From positions 11,795,287 through 11,859,286 of the forward strand of contig CP136061.1 of assembly GCA_032622095.1 (NCBI GenBank): DNA of 64,000 bases, written 5' to 3'. This document shows, one piece after another, positions 1-64,000 of the stretch. Made by a program: the position numbers and the translations under genes. The notes below the pieces were generated by a model. That model was not told the DNA's origin, did not search any database, and saw only the letters and a list, made by a program, of their open reading frames with translations. Numbering within the stretch: the first letter of the stretch is position 1; each line of letters begins with the position of its first letter. The stretch is from Siphonodentalium dalli (Eukaryota > Mollusca > Scaphopoda > Gadilida > Siphonodentaliidae).

Positions 1-51
1 GCGACAGCTATATACCAGTAGGCCTATGGTAATCGAGAGCAGGGGAAACAC

Positions 52-145
52 GAAAACCATAGTCAGAAATGGTAACGCCAACAAGATCATATTATTAGCC
101 ATAAATATAAATTATAATATAAAATATATTGGTTATATGAATGCA
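52..145. repeat. Dispersed ~95-bp repeat, copy 1
   Basis: The stretch beginning gaaaaccatagtcagaaatg and running through 'attagccataaatataaatt' recurs nearly unchanged at 16378-16447 and 50127-50219. The 16378 copy lies in the intron just upstream (gene sense) of a TSP1 exon, so the three copies may be pieces of a duplicated intron rather than a transposon. No terminal repeats are visible. Confidence 0.7.
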
Positions 146-706
146 ATTTTCTTAATGTCTCCTCTAATTTTTTTCGGTTGTTAACAAGAAAAAAAGTGGC
201 CGCAGAGACTCCAGACAAGATGGCGTCCATCGTGGCAGCCATTTTTTTTATATGCACAAGGTCTCTTTGATCGCCGTTATAGTAAAGATGATATCACACG
301 CGGTCTTGTTTTCCACTCGATTCGTTATGCTAATATACAACCCTTACAAATTAGCCAAAATCCGACACCAGAATCCAATATGCCGCCCAAGATGGCCGCC
401 GAAATGTGAAAATATGCTATTTTTCTGGCATGATACCACCTTTCGTTTGTCTTTGTAGGAAAATATTGGCATCTTGGCGTGATGTTATACATATATATAT
501 ATATATAAAAGAGTCATTGGCGAACACATGGGAATCACAATATACATTCATTGTGGGATATTTTTGTCCGATATCACGTTTTCCCAAATGCCGGTATAAT
601 AGGTCAAAGCCGAATACACACTAATAACGCGATGTAATGTTTCGAATCAATGACTGTTATTGCTATCATAACAACACCCATGCATATATATGTGCAGGAA
701 GTACTC
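146..706. other. Non-coding, nothing recognised
   Basis: AT-rich sequence with short open frames of at most about 70 codons that overlap on different frames and show no domain. It contains two 'aagatggc(g/c)..c' stretches and a short (TA)n run near 490-508. I see no exon here. Confidence 0.5.
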
Positions 707-802
707 GAGCGGGGTTAATACAGGTCCTCGTCCGTATCTTATTCCCAATTCCGCATGACGCGCTGCACGAGCCAGTTGCCCACGACGACCAATATCCATC
801 AA
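707..802 (-). pseudogene. Truncated TSP1 exon
   Basis: Read on the minus strand this is the first 32 codons of a TSP1 repeat (V-D-G-Y-W-S-S-W-A-T-G-S-C-S-A-S-C-G-I-G and on to R-T-R-T-C-I), with a correct acceptor (ccaacag) at 804-803. The identity to the exons at 22-25 kb stops abruptly near 707, where the sequence becomes unrelated and reaches an in-frame stop with no donor site. The second half of the domain, with its last three cysteines, is missing. The piece keeps about 140 bp of the matching upstream intron (803-945), so it is a partial copy of the 22-25 kb tandem unit, placed 15 kb beyond the last intact exon. Confidence 0.85.
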
Positions 803-945
803 CTGTTGGAACGATGTGACACTATTAATAGCTTCCATAACATGTCAGATATGCGCACGCTTTGTGTTATTAATTATATTATTTCATATATTCTTAAACT
901 TGTTTGATAGCGTATGATAACAAGAAAGTGTTCTGGGGTGTGTCT
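803..945 (-). repeat. Intron part of the TSP1 duplication unit
   Basis: This matches the sequence upstream (gene sense) of the TSP1 exons at 22264, 22898, 23546 and 24183, including 'cagatatgcgcacgctttg' and 'cttgtttgatagcgtatgat'. It shows that the broken exon at 707-802 was copied together with intron sequence. Confidence 0.8.
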
Positions 946-3191
946 CCTTCTTACGGACACTAAACTATAATTATGTCTGTTCATATCAACCGTATTCATG
1001 TTTTTGAAAGGCTCGACTGAACACTCAAAGTTCGTGCCGCGTTTTTCATTTGTCTAATTTTCGAAAGAGCGTGTATAGCTAATGTGAACACAAATTATCA
1101 TGAATCAGGCTGATCAACATGGCTAATTTGATTGGAAATAAATAAAAAGTGTTACCCGATTACAACCCTATTAACATATTTCTGCTTCATAACAATGCTA
1201 ATTATATGGCATTTGTCACGAGAACATTAAATGTGATCAGGGCATTTGTTTACAAATTACATCGGCCATCGGGCTGGAGTCTCAGTCTGGAGTTAATAAT
1301 TTTACCGGAGATCGCTATCCAATCGCTTCGGATTCGACTCTGTGTGTGTTGATAATTATACTTCCATGGTGTAACCAAGGAAGTATATTGTTTTTCTACT
1401 GAGGTCGTTTTCCGTTTATTTCGAAATACTCAGAAACTGATTGCAGTAGGAACGCGAAATCTCTAGTGAATGTAGGCATCGAAGGTTTACTAGATATAAT
1501 GGTATCCGGATTTCCGCTCAATGTTTCTTGGCGGAGTTATGGCCCTTTTGCGATTATTTTTCATTGTTATTATTATTATTATACTTGACACTTTTGTAAT
1601 CACTATTACTCGAAAAGTATAAGAAGTAGGACACTAAAACTTGGTAAGTAGGTTGGGGTACATGAGTTCTATGCCTATGGCCCATAACGATTTTGTCCGC
1701 GCTTTCATCGATGAGTTATCTCCCTTTATTTGAAAAAATGTCATTTTATTATCTCGGAAATTATAAGAAGCAGAACATCGAAAATTAGACCGTATGCACA
1801 TCTCGATATGCACTACTGCCCACGGGCATAAAAACTTGTGTCCGCGCTTTCCCTGAAGAGTTACCGCCCATAGTTGGCAAACCTCTATTGTATTGTACTC
1901 TGTTGTCCTCCCGTATCATTCCAGATAACTGTATTTGGTTTTTGTAGTCGTGTTGACCGTTGTCAGCTTAGTCCGAAGAAGAAAATTTGACAGGGTTGGA
2001 CATATATTTTTACACTGGGGTGGGGGCAAAATTTTCGCAATTTTTTTTATTATTAGACATTCATCTATTTAAGTATGTAGATTCCCTGAACGAAAACAAA
2101 CCCATACCGGAAAGGATTTTTGTAATCCGAGAAGAAATGCAAGAGTTACGGGCCCTCAAAGTTTGCAATTTGGTCCCATGTGCTTGTGCGCACATCTCCT
2201 CCGAAGATGTAGAACTTTGGATGTCATCTGATACGCCAATGCGTGCGGTCTGAAGAGAGCACGCGATGGGCCAACTTTTGCCAGTGTCGGTTCAGTGTTG
2301 TGGGTCAGGGGAGGGGTGGTCCGGGGTACCAAAATTTATTTCGTCTCCGAATCATATGAAACTTGATATATAAACGTTGATCATAAAACTGAAAACAGAT
2401 TGTAAATCCGTTAAAAAATGGCGGAGATTTGGGCCCTCAAACTTTGAATGTGGGCCCATATTCATTCCAATAAACAAAATGTTATTCGTCTCTGAATCAG
2501 ACAAAATTTATAACAAATAATCAATGTAACTAGCTGATCACAATACTCAAAACAATTTCAAAATCAATTGGAAAATAACGGAGTTACGGGCTCTCAAAAA
2601 TCGCATTTTGGGCCGGGTTTGACTATTTCCCAATCTCGTCACCCAATTTCGAGGCAGGGGTGGGGTCACTTCCAAACACTTGAGATCAACCCACACATGT
2701 TAAGGGAAAGATATAATCATCCTACTTTATATTTTCCGTCCCTTAAATGCGATTTTCAGTAATATATATCACCCGTTACAACGTTATACACTACCAGCGT
2801 TAAACCGTCAAATCTAAATCTTTAAAAAGCGTACTAATCTTGCGTTTAGATACTACTTATCACATCCACTCGTCGAAAAGTTTTTATCTCAATATCTGAT
2901 TTTCGGAGTAATTTTCCCCATTTGATCTTCGGTGGAATTTGTCAAATCTGAACCCAACCGACAAAAACACTCCCTTGAGCAGGTTGCGTTTATAGTAGAG
3001 CGGTCAAATTTTGTAGGCGTGCCTACATTATACCGGCTTACATGCTCCTGCGTGAAAGTCGCTCCTACATTAGCCCGTTTGGATTTGGGACGCAAATTCA
3101 AACGGACTTGTCAAGAAGCAAGGCAAATGCATGAACATGCTCACCGATATACTATATAGGTATGCCCGCTCTACTATAAAAGTAACCTATT
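946..3191. other. Non-coding, degenerate mollusc-type repeats
   Basis: No exon is supported. From about 1500 onward the sequence carries decayed units of the 'gagttatggccc' kind: 'ggagttatggccctttt' near 1533, 'gagttatctccc' near 1713, 'gagttacgggccctcaaag' near 2144, 'gggccctcaaactttga' near 2428 and 'gagttacgggctctcaaa' near 2580. A short hairpin, ATACTTCC...GGAAGTAT, spans 1358-1386. The open frames here are the reading-through of these repeats. Confidence 0.55.
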
Positions 3192-3597
3192 GTCACGATT
3201 TGACCTGTCCAAAACACTCCCCGGACAAAAGTTTCCCTAGGTATCAAATTTCGTCGAAATCCGTTCGCTTTACTCGATATTACCTTGAACTGACCATTTC
3301 GAAGGCCAATGTCAGGTCGGGGTCACGATTTGACCCACCCAAAAGACTCCCCGGACAAAAGTACTCCTAGGCACCAAATTTGGTTGAAATCCGTCTGTTT
3401 TACCAGATTTGACCTTGGATTGACATTTTTGAAGGTCAACGTCATGTCGCGGTCACGATTTGACCCGTCCAAAACACTCCCTGGACAAAAGTACCCATAT
3501 TTATCAAATTTAGTCAAAATCCGTCCAGCAGTTTTCCCGGTCATAGCTAACAGACAACCAAACAGACAGAAGTCCCAAAATATATATTAAATTTAGA
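3192..3597 (-). repeat. 130-bp tandem repeat (2.5-3 units), possible Helitron end
   Basis: The motif 'gtcacgatttgacc' recurs at 3192, 3322 and 3452, an exact 130-bp period. Each unit holds 'ccccggacaaaag', 'caaatttngtngaaatccgt' and 'gaccttgaattgac'-like segments. The same module occurs inside the Helitrons at 11033-12741, 52047-53345 and 58159-59853. The right edge 'agacagaagtcccaaaatat' resembles the Helitron 5' ends read on the minus strand, so this may be a decayed minus-strand element; I could not find its CTAG end. Confidence 0.65.
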
Positions 3598-4021
3598 AAT
3601 GTTAATGCAAGTGCACCATCAGATCATAAGACACCAATACGTTGTCGCATGAAGAGGAACACACATATACGCATAGCACTCACATGGGATGGGATGGTAT
3701 ACCATGGAAGTATATCTGATTCCATGGAATCTGACCTCTAGTTATTGAGTTGTTATTGAGTCATTTTAAACGTAAATCGTATCCAAACAAGTAATTTTTT
3801 TTATCATGGATAGTTCATTACTGAAAATAGAAGTTGAGGTGTAAATATTTATTTTCTGAAAGTTTGCTTGGTGAAGTTGCTCGTTGACAATTTCGGCCAA
3901 TTTATTTATTATCAACCAAATTCGGAGATCGTCCAACGGAAAATCCTGCTTTGGCAATTAATTTTCTGAGATGGATTAATAGTAGTTAGTTGAAAATAAA
4001 ATGTTATCGTTGTAATTATAA
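3598..4021. other. Non-coding, nothing recognised
   Basis: AT-rich, with short palindromic 'ccatggaa' motifs near 3702-3730. No exon or repeat family that I can name. Confidence 0.4.
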
Positions 4022-4181
4022 GCCATCAACGTCGTTTTTCGGTTGATCTATGAGCCTATAGACCGACCAGTAGACGATTAACATACTTGGTATAATCCAC
4101 TTCGCGGAATTATACTGTATGTTATTCGTCTACTGATCGGTCTATAGGCTCATAGATCAACCGAAAAACGACGTTGGTGGC
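4022..4181. repeat. Near-perfect 160-bp palindrome (foldback MITE-like)
   Basis: The arm from 4022 (gccatcaacgtcgtttttcg) is the reverse complement of the arm ending at 4181, with few mismatches over about 74 bp and a centre 'ccacttcgcgg' near 4100. Such whole-length hairpins are typical of foldback MITEs. A target duplication could not be fixed. Confidence 0.85.
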
Positions 4182-4199
4182 ATATATGTGTTGTATTCG

Positions 4200-5020
4200 A
4201 CATTAATTTTCGAAACTTTTAAGACCGCATATTGTATATTATCTTGGGAAATGTTTGAGAAATTGCCCTTATATTGGTTGAAAATATTTCAAATGATAAA
4301 ATATAATTGTTATTAAGGCATACAATTGTAAATTTCAACAGTATACTAACAATGAGGTTGTTACATTATCATATATGACGAATTGCGATCGACAAACTCA
4401 CTTTATAAGATTTAACCGAAGATTTATTGAATCCTTACAACAAAGTAACATTTTCGTGATTTTTAGGGTGAGCGGTAACATTAACCAAATTTTCTGAAAC
4501 GTTGTTACATATTAGCACATAAGGTGTTGTCATTGTTTTCAGTATATATGTCGAAAATATATAAGACCAAACATCGTGAACTATCGCAAATATCCTATGA
4601 GGAACTGACCATTTATTGGACCAAAATATTTGAAATGACGAGGATTTTCTTACAAAATTGCATATGTTTAGTCGAAAAAGTTTTAAATTTCAACGTTAGT
4701 CATTGTGTATGTAACTGCCATTATAATATTTAGAAATGTGATCGAATAGTGTCCTTTATAGGTTCTCATCCATGTTCTATCAGATATGTATCACACAAAA
4801 CATTTCATGATTTTTGGGGTGAGGGGTAACATAATCCAAAATTTCTAAAATATGGACACGAATTTATCCAAAATGTTATATGTTTTGTTTGAAGTATATA
4901 TTTCCAAAATTTATCAGGTCTTAAACTTTGATCCACACTGAAACAGTTTTGAGAAATTGTTCGTTTATTATTCCGAAATAATTGAAAAGAGAATGATGTT
5001 ATGACAAAATTTCATGTTTT
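4200..5020. repeat. Three very diverged ~345-bp tandem units
   Basis: Similar segments start near 4205 ('cgaaacttttaagacc'), 4552 ('cgaaaatatataagacc') and 4900 ('ccaaaatttatcaggtc'). Each continues with 'tgagaaattg..ttattgg..aaatatttgaaatga' and a 'ttttaaatttcaac' segment. The units are old and strongly mutated. No coding function is seen. Confidence 0.5.
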
Positions 5021-5334
5021 TCGTCCAAAAAGGGATAAATTTCAAATTTGGTCAGCCTGTGTTGCTACTAATCTTCAACATATGACAATTCCTGGTGGAA
5101 TGACTCATTTATTAAGCATGTGCCTTGAATTTTATACCAGTTGGAATGTTCATTGTGAAGTAATTATTGAATTTGGCGACCATCTTGGATTTACACTGGA
5201 AACAAGGCTTAATATTGATCAGAAATCTGTTTCTAGTTCACTTTCTGAAAGGGCACACATAACTTGACATAATATTAAAAAATGGCACTTTTGGCCACTC
5301 CGTTCCAACAAAAACACTAAGTCACTACACTATG

Positions 5335-5640
5335 CCGCAAGGAAAAATTCGAACCCCCGGTTCTCGTTTTACCATCGCTTCACAACAAACTCTATCATGT
5401 TCACAACACACACACACTTGTGTCGTTCTATCTATGTATTCCATATTTAAAAGTATTGTGTCGACAGTTGGTGTGAGCATATTTATTCACCTAAATAATG
5501 CACATGAATTAACAAAATAATTGTATAATATAACATAATGACAATTATATTAGAGAATGGGATTTGTCAGAAAGCATGACGCTTATACCAGCCAAGTCCC
5601 CATCTTTAGCACTCACTGGTGGTCTCTTTATTGATTATTA
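5335..5640. repeat. Paralogous segment P, copy 1 (left part)
   Basis: About 300 bp match 6877-7190 ('ggttctcg.tttaccatcgct', 'cttgtgtcgttctatctatg', 'gggatttgtcagaaagcatg'). In this copy the match stops at 5640 and resumes at 6184, the gap being the element at 5641-6183. Confidence 0.85.
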
Positions 5641-6183
5641 ACAAGAGCACACCGTCGGGGTGTGGCGTAATACGCCCGTTTTGGAGTAGAGTGGGGCAAG
5701 GTTTAATTCATTTGTTTGAAACCTTTGACTTAAGACGAAATAATAACACAAATAAAACACAATAATCTGGAAACCGCATATCAGGTAAAAATCTAAGTCG
5801 AAAAAGGGGCATAACTCAGTCAAAATCATGCGAATGAAACTAATATTCGAACTTGATCTGTATTTTGGGGTGGTAAACTAATATACCACATTTGGTTCAG
5901 TTCACTATATTCAATCTAAAGTTATCATCCGGAAACCGCAAATTAGGTAAAATCTAAGTTGAACGAGGGGCATAACTCAGTCAAAATCATGCGGACGAAA
6001 CCCATATTCGAACTTGATCTGTATTTTGGTGTGGTAAACTAACATACCAAATTTGGTTCAGTTCACTCAATGCAATCTAAAGTTATCATCAGGAAACCAA
6101 AATCGGACGCACGGGAGACGGACGGCTCGACGGACGGACAACCAATTTACATAATACGACCGTTTTTTTCAAACGGGCATATA
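5641..6183 (-). mobile_element. Double-hairpin element ending CTCTTG, copy B
   Basis: An insertion of about 540 bp into paralogous segment P; the unoccupied version is at 7187-7195 ('gattattcataatgtt'). On the minus strand it begins with a hairpin (CCGTTT...AAACGG) near 6180 and ends with the hairpin CACACC-CCGAC-GGTGTG followed by CTCTTG next to host T-rich DNA. Inside are two 161-bp units with 'gggcataactcagtcaaaat' (5806 and 5967) and a 'gacggacggctcgacggacg' tail. The plan matches the larger element at 60811-62230. No protein is encoded. Confidence 0.7.
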
Positions 6184-6345
6184 ATAATGTTCTTTTCCAA
6201 ATTAGGGTTTGCTTTCATGTTCAATGTGTTTATCTTATTAGCTTTGTCAGCCATCTGGGGCATAGTCCGCCAAACAGTAACCTATAATAATGAGACACTG
6301 TTGTGCAGTCCATGCATCAGATCATATTCAGGTGACTTGAATTGT
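6184..6345 (+). repeat. Paralogous segment P, copy 1 (right part, open frame)
   Basis: This continues segment P after the insertion and carries an open frame of about 52 codons on the plus strand, with a hydrophobic stretch (F-G-F-A-F-M-F-N-V-F-I-L-L-A-L-S-A-I-W-G, with L for the first F here) followed by V-R-Q-T-V-T-Y-N-N-E-T. The same frame is open, inverted, at 7394-7240. It could be a decayed membrane-spanning exon or chance; I do not recognise it. Confidence 0.5.
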
Positions 6346-6876
6346 TACCTGTATGTGACCTGACCCTCGACCCCACCCCATCAGTTTCCATACACATCAA
6401 ATAATAACACTAAAGGCCACAATCAATCGCCCACTCTTATAGAATCGTTCTGAAAAAGACCACTGTTCTGCAACCAACTTTGCTATTATGACGTGACTGA
6501 CGGCCAATTTGGTAGCCATCATGGCAGCCATTTTAAAATATTTCGAGCGCTTTGTGCGTTAGTATGATGTTTTATTGCACACGCAATGGACCATTTGTGC
6601 GAAATACAGCAAAATACAGAAGGTTTAAAAACGTTCCATTTTTTATTGTTCTTGAATAATACAAACTGATTACGTCAACAATGTCATTGGCGACGTCAAC
6701 AGTAACAGACAATTTCTTCACTAAATTATTAGGTCTACACTAAGCACACGATTCTTCAATTAAATAAACAATATACACCTAAATTTTATTTTAGTACAAG
6801 TTACAATCTTTAGAGTGTGCAGTAAACATAGACACAGTTTTGTGAACATGTTAACGATATCGCACTCGTTTGTCAT
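6346..6876. other. Non-coding, nothing recognised
   Basis: Contains 'tagccatcatggcagccattt' and short AT-rich stretches. No exon, palindrome or tandem repeat was seen. Confidence 0.4.
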
Positions 6877-7416
6877 GCCGTGAGGAAAAACTCGAACATC
6901 CGGTTCTCGGTTTACCATCGCTTCACAACAAACTCGTGCAATAACGTTATCATGTTCACACACTTGTGTCGTTCTATCTATGTATTCCATATTTAAAAGT
7001 ATTGTGCCGAAAGTTGGTGTAAACATATTTATTTAATAATGCACATGAATTAACAAAATAATTGTATAATATAACATAGAGACAATTATATCAGAGAATG
7101 GGATTTGTCAGAAAGCATGACGTTTATATCAGCCATGTCCCCATCTTTATCATTCACTGGTGGTGTCTTTGTTCAGTTTGTTGATTATTCATAATGTTAT
7201 TTTCCCAGTTAGGGTTTGCTTTCATGTTCAATGTGTTCATTCAGGTCACCTGCATATGATCTGATGCATGGACTGCCCAACAGTGTCTCATAATTATAGG
7301 TTACTGTTTGGCGGACTATGCCCCAGATGGCTGACAAAGCTATTAAGATAAACACATTGAACATGAAAGCAAACCCAAACTGGGAAAATAACATTATGAA
7401 TAATCAATAAAGACAC
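6877..7416. repeat. Paralogous segment P, copy 2, ending in a foldback
   Basis: 6877-7190 matches 5335-5640. From about 7162 to 7416 the sequence is an inverted repeat: 'ggtgtcttt..ttgattattc' through 'ttcaatgtgtt' on the left is repeated in reverse complement up to 7416. The fold turns near 7246, where the inner part is the reverse complement of 6184-6345. The uninterrupted junction near 7190 is the empty site for the element at 5641-6183. Confidence 0.8.
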
Positions 7417-7429
7417 CGGGTAGGGTTCT

Positions 7430-7592
7430 CTATTCCGAAGGTTAATTATTCCGAAGGTTCTCTATTCCGAATGTTCATTATTCCGACGGTTTGCTATTCC
7501 GAAGGTTCATTATTCCGAAGCTTCATTATCCCGAAGGTTCGCTATTCCGAAGGTTCGCTATTCCGAAGGTTCGCTATTCCAAAGGTTTCTAC
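7430..7592. repeat. CCGAAGG minisatellite, left copy
   Basis: About ten imperfect units of 'ttccgaaggttcgcta' (14-16 bp). The same motif in the opposite orientation lies at 14665-14815, on the other side of the foldback element. It is a known kind of simple repeat in marine invertebrates; no coding function. Confidence 0.85.
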
Positions 7593-8357
7593 ACTGAGTA
7601 TTTAACCACAAATGAAACAAAATTTGCACACCCTCCCCCACAAAAACAACACGAGGAATGAAAAATACTATTACGCTATACTATTACCACATTCCAATTC
7701 CCAAATTGTCCCAGATGTCGGTTATTAATAGCAAAAAGCCAGTATCAGTTTATCGTTTATTATGGAAAGTTGAAAACAAGATGAATGCATGACTGAAATG
7801 AGCTACACGTAAGAGATACTAGTACAGTCTGTCAGAATTGGCAATCTGTATATGAAAGAAACATCAACATTAAAGGCCCACTTAATTTTCGAACCCACAT
7901 ATCACATCTACAAAATATGTGCCATATTATATATACCATTTGAATTAGGACTCTCTAACATTGTATTATCAACTTATCCGGTGTACTAGTAATAAGCCAA
8001 TTACTGTGAACATGTTTTTTGGTGAGTTATCGACGTGTTTTTGTGCTTAAGTTTCATCTGTTTTTTTGGCGTAAAGTATTATTTTCAATAGAGGGGGAAT
8101 AACTCTATATTTTAAAGATAGAGTTATTCCCTTCCATTGAAAATAAACTATAGTTTGAATTCTGTTCCATTCTGGGAGCCATAACGCGGGAAACGGTTTT
8201 ATGATTTCAGCTATTTTTATTACTTTATGGGCACCTTCTGATACACAGACGTTTCAAATGGTGATGAATTATAATATTTTAATCATATATTTTTTGGCAT
8301 AGGTTGTTAGGCCTATTAAAACCGTAGCCCCACTGTTATAATCCAACTTTAGCTGGC
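7593..8357. other. Non-coding with one hairpin
   Basis: No exon is supported. A 68-bp inverted repeat spans 8079-8146 (ttattttcaatagagggg...cccttccattgaaaataa), including the 'ggggaataactc' motif that recurs at 31795, 32325, 35823 and 36000. Confidence 0.5.
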
Positions 8358-8396
8358 GTATTCTTACGGTGGCTGGATGAGGACATGGGAAATTTT

Positions 8397-8862
8397 ATTT
8401 TTATCTCGTTTAAACGAGATAACTTATCTTGTTTAAACGAGATAGCAGGTGGGAAATTTTATTTTTATCTCGTTTAAACGAGATAACTTATCTTGTTTAA
8501 ACGAGATAGCAGGTGGGAAATTTTTATTTTTATCTCGTTTAAACGAGATAACTTATCTTGTTTAAACGAGATAGCAGGTGGGAAATTTTATTTTTATCTC
8601 GTTTAAACGAGATAACTTATCTTGTTTAAACGAGATAGCAGGTGGGATATTTTATTTTTATCTCGTTTAAACGAGATAACTTATCTTGTTTAAACGAGAT
8701 AGCAGGTGGGAAATTTTATTTTTATCTCGTTTAAACGAGATAACTTATCTTGTTTAAACGAGATAGCAGGTGGGAAATTTTATTTTTATCTCGTTTAAAC
8801 GAGATAACTTATCTTGTTTAAACGAGATAGCAGGTGGGAAATTTTATTTTTAACTCGTTTAA
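8397..8862. repeat. 64-bp palindromic array, left end of foldback element
   Basis: About seven units with a 64-65 bp spacing ('gcaggtggg' at 8445, 8509, 8574, 8638 and onward). Each unit contains the perfect 18-bp palindrome ATCTCGTTTAAACGAGAT plus a second, one-base-different copy (ATCTtGTTTAAACGAGAT), so every unit can itself form a hairpin. Confidence 0.95.
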
Positions 8863-8934
8863 ATACAACAAAAGTAGTTATAATACAACAGTTACTAGTG
8901 GCCAGTAAAGATGGTTGCCTTCGTATATAGGTGG

Positions 8935-9320
8935 TACCCAATCACCACCCAATCACCACCCCATCCCATCACCCATAGTATATTGTGCGCCGCAGGCGCT
9001 CGTATATGGGTAGTTAACCACCCACCACCACATCCCGCCACACATGCTATCTTATGCGCCGCAGGCGCTCGTATATTGGTAGTTACCCACCCTTCACCCA
9101 TAGTATAGTGTGCGCCGCAGGCGCTCGTATATAGGCATAGTTACCCACCCACCCACCACCCCATCCCATCACCCATAGTATCCAATGCGCCGCAGGCGCT
9201 CGTATATAGGTTGTACCCACCCACCAACCCATCACGTCACCCATAGTGATGGGATGGGGTGGTGGGTGGGTAACTACCTATATACGAGCGCCTGCGGCGC
9301 ATAAGATACTATGGGTGGCG
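8935..9320. repeat. GC-rich hairpin minisatellite, left copy
   Basis: Units of about 57-75 bp, each with the hairpin GCGCCgcaGGCGC followed by 'tcgtatat' and 'ccaccccatcccatcaccca'. Four units read in one direction, then the sequence inverts at about 9243, so this end is itself palindromic. The mirror copy is at 13632-13850. Confidence 0.9.
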
Positions 9321-9334
9321 GGATGGGGTCAGAG

Positions 9335-9481
9335 ACGTGGCTAGAGGGTCTCCGTTCGGGGGGTGTCCACCTTGGGAAATTCCAACTGCACCCCCCGCCT
9401 TGAATCAGAATAACCAAACACAAGTTTTTCATAATTTCATTTGCACCCCCCCCCATTGCGCCTCAATGCTCAGACCTTATA
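9335..9481. repeat. Foldback core, left part
   Basis: From 'gacgtggctagagggtctcc' to the A at 9481 this matches 48499-48652. The match continues on the other side of the Helitron array at 12742. The core therefore exists elsewhere without the tandem-repeat ends. Confidence 0.85.
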
Positions 9482-10117
9482 TCTCATATATATTTTGAAG
9501 ACCTCTGTTTGTTTGTCTGTCTGTCTGTCTGTCTGTATGTCTGTCATTAATACAAATCTACGATTCTCGACCGATCGGGACGAAACTTGGTACGCGTGTG
9601 TAGTTTGACCAGGCGGTCGTCCTTGTCGTATTGGCGAGCCCGTGCGGCGCCCGCTTCGCGCATGCGCAGACGAGTTCTCGGAAACGGGTGGAGCTATCGA
9701 GTTGAAATTTGCTATGTGAATGTATCTTGCCCCGGATACGGATTTTATCGGGTCGCCGAGTCCGTGCGACGCCAGCTTCGCGCATGCGCAGACGAGATAT
9801 CGGAAACGGGTGGAGCTATCGACTTGAAATTTGGTACGTGAATGTATCTTGCCCCGGATACGAATTTTATCGGGTCGCCGAGCCCGTGCGACGCCAGCTT
9901 CGCGCATGCGCAGACGAGATCTCGGAAACGGGTGGAGCTATCGACTTGAAATTTGGTATATAAATGTATCTTGCCCCGGATACGAATTTTATCGGGTCGC
10001 CGAGCCCGTGCGACGCCAGCTTCGCGCATGCGCAGACCAGATATCGGAAACGGGTGGAGCTATCGACTTGAAATTTGGTATTTTAATAGCCCGGACAACG
10101 TCGGGCTCATCGGCTAG
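9482..10117 (+). mobile_element. Helitron array 1, unit 1
   Basis: Begins TCTCATATATATTTTGAAGA directly after host A (9481). Ends with the hairpin AGCCCG...CGGGCT, six spacer bases (catcgg) and CTAG at 10114-10117. Between them lie a (TGTC)n run and four 122-bp GC-rich units (catgcgcag at 9661, 9783, 9905 and 10027). Starting with TC and ending with hairpin plus CTRR are the known Helitron hallmarks. There is no Rep-helicase, so the element is non-autonomous. Confidence 0.85.
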
Positions 10118-10522
10118 TCTCATATATATTTTGATGACCTCTGTCTGTCTGTATGTTTGTCTGTCATTAATACAAATCTACGATTCTCGACCGATCGGGA
10201 CGAAACTTGGTACGTGTGTGTAGTTTGACCAGGCGGTGGTCGTTGTCGTATTGGCGAGCCCGTGCGACGCCCGTGCAGCGCATGCGCAGACGAGATCTCG
10301 GAAACGGGTGGAGCTATCGACTTGAAATTTAGTATGTGAATGTATCTTGCCCCGGATACGAATTTTATCGGGTCGCCGAGCCCGTGCGACGCCAACTTCG
10401 CGCATGTGCAGACCAGATCTCGGAAACGGGTGGAGCAATCGACTTGAAATTTTGTTTTTTAATATATATCGACTTGAAATGTGGTTTTTGAATAGCCCGG
10501 ACAACGTCGGGCTCATCGGCTA
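10118..10522 (+). mobile_element. Helitron array 1, unit 2
   Basis: Starts TCTCATATATATTTTGATGA immediately after the CTAG of unit 1, with no host base between. It holds two 122-bp units and ends with the same hairpin and 'catcggcta', lacking the last G before the next TCTC. Confidence 0.85.
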
Positions 10523-11032
10523 TCTCATATATATTTTGAAGACCTCTGTCTGTTTGTCTGTTGGTTTGTTTGTTCGTTTGTCATTTATACAAATCTACGA
10601 TTCTCGACCGATCGGGACGAAACTTGGTGCGTGTGTGTAGTTTGACCAGGCGGTGGACGTTGTCGTATTGGCGAGCTCGTGCGGCGCCCGTGCATCGCAT
10701 GCGCAGACGAGATCTCGGAAACGGGTGGAGCTATCGACCTGAAATTTGCTACGTGAATGTATCTTGCCCCGGATACGAATTTTATCGGGTCGCCGAGCCC
10801 GTGCGACGCCAGCTTCGCGCATGCGCAGACGAGATCTCGGAAACGGGTGGAGCTATCGACTTGAAATTTGCTATGTGAATGTATCTTGCCCCGGATACGA
10901 ATTTTATCGGGTCGCCGAGCCCGTGCGACGCCAGCTTCGCGCATGCGCAGACCAGATCTCGGAAACGGGTGAAGCTATCGACTTGAAATTTGGTTTTTGA
11001 ATAGCCCGGGCAACGTCGGGCTCATCGGCTAG
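10523..11032 (+). mobile_element. Helitron array 1, unit 3
   Basis: Starts TCTCATATATATTTTGAAGA, carries three 122-bp units, and ends in the hairpin agcccgggcaacgtcgggct, catcgg and CTAG (11029-11032). Confidence 0.85.
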
Positions 11033-11951
11033 TCTAGTATACATTTTTGAAAGATCTGTGTGTGTGTGTGTGTGTGTATCTGTGTGTTTGAAATCGATGA
11101 ACTCAAAAACGGCTAAGCCAATTTCGATGAAATTTGGTATATGGGGGTATTTTCGGGTCAGGAGTAACATAGGCCTATTGATTTTAAGATCCGAGGTCAA
11201 CTTTTCACGTGCCGAGGTCAAATCTGTTTTTACGCCGTTTTGCGCTAATATATTTCAGTTCGGTGCTCACAAATCGATTCGATATAGCGCGAATAATAAA
11301 TTGCCAATCATATAATTTACACGGTTAGAATCTGTGTGGCTTCATCTTTCCAACGATATATAATATGTATGTATCCGTTTTAGTTATCTGACTCAATTAT
11401 TAAGAAGAAGTGGTACGATCTTCTATCAGGGTAAAAACAATGCGTAACTTCTATGACGTCGTTAGAGTTCATAACGTTAGATCACGTTAACTCTTACCCG
11501 GCCGATGCATTTGACTGTTTCAGACGTCTTGGCGATATCTCGGGCACCGATGGTAATTTATCTTTACGTTGAAACTTGATAATTAATGAGCGTGTGTATA
11601 TGAGGCGCGTTTATATAATTCAGTGGAAATCAAATCGGGTTAAACTGGCGGATTTTTACGGACGAAATTTGATGCATAGGGTATCTCGGTATCCGCTGGG
11701 CCGATTTCCCGGTATCCGCTGGGCCGATTTCCACCATTTTTGGGGTGTTGGTGTTTGATCCCACCTGACCTTGACCTTCAAAATGGTCAATTCAAGGTCA
11801 AATCGGGTAAAACCGGATGGATTTCGACGGGTACTTTTGTCGGGTACTTTTGTTCGGGCACTGGACGGGTCAAATCGTGACCCCACTTGACCTTGGCCTT
11901 CAAAATAGACAATTCAAGGTCAAAGCCCGGACGAAGTCGGGTCACCTTCTA
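11033..11951 (+). mobile_element. Helitron array 1, unit 4 (second family)
   Basis: Starts TCTAGTATACATTTTTGAAA right after the CTAG of unit 3 and contains a (GT)n run, an AGGTCA-rich middle and 'gaccttgaccttcaaaatgg' modules. It ends with a different hairpin (CCCGGAC-gaa-GTCGGG), 'tcacctt' and CTA, directly followed by TCTC of unit 5. It is related to the solo element at 15416 and to units H6 and H7 of array 2. Confidence 0.8.
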
Positions 11952-12741
11952 TCTCATATATATTTTGAAGACCTCTGTCTGTTTGTTTGTATGTTTGTAT
12001 GTTTGTATGTTTGTCATTTATACAAATCTACGATTCTCGACCGATCGGGACCAAACTTGGTACGTGTGTGTAGTTTGACCAGGCGGTGGACGTTGTCGTA
12101 TTGGCGAGCCCGTGCGGCGCCCGCTTCGCGCATGCGCAGACGAGATCTCGGAAACGGGTAGAGCTATCGACTTGAAATTTGGTATGTGAATAGCCCGGAC
12201 AACGTCGGGTACGATCTTCTATCAGGGTAAAAACAATGCGTAACTTCTATGACGTCGTTAGAGGTCATAAAGTTAGATCACGTTAACTCTTACCCGGCCG
12301 ATGCATTTGACTGTTTCAGACGTCTTGGCGATATCTCGGGCACCGATGGTAATTTATCTTTACGTTGAAACTTGATAATTAATGAGCGTGTGTATATGGG
12401 GCGCGTTTATATACTTCAGTGGAAATCAAATCGGGTTAAACTGGCGGATTTTTACGGACGAAATTTGATGCATAGGGTATCTCGGTATCGCCGGTATCCG
12501 CTGGGCCGATTTCCATCATTTTTGGGGTGTTGGTGTTTGACCCCACCTGACCTTGACCTTCAACATGGTCAATTCAAGGTCAAATCGGGTAAAACCGGAT
12601 GGATTTCGACGGGTACTTTTGTCGGGTACTTTTGTTCGGGCACTGTGTTTTGGACGGGTCAAATCGTGACCCCACTTGACCTTGGCCTTCAAAATAGACA
12701 ATTCAAGGTCAAAGCCCGGACGAAGTCGGGTCACCTTCTAG
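11952..12741 (+). mobile_element. Helitron array 1, unit 5 (chimera)
   Basis: The 5' part (to about 12209) is like units 1-3, with one 122-bp unit. At 'cccggacaacgtcggg' it switches to sequence matching the inside of unit 4 ('tacgatcttctatcagggt', first seen at 11415). It ends with the unit-4 type hairpin and CTAG (12738-12741), followed by host T. This is a recombinant of the two families. Confidence 0.8.
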
Positions 12742-13625
12742 TCCTATATATTCATAAACCATGGTTCTATATTCCCGGTATAAAGAACATTCAGATATTT
12801 AACCTGAAAAAATTGCATAAATCCTAACATTAGTGGTCTAATTCCAGACAAATGCACACAGCTACGGGCAAGAGACCAGGACACACCGGGCTGATCATGG
12901 TTGTTTTGCCCGGTGTGAGAAAATTTTGAAAACTATACAAGAAAATAGCAAATCCTAGCATCTAGACTGGCCTCATCTGAAGCTTTCCTATAGTGTTGGA
13001 AATCTCAAACCTCATATACTCCCGCTCGATCAGGTTGGAAAATTCTCCAACTGATGACCATTTCAGTCCACAAGTTTGACCAAATGTAGTAAAATATTGT
13101 TTTGTTAAACTTATTAGGAGTTTTGTATTGACCATGGGGGAGGTACAATGACACACCGGGCCGACCATGGTTCAGACCGGTGTGCGAAAATTTTGAAATC
13201 TGAACAAGAAAATCGCAAAATCCTAGCATATAGACTAGCCTCAAGCCTTCCTAGAGTTGGAAATTTCAAACCTGACACCCCCATTGAGGTTGGAAAATTT
13301 CCAGCTGATGACAATTCCAAGGACAATGTTGACCAAATGAATGACAACATTGTTTTCTTCAATTAGTTAGCAGTCTTTGACTGGCCACGGGGGAGGGACA
13401 AGGACACAAGATTTTCAAGTGTTGGAAATTTCCGACCTGTCACCCCCCTGAGGTTGGAAAAATTTTGACTAAAATAGGAAAATATGCAATACTTGGTCCA
13501 AAACAATTAATTCCCCCCAATAAATTGTTTGAAAATCAAACTACAAGAACATTTTCAACCTATTGTTCATGTCATATTTCCAACTAATGATTTGGCACGT
13601 ATGAAATTTCCAACTGTTTAAAATT
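12742..13625. repeat. Foldback core, right part
   Basis: 12742 to about 13340 matches 48653 to about 49190 ('tcctatatattcataaacca', 'ggacacaccgg', 'gttggaaaattctccaactg'). It contains repeated, partly palindromic 'gttggaaatttc'/'gaaaatttccaac' blocks. Open frames of 60-80 codons occur on both strands of these blocks and look accidental. Confidence 0.8.
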
Positions 13626-13631
13626 TTGACC

Positions 13632-13850
13632 TGCGGCGCACAATATACTATGGGTGATGGGATGGGGTGGTGTTTGGGTACCACCTATATACGAGCGCCT
13701 GCGGCGCATAAGATACTATGGGTGGTGGGATGGGGTGGTGGGTGGGTACTACCTATATACGAGCGCCTGCGGCGCATAAGATACTATGGGTGGCGGGATG
13801 GGGTGGTGGTTGGGTACAAGTTGTTCCCTATCCATTCCCGGTGCAACCGT
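13632..13850. repeat. GC-rich hairpin minisatellite, right copy
   Basis: Three units with GCGCCtgcGGCGC-type hairpins and 'gatggggtggtgggtgggta', reverse-complement to 8935-9240. Confidence 0.9.
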
Positions 13851-13884
13851 CTGGACTGGCCACTAGTAACTGTTGTATTATAAC

Positions 13885-14370
13885 TATCTCGTTTAAAAAA
13901 ACGAGATAAAAATAAAATTTCCCACCTGCTATCTCGTTTAAACAAGATAAGTTATCTCGTTTAAACAAGATAAAAATAAAATTCCCACCTGCTATCTCAT
14001 TTAAACGAGATAAGTTATCTCGTTTAAACGAGATAAATATAAAATTTCCCACCTGCTATCTCGTTTAAACAAGATAAGTTATCTCGTTTAAACGAGATAA
14101 AAATAAAATTTCCCAACTGCTATCTCGTTTAAACAAGATAAGTTATCTCGTTTAAACGAGATAAAAATAAAAATTCCCAACTGCTATCTCGTTTAAACAA
14201 GATAAGTTATCTCGTTTAAACGAGATAAAAATAAAATTTCCCATCACTTATCTCGTTTAAACGAGATAAGTTATCTCGTTTAAACAAGATAAAAATAAAA
14301 TTTCCCATCTGCTATCTCGTTTAAACGAGATAGTTATCTCGTTTAAACGAGATAAAAATAAAATTTCCCA
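13885..14370. repeat. 64-bp palindromic array, right end of foldback element
   Basis: About seven units of the ATCTCGTTTAAACGAGAT palindrome array, inverted relative to 8397-8862, ending in 'cccatgtcctcatccagcca'. Units differ by single bases, as do those of the left array. Confidence 0.95.
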
Positions 14371-14597
14371 TGTCCTCATCCAGCCACCGTATATTCTTGT
14401 CTCTAAGATTATTTAGTTATAACGTGATACGTAATGACATTAAATCGTATGGAAACATAGCAATTGTGTGGGCTGCGTGTCGTGAATATGTATTGAGAAA
14501 TAACGTCACACGTAATGACATTAAATCTCAAGGAAACCCGCGAAATAGAAAACAAATCAAATTTATTGTTTTAATGTTTTAAGTTATTTCCTTCATA

Positions 14598-14820
14598 ACA
14601 AGAGCCTTCGTGAAAAAGAACCCTCTCAATACTTTAGAATATAGAATTAACCTTTAAACTAACAAAAACCTTCGGAATGGCGAACCTTCGGAATAGAGAA
14701 CCTTCGGAATAGCGAACCTTCGGAATAGTGAACATTCGGAATAGTGAACCTTCGGAATAGAGAACCTTCGGATTAACGAACCTTCGGAATAGCGAACCTT
14801 CGGAATAGAGACATGTCCCC
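14598..14820. repeat. CCGAAGG minisatellite, right copy
   Basis: Units 'accttcggaatagcga' run from 14665 to 14815, inverted relative to 7430-7592. At 14597-14603 the sequence 'aacaagag' after 'cttcat' resembles the CTCTTG|TTA terminus of the double-hairpin elements; whether it marks a third member is uncertain. Confidence 0.75.
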
Positions 14821-15415
14821 GACCTGATTTGTTATCTGCATGTGACCTAACCCTCGACCACACCCCTTGAGTTTCCAGTAACCGTAGCTCAAAGCTCAAA
14901 TTTCGAAATCAAAACGACAAGAGAGATGTATCTATACGTATTACGAGCAAAATATAATGCAATAGATATATATCGAAATACGTGATATTTTTCCACTTTT
15001 CTAAATTATACTGTATATTTGGTCACTTCGATGTACGATTTTCACAAGTTCACGTTGTTTCAGAAAGGCAGGTTGTTTTATAGCTGGATCTATGTAGAAT
15101 AAATTATATAATTTCTTCAAAATATTGAACAATTGCGATTTTCGTGCGCGTTTGACCAATAAAACACTGAAATCTGACACCAAATTTTTTTTCTTGAGAA
15201 AATTAAAGAATAGAATATATTTGTTTATCAGATATCCAAAAATGGGACTTTTATCCAATCTGTCGTGATTTGGCCTGCCTCCGTCATCAACGGACTAGAC
15301 TAATATGATTCAGGAATGTCTCGTAATGTAAATCGTTTCGTTTCTAACTCAGTTTGGCATTGATTATGTTTGTTTTTCTGGAGTCGATATGTCTGTACTG
15401 ATGTGTTTTGGTGTA
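14821..15415. other. Non-coding, one unassigned open frame
   Basis: An open frame of 85 codons (15258-15001, minus), rich in Lys, Leu, Ile and Phe, lies in AT-rich DNA with no recognised motif. I treat it as accidental. Confidence 0.4.
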
Positions 15416-16135
15416 TCTATTATATATTTTGGAAGATCTGTTTGTGTGCGTGTCTGTCTGTGTGATCGCGATGGACTCGAAAACGGCCGAGCCGATTTCG
15501 ATGAAACGTGGTATGTGGGGGTATTTTCGGCCGGGGGGTGGCATGGGCCTATTAATTTTCAGATCCGAGGTCAACTTTTCACGTGCCGAGGTCAAATCTG
15601 TTTTTACGCCGTTTTGCGCTAATATATTTCAGTTCGGTGCCCACAAATCGATTCGATATAGCGCGTATAATAAATTGCCAGTCATATAATTTGCACGGTT
15701 AGAATCTGTGGCGCTTCATCTTTCCAATGATGTATCACACGCCTGTGTACGTTTAAAGTTTCTACCTTAATTATCGAGAAGAACGCAGGACCATGCTTCG
15801 CTCATCGAAAAACATTCCGTAAATATATTACGCCGTCAACAGATCGTGACGTGATCGCGTTTAACTCTTAACCGGCCGATGTCGCGTTAACTCATCACCG
15901 GCCGAGGTATCCGCAAATGGCATTGGGCAATATATATATCTCGGAAACGGGTGGAGCTATCGACTTGAAATTTGGTATGTGAATGTATCTTGCCCCGGGT
16001 ACGAATTTTATCGGGCCGCCGAGCCCGTGCGACGCCAGCTTCGCGCATGCGCAGACCAGATCTCGGAAACGGGTGGAGCTATCGACTTGAAATTTGGTTT
16101 TTGAATAGCCCGGACGAAGTCGGGTCACCTTCTAG
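15416..16135 (+). mobile_element. Solo non-autonomous Helitron
   Basis: Starts TCTATTATATATTTTGGAAG after host A (15415) and ends with the hairpin CCCGGAC-gaa-GTCGGG, 'tcacctt' and CTAG (16132-16135), followed by host T. The 5' part (to about 15900) matches array-1 unit 4, and the 3' part holds two partial 122-bp units of the unit 1-3 family. It is thus a second recombinant between the families. No protein is encoded; 16136 onward is intron of the TSP1 gene. Confidence 0.85.
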
Positions 16136-16185
16136 TTGTATATAATTCTAAGGATAATCTTAAATTCATTTAAGGGTTCACAAAC

Positions 16186-16356
16186 CTGGACATGCGGTCT
16201 CGTTGCAGGCGATAGCCCGAGTTAAACTTCCATCGCACGTGACTCCCCCATTGCTAGGTGCTGGATTACTACACTGCCGTCCTTGTGTTTTAGATCCAGA
16301 TCCGCAAGTAACGGAACATCTTCCCGAGTCACTCCATGTCGTCCAAGCACCGTCCA
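16186..16356 (-). CDS. TSP1-domain exon (171 nt)
   Basis: One whole TSP1 repeat of 57 codons. On the minus strand it reads V-D-G-A-W-T-T-W-S-D-S-G-R, then C-S-V-T-C-G, the classic thrombospondin motif and an O-fucosylation consensus, and ends in T-A-C-P. All six cysteines and the W-x-x-W pair are present. The acceptor is at 16358-16357 after a pyrimidine-rich tract (tttcttgtctctttctgatt on the upstream side). The donor GT is at 16185-16184. Both borders are phase 1. It is the lowest-coordinate intact exon and differs from the 22-25 kb group, resembling instead the broken pieces at 17842 and 19684. Any continuation of the gene lies beyond it, possibly off the left edge. Confidence 0.85.
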
Positions 16357-16377
16357 CTTAAAATCAGAAAGAGACAA

Positions 16378-16447
16378 GAAAACCATAGTCAGAAATTGGT
16401 AACGCCACCAAGATCATATTATTAGCCATAAATATAAATTATAATAT
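16378..16447. repeat. Dispersed ~95-bp repeat, copy 2
   Basis: Matches 52-145 and 50127-50219, here about 20 bp from a TSP1 exon acceptor and followed by an (ATTATA)n-like stretch. Confidence 0.7.
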
Positions 16448-17086
16448 AATTATAATATAAATTATTATTCATTAGTTAGCGTTAATATAGGCGCTAACTA
16501 ATGACTTGTTAAATAACATCTAATAAATATTCATCTTATTCATAACTTTAAGGAGTCCTTCTGGCACACGAGAATATTTATCGCCGTTTGATTTGCACCA
16601 AGTGAACTCGGCGCATATATAATTGATAGAACAGACCTCTATTATGATGATCGTGTCGTTATTTGTTTAAGATACGTATCAATTGACATATACGCACCCG
16701 TTCCCTCATTAAAATATATATATATCGCCCATTTTAGCGGACCTCCGCGAATTCGGGGACTTCCGCAAAGTGACCTCCACAAATCTGGACCTAGTGCAAA
16801 TCGTCGCACCCAATGCAATTTGTAAACAAATACGATTGACAAGCGTTTTAATGAGGTGAGCTTTAATTAAACGAAAGAAGCATTCTACATAAAATATTTG
16901 TCATGGACTCAGCCAGTGTGCCATATGTATGTGTCAACTAAGGTCGCTTTGCGTGGTAAAAGTGAAAAGTGAAAGTGGAAAATCCTATTGAAAATGAAGT
17001 AGCATACAATTTTGGGATTTCCGCGGCAGATTGCAGTGAATCTATACTATTGGAAGTGAATGTACAATTCCTGGAATTCTATCAGA
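16448..17086. other. Intron sequence, nothing recognised
   Basis: AT-rich, with 'gcgctaacta'/'ttagttagcg' inverted motifs near 16476-16503. I found no further exon. Confidence 0.4.
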
Positions 17087-17164
17087 TATCGCGACTCTGC
17101 TCGTTTTCGTGATCATACGTTATATAGGGCCTATATGACCACGAAAACGAGTCGAGTCGCGATA
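17087..17164. repeat. 78-bp palindrome
   Basis: tatcgcgactctgctcgttt... is mirrored by ...aaaacgagtcgagtcgcgata, with the centre tatagg|gcctata. Few mismatches. Confidence 0.85.
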
Positions 17165-17344
17165 CATCCATCGGTACAAACACATTGTGTATACGATACA
17201 ATTTTGACTTGATGACCAGAAAATAAAAGATGGCGGTTAATCCAAATCTCCAACAGAATAGACATGCGCGCTCCGATTAAAATTACCCATAATTCACTTC
17301 ACTACACCAGGGGTTCCCAATGGGTTATGCATTATTTTCAGGCT

Positions 17345-17520
17345 ATCAGATTATTTATATATTCAAGAACATATTATTACACCGGTGACTTTAGGTTTAC
17401 AATTTCAGCCTGTCCTGACTCTATCGGTATGTTTGAGTTATATTTTCAAGAACATATTATTTACGGTGGCGTTCACTTTACAATTTCAGCATTTACGTGA
17501 TTCTATCGGTACGATTGAGC
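17345..17520. repeat. Two ~85-bp direct repeats
   Basis: 'ttcaagaacatattatt' followed by 'tttacaatttcagc' and 'tctatcggta' occurs at 17362-17432 and 17447-17513. Open frames through it are short and unrecognised. Confidence 0.6.
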
Positions 17521-17841
17521 AAGGTACAAAACCTATTCTCCCACAATGTGTTCGCTCACTGCTCCACAGATTATCAAAAACTGAAAAACAACTTACACCA
17601 CCTTGTGGCGTAATAAATGAAATTCCGTGAGATACGGGCATTTGTTCGTCCGCTCGAGACCTAGTCGGAATATTACACGAGGGTCGACATTTCAGGTCAA
17701 GAGCGGCGACAAATTGAGCTCCTAATAATTGAAAATATCAGCCGAGTACTTCATGTGTAACTAGAAAGCCCCGAAAGCAACACGACATTGCTGAGAAATC
17801 GCTGTGCAACATGCGAAAGGAAAATCAGAATTCACACACAC

Positions 17842-17866
17842 CTGGACATTGCAGTCTCCGCAGACA
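17842..17866 (-). pseudogene. Remnant of a TSP1 exon end
   Basis: The last ~25 nt of a TSP1 exon of the 16186 type, with an intact-looking donor (ag|gtgtgt at 17841-17840) but a one-base insertion breaking the C-P codons. The downstream intron (17755-17841) matches 19577-19683. The exon is cut at about 17866, where the LINE remnant begins. Confidence 0.6.
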
Positions 17867-18659
17867 CCTCAAAATCTGTCACATATATAGTTTAAAGTGG
17901 CGCTTCGAGTTCTCACACGAGGAAAGAAAAATTGTTGTATCTGGTACCTCCCAAAACTGGGGTCACACTGATTATAGACCATGGGAGCTCGGACCCAGAC
18001 ATATCGCCAACGTAGATGAAGTCTCTCATCTGGGTAATATTCAGAGTTCGACTGGTCAACAGAACTAAAACGTTGAGAAGGCAAATGCTTCTGTTCAGCT
18101 TGTCGCTTACCAGTTTCAACCGAATTCTTACCTTTATCCAACCTAAAGATTCTTATGCATATCGTTATTCCCAAAGCTCTTTATGGTTGTGAATCATGGT
18201 GGGGTTTGTCACATACGCAGCATACGACGTTAGAACGCGCTTACCGCATGTGTGTTAAGATTTTACAGCGCATTCCGAAACGGAGTAATACAATATTATC
18301 CCTATCACTACTCGGACTTCTCCCTATTGATTACGAAATTCAGCGGAGAAAATTATTGTTTCTTTGAACACTGGTTAACTTACCACGGGATCACAGATCA
18401 TCTCTCGATGTATTACTATTCAATTATTTGGTAATCGAATCTACGGTCGCCCGATGACAAGATTTCTGAAAGATATCTATGATACTCTCCATAGATTCAA
18501 CTTATACCATTATATTCCATGTTTTACGGAAACGGGTTTCTTCCCCATTCAGTCTACTTGGAAGAAAATTGTCAGAGATTGTCTCACTACTCACGCGAGG
18601 TGAGTCAGAATGATCAGAGAGACGTTCTATCATTTCACATCAAGGTAAAATCAGAAAGC

Positions 18660-18754
<95 letters not shown>

Positions 18755-19590
18755 AAGAGCGTATTTTCCAATCTGTGTCAAGATGGCAATATTTTTAACA
18801 AAACCACATATGACAAGGACGCTCAATGCAGTCTCTGCAACCAAACATATTCAAATAACTTGTTTCATATATGTATCTGGAGTGTACATGTACATCTGAG
18901 TTTGCACAGATGGTTCGAAACACATTTTGGTATTCACTGATTGACATATTTGGAATTGACACTGTTATCTTTCTTGACAACATGAATACTGATACATTCC
19001 TTGCGTATTGCCTTGTTGTGTGATGAATTATCGTCTTTGCAAGCGATGTGTGCGGTTTTTTCGTCCTATGTTCCTGATCAAGTTTTTATTAATGAAAGTA
19101 CCGGTATAAAATCGGATACGTTATTAACGTATATATAATGTTGGAAGAAACACTCTTAGCACATTGTTTTGGTTGATGCATCGGTGCAGAAGCTCACCTC
19201 ATCTCTGACAAGAAACAATTATTCGTACAATGCGTCCGCTTCATTTGCGAATTATGCGCGGTCTGAATAGTTCATATATACATACATATTATATGTCTTA
19301 AACATCTTGTCTTGCAGTATATTATTCCCACAATATATTATAGCGCGTCGTGTCTTCGGTATGGTGACTGGAATGACGTCAGTTCTCCTGATATTTTGAT
19401 TATAACTTAAGGAATTAGATCGGCCTGTCCGCACTTGATGGACGGGCTTATATACCTAAGTTACTTCAAAACCACCGACTTCAAATGAGCCGTCTCAATG
19501 TAAATTATATTCTGTATATATGCCACCAGTTAACTTTTGTATATATATTGTATCATAATGGTCTCCATATTTGGAGAAATAAACATATCT
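17867..19590 (+). mobile_element. Decayed LINE fragment (C-terminal half)
   Basis: On the plus strand, pieces of a non-LTR retrotransposon polyprotein appear in shifting frames. One part lies at 17880-18060 (thumb-like, ending V-D-E-V-S-H-L-G). The next, at 18155-18365, reads I-P-K-A-L-Y-G-C-E-S-W-W-G and on to T-L-E-R-A-Y-R-M-C-V-K. The last, near 18830-18900, has a Cys/His-rich C-x-x-C...H-x-x-x-x-C pattern. Frameshifts and stops make it dead. A 97-bp CT microsatellite sits inside. The 3' end is probably near 19590 (ggagaaataaacat), just before TSP1-intron sequence resumes. The fingers and the catalytic YADD part are absent. Confidence 0.65.
18658..18754. repeat. (CT)n microsatellite
   Basis: About 48 CT units with a single CG interruption near 18671, inside the LINE remnant. 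Confidence 0.98.
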
Positions 19591-19683
19591 CTCTCATGTG
19601 TAACTAGAAAGCCCCGAAATCAACACGACATGCTGATAAATCGTTGTTCAATATGCGAAAAGAAAAGCAGAATGCACACAAAA

Positions 19684-19738
19684 CTGGACATGCGGATTCG
19701 TTGCAGGAGACCGTCTGCGTTAAACTGCCATCGCAAGT
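19684..19738 (-). pseudogene. Partial TSP1 exon, dead donor
   Basis: The last ~18 codons of a TSP1 repeat (T-C-D-G-S-L-T-Q-T-V-S-C-N-E-S-A-C-P). The consensus ag|gt at the donor has become ag|tttt, and the first two thirds of the exon are gone beyond 19738. Closest to the exon at 16186-16356. Confidence 0.7.
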
Positions 19739-20184
19739 AATAACCAATCAGTATTGTGTCCAAAATATCATTTAATTTGGAGTTTGCGCTTAGTACCGCC
19801 CAGCTGGGCTTTTATACCATTTTTCTCTCAAAATCGCCAAGCTGGGTCTCCTGTATGTCAGTGTTTGTCATTTTGACAGACAATCTCTTAGTTTACCGAT
19901 AATTACGCTCTCAAAAATAAAATCGAATCTTTGAAAAACCGAGAGAACATGGGGAATGGACTAAGTTTAAAATGGAATATATGTGGTGATTACTTCAGTT
20001 GGTTGAACACTTCATTTTTTGACGATTAGGTACAATAACAAAGATATACTGCTCAGCAGCAAATCTACACACGGTGAGGTACATTAACAAAACAATGTCT
20101 GAGCGATACATATAACAGATATGGTACATTAACATATAATATGTGGGCGATTGTAACGTTGACAACCAACACCGTTATACATAC

Positions 20185-20193
20185 CAACGCATT
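20185..20193 (-). pseudogene. 3' tip of TSP1 exon, detached by LINE
   Basis: The nine bases caacgcatt plus the donor GT (20184-20183) match the ends of the exons at 22731, 23379 and 24016. The body of the exon is 1.9 kb away at 22111-22264 because the LINE at 20194-22110 lies between. Confidence 0.85.
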
Positions 20194-22110
20194 TATTGTA
20201 TAAACACCAATATGGGTTTAGACCAAATCACTCAACATTTCATCCGATTATGCACCTTTTAGAACATCTCGTTAAAAATAATGATAAACCGACACGGGAT
20301 TCCACCTTAGCTGTATTTATTGATTTATCTAAAGCATTCGATACGATCGACCACGACATACTGATATCGAAACTTGACCACTATGGCATCAGGGGTGTAG
20401 CAATGTCATGGTTCCATAGTTACTTGAATGAGAGGAGGCAATACGTTGAATATAGTGGGAGTACTTCTCACCTTATGAATACTTCCTGTGGAGTCCCCCA
20501 AGGCTCAATTCTTGGGCCGATTATTTTTTTAATATACGTGAATGATATGGTAAATTCTACAACAATGGACATTTTATCGTATGCCGATGACACTACACTA
20601 TTCACAAGCGGTAAAGATGGCGAACTAGTACAAAGTTATGTCAACAATGAATTAGCCAATGTATCCGATTGGTGCTGCTGTAATAAACTATCAATTAATA
20701 TTAATAAAAGCAATTATATGCTTTTACACCCCCAAAACAATGACAACAAATGGAATACTTTGACAATAAAGCTAAATAACATTCAATTGAACCGGATATG
20801 GAATCTTGGGCGTGAATCATCGACACGATTTCTAGGTATCCACATTGATGAAAACTTGACATTCAAAAAGCACATATCCATAATCTGCTCCAAAATATCA
20901 CATGCAATCTATTGCATCAATAAGGTGAAAAACTTTTTCCCAAGTAAAGCATTGAAAACATTGTACTATGCACTGATTCAAAGCCACTTAGTTTATGGTA
21001 TCCAAATATGGGGTCATGTCCCGGAAGTCAAGAAAATATTCCTATTACAAAAACGAGCATTGCGTATAATATGCAATAAGAAATACAGGAGTCACACAGA
21101 TCCACTCTTTAAAAAAGAGAAAATCTTGAAAATATATGACTTACACACTCTCAATTCGTCAATTTTCATGCATGACTGGTGTTATAATCGCCTGCCCGCG
21201 TCTTTTGGAATGATGTACAACAAACGAGCAAAATCAACACCTAGACACCCGAATCCCGTACTATTAGAACTACCCAGAACTGACTGGTCAGGAAAACTAC
21301 CACACCACGCCTTCCCCACAACATGGAACAATATGGAAAAAGATTATACATCTTGCCAAAGCAGGCACACACTGAAGAAGCGCTTACAGATAGCCATGCT
21401 GAGAAATTACCCAGAAAATGTACGATGTAAAAACAAAGGATGTCCCGACTGTGCTTTTAAATAATACGAACATTCATTGTATACTTCACACCGGTGTTCA
21501 CACTATCGCATTCTCGTTCCTAAAAATGCCCATATACTACCATGCATCATAATACTATACCGTACATCATTAGGATTTCTCTAACAATGACCCTATACCA
21601 CTAGACATACATATAAACAATATATATCTGTACTGTTAATTTGAACTATCCCTAAACCTCACTCAACAAAAAGACTTTCCGGCGATCTATATAGATTCCT
21701 CTTATAAAAACTAAATTCTTTGTTCTTAAAATGCCCATGGAACTGGAATCGAAACTGTTCATATGTGTTAGAAAATATGAAAAGTTCAAAACATTATTAT
21801 GGAGAGATAATGCATTATCGATCTTATAACTAGTCTGGATTGTCTCACAACCACACCGATACTTGTTTGTGATATGCCCTAAATACTATGTTCTAGATAC
21901 TTTTATATGTATATGATTATAGTCTGTACGTGTGCGTGGATATGAAATACAAGCCATCGATTCAATTATTTATAGTGATATAGGGGGTAGCAGGAAGACA
22001 GCCCGATAGGGCTAGGCTAACCCCCAACAATATACAACATTACCTTTTATGTGTTACTTCCATTGTATTATTCATGTGTATATTGTAAATAAATTATCCT
22101 ATCCTATCCT
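20194..22110 (+). mobile_element. 5'-truncated LINE inserted in a TSP1 exon
   Basis: A 1.9-kb non-LTR retrotransposon starting inside its reverse transcriptase gene and ending with a non-coding 3' region and a short tail (ttatcctatcctatcct), a simple-repeat 3' end known from several LINE clades. By comparison with the uninterrupted exon at 24016-24183, about 3-5 bases (ccgct) of target were lost and there is no target duplication. The endonuclease half is absent, so it was dead on arrival. The clade is probably Jockey/CR1-group, judged only from the general look of the RT and its C-terminal region. Confidence 0.9.
20196..21464 (+). pseudogene. LINE reverse transcriptase, 5'-truncated ORF2
   Basis: A continuous 422-codon frame without internal stops. 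Residues 5-14 (Q-Y-G-F-R-P-N-H-S-T) are the RT finger motif. F-I-D-L-S-K-A-F-D at 41-49 carries the first catalytic Asp. G-V-P-Q-G-S-I-L-G-P at 99-108 and Y-A-D-D at 129-132 complete the active site. The C-terminal part (about 250-422) includes L-L-Q-K-R-A-L-R-I-I and H-T-D-P-L-F-K typical of LINE ORF2 tails, and ends with a C-x-x-x-x-C-x-x-C cluster. The first codon is TTG inside the RT, not a true start; the apurinic endonuclease domain was lost in the truncated insertion. The open frame suggests the insertion is young. Confidence 0.9.
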
Positions 22111-22264
22111 TCTCTGCACAGCAGCGTTTCTTCTGTGTCTCCCTTACACGCCTTACCACCTGAACCCGATGCGGGCTTAATACAAGTCCTCGTTCGTATC
22201 TTATTCCCAATACCACATGACGCGCTGCACGAGCCAGTTGCCCACGACGACCAATATCCATCAA
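22111..22264 (-). pseudogene. TSP1 exon disrupted by a LINE
   Basis: On the minus strand it has a good acceptor (ccaacag, 22266-22265) and reads V-D-G-Y-W-S-S-W-A-T-G-S-C-S-A-S-C-G and onward to T-L-L-C-R. It is then cut by the LINE tail 14 nt before the expected donor. Reading on would enter antisense LINE sequence. Because the exon is phase 1-1, skipping it would keep the rest of the gene in frame, so the gene may survive. Confidence 0.85.
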
Positions 22265-22730
22265 CTGTTGGAACGATGCGACACTATTAATAGCTTCCAT
22301 AACGTGTCAGATATGCGCACGCTTTGTGTTATTAATTATATTATTTCAAATCTTCTTAAACTTGTTTGATAGCGTATGATAACAGGAAAGTGGTCTGTGT
22401 GTGTCCGAATGTGCTTTCAGTGGCTCCCGATACTTTTTCAGTGGCTCCCGATAATTATGCTCTCAAAAATAAAATAAAATCATTGAAAAACCGAGAAAAC
22501 ATGGGGAATGGTTTCAATTTAGAATGGAATCTATGTGGTGATTACTTCAGTTGGTTGAATTTTTTTGACGATGAGGTACATTAACAAAAATATACTGCTC
22601 AGCAGCAAACCTACACACGGTGAGGTACATTAACAAAACAATGCATGAGCGATACATATAACAGATATGGTACATTAACAAATAATATGTGGGCGATTGT
22701 AACGTTGACAACCAACACCGTTATACATAC

Positions 22731-22898
22731 CAACGCATTCCGCTTCTCTGCACAGCAACGTTTCTTCTGTGTCTCCCTTACACGCCTTACCACCTGAACC
22801 CGATGCGGGCTTAATACAAGTCCGCGTTCGTATCTTATTCCCAATGCCACATGACGCGCTGCACGAGCCAGTTGCCCACGACGACCAATATCCATCAA
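22731..22898 (-). CDS. TSP1-domain exon (tandem copy)
   Basis: 56 codons, from acceptor 22900-22899 to donor 22730-22729, phase 1-1. It has W-S-S-W, C-S-A-S-C-G (O-fucose consensus), R-T-R-T-C, K-A-C-K-G-D, L-L-C and E-C-V, giving the six cysteines of the fold. The usual final C-P is C-V in this copy and its two nearest sisters. The domain would be extracellular and disulfide-bonded. Confidence 0.88.
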
Positions 22899-23378
22899 CT
22901 GTTGGAACGATGCGACACTATTAATAGCTTCCATAACGTGTCAGATATGCGCACGCTTTGTGTTATTAATTATATTATTTCAAATCTTCTTAAACTTGTT
23001 TGATATATAGCGTATGATAACAGGAAAGTGGTATGGGTGTGTCTCTGTGTGTCCGAATGTGCTTTCAGTGGCTCCCGATACTTTGTCAGTGGCTCCCGAT
23101 AATTATGCTCTCAAAAATAAAATAAAATCATTGAAAAACCGAGAAAACATGGGGAATGGTTTCAATTTAGAATGGAATTTATGTGGTGATTACTTCAGTT
23201 GGTTGAATTTTTTTGACGATGAGGTACATTAACAAAAATATACTGCTCAGCAGCAAACCTACACACGGTGAGGTACATTAACAAAACAATGCATGAGCGA
23301 TACATATAACAGATATGGTACATTAACAAATAATATGTGGGCGATTGTAACGTTGACAACCAACACCGTTATACATAC

Positions 23379-23546
23379 CAACGCATTCCGCTTCTCTGCA
23401 CAGCAACGTTTCTTCTGTGTCTCCCTTACACGCCTTACCACCTGAACCCGATGCGGGCTTAATACAAGTCCGCGTTCGTATCCTATTCCCAATGCCACAT
23501 GACGCGCTGCACGAGCCAGTTGCCCACGACGACCAATATCCATCAA
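23379..23546 (-). CDS. TSP1-domain exon (tandem copy)
   Basis: Same length, borders and phase as its neighbour at 22731, which it matches almost base for base. I see one protein change, K to R in G-N-R-I-R (codon around 23478). The flanking intron is also nearly identical, pointing to a very recent duplication or gene conversion. The acceptor is at 23548-23547 and the donor at 23378-23377. Confidence 0.88.
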
Positions 23547-24015
23547 CTGTTGGAACGATGCGACACTATTAATAGCTTTCATAACGTGTCAGATATGCGC
23601 ACGCTTTGTGTTATTAATTATATTATTTCAAATCTTCTTAAACTTGTTTGATAGCGTATGATAACAGGAAAGTGGTATGGGTGTGTCTCTGTGTGTCCGA
23701 ATGTGCTTTCAGTGGCTCCCGATACTTTGTCAGTGGCTCCCGATAATTATGCTCTCAAAAATAAAATAAAATCATTGAAAAACCGAGAAAACATGGGGAA
23801 TGGTTTTAATTTAGAATGGAATCTATGTGGTGATTACTTCAGTTGGTTGAATTTTTTTGACGATGAGGTACATTAACAAAAATATACTGCTCAGCAGCAA
23901 ACCTGTGAGGTACATTAACAAAACAATGCATGAACGATACATATAACAGATATGGTACATTAACAAATAATATGTGGGTGATTGTAACGTTGACAACCAA
24001 CACAGTTATACATAC

Positions 24016-24183
24016 CAACGCATTCCGCTTCTCTGCACAGCAGCGTTTCTTCTGTGTCTCCCTTACACGCCTTACCACCTGATCCCGATGCGGGCTTAAT
24101 ACAACTCCTCGTTCGTATCTTATTCCCAATGCCACATGACGCGCTGCACGAGCCAGTTGCCCACGACGACCAATATCCATCAA
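24016..24183 (-). CDS. TSP1-domain exon (tandem copy)
   Basis: 56 codons, phase 1-1, six cysteines kept. It differs from the two previous copies by T to S before the third cysteine (R-T-R-S-C-I) and by a few silent changes. Donor at 24015-24014. The upstream intron is about 100 bp longer than in the sister units and contains 'gtcattttgacaggcaatcc', also found at 19872, which marks the array edges. Confidence 0.87.
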
Positions 24184-24748
24184 CTGTTGGAACGATGCGA
24201 CACTATTAATAGCTTCCATAACGCGTCAGATATGCGCACGCTTTGTGTTATTAATAATATTATTTCAAATCTTCTTAAACTTGTTTGATAGCGTACGATA
24301 ACAGGAAAGTGTTCTGGGTGTGTCTGTGTGTGTCCGAATGTGCTTTCAGCGGCTCCCGTCGTTGGAAAACAACAAAGCCTAATTCCGGACAAACAAGCGG
24401 TGACGATATTTTCCTGTATGTCATTCTTTGTCACCCGTCATTTTGACAGGCAATCCCCTAGTTTATCGATAATTATGCTCTCAAAAAAAAAAAAAAATCA
24501 TTGAAAAACCGAGAAAACATGGGGAATGGTTTCAGTTTAGAATGGAATCTATCAGGTGATTACTTCAGTTGATTGAACACATCAATTGTTGTGACGATTA
24601 AGTACAATAACAAAGTTATACTGCTCAGCAGCAAACCTACACAAGGTGAGGTACATTAATGTATGAGCGATACATTCAACAGCTATGATACATTAACAAA
24701 TAATATGTAGGCGATTGTAATATTGACAACCAACAGAGTTATACATAC

Positions 24749-24916
24749 CTGGGCATTCCGCTTCTCTGCACAACATCGTTTCTTCTGCATCTCCCTTACA
24801 GGACCCACCGCCTGATCCTACTGCGGGATTAATACAGGTCCTCGTTCGTATCTTATTCCCAATTCCACATGACGCGCTGCACGACCCAGTTGCCCACGAC
24901 GACCAATATCCATTAA
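24749..24916 (-). CDS. TSP1-domain exon (probable parent copy)
   Basis: 56 codons with the most canonical sequence of the group: V-N-G-Y-W-S-S-W at the start, C-S-A-S-C-G, then V-G-S-G-G-G-S-C and the usual C-P-G end, where the younger copies have C-V. Acceptor ag at 24918-24917, donor gt at 24748-24747 (ag|gtatgt). Its intron is diverged from the three near-identical units. It is the first exon of the tandem group in transcription order. Confidence 0.88.
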
Positions 24917-25036
24917 CTGTTGGAACGATGGTACACTATCAATAGCTTCCATAACGTGTCAGATATGCGCACGCTTTGTGTTATTAATTATATTAGTTCA
25001 ATTCTTCTCATATTTAATTAAATAGCAACAAGTTGA

Positions 25037-25273
25037 CATAGCATGCCACCAATAGGTTATAGTTCATTAATCGACATGGTTTGTTCCTCGGTAAACATAG
25101 CATGCCACGAATAGGTTATAGTTCATTAATCGACATGGTGTGTTCCTCGGTACACATAGCATGCCACGAATATGTTATAGTTCATTAATCGACATGGTTT
25201 GTTCCTCGGTACACATAGCATCCCACGAATAGGTTATAGTTCATTAATCGACATGGTATGTTCCTCGGAACCT
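25037..25273. repeat. 59-bp minisatellite, 4 units
   Basis: 'catagcatgccacgaatagg' recurs at 25037, 25096, 25155 and 25214, exactly 59 bp apart with few differences. It lies in the intron between the exons at 24916 and 28238. Confidence 0.95.
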
Positions 25274-28237
25274 GAACCTTACAAAGGCGAGCATTAATCA
25301 AAGTGTATAGATAATGTATCTCTTCCGGACCACAATTATAACAACATCAGTTTTATAAAACCTGTTTTTATGAACACATACAGTTTGTTTATAAAACCAG
25401 ATTTTATGACTACAATAACTTTTCTGCGAATAAAACACTGACAAAATTAAGATTTGAGTGTTTCACTTGTCTACAAATGCATAATAATACAAGGATTTAT
25501 TACTGATGTTGCAGAGCAAAATATCTGACATTTAGACTTGTTTGAGAGTGCATGATAACAAGAACGAGTTATCCGACCTGTTAGACTCTGAACGTGTCAA
25601 GGCCGATCTGTCCCACAATGTTGTAGGTATTATGCCACGATAATTTAAATAAAACAATACTCATTCACAGAAGTGTTGCCGGATAGGGATTTTCGATTCA
25701 TATTTATGACATTTTAACCCTGAAACTATATAATACTTTTGAAAATATTGAGTTTATCTCATATAAGTGGCGGTGAGAAACACATTTCTTTCATCTGTTT
25801 CAACGACTCTGTTTCCAATCTGCCTCGTTCTGTGCGTTTCAAACTTTGTGTCAATTTTCAATTTAACTCGAATTTTGAAATGTGATACTTTTAGATTTTA
25901 ATTAATATTTTAATGTTATACTGTTGTATGGAATTAAGTTGTTTTGTTGAACCTGATATGTATACAGAACTCCAATTTGCTGCTCGGGAAGTTATGACTA
26001 TATTAGCTCATACAGTACCTGTTCGGGGAAGTTATAGTCTGGTCGTTGAGACTCGATTTTGAGGTGAACCTAGAACAAATTGTTTACAAGCTGTTTTCGG
26101 TGTCATTCGACGCGGAAAAGCATCAGGAACAACATATCAAAAATCCGCAAAAATCCGCGTTGGGGAAACTTTGTTATCAACGATGGCGTCCAACATGGTT
26201 GTCTATACTACATCAGTTCTCGATATAAGTCATTATACGATATATAATGGCATCAGAATTATGCCGTTATATCAGTTTGTGTTAAATTAGAATGCGGGAG
26301 CGAGTAGAGTGACACAGACATAAAATTATACAATCGTGGCCATGAAATGGCTGTCAAAATGGCCGCAATTCCAAACCATACCACGTAGAAAGCAACACAT
26401 TGGGTAACTACATAAGAGTGAAATACGTATTGGCAATATACAAGTCGGTTGTTAAATATCTTTAAAGGTACACACATCATTAAAACAGATCAATCTGAAG
26501 GATCATCGGTCACTGCACAGCAAGTCAACCCCCAATGATTTACGTCTTTAACGTTTGGGTGTTCTGCTTATCCAACATCCAACTGTTGGGCAAAACAAAA
26601 ATACCTCGTGCATGCAACACACGAACTAATGTTTCGCCTCACAGTGCATGGTAGTTTCATTCGGCATGGTGATTAAATATTGAATGCAACGCCGAAATTT
26701 AAGTGCATACTCTAGAGGTATACATACTAGTTATATTTCCGGAATTGTCAACACTCCCGGTGATAATAAACGATACACATATGTCGCAATGGTTATTATA
26801 CTGTAAAGAAACACTAATATCTTCAATGGATTAGCACCGAATCTCACCAGGTCAAAGAGACTGTACATAGTACATTGTATGTAAGACTAGTTTTCATTCT
26901 GCTACCAACCCGGTTTCTTAGTAGACAATTTTGTTAAAATTACTTCAGTGGCCACTTTACAACTATGCACACTATTAGTTTTCAGTATATTTTTGTTTGA
27001 AAATATATTACCATTACCACCCACGTAATCGTGCTAAATATCAGGTGATCATCGTTTAAGATGTTATTCCAACGTTGAAAATTCACCCAATATTGTTAGT
27101 TGTGGTTCTGTGTGCAACAGACATGTGTAACATTATGGAAAATGGGTAAACGCGGTGATGCGGTTGAAGACAACGTAGTAAGTTTCGCGTAGATGTGGCC
27201 TTGGTGAATTCAACCCAATATAATTTTCAGGTATAAACACAGTCTCTGTCACAGATTATGTAGGCAATTTTGGTCAAGTTTTGAATTGACTGAAGACAGT
27301 CTATGGTACTCATTTGTGATTTAATAAATTTAGTTCATGGTACACCATCACGCATTCTTGTGATAAAAGCGAAATATTCGTGTTTTATCACTTGATCTGA
27401 GGCAACTATAACTACTATTTTGAGAAACGTACAATAGGATCTACGCATTCTCCCCAGTACAATATGAACATAATTCATACCGTTTTATAGAAATAAATTT
27501 TTTAAGGTTTTATACCGTAGATATCAAAATAAATGGTGATCGGTCTCATTCGTGAGACTGCTCTGAATACATATATTTCTGCTTCTAGAGAAAGGCCGCA
27601 TAGTCAATACATCGCTACTAAATCCCGTGTAGCTGTTTAATTACACATATATCACACGATTCAAGATTAGCGGTACAGATAAAACTGCGTCATTTTTCCG
27701 TTTCTGGACACCCAAAAGTCCAGATTTAACCGTTCCACAAGACCCTGATTTCGCTTGCTCTCTCGTGAGATACATCAGAGAGAATTCGCACATCTCTAAT
27801 CAAGAGTTTCTCTTATACTTGTAGTCATTCTTCCTCGCAATATTCGAGCGTTTGTTCACTCGTATAGGACAAGCTTTTCAATTTTGCACTAAATGTAAAT
27901 TTCATTCGATTTTGTCCATTTTGGTGGCCATTTTGGGAAAAATATTCTACATATATGGTTTACGACTAAGCAATGTTTGTGTATATTTCAATTTATTACG
28001 AATTTGGCATTATTGGAGCACCTGCCGCAGAATTCAGTATTTTCCTATAACAACAGACGTTATGGACGCCATCTTCAATGGAGAATTTTCCCCAAAGCAG
28101 ATTTTAGCGGATTCTGGATATGTTGTTTCCTATATTCTGCCCGACAATATGACACCAAAAACAGCTTGTAAACAATTTGTTCTAGGTCCAATGCTTCAAC
28201 GACCAGACTATTAGGACTATGTTAGCTCATACAGTAC
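25274..28237 (-). other. Long intron of the TSP1 gene
   Basis: No exon seen. About 26220-28010 is paralogous to 51230-52046 plus 59854-60810 plus 62231 onward: shared 'gaaatggctg.caaaatggcc', 'taaaacagatc', 'gctaaatatcaggt.atcatc', 'aatgggtaaacgcgg.gatgc' and 'tttgtccattttgg'. The junction 27013/27014 (tattacca|ttaccaccc) is the empty counterpart of Helitron array 2. A 120-codon plus-strand frame at 27852-28214 has no match in its paralogue and looks accidental. Confidence 0.7.
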
Positions 28238-28405
28238 CTGCACAATCGATTTCTTCACATAACGCTGTCTCCTCGTCGGCACCATTGCACGTTTGTCCGT
28301 CATATCCATCTTTGGAACTTTTACATTTCCTGGTCATTATCGTAATCCCTTTACCACAGGACACACTGCACGAGCCAACCGTCCACGGCGACCAATTCCC
28401 TTTGA
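28238..28405 (-). CDS. TSP1-domain exon
   Basis: 56 codons reading V-K-G-N-W-S-P-W-T-V-G-S, C-S-V-S-C-G-K-G, a Lys-rich middle (K-C-K-S-S-K-D-G), then Q-T-C-N-G, A-L-C and I-D-C-A. Six cysteines, W-x-x-W and the O-fucose consensus are all present. Acceptor (ttccgacag) at 28407-28406; donor ag|gtactg at 28237-28236; phase 1-1. It is clearly diverged from the tandem copies, so it is an older domain of the same protein. Confidence 0.87.
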
Positions 28406-29165
28406 CTGTCGGAATGAAAATTGTACAATTTATTAGCTGATGCTATATGGACAACAGTTTTCTTAGTCGAGTCTGGTCAAATTATGCTTTTCATTGTTTA
28501 TTGATACGTATTTTGTGTCGTCACTGTGTGTCGCGGAGTTGGTATTGGATGTGTGACGTGTCAATATGAACTATTTACATAGCTCGTCTGCGTTACACGA
28601 AATGCTACAATTATACCCGACACTAGTTGACGCATAGCTGTGAATGGAGCAGAATGCATTCACGGCATAACTGTACCAAACTTGATAATGAATACATAGA
28701 AATAATTAGTACATGTACATGTATAGCTGGCGAATCTTATATAGCCAACAAACGTATATATTTCCAGATAGTATGCAGATAATCAATCACGTAAAATTCG
28801 TGAATGAAATAGTCCGGAAGATTATGGTGCCTATTTATAGGACAGGTTAATGTCCCAACGAAGCGGAAATGGCCGAGTCGTTGAGAATGTAATAGCGGTT
28901 TGCTTGTTTCTTAATTGTGCTGTAATTGTGGAGTGATACGATGTAACGCTGTGAATATATGTCATAACGTGTCAGATACATGTATGCTTTGTGTATTATT
29001 AACTAATCTATTTGAATTTTCTGATATCTCATTTAATAAAATACAAGTGAATGCAGCGCAAAGAGTATCCACAGCAAAGGTGGCTTTCGCTGATATTTAT
29101 AAATTTTTTATGTGGAAAATGTATGTACAGTAATAAGTTCGCGATGGTCACTCAGATCATATGTC
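28406..29165 (-). other. Intron, nothing else recognised
   Basis: AT-rich intron between the exons at 28405 and 29934. No exon-like frame with splice sites was found. Confidence 0.5.
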
Positions 29166-29505
29166 TCTATTATACACATGTACCTCCAGGAACGATAACT
29201 ATTATCGATAGCTCTATACTATACGCATGTACCTCCAGGAACGATAACTATTATCGATAGCTCTATACTATACACATGTACCTCCAGGAACGATAACTAT
29301 TATCGATAGCTCTATACTATACGCATGTACCTCCAGGAACGATAACTATTATCGATAGCTCTATACTATAAGCATGACTGTATCCCCAGGAACGATAACT
29401 ATTATCGATAGCTCTATACTATAAGCATGACTGTATCCCCAGGAACGATAACTATTATCGATAGCTCTATACTATAAGCATGACTGTATCCCCAGGAACG
29501 ATAAC
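29166..29505. repeat. 49/53-bp minisatellite, about 7 units
   Basis: The block 'ccaggaacgataactattat' with 'cgatagctctatacta' repeats first with a 49-bp period (ends at 29190, 29239, 29288, 29337) and then with a 53-bp period (29390, 29443, 29496), after 'acgcatgtacctcc' changes to 'aagcatgactgtatcccc'. Decayed units continue to about 29680. It creates long open frames on both strands that are not genes. Confidence 0.93.
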
Positions 29506-29933
29506 TCTGTTCGTGAACACATCGGTGAATAATCCATGAACGATAGCTATGTCCGAACGCTATACTATACCCAAGTATCTCCAGAAACGATAAATCTCTC
29601 GGATAACTATATACCATTCCATGTACCTCCACAAACGATAAATCTGTCCAATAATTATGCACTGTACACATGTACGTCCAGGAATTTGAGTAAGATCCAA
29701 AACTAGTTCTGTCAGTTTTTAATGCGTGCAGCACTATACGTGCATCCAATGTGCGAAAATTCAAAACTGAGTGAAAGATATAGCACTGCGCGAAATTAAA
29801 TACGAGTAAGATATTGAACACGTATATTGCAGCGATATAATAATTTTTCTCTGGACAAACCAGTTGATATATGATCATCGGAGGTCTTTAATATTGACAG
29901 TGCGCTTCAGACTATAGTAAAGAAACAACAAAC

Positions 29934-30101
29934 CTGGGCAGCGTTCCTTAACACAAGACTCCGTTTGCATAGTGGGACCTTCACACTGCGCGCCTCCGTA
30001 ACTTGGTGTGGGTTCCGTGCAGGTTCTTAATCTGACCATGTAACCAAGTCCACATGTAGCTAGACAGTCACTATCCGTCCATCGAGACCACTGTCCATTA
30101 A
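29934..30101 (-). CDS. TSP1-domain exon (first TSP1 of the gene)
   Basis: 56 codons reading V-N-G-Q-W-S-R-W-T-D-S-D, C-L-A-T-C-G-L-G (fits the O-fucose consensus C-x-x-T-C-G), L-R-T-C-T-E-P, G-A-Q-C-E-G, E-S-C and R-C-P-G. All six cysteines are present. Acceptor (gttctag) at 30103-30102, donor ag|gtttgt at 29933-29932, phase 1-1. It is the next exon after the signal-peptide exon at 31491-31239, whose phase-1 donor fits this acceptor. Confidence 0.87.
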
Positions 30102-30311
30102 CTAGAACGAAAACATCGTGTGTGTTTTACTCTTATAAATATTAGGGACGTTTATATTGAAAACTTCTAAATACGGCCGCCGAGTAATATCAGACTACAT
30201 ATATACGACATTGGCGTGTGACGCGAGATCGTGACCAATCGTAGTTGGTATACTATATGATATTGGCGTGTGACGCGAGATCGTGACCATTCGTAGAACA
30301 ACTTGCTGTTG

Positions 30312-30635
30312 CTGAAGGGGTCACTCGCACCAAAAAAAGTGCTGAAGGGTACACCGGATTTGAAAATGTGCTGAAGGGTACACAGGGTTTGTGATCGTCA
30401 CTAATATCGTTACTTAAACTGTGTTTCTGGAAGTCTGGTGCCCAATAGCAGTTTGTTTTCAGTTCGTTTTAATGTTCATTGGAACATAAACAATTATTCT
30501 CTAACAGAAATCATGGCAGATTCGAAAACTAAACGTCATTTAGAACTACACTTCAAACCCTGTGTATACCCATCAACACATTTTCAAATCATTGTACCCT
30601 TCAGCACTTTTTTTTGGTGAGAGTGACCCCTTCAG
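30312..30635. mobile_element. MITE with ~40-bp inverted ends, copy 1
   Basis: Starts CTGAAGGGGTCACTCGCACC and ends with its inverted copy (ggtgagagtgaccccttcag); the match extends inward through A-rich DNA to 'gtgctgaagggtac'. 324 bp, in the intron between the signal exon and the first TSP1 exon. Related but decayed copies lie at 42718-42992 and 50288-50643. No target duplication is obvious. A 60-codon frame inside is not a gene. Confidence 0.85.
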
Positions 30636-31078
30636 TCTTACTGTTGGCAATTGATATACGCCGCATAAGACCGAGCGTGTGTGGTTATGCACGACTGACT
30701 GTCTTATAATTTAATGCTGATTGTAGTAGTGTACGTCTCGTGTCTCAGGTATAACTAACGAACTCGCAATGGTATGTTGCAAGGCCTTCGTTTTGGAAAT
30801 AGAACATAGCTTTCTGACTATACTGTATCATTTTATAACAGCGAATTGCAGTCTGTTATTCCTGACTTTTATTTTTGTTACATTTACGCACTGCGAGTAG
30901 TGCCTTGTGTCCCTTTAAGACTCCCCCCATTTGAAAAATCCAATTCCATTTAACTCATCGGTCTCTTTAATGTTACACACCATCGTTGTCATAACTGACC
31001 CTTAATGTGTAAACCCATAGGACGCCCACTAAATACTCCACAGTGCATACTTACATCATCTGTGTGAGGCGCCTTGTG

Positions 31079-31228
31079 GTTGATGGGTTTGGTTTGGTTG
31101 GGTTTTTGGTTGGTTGGGTTGTGTTTGGTTTGGTTGGGTTAGGTTATATTGGGTTGAGTTGCGTTGGTTTAGGTTGGTTTAGGTAGGTTTTGGTTGGTTT
31201 GGTTTTGGTTTGGTTTAGTTGCTTGGTT
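31079..31228. repeat. GGTTT/GGTTGG-rich tract
   Basis: 150 bp of almost pure G and T on the plus strand, made of TTGGT, TTGGGT and TTTAGG variants, ending about 10 bp from the donor of the exon at 31239. On the sense (minus) strand it is a long C/A-rich tract in the intron start. Confidence 0.9.
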
Positions 31229-31238
31229 TTTTATTTAC

Positions 31239-31491
31239 CCGGCTGATTCTCATACTCCGACTCGACAATAAAGGCGGTAAAGTCTCCATGTTCGACGACA
31301 ATGTGGCGCTGGGTTTTGGCTTTTTCGCATTCGGTTTGCTCGTATGTGGAGGGTTCCGTAGTTGTGTCCTGGTCCGTAGAACTTTTCGTTGAAGTAACAT
31401 TGTCTGCTGGGCTGTACTCTATTCGGCCACCCTGAACATATCCGGTATTCGGAAAAAGGGCCATTGCCAGTGCAAAATATTGAACCAGCAT
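31239..31491 (-). CDS. Signal-peptide exon of the TSP1 gene (probable exon 1)
   Basis: ATG at 31491-31489 opens 84 codons that begin M-L-V-Q-Y-F-A-L-A-M-A-L-F and G-Y-V-Q-G, a credible secretion signal. A Ser/Thr/Glu-rich stretch (S-T-K-S-S-T-D-Q-D-T-T-T-E-P-S-T) with one N-V-T glycosylation site follows, then a single Cys and a mixed segment ending N-Q-P. The donor CCGG|gtaaat (31238-31237) is phase 1 and fits the TSP1 exon at 30101. A pyrimidine-rich tract ending in ttttaag lies directly before the ATG, so the ATG may open the second exon after a 5' UTR intron, or this may be an internal exon. The upstream frame is open but unconserved-looking. The family beyond 'secreted TSP1 protein' is not recognised. 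Confidence 0.6.
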
Positions 31492-32854
31492 CTTAAAATA
31501 TAGAAGAGAATAAGATAGGACAAGACCATAAGATAGATAAATTGTATTTAAATTCGGAGATAAAAACATCATAAAATACAACCTCTGGTGAGATTTTGAC
31601 AAAATAAATAATAAATGATTCAGAGCTGGTTAATAGCATTCTGTTTTAAATTAAATATACCGCACACCTCTTCATTCACATCGGTAAAAGAAGTCAGAAT
31701 TGTTTGGTGTGAATAAAAGGCAGTTGTTTCAGTGGTGTCTGACCTTATAGTCATGATAATTAGAATGGTAACATGTTTTCTGAGTCCAGAAAGGGGAATA
31801 ACGCCATGAAAAACAGTCCAACGCTGGATGAACACCAACATACCAGCTATTCAACTTACAAAATGTAACATATTATTCGGCGTTTCGTCGGAAAAGAACG
31901 CCAATATAAAAAACATAATTTTAATTATATTAAAGTACTATATTTATAAAACAAAATTCGACCCCATTTAATTATCTTTGAAAGCGTTCTTGAACGAATT
32001 AGTAAGCCGATCTCATATAGAAAAGATCAATGCTTTGAGAGGCGATAGGCTGTTGAAATTTCAAGAGGAATGGGGAACTTTGACAAAAGTGTTAAACCCA
32101 TACTAAATAAGGCAACAAAACAATTATGATACAAAACCCAGATACCCTCAATACAAGAAACTGGCTACCAACCCAACACATGTTTTTGTTTTAATTATAT
32201 ATGTGTACAAAGACCGAAATGATACTATATATGATTTTGACAATGTTTAAGTGCGGGTCTGGCCTTATAGTCATGAGAATTAGAATGGTAACATGTTTTC
32301 TGAGTCCAGAAATGGGAATAACGCCTTGAAAAAACCCACCAAACAAATCAAAACAATTACACAGTGTTGCAAGATCGGTGTAGCAAACGGTGTAGCAAAC
32401 GGTGTAGACACACACACGATGACGGACATAGGTAGCTCGGATGGGTATGCGCTCTGTAAATCATGATGTGCTTTTAGAAATTCAGATCGTGAGGAATATC
32501 GTCCTTCAGAAACCTATTTGGAATTATATCCGTTGTTATGGGAATACCATATCCGGTGTAGAATATTTTAATGACGGTGTAAATTATTGCTTGGATACCA
32601 AAACAACAAAAACGTATGACTTTGTTTAAACACACGATCAATATCGGTGTAGCTTTAATATTGTGAAGCAACTCAATACTCGCGAGAGTCATGCGAAATG
32701 GGTTAAAATTATTTGTCAATATTTTGCACTAAATTCTTGTCACGAATAACATGGGGGCAGTGTTCATTATATTTATGATTTAGAAGATAAGTCAGATATG
32801 CGTGTTGTTAGTCAACCAGGCCAAGTGATGATACCAATTATAAATATAAAGTTC
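31492..32854. other. Upstream region, no exon supported
   Basis: A direct repeat of about 90 bp, 'agaatggtaacatgttttct' with 'gagtccagaaa.gggaataa', occurs at 31735-31830 and 32262-32345. Small frames of 60-80 codons are through these repeats. No TATA box or initiator could be assigned with confidence. Confidence 0.45.
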
Positions 32855-33823
32855 TTATTATCCATCCCTTAACTAACACTATTTCTGATTCGGCAAAACC
32901 CGTCACGTGATAATCCTGGAAAAAGTCATATTGGACCCCCGAAAGTCATATTGGACTCATAAGTGTGCAATATGACTTTTTATATCGGGACTCCGTGACG
33001 TCACAACTTAACTCTATTGCGAAATGAAATACTGGCTTTTATAGAGATTTATGTGCCGACAAATACCAAAAATAACCACAACAGTTTTATTCCCAAAATT
33101 TGGATAAACATGCAGATGGGTAATAAAAATGTCATTATACAATGTTGTGTACAGTATGTGTTTTTCTTGTACTCGTCCAGGTTGTGGTGAAAAGTCATAT
33201 TGGACTCGACACTGCGGCCAATATGACTTTTTACCATAACCTGGACTCGTACAAGAAAAACACATACTCTACACAACATTGTATAATAACTTTATATTAT
33301 ACAATGTTGTGTACAGTATGTGTTTTTCTTGTACTCGTCCAGGTTGTGGCGATAAGTAATATTGGACGAGACACGCTAGTGTCTAGTCCAATATGACTTT
33401 TCACCACAACCTGGACGAGCACAAGAAAAACTCATACTGTACACAACATTGTGTAATGACATTTTTATTATCCATCTGTATGTTTATGAAAATTTTGGGA
33501 ATAAAACTTTTGTGGTTATTTTTGGTATTTGTCGGCACTTAATTCTCTATAAAAGCATGTATTTTGATCATCAGAAAGCATGATTTGGAAAAGTAAACAC
33601 GGAAGTGAGAAAAAAAAAACTCAATGCGGAAGTGACACGTCTGCTAAAATCCATCAGTGTTGCGCGCGCATCACATTTCGCAATATAATTAATTCGTGAC
33701 GTCACGGAGTCCCAATAAAAAGTGATATCGTACAGTCGGTAGTCCAATATGACTTTTTCCAGGACTATCACGTGGCGGCTTTTGCCCAATCGGAAATGGT
33801 GTTAGTTAAGGGATGGATAATAA
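32855..33823. mobile_element. 970-bp nested palindrome (foldback element)
   Basis: Outer ends are ttattatccatcccttaact (32855) and its reverse complement ending at 33823. The inverted match runs about 80 bp to 'aaaaagtcatattggac', and weaker inverted similarity continues inward ('ccgtgacgtcac', 'caaataccaaaaataaccac', 'ttcccaaaatttt'). The centre holds two complete hairpins in a row (33140-33290 and 33298-33460), each with 'caatgttgtgtacagtatgt' arms and a 'gtcatattggac' inner stem. No coding capacity; target duplication not resolved. Confidence 0.88.
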
Positions 33824-36196
33824 TGAATGATATTTAAATCAGCACAATATTTTTATCAACTCAATATCAAAATAAATCACGTTAAGATGTTATAGTTTTC
33901 TCCCCACAATAAGTATATGCCTATACATAGACCGCAGTCATGCACTTGGTGTATCGTCTGATGGCGCCGCTTCCATTAATGATTCTTCGTCTACCGCGAA
34001 GGATTCTTAGATTACTTGGATGATGAAATGAAACAATCAACATGTAAATGTCCCGTAAATGTTGGAATTTAAGTGAACGTGGAGAGTTTTTCGTTGTGGA
34101 TATGTGAACTGCGGATAACCCACAGATGGAAGCATGCACCACAGAGTGTCGTCTGCTCAGTCCGTGTGGGACTCTCTATGGGATAATTAAATCGTTATTG
34201 AAAAATGTAAGAAAAAGTAAAAATTAATATAGAATAAAGGACAATTGATAAAAAATTATACCAAATTGTTTGGCCAATGCATTCTCTTATATATGCGGGG
34301 CGACCTCCGGTCGACTCGCATATATAAGGGAATGCATTGGCATAGGGTAAAAATGAATAATAACCACTGTTTGATTTAAGCTGCAAAATCGTGGCGTATC
34401 CTCGGTTACTTCCACTTTCGGAATTACAGTCGTGTGTACGTAAACATCGTAGATGGAAATTTCGTAGGGTAGTCAAACATATGTATACCATACTAGTATT
34501 ACAATATAGCGCAAGACATTTTCTCTCAGTTTTAAATTCGCTCACGGATGCGCGAAAAATAGTACTGTGCGAATTTAAATACTATATATAATGCTATCTA
34601 TAACCCGTTTCGTATTCTCAAATAACCATGGAAATATTCCATCTAAGGTCAAATGTAATTATTAACATTTCTAAACATATATAGTTAGGCCAACTATGAT
34701 AGTTTCTAGAACACACCACATTGTGTCTTGTTTTCGTTAAAATATGACAACAACTACCATGTTCTAGAAAATAACACATAAACTAGCTATAGTTTGGAAA
34801 TGTTAAATATTAGGCTGTATAACGCAAGCAATGTGAGTTTGAGACGGTCGTACATGCCAAATTACAAAAAGTACACGAATAAAATTCAATCAGTGTCTTT
34901 ATTTGGATATATGCTAACATATTAGTGGCGACATTAATTTGTACGTGATTATACATCAACTCGAATATACTGAAGTTGATATTTACCATTTGAAAGACAA
35001 TATAGACATGTTATTGGGTCAAAACAAATCAACACACAACCGCGACTGAGATATGTTTGTGTGAAGTATATAAGAAATATACAACAGTACAACTTCGTCT
35101 GTGAACTCGATTATAAACAAAACGCGTGCTATTTTAAGGATGGATTTGATGAATTATATATATTCTGGGCTACGGAAACGGTAAGCTATTCCCTTTTGAC
35201 CAAGCTGTGGCTTGCGCAACGAATTTATTTTACGCAGTCACCAAAAAAACACATCTACATCGTTATTATTATTGTCTAAATATCCCTATATACACCCTCA
35301 TAATAAGCGTGCTTATAACAAAACAATCTTTTTCAATGGAAATATTGAAAAATAGCTAAATGTATGTCCACACATTTGCATAATTTATTCCTCAGACATA
35401 CTCACCTCGATATGCGAAGAAACCCATGTGACTATTCGGTTTGTTGTGTGATAATTGAGTAGAATAGAGCCACTGCGCCACCTCGCCGAATGAACAAAAC
35501 AGAAAGCCAAATTTGATCGCCTAATTCAACAGATAGTGTAATTTTATGAAGAAAAAAACGAGGTGGTCTATGTATTCTGTGATATATCTTGTTCAAGTAT
35601 GTGCTGAAAACGATAGAAGCATGCACTACAGAGTGTCGTCTGCTGAAAACGATAGTTCACAATGGAAACTAATCACAATTTAAACCAACATACGTTCCGT
35701 GAACGTGTTTCTCCGCCATATTGGATTGTTCTACACAGTATGCTACACCGATCTTGCACCAATGTGAGTTAAAATGTTTTAAGCCAAGAAATTGGAAAAA
35801 CAACATTTCACGCCATCAAGAAAGGGGAATAACTCTGTGAACAATTTTCTTTTATATGTCGACCATATACATTTTGCATATTAGCAATATATGGGTAACA
35901 ATATTCTAAAGTTTCAATTCTCTACATTTGAAACCGTGGGAGCAGTTGATTACACAAAGAATGTATATCCAGAAATCAAAACAGCTAGAATTCAGGAAAG
36001 GGGAATAACTACATGAAAAACAATACTTCACGTCATTCATATATACATGGTGTACAATCAAATGCAATATTTTGTTACCAATGTCCTAAGATTTTAATTC
36101 TCCATTCGAAACTGTGGCAGGAATTGATTACACAACGGATGTATACCCAAAATGTGCGACGGATACTCGAACGGCCAATTTTGGGTACAGTCGCTT
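33824..36196. other. Non-coding, scattered palindromes
   Basis: Holds a 67-bp hairpin at 34274-34340 (ccaatgcattctcttatata ... mirrored) and a weak inverted repeat with ends at 34665-34690 and 34780-34805. Two partial copies of 'gcatgcac.acagagtgtcg' lie at 34132 and 35619, and 'ggggaataact' motifs at 35823 and 36000. Frames up to 116 codons run through these palindromes and carry no domain. Confidence 0.5.
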
Positions 36197-38198
36197 TTTC
36201 GCTGACATTTGAGCCCCTAATTAGAACTTTATTTCCATATATACATCAGTGCCACATATACATATTCCATTTCTGATATTTGCGATAGTATATAATTATT
36301 TCAGATTTGAAGCATCAGTACCATTGTGCTTCACTCCTGGATGCTCAACAAGGTTTTGGGTGGATTATATGGGTCGTAGAATGTCCTTAATAACAAAGAT
36401 GCTGAAGAAATAAAACATTTTAGGGTATTGATTAGTAACGCAAAACGACTGCAAAAAACGTTACCTAATGATATAATTTGAATGAATACATGTAACAAAG
36501 TGATTCATCCTTTTTCTATAAACTTTGATGAGATGGCTGCCAAAATGGCTAGAAATGGGATGGCGTATATTTCACATTATTATTGTAAATAAGTTCACTG
36601 TGGCATTTTCTTAAACTAACAGAAGAACAGGGTGTATTGTTTGGTATTCAAATGTTGAGTCTTAATTTAGTTTGAACTATTAATAATCAACATAAATGTA
36701 GAGACTGCACCTGGTTTTGTGATCAACAGTGAACAGCTGATATAATTTAAGCTATGATATATGGTGAACACTTTACTATATACTGTTCTACCTGGAACCT
36801 GTTTGTTTCGTGTTGCAACCACATGTTTCAATCATTAAATTGGATATGGCATTCGTTATAATGCAATATAATCAAGTCGTAATCAAATCAGAGATGACCA
36901 TCTACGCCGATTTATATTTCAGAATTAATCAATTATCCCAAAAGGACTAAGACAACTCATCCCACAAAAAGCTTTAGGAAATAATGGAATCATCACTACT
37001 CAATCAAAATAGTATAATGAACCTTTGGCAGCCACACAGTAATTGTGAATGGCCATATAGTTGCAGCATTCGCAGACTGAAAAAATGAGCATTTAATTGA
37101 GATAAAAAATACCCTAACAGAATCATTTATAATAACAAATAGCCCTGTACCTAACCGTTATAAATATATTTTCGATACCACACCACCCCTGGATAAGTCG
37201 TCCTGGTATTGTGCTATGATGGTGATGGGTCCTGCTGGAGTGCAATGATGTTGGTAGGGTAAACCGATGCTGCTAGGAAAGAGCACTGTTATTCTTCGTG
37301 AAGTTTGTCATTTTTGGTCGAACGTTAATCACCCCCGTGTACGTGGTATCGCCAAGCCCGAGGGTATCGCCAAAACCGAGAATATGGGAAAGTCATTTTC
37401 ACGTATATGATATGGGGATATGTTTGTTTCTCACCGTAATACAGACATCGAGCATCGTATGTGTATGTCCACACGAAGCCTGAGTATTTATCCACCAGTT
37501 GTCAATCAGTTTTCCCAGATCAGACCATTAATTGTTTTTTGGCGAATTTTTCCAATGGTGTTTTTGCTTTTGCTCACTCAAATTTTCGAGAACAACCATT
37601 CACTAGTATAGTTCCTGGACTTCCACGCTTCCAAAACAAATGCCGGTATATAGTTGAATCTGTCAATGAAACATAGGATTTGACAGAATTTAATAAATCC
37701 TTGTTGTTCTCAATATCCGCGCGATATGAAGGGACCACTGTCGGTCCAGAAAGATGCGAACGGCACAGATGAAGATGCGCCAAACGCCGAGTTTCTGTGC
37801 AGTAAATATGCGTATTACTTAAGGAGTTCTGACGAGTTTTCGAGTGTTTTAATGTGTATCTGAGACTGATCAATTGGACTGCGAATGTCAACTGAAATAT
37901 GAATCCATAACACATTCGAAATAATGTGTGCATATTATATTATGAATGTATTTCAATTGAAATTAATTGAACATCCATCTCAGCATTCAGATTTGCGATC
38001 TCAATAAAGTGAATGAATGATAAAGCGATGCCTTGATCACACGCACGTGAATGCTGCCGTTCGCATGCATGCAGCTAATCGGATATTCGTTTACTATTAA
38101 CATGCTTGGAGTTTGTATATAGACCACACATGCCGGACGACACGCTACGGCGTATCAACGATTTGTTATCATCATGTTTAGTTTACAGACTTTATGAC
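36197..38198. repeat. 2,002-bp tandem duplication, copy 1
   Basis: From 'tttcgctgacatttgagccc' to 'gactttatgac'. The next copy follows at once with an exact 2,002-bp offset; I found one base change (a at 37852, g at 39854). No gene is recognised. A 119-codon minus frame (37933-37574) is open in all three copies of this sequence but has no domain I know. Confidence 0.95.
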
Positions 38199-40200
38199 TT
38201 TCGCTGACATTTGAGCCCCTAATTAGAACTTTATTTCCATATATACATCAGTGCCACATATACATATTCCATTTCTGATATTTGCGATAGTATATAATTA
38301 TTTCAGATTTGAAGCATCAGTACCATTGTGCTTCACTCCTGGATGCTCAACAAGGTTTTGGGTGGATTATATGGGTCGTAGAATGTCCTTAATAACAAAG
38401 ATGCTGAAGAAATAAAACATTTTAGGGTATTGATTAGTAACGCAAAACGACTGCAAAAAACGTTACCTAATGATATAATTTGAATGAATACATGTAACAA
38501 AGTGATTCATCCTTTTTCTATAAACTTTGATGAGATGGCTGCCAAAATGGCTAGAAATGGGATGGCGTATATTTCACATTATTATTGTAAATAAGTTCAC
38601 TGTGGCATTTTCTTAAACTAACAGAAGAACAGGGTGTATTGTTTGGTATTCAAATGTTGAGTCTTAATTTAGTTTGAACTATTAATAATCAACATAAATG
38701 TAGAGACTGCACCTGGTTTTGTGATCAACAGTGAACAGCTGATATAATTTAAGCTATGATATATGGTGAACACTTTACTATATACTGTTCTACCTGGAAC
38801 CTGTTTGTTTCGTGTTGCAACCACATGTTTCAATCATTAAATTGGATATGGCATTCGTTATAATGCAATATAATCAAGTCGTAATCAAATCAGAGATGAC
38901 CATCTACGCCGATTTATATTTCAGAATTAATCAATTATCCCAAAAGGACTAAGACAACTCATCCCACAAAAAGCTTTAGGAAATAATGGAATCATCACTA
39001 CTCAATCAAAATAGTATAATGAACCTTTGGCAGCCACACAGTAATTGTGAATGGCCATATAGTTGCAGCATTCGCAGACTGAAAAAATGAGCATTTAATT
39101 GAGATAAAAAATACCCTAACAGAATCATTTATAATAACAAATAGCCCTGTACCTAACCGTTATAAATATATTTTCGATACCACACCACCCCTGGATAAGT
39201 CGTCCTGGTATTGTGCTATGATGGTGATGGGTCCTGCTGGAGTGCAATGATGTTGGTAGGGTAAACCGATGCTGCTAGGAAAGAGCACTGTTATTCTTCG
39301 TGAAGTTTGTCATTTTTGGTCGAACGTTAATCACCCCCGTGTACGTGGTATCGCCAAGCCCGAGGGTATCGCCAAAACCGAGAATATGGGAAAGTCATTT
39401 TCACGTATATGATATGGGGATATGTTTGTTTCTCACCGTAATACAGACATCGAGCATCGTATGTGTATGTCCACACGAAGCCTGAGTATTTATCCACCAG
39501 TTGTCAATCAGTTTTCCCAGATCAGACCATTAATTGTTTTTTGGCGAATTTTTCCAATGGTGTTTTTGCTTTTGCTCACTCAAATTTTCGAGAACAACCA
39601 TTCACTAGTATAGTTCCTGGACTTCCACGCTTCCAAAACAAATGCCGGTATATAGTTGAATCTGTCAATGAAACATAGGATTTGACAGAATTTAATAAAT
39701 CCTTGTTGTTCTCAATATCCGCGCGATATGAAGGGACCACTGTCGGTCCAGAAAGATGCGAACGGCACAGATGAAGATGCGCCAAACGCCGAGTTTCTGT
39801 GCAGTAAATATGCGTATTACTTAAGGAGTTCTGACGAGTTTTCGAGTGTTTTGATGTGTATCTGAGACTGATCAATTGGACTGCGAATGTCAACTGAAAT
39901 ATGAATCCATAACACATTCGAAATAATGTGTGCATATTATATTATGAATGTATTTCAATTGAAATTAATTGAACATCCATCTCAGCATTCAGATTTGCGA
40001 TCTCAATAAAGTGAATGAATGATAAAGCGATGCCTTGATCACACGCACGTGAATGCTGCCGTTCGCATGCATGCAGCTAATCGGATATTCGTTTACTATT
40101 AACATGCTTGGAGTTTGTATATAGACCACACATGCCGGACGACACGCTACGGCGTATCAACGATTTGTTATCATCATGTTTAGTTTACAGACTTTATGAC
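38199..40200. repeat. 2,002-bp tandem duplication, copy 2
   Basis: Almost identical to 36197-38198. Its last 870 bp also form part of the left arm of the inverted repeat with 41016-42317. Confidence 0.95.
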
Positions 40201-40620
40201 TCGTTGTCACTCGAGTAGACCGTTACGCGACAATGAAACCGAATCATCTTATCGAATATACATACATTGTATTGCTCCAACTTAGGCAATTCTGGCTTTT
40301 TAAAGAGTCATTAGATAAAATTGTAACGATTCTTGTAACATCCGAACATATATCACCACAATGTGCTATGTGTGGTACACGTGTGTACCTTCTTATCTGG
40401 ATGTCGATGGGCCTCTGTATTGTGTCTATAGCACATGTAGTCGATTACCAACATACAACACCATGTTTAAACAAAATCAAACCAGACCATGCGGTTTTGA
40501 TAAATAACGTATCTTCCTCAGATGAAGCTATATATATATATATCTGGGGAAGTGTTATGTTACACCAACACACAACTGCCACATCCCTATTACCGAGTGG
40601 ATGAATTACCCGACTAACAG
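39332..40620. repeat. Left arm of a 1.3-kb inverted repeat
   Basis: Reverse complement of 41016-42317 at high identity, from 'cacccccgtgtacgtgg' to 'cccgactaacag'. The right arm lacks about 20 bp near 'ggcgtatcaacgatttgt' and has an expanded (AT)n. Confidence 0.93.
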
Positions 40621-41015
40621 ACAGAACGTGTGATCTTCGGATGTAGCCTAGTATGTTCGCGGATAGAGAGCACGTATAAATATTAATCTTTTTTCCTGTG
40701 ATGTTTTGTATAAGAATTATCATTGGAAATTGCTCGCCGTACTGCCACCATGTGCTATGGTATACATTTTTCTCCGTTGAATGTTTTGACAGAGGTTAAG
40801 ACCCCCCCCCAACAAAACAAATACTCTCCCTGAAGACAAATAAATTTATGATGCATGACACGTTATACACATCATCGAGTGGAGCTATAATCACAACAAT
40901 CAATCACAACAATTATCTCTCTGTGAACAAAGCAAAAACAGCCAGTCCGCATAAAATCACCGGGCGGTGAAGGCTTAATTATATTATAATTAATCCCTTA
41001 ATCAGTCAATTCATC
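40621..41015. other. Spacer of the large palindrome
   Basis: 395 bp between the inverted arms, with a C10 run at 40802 and 'caatcacaacaatcaatcac'. No exon or mobile-element end was recognised. Confidence 0.6.
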
Positions 41016-42317
41016 CTGTTAGTCGGGTAATTCATCCACTCGGTTATAGGGATGTGGCAGTTGTGTGTTGGTGTAACATAACACTTCCCCAGATATATAT
41101 ATATATATATATATATATATCTATATATATATATATATATATAGCTTCATCTGAGGAAGATACGTTATTTATCAAAACCGCATGGTCTGGTTTGATTTTG
41201 TTTAAACATGGTGTTGTATGTTGGTAATCCGACTACATGTGCTATAGACACAATACAGAGGCCCATCGACATCCAGATAAGAAGGTACACACGTGTACCA
41301 CACATAGCACATTGTGGTGATATATGTTCGGATGTTACAAGAATCGTTACAATTTTATCTAATGACTCTTAAAAAAGCCAGAATTGCCTAATTTGGAGCA
41401 ATACAATATATGTATATTCGATAAGATGATTCGGTTTCATTGTCGCGTAACGGTCTACTCGAGTGACAACGAGTCATAAAGTCTGTAAACTAAACATGAT
41501 AACGTGTCGTCCGGCATGTGTGGTCTATATACAAACTCCAAGCATGTTAATAGTAAACGAATATCCGATTAGCTGCATGCATGCGAACGGCAGCATTCAC
41601 GTGCGTGTGATCAAGGCATCGCGTTAGCATTCATTCACTTTATTGAGATCGCAAATCTGAATGCTGAGATGGATGTTCAATTAATTTCAATTGAAATACA
41701 TTCATAATATAATATGCACACATTATTTCGAATGTGTTATGGATTCATATTTCAGTTGACATTCGCAGTCCAATTGATCAGTCTCAGATACACATCAAAA
41801 CACTCGAAAACTCGTCAGAACTCCTTAAGTAATACGCATATTTACTGCACAGAAACTCGGCGTTTGGCGCATCTTCATCTGTGCCGTTCGCATCTTTCTG
41901 GACCGACAGTGGTCCCTTCATATCGCGCGGATATTGAGAACGACAAGGATTTATTAAATTCTGTCAAATCCTATGCTTCATTGACAGATTCAACTATATA
42001 CCGGCATTTGTTTTGGAAGCGTGGAAGTCCAGGAACTATACTAGTGAATGGTTGTTCTCGAAAATTTGAGTGAGCAAAAGCAAAAACACCATTGGAAAAA
42101 TTCGCCAAAAACAAATTAATGGTCTGATCTGGGAAAACTGATTGACAACTGGTGGATAAATACTCATGCTTCGTGTGGACATACACATGCGATGCTCGAT
42201 GTCTGTATTACGATGAGAAACAAACATATCCCCATATCATATACGTGAAAATGACTTTCCCATATTCTCGGTTTTGGCGATACCCTCGGGCTTGGCGATA
42301 CCACGTACACGGGGGTG
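41016..42317. repeat. Right arm of the 1.3-kb inverted repeat
   Basis: Inverted copy of 39332-40620. It contains a 50-bp (AT)n at 41093-41142 where the left arm has 14 bp. Homology ends at 42317; what follows is unrelated. Confidence 0.93.
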
Positions 42318-42717
42318 TTATTAGTAATTTCACTTTATGGCGATCAGGGGCTACTATAACGACGATAAACACTTGCGTTTGACCCGTTAACTATCAGTAA
42401 TCTAATAGATGCAACAGAGCATAAAGTTGTACGTCAATATGCAGCAATGTGGCAAAAGTATGTATCGAATAGTTCGGTGATGTTACCGATAATTGGTGAC
42501 TGTTGATTATGTGTCGAATAGTTCTGTAATGTTACCGATAATTGGTCACTGTTGAGTATAACGAAAACATTCTCAACAAGACTGAAGATTGAAGATGTGA
42601 TGTCATATTAAGTTATTGTATTATTGATAATTAGCCAGTACATGAAGCCATATTGTAGATTGTAACGAGATGTAATGTTACAAATACACAGTTACATGTT
42701 TGTCAAGCTGAAGGGGT

Positions 42718-42992
42718 CACGATCACCAAAAAAAAAGTGATGAAGCGTACATATGTTTTGAAAATGTGCCTAAGGGTACACATCTTTTGAAATCTTGTTC
42801 TAAATGACGTTCAGTTTTCCCTTCTGCCATGATTTATGTTAGAGAATAATTGTTTACGTTCAAATAAGAATTAAAATAAACTGAAAACACTGCTGATTGG
42901 CGCCAGAATATCAGAAGCACGTGAAGTAACAGCGTTAGTCCCTGTGTACCCATAAGCACATTTTCAACACATGTGTATCCTCCATCACTGGA
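42718..42992. mobile_element. MITE with CTGAAGGGGTCAC end, copy 2
   Basis: Matches the element at 30312-30635 along its length ('ttagagaataattgtttac', 'tgattggcgccag', 'tgtacccataagcacatttt'), but the right inverted end has decayed to 'gtatcctccatcactg'. Confidence 0.75.
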
Positions 42993-43489
42993 TTGAGTTG
43001 ATTATTCTGGGATATTATGTGTTTTCGCAGGATTTGTTCTACTATATAGAATGTTAAACTTCTTGCAAAAATATTCGCATCCCAACTTTTCAACGGAAGC
43101 TATATACCTTTCTTCACACTTTAAGAGCATGTGCATATATACATAGTATCAACACTTAAACTCAAGTAGATGTTTCAGATCGCAATATCAATATACTTGC
43201 CGAACAGGCTCCCGAATGGAGTCTTTTTTAGTACCGGATAGGCATCCGGCACATTTGCAGCAGCCCCTGCGTGTTTATATCTTGTGCTAATTTATCCCAC
43301 AGTATGTGGCTATACTTGTTTAAAAGCGGCTAAAAAATTTGCACAACTGGCTAAAAAATATTTCGGACCAGGACGAAACCTGGAGGTGATTCTAAACATT
43401 CAATTTAATTGTCCAATAAATACGGGGTGTTCCGATGTATTCAAACTTGAAATCCAAGATGGATGCTGACGCCCATGTTTTTTAAAAAT

Positions 43490-43840
43490 AAATTTCGGTC
43501 AAAATCGAAAATCGTTCAAATTCGATAGCTCCTATATATACAGATGATCACAATCGTGCCTGTAAAATTAAAAAATGATCCGGCCATAAATACGGGTAGT
43601 AGGGTGTGCCGACGGATTCAAATTTGTTAATGCAAGATGGCTGCTGGCGGCCATGTTTATCGATAGCTCCCATCTGTAGGTAACCCTGACGTTACATATG
43701 ACGTTTGGTGAAGATCGGACTAGGGATGCGGCCTGTAAGGCGTACCGAAGGAAATTGTTGATGCAGGGACGGACGACGGACGCAACCCATGGCAAAAGCT
43801 ATTTTTTTTACGTTGTAAAGGTGAGCTAAAAAAGATTTTA
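43490..43840. repeat. Mollusc-type dispersed repeat with gacggac tail
   Basis: Two similar blocks ('aaaatcg.tcaaattcgatagctcc' and 'ccatgtttatcgatagctcc') end in 'gggacggacgacggacgcaa', then the near-palindrome 'ggcaaaagct...ggtgagctaaaaaag'. It is the same general plan as 5641-6183, without a clear terminus. Confidence 0.55.
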
Positions 43841-46439
43841 CATATTTCCTTATCTCTCACAAGTGATGTATAAGCGTCTTGGCATCCCGCCAAATAAAAT
43901 AACGACGCGTCGGTCTTTACAATGATTCAGGCGGAGTAATACTATTTCGAAAACCGCTAGTCACACCAACACCAGACAATTCAAAATGATTACTTTGTTC
44001 ATTAAAATTAAATTTTGTCCAACTTCGATGCACCAACGAAAACAGACGCAAAAACAAAAAGGCAATTATTTTGCTTCGCCAGCACAGAGCGCGCAATACT
44101 GTCGTATACGGTCATGAAGCGTCTCAGCCAACGATGTAAATGTAGCTTTTTTTGCATCTTTTTAAAAATTTCTTTTATTTTGATTTGTTAAAGGTACTCA
44201 ATCCGATCAGACGCTCCTAAATTACTATTTATTTGGATTCGGGGGTAACAACTATTTGATTCGAGTTGAGGAACACACCCATCAAAGCTCAGAGTGATCA
44301 GATATAGATTTTTGAAGTTTATTATTTCAATCGTTTTTGGACCAGAAGCACGATGAAGCACGATGAAGCACGAGGTCAAGCGGACGGTCTTGCAGATATA
44401 GATGGATAACTCTAAAATCAAGTGGTTATTATTACCACATTATTTTAGAGTTATCCATCTTTATCTGCAAACTCTTATATCCCAACTTAACTCGTTGGAG
44501 ATCTTCTCCATATATACTTTCTGCTTAAACACAGGATATGTGCAGATTATATCATGGTAAGAATCGTATACGAGAAATATCAACGAGCCTTTGCCGAGTC
44601 TAAACGATTATAACCATGATATAACCTACATGTAGCACACAATAGGAAAATTAATTTAATCATCAACTGCCCAATTCTGTCTTGATTTAACACGAGTGAA
44701 CTGTATATCAATGCACGCGTGATACATAATCAACCCTATTTGGACAACGAGATAGAAATGCTCTTCGATCACTTCGATATTGATACAAGACACACATAAG
44801 GCAACTGTGAATTGTGAAGGTAATTATTGATTTGTTTCTCATTTTTTATTAATATCTGTCGTGTTCGGGTCATCAACTTGTCATTTTGTTCATCTGCCAT
44901 GCCAGAAGCGAACTTTAAAAAATATGTTGTTTAGTTCAAACACATTTCATTGCCAACTGTTTTTTTTGTTGAAATTTTTTTAATGGCATTGTGCTTCTTA
45001 TAATTGTTGCGTTTATGGCATATTGGCTGGCAGTCAAAATATTTCATTTGTATTGAACAATAAACAGCATTTATGATTTGTTTTGATGAGGTAAAAATAA
45101 AGATCATCCGTATGGAAACGTAAGAAAGCTAATATCAATCAAAATCACTTCTAGTTCTTTGCAGAGAATATATTTTCCATAGGAGTATTTCGTTATATTT
45201 TCGTTATCATTCGACTTATTTTGACCACCAGAATGTGACACATATGAGTTGTGACTATAGGCTCGATTTGATGCCATAATACGACGTCTCACATTACTTA
45301 AATTTCTTTTCAATGCTGCAAATCATGTATAGAAGATGAATCAACAAATTTTTATAGTATGTTCGTGCTTGATATGTTCAACTTTCCCGGTTCAAACTCA
45401 ATCAAGTTTACGTGTGAAGTTTTAGCCCCCCCCCCAACACACACACCCATGCCCTGACATACACATGCTCTGAGAATGTTTGAATCATCTCCAAATGTAA
45501 TTTTCTGATATATTTTCCAAATTTACATCTTGCTTTGGTGCGTTGAGGTGTGCTGGTTTATTTGTGATCTGATTAATTGAGCAGTTATGATTGTCCGGAC
45601 AATCATTGGATATGTGTGAAATGACCATCATGCAATGATTGACCAGTCAATAGTAAGTTCTCAATCAGATCACGAATGTACGAGAACATTTCTGCGCTCA
45701 AAAGAAAGGCGTGGATATGGAAAATATACGCAACGTTTTATCAATAGAGGTGTGTTATAATTTTAGCTATAGAAGTGTGAACGCCTGAAAAAAATTAGTT
45801 GAGAGCAGGGCTTGATACATGGACATTTAGAAAAATATAGGTGTAAATATTCATGGCAGTAGATAAGAATTGTGCATAGCTGAATATGATAATTAGCAAG
45901 CCCTAGTTAAGATGAATACGGTAAATAACAGCCAGTATATTGATTTGATAGATTGAAGGAATTACATAAACTAATTATATATAAGAAATATGAATGTGAT
46001 TGAGAATTAAATAAATATTTTGAATGGAGGAAATACCGCTTAGTGACAAGTGATCAAATAGTAAACGTACCCCATAACGCGCCCCACACAAATCTAAGCA
46101 TGCATTGGAGACTGTTGCCTGCTCTGATGTGTGTAGGGCTCCCTATGGGTTACAATAGGAGAGGGAGGAGTGATGAAATAGTAAACTTACCTTGTTTGGT
46201 TTATCTAAAGAATTGATACGCACGTTCCGGAGAGTATAAGAGTTTCGTGGTTGTGCGACGCCCCTTTGGGTTGTTTGTGTAGTTTATAGTACGTTGATCG
46301 TGCTATTGAGTATCACCCGATCCACGTTGTTTTCGCCATCTGATATATACACCGCGAGGTATCAGTAACACCATTATCGCATTTGGTCAGGAATCTGATC
46401 CAGCGAACGCTGATAGCAGTTTTACTCCACAAGCACATT
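43841..46439. other. Non-coding except one candidate exon
   Basis: Contains a 79-bp palindrome at 44391-44469 (tgcagata.agatggataact ... mirrored), preceded by three 'gatgaagcac' units. The stretch 45104-45315 is listed separately. A motif at 46096-46150 resembles the 'gcatgcac' repeats at 34132 and 35619. Confidence 0.5.
45104..45315 (-). CDS. Possible terminal coding exon, unknown protein
   Basis: A minus-strand frame of about 70 codons begins right after a good-looking acceptor (tacatgatttgcag, AG at 45317-45316) in phase 1 and runs to a TGA at 45104. The peptide is polar and basic at first (K-R-N-L-S-N-V-R-R-R-I-M-A-S-N-R-A-Y-S), then Ser/Asn/Tyr-rich (S-H-S-G-G-Q-N-K-S-N-D-N-E-N), as in cytoplasmic tails, and ends hydrophobic. 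There is no known domain and no partner exon was found, so it may be chance. Confidence 0.2.
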
Positions 46440-46795
46440 GATCAATGCGTATGTCGACTATGACCTGCACCAACTCGTATACTAGGGTGGGTCTCTACCA
46501 GGATACGTGCCATGCGTGTGTCGACCGTGACCTGCACCAACTCGTGTACTAGGGTGGGTCTCTACCAGGATACGTGCCATGCGTGTGTTGACCGTGACCT
46601 GCACCAACTCGTGTACTAGGGTGGGTCTCTACCAGGATACGTGCCATGCGTGTGTCGACCGTGACCTGCACCAACTCGTGTACTAGGGTGGGTCTCTACC
46701 AGGATACGTGCCATGCGTGTGTCGACCGTGACCTGCATCAACTCGTATATTAGGGTGGGTCTCTACCAGGATACGTGCCATGCTCATGCACTTCA
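46440..46795. repeat. 67-bp minisatellite, 5 units
   Basis: 'tgacctgcaccaactcgt' recurs at 46461, 46528, 46595, 46662 and 46729, exactly 67 bp apart. Units are almost identical and GC-richer than the surroundings. Confidence 0.97.
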
Positions 46796-46799
46796 TTTT

Positions 46800-48498
46800 C
46801 GTCACTAATGTTCCCCTGAGTTGAATTGGTCCCGTCTGTAATTGTCCACCAGTGACGTATATACAGCGATGAATATCGAAATCCCATCTGGTGTCGATAC
46901 ATCCCACTTAAGAATAATTAAAGTACACAATTTTCGAAAAATTAAGATGACCCAAAAGGGTTAAAACACTCAAGTGTGACGCTGTCGAGAAACAGTGATG
47001 GAAAGGGATATCAAATTCGAGAGTGTTGTTTGTCGACGATTCCCACCAAACATACGCATGCAGAGTTACCACCATGACACAGGGAATACAATGTGCAGTG
47101 TGAATTGTACGGAGTGACGCCGTCTGGGCCAGTGCTGGTCTTTGGAGGGGCACACAAATTGTTTGTCGTAATTATTTATTTATTGGGAGTTTGGTACTGA
47201 ACCCGGGGGGATTTGGAAGGGGCGTAACCCCTCCCCTACAACCCACTTGAGATGATTTCGGGCGTTATGATGGTGGCATAACAGTGAGGTGATGTGAGGA
47301 TGATTTTAACGTTTTATTTATTTATTTATTGGGAGTTTGGGACTGAACCCGGGACAATTTGGAAGGGGCATAACCCCTCCCCTACAGCCCACTTGAGATT
47401 ATTTCGGGCGTTATGATTGTGGAATAACAGTGAGGTGATGGGAAGATGATCTAAACGTTTTATTTATTTTACTTCTTTGACACAGAGAATATAATGGTGT
47501 GGTGTGAATTGTCCGAAGTGACGCCGTCTGGGTCAGTGGTGGTCTTGGGAGGGGCACACAAATAGTTTGCCGCATATTTCCACCAACTTTTTTATAATCC
47601 TCTCAAAAATACGCATCGACTATAATGGGTATTATTCACGATTACCAACGTTACGTCACTGGAGGCAGGGATTGGGGTATCGAGGGGAATACTGGAGGCA
47701 GGGATTGGGGTGTCGAGAGGAGCACCGAATCGGATAAAAAAAAAACATTTTATCGCGGATTTTGTCAAAACGTATAGATATAGGCACCCATGATATAATG
47801 TATCTATAATGAAATTGTTAAAATTTTAAAGTCAGAAATGGCACAAACACGATATTAAAATATATGTTTCGCCGTTTATCCTAAACACTTTTATATCTGT
47901 TCAAATGCACGAGGTATGAGGTACGGGCTCAGCGGAAACAATCTCTTTCTTTCTTTCACTCTCCTTCAAGTGGGCGACTCATTGTTAGTCATCTGGCGTA
48001 CTTGCCTTGTGGCAGATTGGAAGGTTACATGTACGCAGGAGAGTTTTTTTTAATCATACAACAATATAAATAAAGAAGTGGCCATTACATAACTAAACAA
48101 AGGTTACACAAACATAGTTCTTTCAAAAAGTTTTAAATTGTGATTCAAACAGGTGACCGAGAAATTAAAGAAGTATTTGAAACTGCGACTTAAATTTACA
48201 ATCAGAGGCACAAACTATAATGAGCCGAAATTCCAATAAGAGACCGACTATGTACACATTGTAACGAACAAGTGGGGGGGGGGGGTGAAACCCATACATT
48301 ACTAGTTTGTCCGGTTCTTCAACATGCACGCGAAAAATTCATAGCCAAATTCGACTATACAAGGCCGAGTGCACATAAGGCATAAAGAAATATCAAGTGT
48401 TACATAACTTATATAAATTTATCTTCAAATGAACATAGCTATCCAGCAACAAGCCACTTAACAGATGACCCCCCCCCCAGACAATGGTGTATATCCAG
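46800..48498. other. Non-coding; two duplicated blocks
   Basis: A 146-bp direct duplication ('gggagtttgg.actgaacccg' at 47185 and 47331, with 'aggggc.taacccctcccct' hairpins) spans about 47170-47470. Flanking 'gtgacgccgtctgggcca' blocks lie near 47116 and 47520, and a 39-bp duplication 'actggaggcagggattgggg' at 47659-47720. No exon was seen. Confidence 0.6.
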
Positions 48499-49190
48499 GG
48501 ACGTGGTTAGAGGGTCTCCGTTGGGAGGGGTGTCTACCTTGGGAAATTCCAACTGCATCCCCCCCCCTTGAATCAGAATCAGAACAAACACAAGGTTTGC
48601 ATAATTCCATTTGCACCCCCTTGCACCTCAGTGTTCAGGGCTAATATTAATATCCTGTATATTCATAAACTATGGTTCTATATTTCCGGTGTCAGAAGAT
48701 TCGGATATTTTAACCTGAAAATTGCATAAATCCTAACATCTAGCGGTCTAACACCGGACAAATGCACACGACTACGGACAGGGTACTAGGACACACCGGA
48801 TCGATCATGGTTGTTCGGCTCGGTGCCAGTGTGAGAAGAAAAATTTGAAATTTATACAAGAAAATCGCAAATGCTAGCACCTAGACAGGCCTCAACCGAA
48901 GCTTTCATAGTGTTGGAAATTTCAAACCTGATACCCCCCTCAGGTTGGAAAATTCTCCAACTGATGACCATTTCAGTCCACAAGTTTGACCAAATGTAGT
49001 AGCACGTTAATAAGCAGTTTTGTATTGGCCCGCGTGTGCGAAAATTGTTATATCTGAACAAGAAAATCGAAAAATCATAGCATCTAGATTAGCTTCAAGC
49101 CTTCCTAGAGTTGGACATTTCTAACATGACACCCCCACTTAGGTTGGAAAATTTCCAACTTATGACAATTCCAATGGCAATGTTGACCAA
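48499..49190. repeat. Stand-alone copy of the foldback core (empty Helitron site)
   Basis: Matches 9335-9481 joined to 12742-13340. At 48652/48653 (ttaata|tcctgtatatt) it shows the target as it was before the Helitron array entered the other copy. The 64-bp and GC-rich arrays of the foldback ends are not next to it. Confidence 0.85.
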
Positions 49191-49491
49191 ATTGGGATAC
49201 ACCCCAAACCCCCTGTCGCCACATCTCTGTGTGTATCACCGTGTATTAACTGTCGCCAGCGCAAGACAAAATCTAAACCGTTCTGTATACAATACAGAAC
49301 GATCCCCTCCTTATTTCAATTAATTTGGAACGAGCGTCACTCCCCTAATTGTTTCGATTAACTAATGCATTCCTTCTCATAAATTTGCAGAGCACACCGT
49401 TAAGTCGGACAAATAAGGAGTCCACAGTGTGTAGGAGGAGCGATAACTCTATATGACAGCATAACATAATATTTTAAAGGGACCGGAGGCA

Positions 49492-49942
49492 GGTTACACT
49501 GGTGTAAATATTTCCCATAGGCTTCAATGTTAACGTTTGTTGATCTGCATCAGAGGTCAAATGGAAACTGTTCAAACTGCCTTCGGATTATGTGAGCTTG
49601 ACATCTGTGGAAACTTTCCCAATAAAAAAATCAACACCGTCTAGCAGGGAATCCACTTCAAATTTTCGTTTTTTCATGACTAGGGTCAGTTCCGCACTAA
49701 AAAAATATTGTCATTTTTTCAATCACACTTAAAATTTCTAAACAGCCACAACAGACTTCACCTTTAATGAATGGGCCTCTTGGCAAATGAAGTTTGTGGG
49801 AGAATGATTCCTTGAATTTTTGTCAACAGTTTACATTTAATTCATGCAACCAATCACAGCCCAGAGTGTTTTAACTGTGAAACTCTATACTCCTCCCGCA
49901 ACCGCAGGGGGAGCTGGCTATAGTATTTACACCAGTGTAACC
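49492..49942. mobile_element. 451-bp MITE with 21-bp inverted ends
   Basis: Ends are GGTTACACTGGTGTAAATAT and its inverted copy (gtatttacaccagtgtaacc). 'ggca' flanks both sides (49488-49491 and 49943-49946), a possible short target duplication. Non-coding; superfamily not assigned. Confidence 0.85.
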
Positions 49943-50126
49943 GGCAGTGTGTACACGATGTGCAAACACACATAGAAGTCTATGAGCGCATCGGCACTGA
50001 ACTGTAGAGCACGTAGAGAGCGAATTGGAACTTAACTGTAGAGTATGTAGAGTTATTTGTGGTTAAATTGCCGAAGTATGGTGTTACATGTATACTTGGT
50101 GATACTTGTCTAACAGACTTTTACAA

Positions 50127-50219
50127 GAAAACCATAGTCAGAAATGGTAACGCCACCAAAATAATATTATTAGCCATAAATATAAATTATAATATAAAAT
50201 ATATTGGTTACATGAATAC
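50127..50219. repeat. Dispersed ~95-bp repeat, copy 3
   Basis: Third copy of the 52-145 repeat, over 90% identical by eye. The flanks are unrelated to the TSP1 exon that adjoins copy 2. Confidence 0.75.
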
Positions 50220-50287
50220 ACCGCCTCAGAATTCCGTTAAATCAACTAATCCTTTAAATTATTACAAAAAACTACGGCTTATTACTG

Positions 50288-50643
50288 CTGAAGGGGTCAC
50301 TCTCACCAAAAAAAAAATGCTGAAGGGTACATAGGATTTTCAAAATGTGCTGAAGGGTATATACACAGGGTTTGAAATGTCTTTATAAAGGACATTCAGT
50401 CTTCGTATCTGCCATGATTCCTGCCAGAGAATAATTGTATATATATGTTCCAATGAATATTCAAATGTGCTGAAAACAAGCTGCTAATGGGCGCCAGTCT
50501 TTCACATCGAATGACCTTGTGTCCCTGTAACTAAATTTACTTTATATGGTGATACCTCGCTCATCGATTAATCAAGTCAATTGCATGCAATGCCCCTTTT
50601 CGATCTGAAACATATCATATACATCAGTGGGAATGACCCCTTC
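50288..50643. mobile_element. MITE with CTGAAGGGGTCAC end, copy 3
   Basis: Left end CTGAAGGGGTCACTCTCACC; internal 'cagagaataattgtat' and 'taatgggcgccag' match the other two copies; right end decayed to 'gggaatgaccccttcc'. Confidence 0.78.
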
Positions 50644-51229
50644 CGAATTCTTTTTCACCCGGTGTAAATATTTTATTGTGAAAACTGAATTATACCAATT
50701 TTACGTGTGTGTGATTATATATTGATGAATTTACTCAAATAATGCGGCTTCTCTCTCCTTGTTGTCTTTAAAACAACATATAAAACGATGGAGTGGACAA
50801 ATAAGTTATCTGAAGTTTTCCCATTATACCAGAAATTGTATTGATATTGTGATCATACCAGCAAAATGTGTTTCCCATTGAAATTATTAAAGTTGGGGAA
50901 ACGGATTGGTCGTAGGGTGGTTCAATTTTACCTCAACCCCGACCGCCTCCCTAAATACTATCATCTGAGTCCTCTTGATGCTTATGTCACATAGCTATTC
51001 ATAAGTAACACAAAACGACCATGTGAATTCCGGACCTATTTTGAACTACAATGTATGTGAGGAATAATATATAGTATAAAGAATATTTTCGTAGCATATA
51101 GTCGGATCATCTGTCAGTTTAGGTAGCGTACAATTTAACAACATAAGACACGAGTACATCTAAAATCTGTTCGACTTCACACTAATCATGTGCAAATAAT
51201 AAATTAACCATATGCCGAAACGTCTTCGA
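50644..51229. other. Non-coding, nothing recognised
   Basis: AT-rich. No exon, palindrome or tandem array was seen. Confidence 0.4.
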
Positions 51230-52046
51230 TGAATTGTTTTTCTACAATATCCTTAATCGGCGACAACATAACGCATTAATCCTCCATCCGATATATACCA
51301 GTTTGCGTAAAATTAGAGTATATAGGGGGAATAGAGTAACAAGGACAGAAAATAATGTATTCGCGGCGATGAAATGGCTGCCAAAATGGCCGCAACTCCA
51401 ATCCATGCTACGACGAAAGCAACATATTGGATAACCACCTATAAGCGAAAATACACATTGGTAATTTACAAGTATGTTGTTATATATCTTTAAAGGTTCA
51501 CATATAATTAAAACAGATCTAACTAAATGATTTATCGATCACTGCAACGCATGTTAACCCAATGATTTATGTTCGGGTTTTCTGCTTAGAATGCATCCAA
51601 ACAGTCGGGCCAAAAATAGTTATTTCGGGCATTCAACAGACGAAGTAATATTTCGTCACACAGTGTGTGGTAGTTTCATTTGGAATGATGATTAATTATT
51701 AAATGTAACGCAGAAACTGAAGTCCACATCCTTGCTGTGTAAGTACTAGTTATATTTCCGGAATGTTCAACACTCCGTGATAATAAACCATACACGTATG
51801 TCGTAATGCTGATTATACTGTAAAGAAACACTCATATTTTCAACAGAACAGTACCATATCTCACTAGATCGAAGAGACTGTGCATCGTACATTTGATTTA
51901 ATACTAATTTCCATACCGCTTCCAAACCGGTTTGTTAGTAGATAATTTTGTTCAAATTACTTCAATCGGCACTTTACAACGGGTATATGTACCACGCAAT
52001 GCACAACATTAGTTTTCAGTATCTTGTTGATTGAAATTATATACCA
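51230..52046. repeat. Paralogue of the TSP1-gene intron at 26.2-27.0 kb
   Basis: Aligns with about 26220-27013: 'gcgatgaaatggctgccaaa', 'tctttaaaggttcacat', 'ttatatttccggaat' and 'gttttcagtat.ttgttga'. Interrupted at 52046 by Helitron array 2; it resumes at 59854. No TSP1 exon accompanies it inside the window. Confidence 0.85.
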
Positions 52047-53345
52047 CTAGCAGGTTAGCCCGCCACTGGCGGAATTTGTCCCATGGCTTTGTCAGAAACA
52101 TGTCTTTCAATGAGTGAATTTTTTAATTTAATTTTTTTCTTCTTCAATGGGTTAATTGTGCCTTTTTAATTTAATTTTTTGTTTTTCAATTTGACCCGAT
52201 TTGACCTTGAATTGATCATTTTCAAGGTCAGGTTGGGGTCACAATTTAACCCGTCCATGACACTTCCCGTAAGTAGCAAATTTGAGCTCAATCGGTTCGA
52301 GTCTATAAAGGACACACATTCACCACGGCAATCGGCATTGCCGTGGCAATCGACATAGGCTTCAATATTCGCCACGGCAATTGACTGCCGTGTGCCACGG
52401 ACTGCCGTAACAGTTGATAACATGTTCACATTCGGCGGATCGGGCACTGCGGTCAGTCAAACAACATAACGCGCACGCTATAACTCCGATATCACTAACG
52501 TACGCGGCATCGGGAGGGTCAGGTTAACTTCCGCCTGGATCCACGTGGCGTGACGTAATTCGCAACCACGTGTATTTACCTCGACCGCGACACACACAAT
52601 GGCCCGATAATGGGTACGCATTCCCTGGAATTTCCCAGAAGATATTCATGGGGAGTTCAAGTGACCAATTTTGAAATTTGCTGGTCGCATTCGTCTGTAG
52701 GTCTGAGGAATTCTCGGCGAGATATTGTTACCAACATGACATATTTAAATTAATCCCGCCGTGGACCCCCCATCACCAAGGCGAAGTAATTTTGGTACCA
52801 TGTGCTGCGTTCTAAAAATAGGTCGATTGCGCTGGATTCGAAATATGAGTGCTATAGAGAATATTGTTTGATCGAAAGCATTTGAATTAATACGTTACAA
52901 TACTCGCCTTGATGCTGGCTAAGAGATATTTGTCCCTGCTAGGTGTTGGGAATGTGAATTAAAATTACCGTGGGGATGCATGTGGGGGTCTAATTTTGCC
53001 ACGGCAATACACAAAATACGTCACACAACACGCTCATGTCTGGATACAGTCTTTCACGCACACGCCCAGACCCAGACGTAAGAATTACAATACACACATA
53101 CGCTCTTTATCAACGACACTGCGGATAGGAACGCTCTTTAACTATCAACGCGATTAACCCCCGCCATGCCTTTGCGGTGATTTTGGGAGTGGAGAACGCG
53201 TGCTCTGAGCTTCTCCAAAATGCCGCGACGACGACTCCCGTGGTTTTTTACATTTAGATGGGAAGTTTGAACTCAATCTGTACACGCGTTTTGGATTCTA
53301 TGAAGTACACACACACATATATACGAAGTCTCAAAATATATAGTA
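52047..53345 (-). mobile_element. Helitron array 2, unit H1
   Basis: On the plus strand it begins with CTAG at 52047-52050 (the 3' end on the minus strand). Then come 'caggttagc' and a hairpin (cccgccactggcgg, imperfect in this unit), next to host A. It contains one 130-bp 'gaccttgaattgatca' module and 'cccgccgtggac' blocks. Its 5' end (gaagtctcaaaatatatagta) abuts the CTAG of H2. Non-coding. Confidence 0.83.
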
Positions 53346-54511
53346 CTAGCAGGTTAGCCCGCCACCGGCGGCTTGTCCGAAACATGACATTTTTTTAATA
53401 TTTGTTTTTAATTTTTAGCTCCACGCGTTTCAATAAGAAAAATTTGTACCCGGTAGCTCCACCCGTTTCCGAGATCTGGTCTGCGCATGCGCGAAGCTGG
53501 CGTCGCACGGACTCGGCGACCCGATAAAATTTGTACCCGGCGCAAGATACATTCACATAGCAAATTTCAAGTCGATAGCTTTACCCGTTTCCGAGATCTC
53601 GTCTGCGCATGCGCTGCACGGGCGTCGCATGGACTCGGCGACCCGATAAAATTTGTACCCGGTGCAAGATACATTCACATAGCAAATTTCAGGTCGATAG
53701 CTCCACCCGTTTCCGAGATCTGCCTTTCTGCATAATATTTCGAGCGATAACATTGCATTGAAATGTCAGACTCCCATCGTGAACCTCAACACGAAGTAAA
53801 CACGTGTTTCGAGCGATAACATTGCATTGAAATGACTCCCATCGTGAACCTCAAGACGACGTAAAACACGTGTTGCGTTCTAGGAAATGCACTCAATGCA
53901 GATGCTAATAACGTTGACTTCGTATATATATATATATATAATGACGTTATTAACCCCGGCCGTGCCGTTTGAGCTGATTTTTATGACTGGGAGTGGAGTA
54001 CGGGTGCTCGGAGCTTCGGGAAAACGCGTGGACGACATCGTACGTGATATTTTACCTTTAGATAGGAAGTTTGAGCTCAATCTGTCCAGCCGTTCCCGTC
54101 CTAATGTACTATTTCGAGCGATAACAATTGTCAGACTCCCATCGTGAACCTCAACACGAAGTAAACACGTGTTTCGAGCGATAACATTGCATTGAAGTCA
54201 GACTCCCATCGTGGACCCCCAAGACGACGTAAACACGTGTTTGTTCCGGTATAACTTTGGAGACTCTGACTTCATATATATATATAATGACGTTATTAAC
54301 CCCGGCCGTGCCGTTTGAGCTGATTTCGATGACTGGGAGTGGATAAAGGGTGCTCAGAGCTTCTCGAAAACACATCTACGGCGGTGTCGGTGGGATTTTA
54401 CACTTACATACGAAATTTGATCTCAATCTGTACACGCGTTTTGGATTCTATGAAGTACACACACACACACACACATACACACATATATACGAAGTCTCAA
54501 AATATATAGTA
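53346..54511 (-). mobile_element. Helitron array 2, unit H2
   Basis: CTAG at 53346 with hairpin CCGCCaccGGCGG, two 122-bp GC-rich units (53449-53720) and 'taaccccggccgtgccgttt' blocks. It ends at 54511 with 'gaagtctcaaaatatatagt'. Nearly identical to H3, so the two were made together or one copied the other recently. Confidence 0.85.
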
Positions 54512-55709
54512 CTAGCAGGGTAGCCCGCCACCGGCGGCTTGTCCGAAACATGACATTTTTTGTTTTTCAATGAGTTAATTGTGACATTTGTTTATATATT
54601 TTTTTTTAATTTTTAGCTCCACGCGTTTCAATAAGAAAAAATTGTACCCGGTAGCTCCACCCGTTTCCGAGATCTGGTCTGCGCATGCGCGAAGCTGGCG
54701 TCGCACGGGCTCGGCGACCCGATCAAATTTGTACCCGGCCCAAGATACATTCACATAGCAAATTTCAAGTCGATAGCTCCACCCGTTTCCGAGATCTCGT
54801 CTGCGCATGCGCTGCACGGGCGTCGCATGGGCTCGGCGACCCGATAAAATTTGTACCCGGTGCAAGATACATTCACATAGCAAATTTCAGGTCGATAGCT
54901 CCACCCGTTTCCGAGATCTGCCTTTCTGCATAATATTTCGAGCGATAACATTGCATTGAAATGTCAGACTCCCATCGTGAACCTCAACACGAAGTAAACA
55001 CGTGTTTCGAGCGATAACATTGCATTGAAATGACTCCCATCGTGAACCTCAAGACGACGTAAAACACGTGTTGCGTTCTAGGAAATGCACTCAATGCAGA
55101 TGCTAATAACGTTGACTTCGTATATATATATATAATGACGTTATTAACCCCGGCCGTGCCGTTTGAGCTGATTTTTATGACTGGGAGTGGAGTACGGGTG
55201 CTCGGAGCTTCTGGAAAACGCGTGGACGACATCGTACGTGTTATTTTACCTTTAGATAGGAAGTTTGAGCTCAATCTGTCCAGCCGTTCCCGTCCTAATG
55301 TACTATTTCGAGCGATAACAATTGTCAGACTCCCATCGTGAACCTCAACACGAAGTAAACACGTGTTTCGAGCGATAACATTGCATTGAAGTCAGACTCC
55401 CATCGTGGACCCCCAAGACGACGTAAACACGTGTTTGTTCCGGTATAACTTTGGAGACTCTGACTTCATATATATATATAATGACGTTATTAACCCCGGC
55501 CGTGCCGTTTGAGCTGATTTCGATGACTGGGAGTGGATAAAGGGTGCTCAGAGCTTCTCGAAAACACGATTACGGCGGTGTCGGTGGGATTTTACACTTA
55601 CATACGAAATTTGATCTCAATCTGTACACGCGTTTTGGATTCTATGAAGTACACACATATATACACACACATATATATACGAAGTCTCAAAATATATAGT
55701 ATAGATAGA
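54512..55709 (-). mobile_element. Helitron array 2, unit H3
   Basis: Same structure as H2, with small indels in the (CA)n and (TA)n runs. Its 5' terminus on the minus strand is TCTATCTATACTATATATTT, preceded by the CTAG of H4. Confidence 0.85.
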
Positions 55710-56487
55710 CTAGCAGGTTAGCCCGCCACTGGCGTGCTTGGCATGCGCGAAGCTTGCGTCGCACGGACTCGGCGACCCGATAAAATTCGTACCCGGGGCA
55801 AGATACATTCACATACCAAATTTCAAGTCGATAGCTCCACCGGTTTCCGAGATCTCGTCTGCGCATGCGTTGCACGGGCGTCGCACGGAGTCGGCGACCC
55901 GATAAAATTTGTATCCGGGGCAAGATACATTCACGTAGCAAATTTCAAGTCGATAGCTCCACCCGTTTGCGAGATAACACATTCTTTGTTTTTCAATGAG
56001 TTAATTCATGGTACCCGTCCTAACTAAACTTCAGAGCGGACAGTCAATTAATCCCGTCGTGAAATCCCTCTGCATAATATTTCGAGCTCTTAGATCAATT
56101 CTGCCTTTTTAGTTTCATTTCGTCCGCGTCCGTATTTCGGACGCATGGGTCAGTCGTTTAGCCACGATCATTGGAATCCACTTCCGTATTTCTGACGCAT
56201 GTGGTGTGTCGTTTAGAAACGACCATATCAATAAAGAGCGTTAGTTACTAAAACCTCCGTATAAGGTATAGATAAAGAGTGTTGTTGCCTTAACCCCCGC
56301 CGTGCCTTTGCGGTGATTTGGGAGTGGATAAAGGGTGCTCAGGGCTTCTCGAAAACCCGACTACGACGATACCCGTGTGTTTTTACATTTAGATGGGAAG
56401 TTTGAACTCAATCGGTAGACGCGTTTTGGATTCTATGAAGTACACACACACACATATACGAAGTCTCAAATTATATAGTATAGAAGA
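55710..56487 (-). mobile_element. Helitron array 2, unit H4
   Basis: CTAG at 55710 with 'cccgccactggcg', two 122-bp units (about 55740-55970), then 'cccgccgtgcctttgcggtg'. It ends 'gaagtctcaaattatatagt' before the CTAG of H5. Confidence 0.83.
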
Positions 56488-58158
56488 CTAGCAGGTTAGC
56501 CCGCCACTGGCGTGCTTGGTCAGAAACATGACATTTTTTAAATACATTTTTTAACGATTGATTCGTTAATTGAACTGAATGGTCAGAAAACAGAATTGAA
56601 AACGCGAGGAGACAATCAATGAATTAATTCTGCCTTTATATCAAGAGAAATTATGGTCTCACCATGGACCAATAACAATTCAAGTACAAAGTTAATTAAA
56701 TTGTAAATTGTTTTCGTCCCATGGCTTTGTTTCAGAAACATGACATTTTTGTAATTATTTTGTTTTTATTTGTTTTTTATTTTTTAATATGAATTTAATG
56801 TTTTTAAAAATTAATTTTTTGTTTCTGGCGGAAAAATTTACCCGTAGAAATCCCCCCTTCCTAGGAACGACAGACAACGCATTCTTTGTTTCGTGAAATC
56901 TCTCTACGATAGCATTGCATTGAATTTAAAACAAACGCTTCCCGTCGGGAAATCTGTCTGCATAATATTTCGAGTCTGCCGTACCCGTCGTAATGTCGTG
57001 AAATCTCGACTGCATAATAGATAACATTGCATCGAATCTGTTGTTGGCATTCAGGGCTTCGGGCCGTTGTTGTTGGCATCACGGCTCCCCGAAAACTCTC
57101 ACATTGCCGAAAACGTGTATTTAGTAATATCGTTGTTGTTGATATTTACGGCTTGGGGGCTATTTTCTCGCCAACAATGTCGTTGGCGTTCACGGTTTGG
57201 GGCAGTGTGTATAGCTGCGTGAGTTAGCAGGAATCGAGGGGTGTAAGTTTAGAGCTTGTTTATATGAATGTTTCGGAAATAGCCGTAACAGCCGTAACAA
57301 AAAATGTATACATCAGAAAATGTAAATACCATCGGCTTTCATGTGTAGTAAAGATGTCTTATAAGCCGACATTGCCGTGGGGATGCCCGTTCCTACACGC
57401 GTTTTCGATTCTATGAAGTACCCACATATATACACACATACACACATATATCCGATCGGTCGAGGTGTTGGTATCTGATGCAAAAGACGAAACTGTGAGT
57501 GTTGGTCAATAGTCCCCGCCGTGAACCTCATCGTCGCAAAGAGCGGACAGTCAATTAACCCCGTTGTGAACCTCAATCACCAACACGACGTAAACATGTG
57601 TTACGTTCTAAAAATAGGAAAGCACTTTCTCTCGTACGTAGCAAGTTTGAGCTCAATCGGCATTCCCTGGAATTTCCCGTAGATTGGCAGATTAATATAA
57701 TTCCAGTAGCTTTATAACGGTATATCTGGATAGAAATCTGATGCTATATTCGTGATTATCTGGGATGATTTCGGTATATAACTATATACTGTAAAAACAA
57801 AGCGCGCAATCCGTGCTCACAGGGTTGGTCAGAAACAAATGTTTTTTTAATTTAATGTATGTTCCGTATATCTCCCTGCAGATGCAAATAACGTTGAATG
57901 GCAAACAGACGCTCTTTATAGCGATGCGTAAAAAACAAACGCTCATTAAATAATCACTTGATTAACCCCCGCCGTGCCTTTGCGGTGATTTGGGAGTGGA
58001 TAAAGGGTGCTCAGGGCTTCTCGAAAACCCGACTACGACGATACCCGTGTGTTTTTACATTTAGATGGGAAGTTTGAACCCAATCTGTACACGCGTTTTG
58101 GATTATATGAAGTACACACATATACACACATACGAAGTCTCAAAATATATAGTATAGA
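56488..58158 (-). mobile_element. Helitron array 2, unit H5
   Basis: CTAG at 56488 with the same 3' hairpin. The longest unit (1.67 kb), lacking the 122-bp repeats but with 'gcctttgcggtgatttggga' as in H4. It may contain a smaller old insertion. Its 5' end 'gaagtctcaaaatatatagt' meets CTAG of H6 at 58159. Confidence 0.8.
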
Positions 58159-59048
58159 CTAGAAGGTGACCCGACTTCGTCCGGGCTTTGACCTTGAATT
58201 GTCTATTTTGAAGGCCAAGGTCAAGTGGGGTCACGATTTGACCCGTCCAAAACACAGTGCCCGAACAAAAGTACCCGACAAAAGTACCCGTCCAAATCCA
58301 TCCGGTTTTACCCGATTTGACCTTAAATTGACCATTTTGAAGGTTAAGGTCAGGTGGGGTCAAACACCAACACCCCAAAAATGGTGGAAATCGGCCCAGC
58401 GGATACCGGGAAATCGGCCCAGCGGATACCGAGATACCCTATGCATCAAATTTCGTCCGTAAAAATCCGCCAGTTTAACCCGATTTGATTTCCACTGAAG
58501 TATATAAACGCGCCTCAAGTTTCAACGTAAAGATAAATTACCATCGGTGCCCGAGATATCGCCAAGACGTCTGAAACAGTCAAATGCATCGGCCGGGAAA
58601 GAGTTAACGTGATCTAACTTTATGACCTCTAACGACGTCATAGAAGTTACGCATTGTTTTTACCCTGATAGAAGATCGTACCACTTCTTCTTAATAATTG
58701 AGGCAGATAACTAAAACGGATACATACATATTATATATCGTTGGAAAGAGGAAACACGAAAGATTCTCATAGTGTCATTATTATGACTGGCATGTTATTA
58801 TTCGCGCTGTTTCGAATCGATTTGTAAGCACCGAACTGAAATATATTAGCGCAAAACGGCGTAAAAACAGATTTGACCTCGGCACGTGAAAAGTTGACCT
58901 CGCACGGACAAATTAATAGGCCTATGTTAGTCCTGACCCGAAAATACCCCCACATACCAAGTTTCATCGAAATCGGCTGGGCCATTTTCGAGTCCATCGA
59001 TTACACACAAACAAACACACAAACAGATCTTCCAAAATATATAATAGA
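58159..59048 (-). mobile_element. Helitron array 2, unit H6 (second family)
   Basis: CTAG then 'aaggtga' and the hairpin CCCGAC-ttc-GTCCGGG, as in array-1 unit 4 and the solo element. Contains the AGGTCA-rich modules. Its 5' end on the minus strand is TCTATTATATATTTTGGAAG at 59048. Confidence 0.85.
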
Positions 59049-59781
59049 CTAGAAGGTGACCCGACTTCGTCCGGGCTTTGACCTTGAATTGTCTATTTTG
59101 AAGGCCAAGGTCAAGTGGGGTCACGATTTGACCCGTCCAAAACACAGTGCCCGAACAAAAGTACCCGACAAAAGTACCCGTCGAAATCCATCCGGTTTTA
59201 CCCGATTTTACCTTTTAACCCGATTTGATTTCCACTCAAGTATATAAACGCGCCTCATATACACACGCTCATTAATTATCAAGTTTCAACGTAAAGATAA
59301 ATTACCATCGGTGCCCGAGATATCGCCAAGACGTCTGAAACAGTCAAATGCATCGGCCGGAGAAGAGTTAACGTGATCTAACTTTATGACCTCTAACGAC
59401 GTCATAGAAGTTACGCATTGTTTTTACCCTGATAGAAGATCGTACCACTTCTTCTTAATAATTGAGGCAGATAACTAAAACGGATACATACATATTATAT
59501 ATCGTTGGAAAGAGGAAACACGAAAGATTCTCATAGTGTCATTATTATGACTGGCATGTTATTATTCGCGCTGTTTCGAATCGATTTGTAAGCACCGAAC
59601 TGAAATATATTAGCGCAAAACGGCGTAAAACAGATTTGACCTCGGCACGTGAAAAGTTGACCTCGCACGGACAAATTAATAGGCCTATGTTAGTCCTGAC
59701 CCGAAAATACCCACACATACCAAGTTTCTTCGAAATTGGCTCAGCCGTATTTGAGTCCATCGATTACTGACAGACAGATAG

Positions 59782-59824
<43 letters not shown>

Positions 59825-59853
59825 TCTTTCAAAATATATAATAGATAGATAGA
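59049..59853 (-). mobile_element. Helitron array 2, unit H7 (second family)
   Basis: Near-identical to H6 with a deletion of about 150 bp in the 'gaccttaaattgaccatttt' region and an expanded (AC)n (59785-59822). On the minus strand it begins TCTATCTATCTATTATATAT at 59853 after host A (T at 59854 on plus). Confidence 0.85.
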
Positions 59854-60810
59854 TTGCCACCCACCTGCTTGCGCTAAATATCAGGTCATCATCGTTTAAA
59901 GTTATTAGTTCTGCGTTTACCATTCAATATTGCTATTTATGGTTGTGTATGCAGCAGATTTGTGTTACATTAGGGAGAATGGGTAAACGCGGCGATGCGG
60001 TTGCATAAAAGGTAGTACATTTCGCGTATATGTGGCTTTAGTGCATTTAAGCACCTATAATTTCCAGGTATAAATACAGTCTCTGCCACAGAGTATGTAG
60101 GCAAATTTGGTTATGTTGAGAATTTTTTGAAGAGAGTTTATTATACTCCTTTGTATTTTGATAACTTGCGTTCATGGTATACCACCATGTATTTGTGTGA
60201 TAAAGGTGAAATATTCGTGTTTAATCATTTGACCGGAGGCAACTATGACTACTATTTTAAGACACGGACAATAGGATATACACATTTTGCCTAGTACAAT
60301 ATGAATAGCTCTCATACTGTTCTATAGTAGTGAATTTTGACATACTTGGCGTTGTAGATTTAAAAATAAAAATATTGTTATCGGTCACATTCGTGAGACT
60401 GATTTCATTATATACATTTATGCTTCTAGAAAAGGTCAATACATCACTATCATATCACTATTTAACTGTTTAGTTACACATATATAACGCGATTCAAGAT
60501 AAACAGTACAGATAAAACCGTGCGTTATACTTCTGTTTCTTGGCGCCGAAAAAGTCCATATTTAATTGTTGTATGAGACCTGGCGTTCGTGAGATACATT
60601 AGAGATAATTCTTACATCTATTATTAAAAGCTCTGAAATAATTCTTCCTCGTATAATTCGAGGGCTTGTTCGTTCTTGTATGACTAGCTATTCAATATAC
60701 CACAAATTGTAAATTTTATATGATTTTGTCCATTTTGGCGGCCACATTGGGAAAGGCATTCTACTGATATGGCTTACGACTCAGCATTGTTTGTGTATTT
60801 TATTTTATTA
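59854..60810. repeat. Paralogue of the TSP1-gene intron at 27.0-28.0 kb
   Basis: Continues the paralogy after the array: ttgccacccac here, ttaccacccac at 27014. It carries 'gctaaatatcaggtcatcat', 'aatgggtaaacgcggcgatg' and 'ggtataaatacagtctctgc', and reaches 'tgtttgtgtattttatttta' at 60810, where the next insertion starts. Confidence 0.85.
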
Positions 60811-62230
60811 GTCGAGTTTTTTTCCAAAACTCGACTTACAGTTTGATGGGGGACGGTGGGCGGGCGGCGGACGGGCGGGCGGGCGGGCGACAACTTTTGC
60901 TTATAACTCAACCGTTTATTGACGGATTAAATTTTTTTTTGGTGTGTGAGTACATATCCATGCACGTAAGCAGACAAAAAATCGGGTTCGTCCGCACATT
61001 TATTACAGAGTTATGGCCCTTTGAATTTTCAGCTCGTTAGCGCGATAACTTCAACAAACGTTATCCGATTTGATTGAAATTTGGTATATAGGTGTCTCCC
61101 AAGAATATCTCGGATGAGTTCGAAAACCGGCCTGGTCCGATAAAATTTGATAGAGTTATGGCCCTTAATTAGTCATTTTCCACGAATTTTCAGCTCGTTA
61201 GCGCGATAACTTCAACAAACGTTATCCGATTTGATTGAAATTTGGTATATAGGTGTCTCCCAAGAATATCTCGGATGAGTTCGAAAACCGGCCTGTTCCG
61301 ATAAAATTTGATAGAGTTATGGCCCTTAATTAGTCATTTTTCACGAATTTTCAGCTCGTTAGCGCGATAACTTCAACAAACGTTATCCGATTTGATTGTA
61401 ATTTGGTATATAGGTATCTCCCAAGAATATCTCGGATGAGTTCGAAAATCGGCCTGGTCCGATAAAATTTGATAGAGTTATGGCCCTTAATTAGTCATTT
61501 TTCACGAATTTTCAGCTCGTTAGCGCGATAACTTCAACAAACGTTATCCGATTTGATTGTAATTTAATATATAGGTGTCTCCCAAGAATATCTCGGTCGA
61601 GTTCGAAAACCGGCTAGGTCCGATAAAATTTGATAGAATTATGGCCCTAAATTAGTCATTTTTTCACAAATTTTCAGCTCGTTAGCGCGATAACTTCAAC
61701 AAACGTTATCCGATTTGATTGAAATTTGGTTTATAGGTGTCTCCCAAGAATATCTCGGTCGAGTTCGAAAACCGGCTAGGTCCGATAAAATTTGATAGAG
61801 TTATGGCCCTTAATTAGTCATTTTTTCACAAATTTTCTGCTCGTTAGCGTGATAATTTAACAAACATCATCCTATTGGATTGAAATACCTCGGACGAGTT
61901 AGAAAACCGGCCCGGTCCAATAAAATTTGATAGAGTTATGGCCCTTAATTAGTCATTTTTTGTGAATTTTTAGCTCGTTAGCGCGATAACTTCAACAAAC
62001 GTCCTCCGATTTGTTTAAAATTTGGAATAGACATACTTGCCAAGAATATTTCGGACGAGTTCGAAAACCAGCCTGGCCCGATAAAATATGATGGAGTTAT
62101 GGCCCTTAATTAATCATTTTTCGATTTTACCTATTAATTAGTCTACCGATACTGATGCACACCAATTGGTGGTAGCCACCCGCGGTAAGCCACCGAAAAC
62201 GAGACACAGCATCTCTGATGCCACCTCTTG
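60811..62230 (+). mobile_element. Double-hairpin element ending CTCTTG, copy A
   Basis: Inserted between ttatta (60805-60810) and ttactaattt (62231), where the paralogue at about 27990 reads 'tttattacgaatttgg'. The 5' hairpin is GTCGAGTTTT...AAAACTCGAC, followed by a (GGGC)n/(GGAC)n minisatellite. The core is about seven units of a 161-bp repeat ('cagctcgttagcgcgataac' at 61030, 61191, 61352, 61513, 61675 and onward), each with gagttatggcccttaatta. The 3' end is the hairpin GCATC-tct-GATGC, 'cac' and CTCTTG. No terminal inverted repeats and no coding capacity, as in HINE-type or Helentron-like non-autonomous elements. Confidence 0.72.
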
Positions 62231-62930
62231 TTACTAATTTGGTATTATTTGGTTCTCCTACCATCGAAATTAAGAATTTTTCGATACCAACTTCCATCAT
62301 TGACGCCGTCTTGGGTTAAAGAAAATGCTCATCCCATGTTTTACCCATCCTTTGGCGATAGTAAATTGTTATGATCGGAATCATAATCTTTTAATGTTGA
62401 ATTATAGAATATCCTGTTATGATCTCAAGTAGTGTATGACAAATGTACATAGTAACCAGTAATAACACAAATTATTGTAATGTATGTGTCAAAATAGAAG
62501 GGTTAATATAACATCTAAACTCTAGATCATGTCACCACTATCATAGTATAAGCAGTTCTATTCATGTTGTTGCATATTGACTTGTGAGATATCAAAACAA
62601 TATAGTTATTTAGTTAATTGAAAAGGTTAAAAGACATGGAATTGTTGAAAGGGCTTAAATCCCATATCTCTGCCCTGTTTGGTCCAATGCAGTCCCATCA
62701 TCCAAGGACGTAGAGAGCTCAATTAGTCTAGTTAAAAAAATTCACATGGCTAATTTGTGGTTACAAAGATAGCTAAATCAATTTATCCAATAAATCACTA
62801 ATCTGTGTCTCTTATATAGAGCTAACTTATGAGGGATATAAATAACTCTCAATCTCGCTCACAGAGAAGCAGGTATTCGTTAATTGTAAGTTACTTGGGT
62901 TATAATCTGGATAATTCTTTGTTGAAAAAG
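62231..62930. other. Non-coding; start is paralogous intron
   Basis: 'ttactaatttggtattattt' and 'gacgccgtcttgggttaaag' weakly continue the match to 27990-28090. No TSP1 exon follows, unlike at 28238. Confidence 0.5.
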
Positions 62931-63365
62931 AGCCATATCTCTGGTATAACAAATTGGATCTAATCCATATTCAATCTCGTTCTGTATTTTGAGTAGAGAA
63001 AGTTACAAACCAAATTTGGTTCCTATCAGATGAAAAATGGTTGATGTATCGACGCATATGTGAATTATATGTGAAAGGGCCATAACTTCATCTGTATTTT
63101 GACCTGAGAACCTAACAGAAAATTTGGTTCTGATCAGATAAAAATTGTTTGAGTTATGATAGTATGCCTAAATTCTAAGTCGAAAAAGGGCCATAACTCA
63201 AACCCATATTCGAACTCGATCTGTATTTTGGGCTGATAAATCCATATACAAAATTTGATTCTGATCAGATAGAAAATGTTTGAGTTATCGCATTACATGT
63301 AAAGTGGCTAGGGACAGACGGACAGACAGACGGACGAACGACGAGTGGTCAATCCGGACGTCGAC
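62931..63365. repeat. gggccataactc repeats with gacagacgg tail
   Basis: Three related blocks ('ctgtattttgngctgataa', 'aaatttg.ttctgatcagat', 'gggccataact' near 63077 and 63188) end in 'gacagacggacagacagacg' at 63315-63345. Same family style as the core of 5641-6183. Confidence 0.7.
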
Positions 63366-63840
63366 ACTATGTGTACCATACCATGGTATGGTTACACATA
63401 CAAATGGCTGCCACCCCAGAATGGTTTAAATAGAGGACCCATTCCATTCTCGGCAATTTAGGTCTATCAAACGGAGTGGTATGGTGACCCACAAAGACGC
63501 TCTTTCCACAGACCCCACCGATCCGAAAATTACCGCCACTCAGAGGTGTCCAAAAAGAGGAAACATGCCATTTATCGGTCCCTGACGGGTTTATCTCAAA
63601 CAGTGGGTGTTGTAGGGTGGTCAACAAGACGCTCTTTCCACAGACCCCACCGATCCAAAATTACCGCCGCTCAGATCGAGGTGTCCAAAAAGAGGAAACA
63701 TGCCATGTATCGGTCCCTGACGGGTTTATCTCAAACAGTGGGTGTTGTAGGGTGGCCAACAAGACGCTCTTTCCACACACACCACCCGCTCCAAAATGTC
63801 CGTCACCAAGATGGCTTCAAATAGCGGGCCCGTGCCATTT
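63366..63840. repeat. 135-bp tandem duplication with a central palindrome start
   Basis: 'gaggtgtccaaaaagaggaa' occurs at 63543 and 63678 and the blocks between are nearly identical. At 63371-63399 lies the palindrome gtgtaccatacc...ggtatggttacac. Frames of 86-117 codons through this block differ in frame between units and look accidental. Confidence 0.7.
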
Positions 63841-64000
63841 ATCCGTTCCTTGGCGGAATAGGACCCTTCCTAGCGACGGCCCTTGTGGATCGGGGAGGGG
63901 TGTGTGGGGTGTATGTTTATGGTGTCTTGGGGGCCACACCATTTGGCAGAGCCCTCGTTCGATTCACTAACTTCATTAGAAGTTCATGGTTTTGTTGCAT
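63841..64000. other. Right edge, nothing recognised
   Basis: GC-rich for this window ('ggatcggggaggggtgtgtg'). No feature supported. Confidence 0.4.

What the first reader, a model, noticed from the sequence alone, without database searches (positions are those of the whole stretch)
52047..59853. Seven Helitrons joined head to tail, with the empty target site in the same window
The insert is bounded by CTAG on one side and a TC-type 5' end on the other, and contains seven units with no host DNA between them. The host reads atatacca|...|ttgccaccc. The paralogous intron at 27013/27014 reads tattacca|ttaccaccc. This shows a clean insertion between A and T with no target duplication, as known for Helitrons. 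Two families (C-type H1-H5, B-type H6-H7) coexist in one array. Tandem arrays are an expected product of failed termination in rolling-circle transposition, and seven units of mixed families is striking.
Basis: partly seen in the sequence, partly recalled or inferred. Interest (0 to 1): 0.85.

Follow-up and report, generated by a model that had tools for sequence, protein, structure and literature searches.

The report
Seven Helitron transposons joined head-to-tail
In an unidentified, probably animal genome, seven non-coding rolling-circle transposons (Helitrons) with two kinds of ends sit end to end in one insertion site, and a second such row lies nearby, so Helitrons may land on the ends of other Helitrons; rows of this kind are already known from bats, maize and silkworm, and these two are a useful test case.

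Summary
52047-59853 is one insertion of seven head-to-tail Helitron-like units (minus strand), absent without target duplication from a paralogue (about 76% identical) at 27013/27014. Its empty site is at 48652/48653, again A|T, but that paralogue has six more bases five bases before the joint. It also missed a solitary B-ended copy at 15416-16135. All ten unit-unit joints are head-to-tail: six CTAG|TC, two lacking the first four bases of the downstream 5' end, two lacking the final G of CTAG. 'Failed termination' is only partly supported: six of ten joints link units that are not overall copies of one another, and in their 3' halves B-type neighbours are no more alike than copies 47 kb apart. 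Insertion one by one at resident Helitron ends fits better, but is inferred. Head-to-tail arrays and adjacent unlike Helitrons are already reported for bat, maize, silkworm and fungi: a long, mixed example of a known kind. Host unidentified; no genome held.

The parts
52047..53345 (-). Unit H1 (C-type 3' end GCTAACCTGCTAG; 5' end TACTATAT, lacking TCTA), 3'-most unit
53346..54511 (-). Unit H2 (C-type; 5' end lacks TCTA; holds 122-bp repeats)
54512..55709 (-). Unit H3 (C-type; near copy of H2; 5' end TCTATCTATACT; holds 122-bp repeats)
55710..56487 (-). Unit H4 (C-type ends; 5' end TCTTCTATACT; holds 122-bp repeats)
56488..58158 (-). Unit H5 (C-type ends; 5' end TCTATACT)
58159..59048 (-). Unit H6 (B-type; 3' end GTCACCTTCTAG)
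59049..59853 (-). Unit H7 (B-type; 5' end with two more TCTA than H6), 5'-most unit
27013..27014 (.). Empty site of the seven-unit array in a paralogous sequence (26268-27998)
9482..10117 (+). Second array, unit U1 (U-type, 122-bp internal repeats)
10118..10522 (+). Second array, unit U2 (U-type; 3' end CTA, G missing)
10523..11032 (+). Second array, unit U3 (U-type)
11033..11951 (+). Second array, unit U4 (B-type; 3' end CTA, G missing)
11952..12741 (+). Second array, last unit, a chimaera: U-type part to about 12209, then the 3' half and 3' end of a B-type
48652..48653 (.). Empty site of the second array in a paralogous stretch (48496-49192), which has six extra bases just before the joint
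15416..16135 (+). Solitary copy: B-type 5' part and 3' end with U-type repeats between; flanked by A and T; no empty site found

Best explanation
Both arrays are clusters of non-autonomous Helitrons built largely by repeated insertion at the ends of a Helitron already in place. Each insertion leaves a host A next to the element's own 5' TC, so an A|T target exists again exactly at the resident 5' end. A new element of any family that the same RepHel transposase can move may enter there and give a CTAG|TC joint without host DNA between units. Insertion at the next A|T, four bases inside a C-type 5' end (TCTA|TACT), would give the two joints that lack TCTA. The constant head-to-tail direction suggests that the transposase also uses the resident end as an oriented acceptor, perhaps by nicking it as it nicks a donor, or by joining a circle at its CTAG|TC junction. 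Shown: units, joints, empty sites, direction, mixed families. Inferred: stepwise order, the role of the resident end, and the transposase itself (none seen here).
For: Two separate arrays each occupy one A|T site with an empty counterpart in the window. Six of ten joints (H1/H2, H3/H4, H4/H5, H5/H6, U3/U4, U4/chimaera) link units that are not overall copies; three of these have no BLAST match between the neighbours (H5/H6, U3/U4, U4/U5). The four B-type 3' halves are about equidistant within and between arrays: H6-H7 367/372, H7-U6 391/396, U4-U6 516/524. Ten of ten joints are head-to-tail; with random orientation this has probability 2^-10 (about 0.001), or 2^-6 (about 0.016) for the six joints just named (own arithmetic). 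The end motifs searched gave no complete element of these families nested inside a unit, although only 58 of 1011 AT steps lie within about 13 bases of a 5' start (14 stretches, solo included, chimaera as two, an A set before each). The two short joints begin just after TCTA of the TCTATACT start. Du et al. 2008 gave the same A/T argument for two unlike head-to-tail maize Helitrons (PMC2267711, passages).
Against: H2/H3 (1138/1158) and the 5' halves of H6/H7 (430/442, against about 90% to U4) are close pairs and may be tandem copies. The identities show no obvious age gradient along the arrays; this was not formally tested. The TCTA count does not balance: H1 and H2 lack one each, while H3, H4 and H7 carry one, three quarters and two extra, so slippage must be added. 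The two CTA|TC joints are not predicted. Insertion at A|T does not by itself fix orientation. Nested elements of unknown families inside units were not excluded. Everything comes from one window.
Confidence: 0.55

Rival explanations
1. Rolling-circle concatemer: termination was bypassed and a multi-unit strand was copied and inserted in one event.
For: CTAG|TC joints equal the circle junction reported for Helraiser (PMC4778049, passages); constant direction is automatic; H2/H3 and H6/H7 are alike. Tandem arrays in bats and silkworm have been explained by bypassed termination (PMC4067079, passage).
Against: One template gives identical units; four of six joints in the main array link units that are not overall copies, and B-type neighbours are not closer in their 3' halves than copies in the other array. 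Two CTAG|TACT and two CTA|TC joints are not exact.
Confidence: 0.15
2. Mixed history: a few independent end-to-end insertions, then local tandem duplication or unequal exchange between units, giving H2/H3 and perhaps H6/H7 and U1-U3.
For: H2 and H3 are 98.3% alike over gap-free bases, and H1 and H2 have the same TACT start, as an exchange between TACTATAT ends would leave. The chimaeric unit and the mosaic solo copy show exchange between families.
Against: Cannot by itself make the first joints between unlike units; length differences within both close pairs need later changes.
Confidence: 0.25
3. Assembly artefact: repeats of different loci were strung together.
For: The units are repetitive and no reads were available.
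Against: Both arrays have empty counterparts whose flanks continue on both sides, and both start and stop at Helitron termini.
Confidence: 0.05

Closest known systems
Adjacent head-to-tail Helitrons of maize (AF466202; Du et al. 2008, PMC2267711, passages read)
   Same: Unlike elements joined CTAG|TC with no host A between; explained by consecutive insertion
   Different: Two units there, seven and five here; here empty counterparts lie in the same window
Tandem Helitrons of Myotis lucifugus and Bombyx mori (as cited in passages of PMC4067079 and, for the bat, PMC2267711; original papers not read)
   Same: Head-to-tail arrays; PMC4067079 adds that distantly related Helitrons can lie directly next to one another in bat and maize
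   Different: As cited, the arrays are attributed to bypassed termination; their unit numbers and family make-up were not seen by me
Tandem or nested Helitrons of Fusarium and Metarhizium (PMC5148889, passages read)
   Same: [quoted passage not shown] three copies in tandem in M. acridum; multiple 5' ends
   Different: Non-canonical fungal Helitrons; fewer units
Oyster Helitrons with central satellite repeats (PMC8268682, passages read)
   Same: Short internal tandem repeats in Helitrons with several kinds of ends
   Different: Repeat here is 122 bp; no sequence comparison was possible

Membership tests
Helitron (canonical, non-autonomous) | Insertion between host A and T without target duplication | tested here: met
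   Empty counterparts at 27013/27014 and 48652/48653 (the second paralogue has six extra bases five bases before the joint); the solo copy is flanked by A and T, but no empty site was found in the window
Helitron (canonical, non-autonomous) | 5' TC | tested here: met
   Five of seven units of the main array, five of five of the second, and the solo copy; H1 and H2 lack it
Helitron (canonical, non-autonomous) | 3' CTRR (here CTAG) | tested here: met
   Seven of seven in the main array, three of five in the second (U2 and U4 end CTA), and the solo copy
Helitron (canonical, non-autonomous) | Short GC-rich hairpin just before the 3' end | tested here: inconclusive
   11 of 13 unit ends were folded (not U2, U4); each minimum-energy fold has a hairpin (4 to 10 pairs, some bulged), but energies are weak against shuffles (z -0.05 to -2.11). 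A scan for perfect stems of 6 bp or more with loops of 2-7 before CTAG found none in the window and none in 10 random sequences. A looser scan (5 bp or more, loops 3-9) gave 6 rows at 5 unit ends, one hairpin being listed twice, and none outside the arrays, against 0-2 in each of 20 first-order Markov sequences
Helitron (canonical, non-autonomous) | Mobilised by a RepHel transposase | not testable with these tools
   All 28 frames of 90 aa or more that overlap the two arrays and the solo copy were scanned against Pfam: 27 had no family at E 0.1, one a hit far below its cut-off. The units are thus non-coding; the genome, where an autonomous partner would lie, is not held
Helentron/Helitron2 | Insertion between T and T (rule recalled) | tested here: not met
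   Both empty counterparts are A|T
Helentron/Helitron2 | Subterminal inverted repeats | not tested
   No search for them was made

The most novel reading that the evidence does not exclude
The 5' (and perhaps 3') end of a resident Helitron is an oriented landing site: the transposase recognises and nicks it as it would a donor, and joins an incoming element of any compatible family there, so arrays grow like beads on a string in one direction. The CTA|TC joints would be places where a resident 3' end was nicked and lost one base before joining.
Probability: 0.3. Interest if true: 0.7.

Novelty: new member of a known kind. Interest (0 to 1): 0.42.

Why it matters
Why Helitrons form rows has been explained in more than one way: bypassed termination, circles, or insertion beside one another. 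Mixed arrays with their empty counterparts in reach help to separate these ideas, because neighbours can be compared with copies elsewhere. If resident ends are oriented acceptors, this would help to explain clustering, chimaeric elements and part of satellite formation from Helitrons.

Tried and rejected
Single concatemer for the whole array: rejected as the main cause because many neighbours are not copies of one another. H7 and the last unit of the second array as closest relatives, which the BLAST table suggested (98-99%): not upheld; in the 3' half all four B-type copies are about equally distant, and in the 5' half H6 and H7 group together (23 sites for H6+H7, 5 for H7+U4). Strict hairpin scan: found nothing even at the real ends, so it was repeated with looser rules. 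Relatives elsewhere: four exact patterns from unit ends in viral contigs and one in genome contigs gave none; these collections hold viruses, bacteria and archaea. Host identity: not determined. Literature: eight completed searches. Passages only, no whole text, were seen of PMC2267711, PMC5876387, PMC5148889, PMC13253262, PMC13286980, PMC12477314, PMC4778049, PMC4067079, PMC8268682 and PMC4683698. I saw no array of seven mixed units in those passages, but papers on the bat arrays and on tandem centromeric Helitrons were not held, so I make no claim that such arrays are unpublished.

Full report
Observation. The stretch 52047-59853 holds seven units on the minus strand, each ending in CTAG and abutting the next. 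The host flanks align without a break to 26268-27013 and 27014-27998 (76.8% and 75.7%). At base level the paralogue reads TACCA|TTACC where the filled site reads TACCA|array|TTGCC: insertion between A and T, no duplication, no remnant.

What was missed. A second array lies on the plus strand at 9482-12741. It has five units: three of a U-type family (5' TCTCATATATATTTTG, 3' CATCGGCTA or CATCGGCTAG), one B-type, and a last unit whose 5' part is U-type up to about 12209 and whose remainder is the 3' half of a B-type. Its flanks align to 48496-48646 and from 48653 on; the 5'-flank alignment scored 196 against a maximum of 27 in 50 mononucleotide shuffles. Joined, the flanks read TTATA|TCC against TAATA|TCC in the paralogue, which in addition has six bases more, placed five bases before the joint. 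So the cut is again A|T, but a small insertion or loss on the 5' side cannot be excluded. A solitary copy at 15416-16135 has B-type ends and U-type repeats inside and is flanked by A and T.

Joints. Ten joints were listed. Six are CTAG|TC; at two of these the following start has three or four more bases than that of H5. Two (in front of H1 and H2) read CTAG|TACTATAT, four bases short of the TCTATACTATAT start of H5. Two (10522/10523 and 11951/11952) read CTA|TCTC. All ten are head-to-tail.

Who is related to whom. H2 and H3 are near copies (1138 of 1158 gap-free aligned bases). H1, H4 and H5 share with them and each other chiefly about 200 bp at the 5' end (81.7-90.6% over the first 220 bases for the nine pairs other than H2-H3) and the 3' end; there are also shorter and weaker matches. 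H2, H3 and H4 carry the same 122-bp repeats as the U-type units and the solo copy, so interior modules have moved between families. The B-type copies H6, H7, U4 and the last unit of the second array are about equally distant in their 3' halves (98.2-98.7%), whereas in the 5' half H6 and H7 group (430/442) apart from U4 (398/443 and 411/454).

Mechanism. CTAG|TC joints are what bypassed termination, circle junctions, or insertion at the A|T between host A and resident 5' T would all give. Unlike neighbours speak against one concatemer. Direction speaks against unguided A|T insertion: ten of ten, or six of six between units that are not overall copies (own arithmetic, 2^-10 and 2^-6). Position speaks the same way: 58 of 1011 AT steps lie near a 5' start (14 stretches, the solo copy included, the chimaera counted as two, an A set before each), and yet the joints are at ends and the end motifs showed no complete element of these families nested inside a unit. 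Nested elements of other families were not excluded. Hence the reading that resident ends act as acceptors; this step is inferred. The TACT joints fit insertion at TCTA|TACT, but the left-over TCTA tetramers (H3 one, H4 three of four bases, H7 two) exceed the two missing ones, so slippage is needed. The CTA|TC joints remain unexplained.

Known work. Du et al. 2008 describe two unlike maize Helitrons joined CTAG|TC and argue for consecutive insertion, naming the A/T made by host A and the 5' T as one route (PMC2267711, passages). A passage of PMC4067079 states that tandem arrays occur in M. lucifugus and B. mori and that distantly related Helitrons can lie directly next to one another in bat and maize. 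PMC5148889 reports three copies in tandem in a fungus. PMC4778049 reports active circles with an exact head-to-tail junction, and read-through. PMC12477314 cites a preference of Helitrons for inserting near Helitrons. The present arrays are therefore a long, mixed example of a known kind.

Limits. The host is unknown, no whole genome was held, exact-pattern scans of a viral and a bacterial and archaeal collection gave nothing, and no reads were available. The 3' hairpins are short and not clearly better than shuffles. No transposase domain was found in the 28 frames of 90 aa or more that overlap the arrays and the solo copy; one of them had a match far below its family's cut-off.

Noticed in passing
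7424-9247 and 13630-14811: Inverted pair of tandem-repeat blocks (16-bp and 64-bp units, stretches up to 96% alike) on either side of the second Helitron array, as in a foldback-type element into which the array is nested.
   Followed up: partly
10522/10523 and 11951/11952: Two joints after different 3' families both lack the final G of CTAG, and both precede a TCTCATATATATTTTGAAGACC 5' end.
   Followed up: partly
36197-40201: Two head-to-tail copies of about 2003 bp, 99.95% identical: a very recent tandem duplication or an assembly duplicate.
   Followed up: no
744-30090, minus strand: Nine TSP1-like motifs suggest a thrombospondin-repeat gene with many exons; five of them, at 22206-24905, are spaced 634-733 bp apart in repeated blocks.
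   Followed up: partly
20163-21464: 433-aa open frame with a reverse transcriptase domain (RVT_1, E 2.5e-29).
   Followed up: partly
53733-54440 and 54931-55634: H2 and H3 each contain two diverged copies (79-80%) of a segment from the 5' part of the element, reminiscent of the multiple 5' ends reported in fungal Helitrons.
   Followed up: no
3192-3526: Diverged 130-bp tandem repeat related to the 3' region of the B-type units (about 76%).
   Followed up: no
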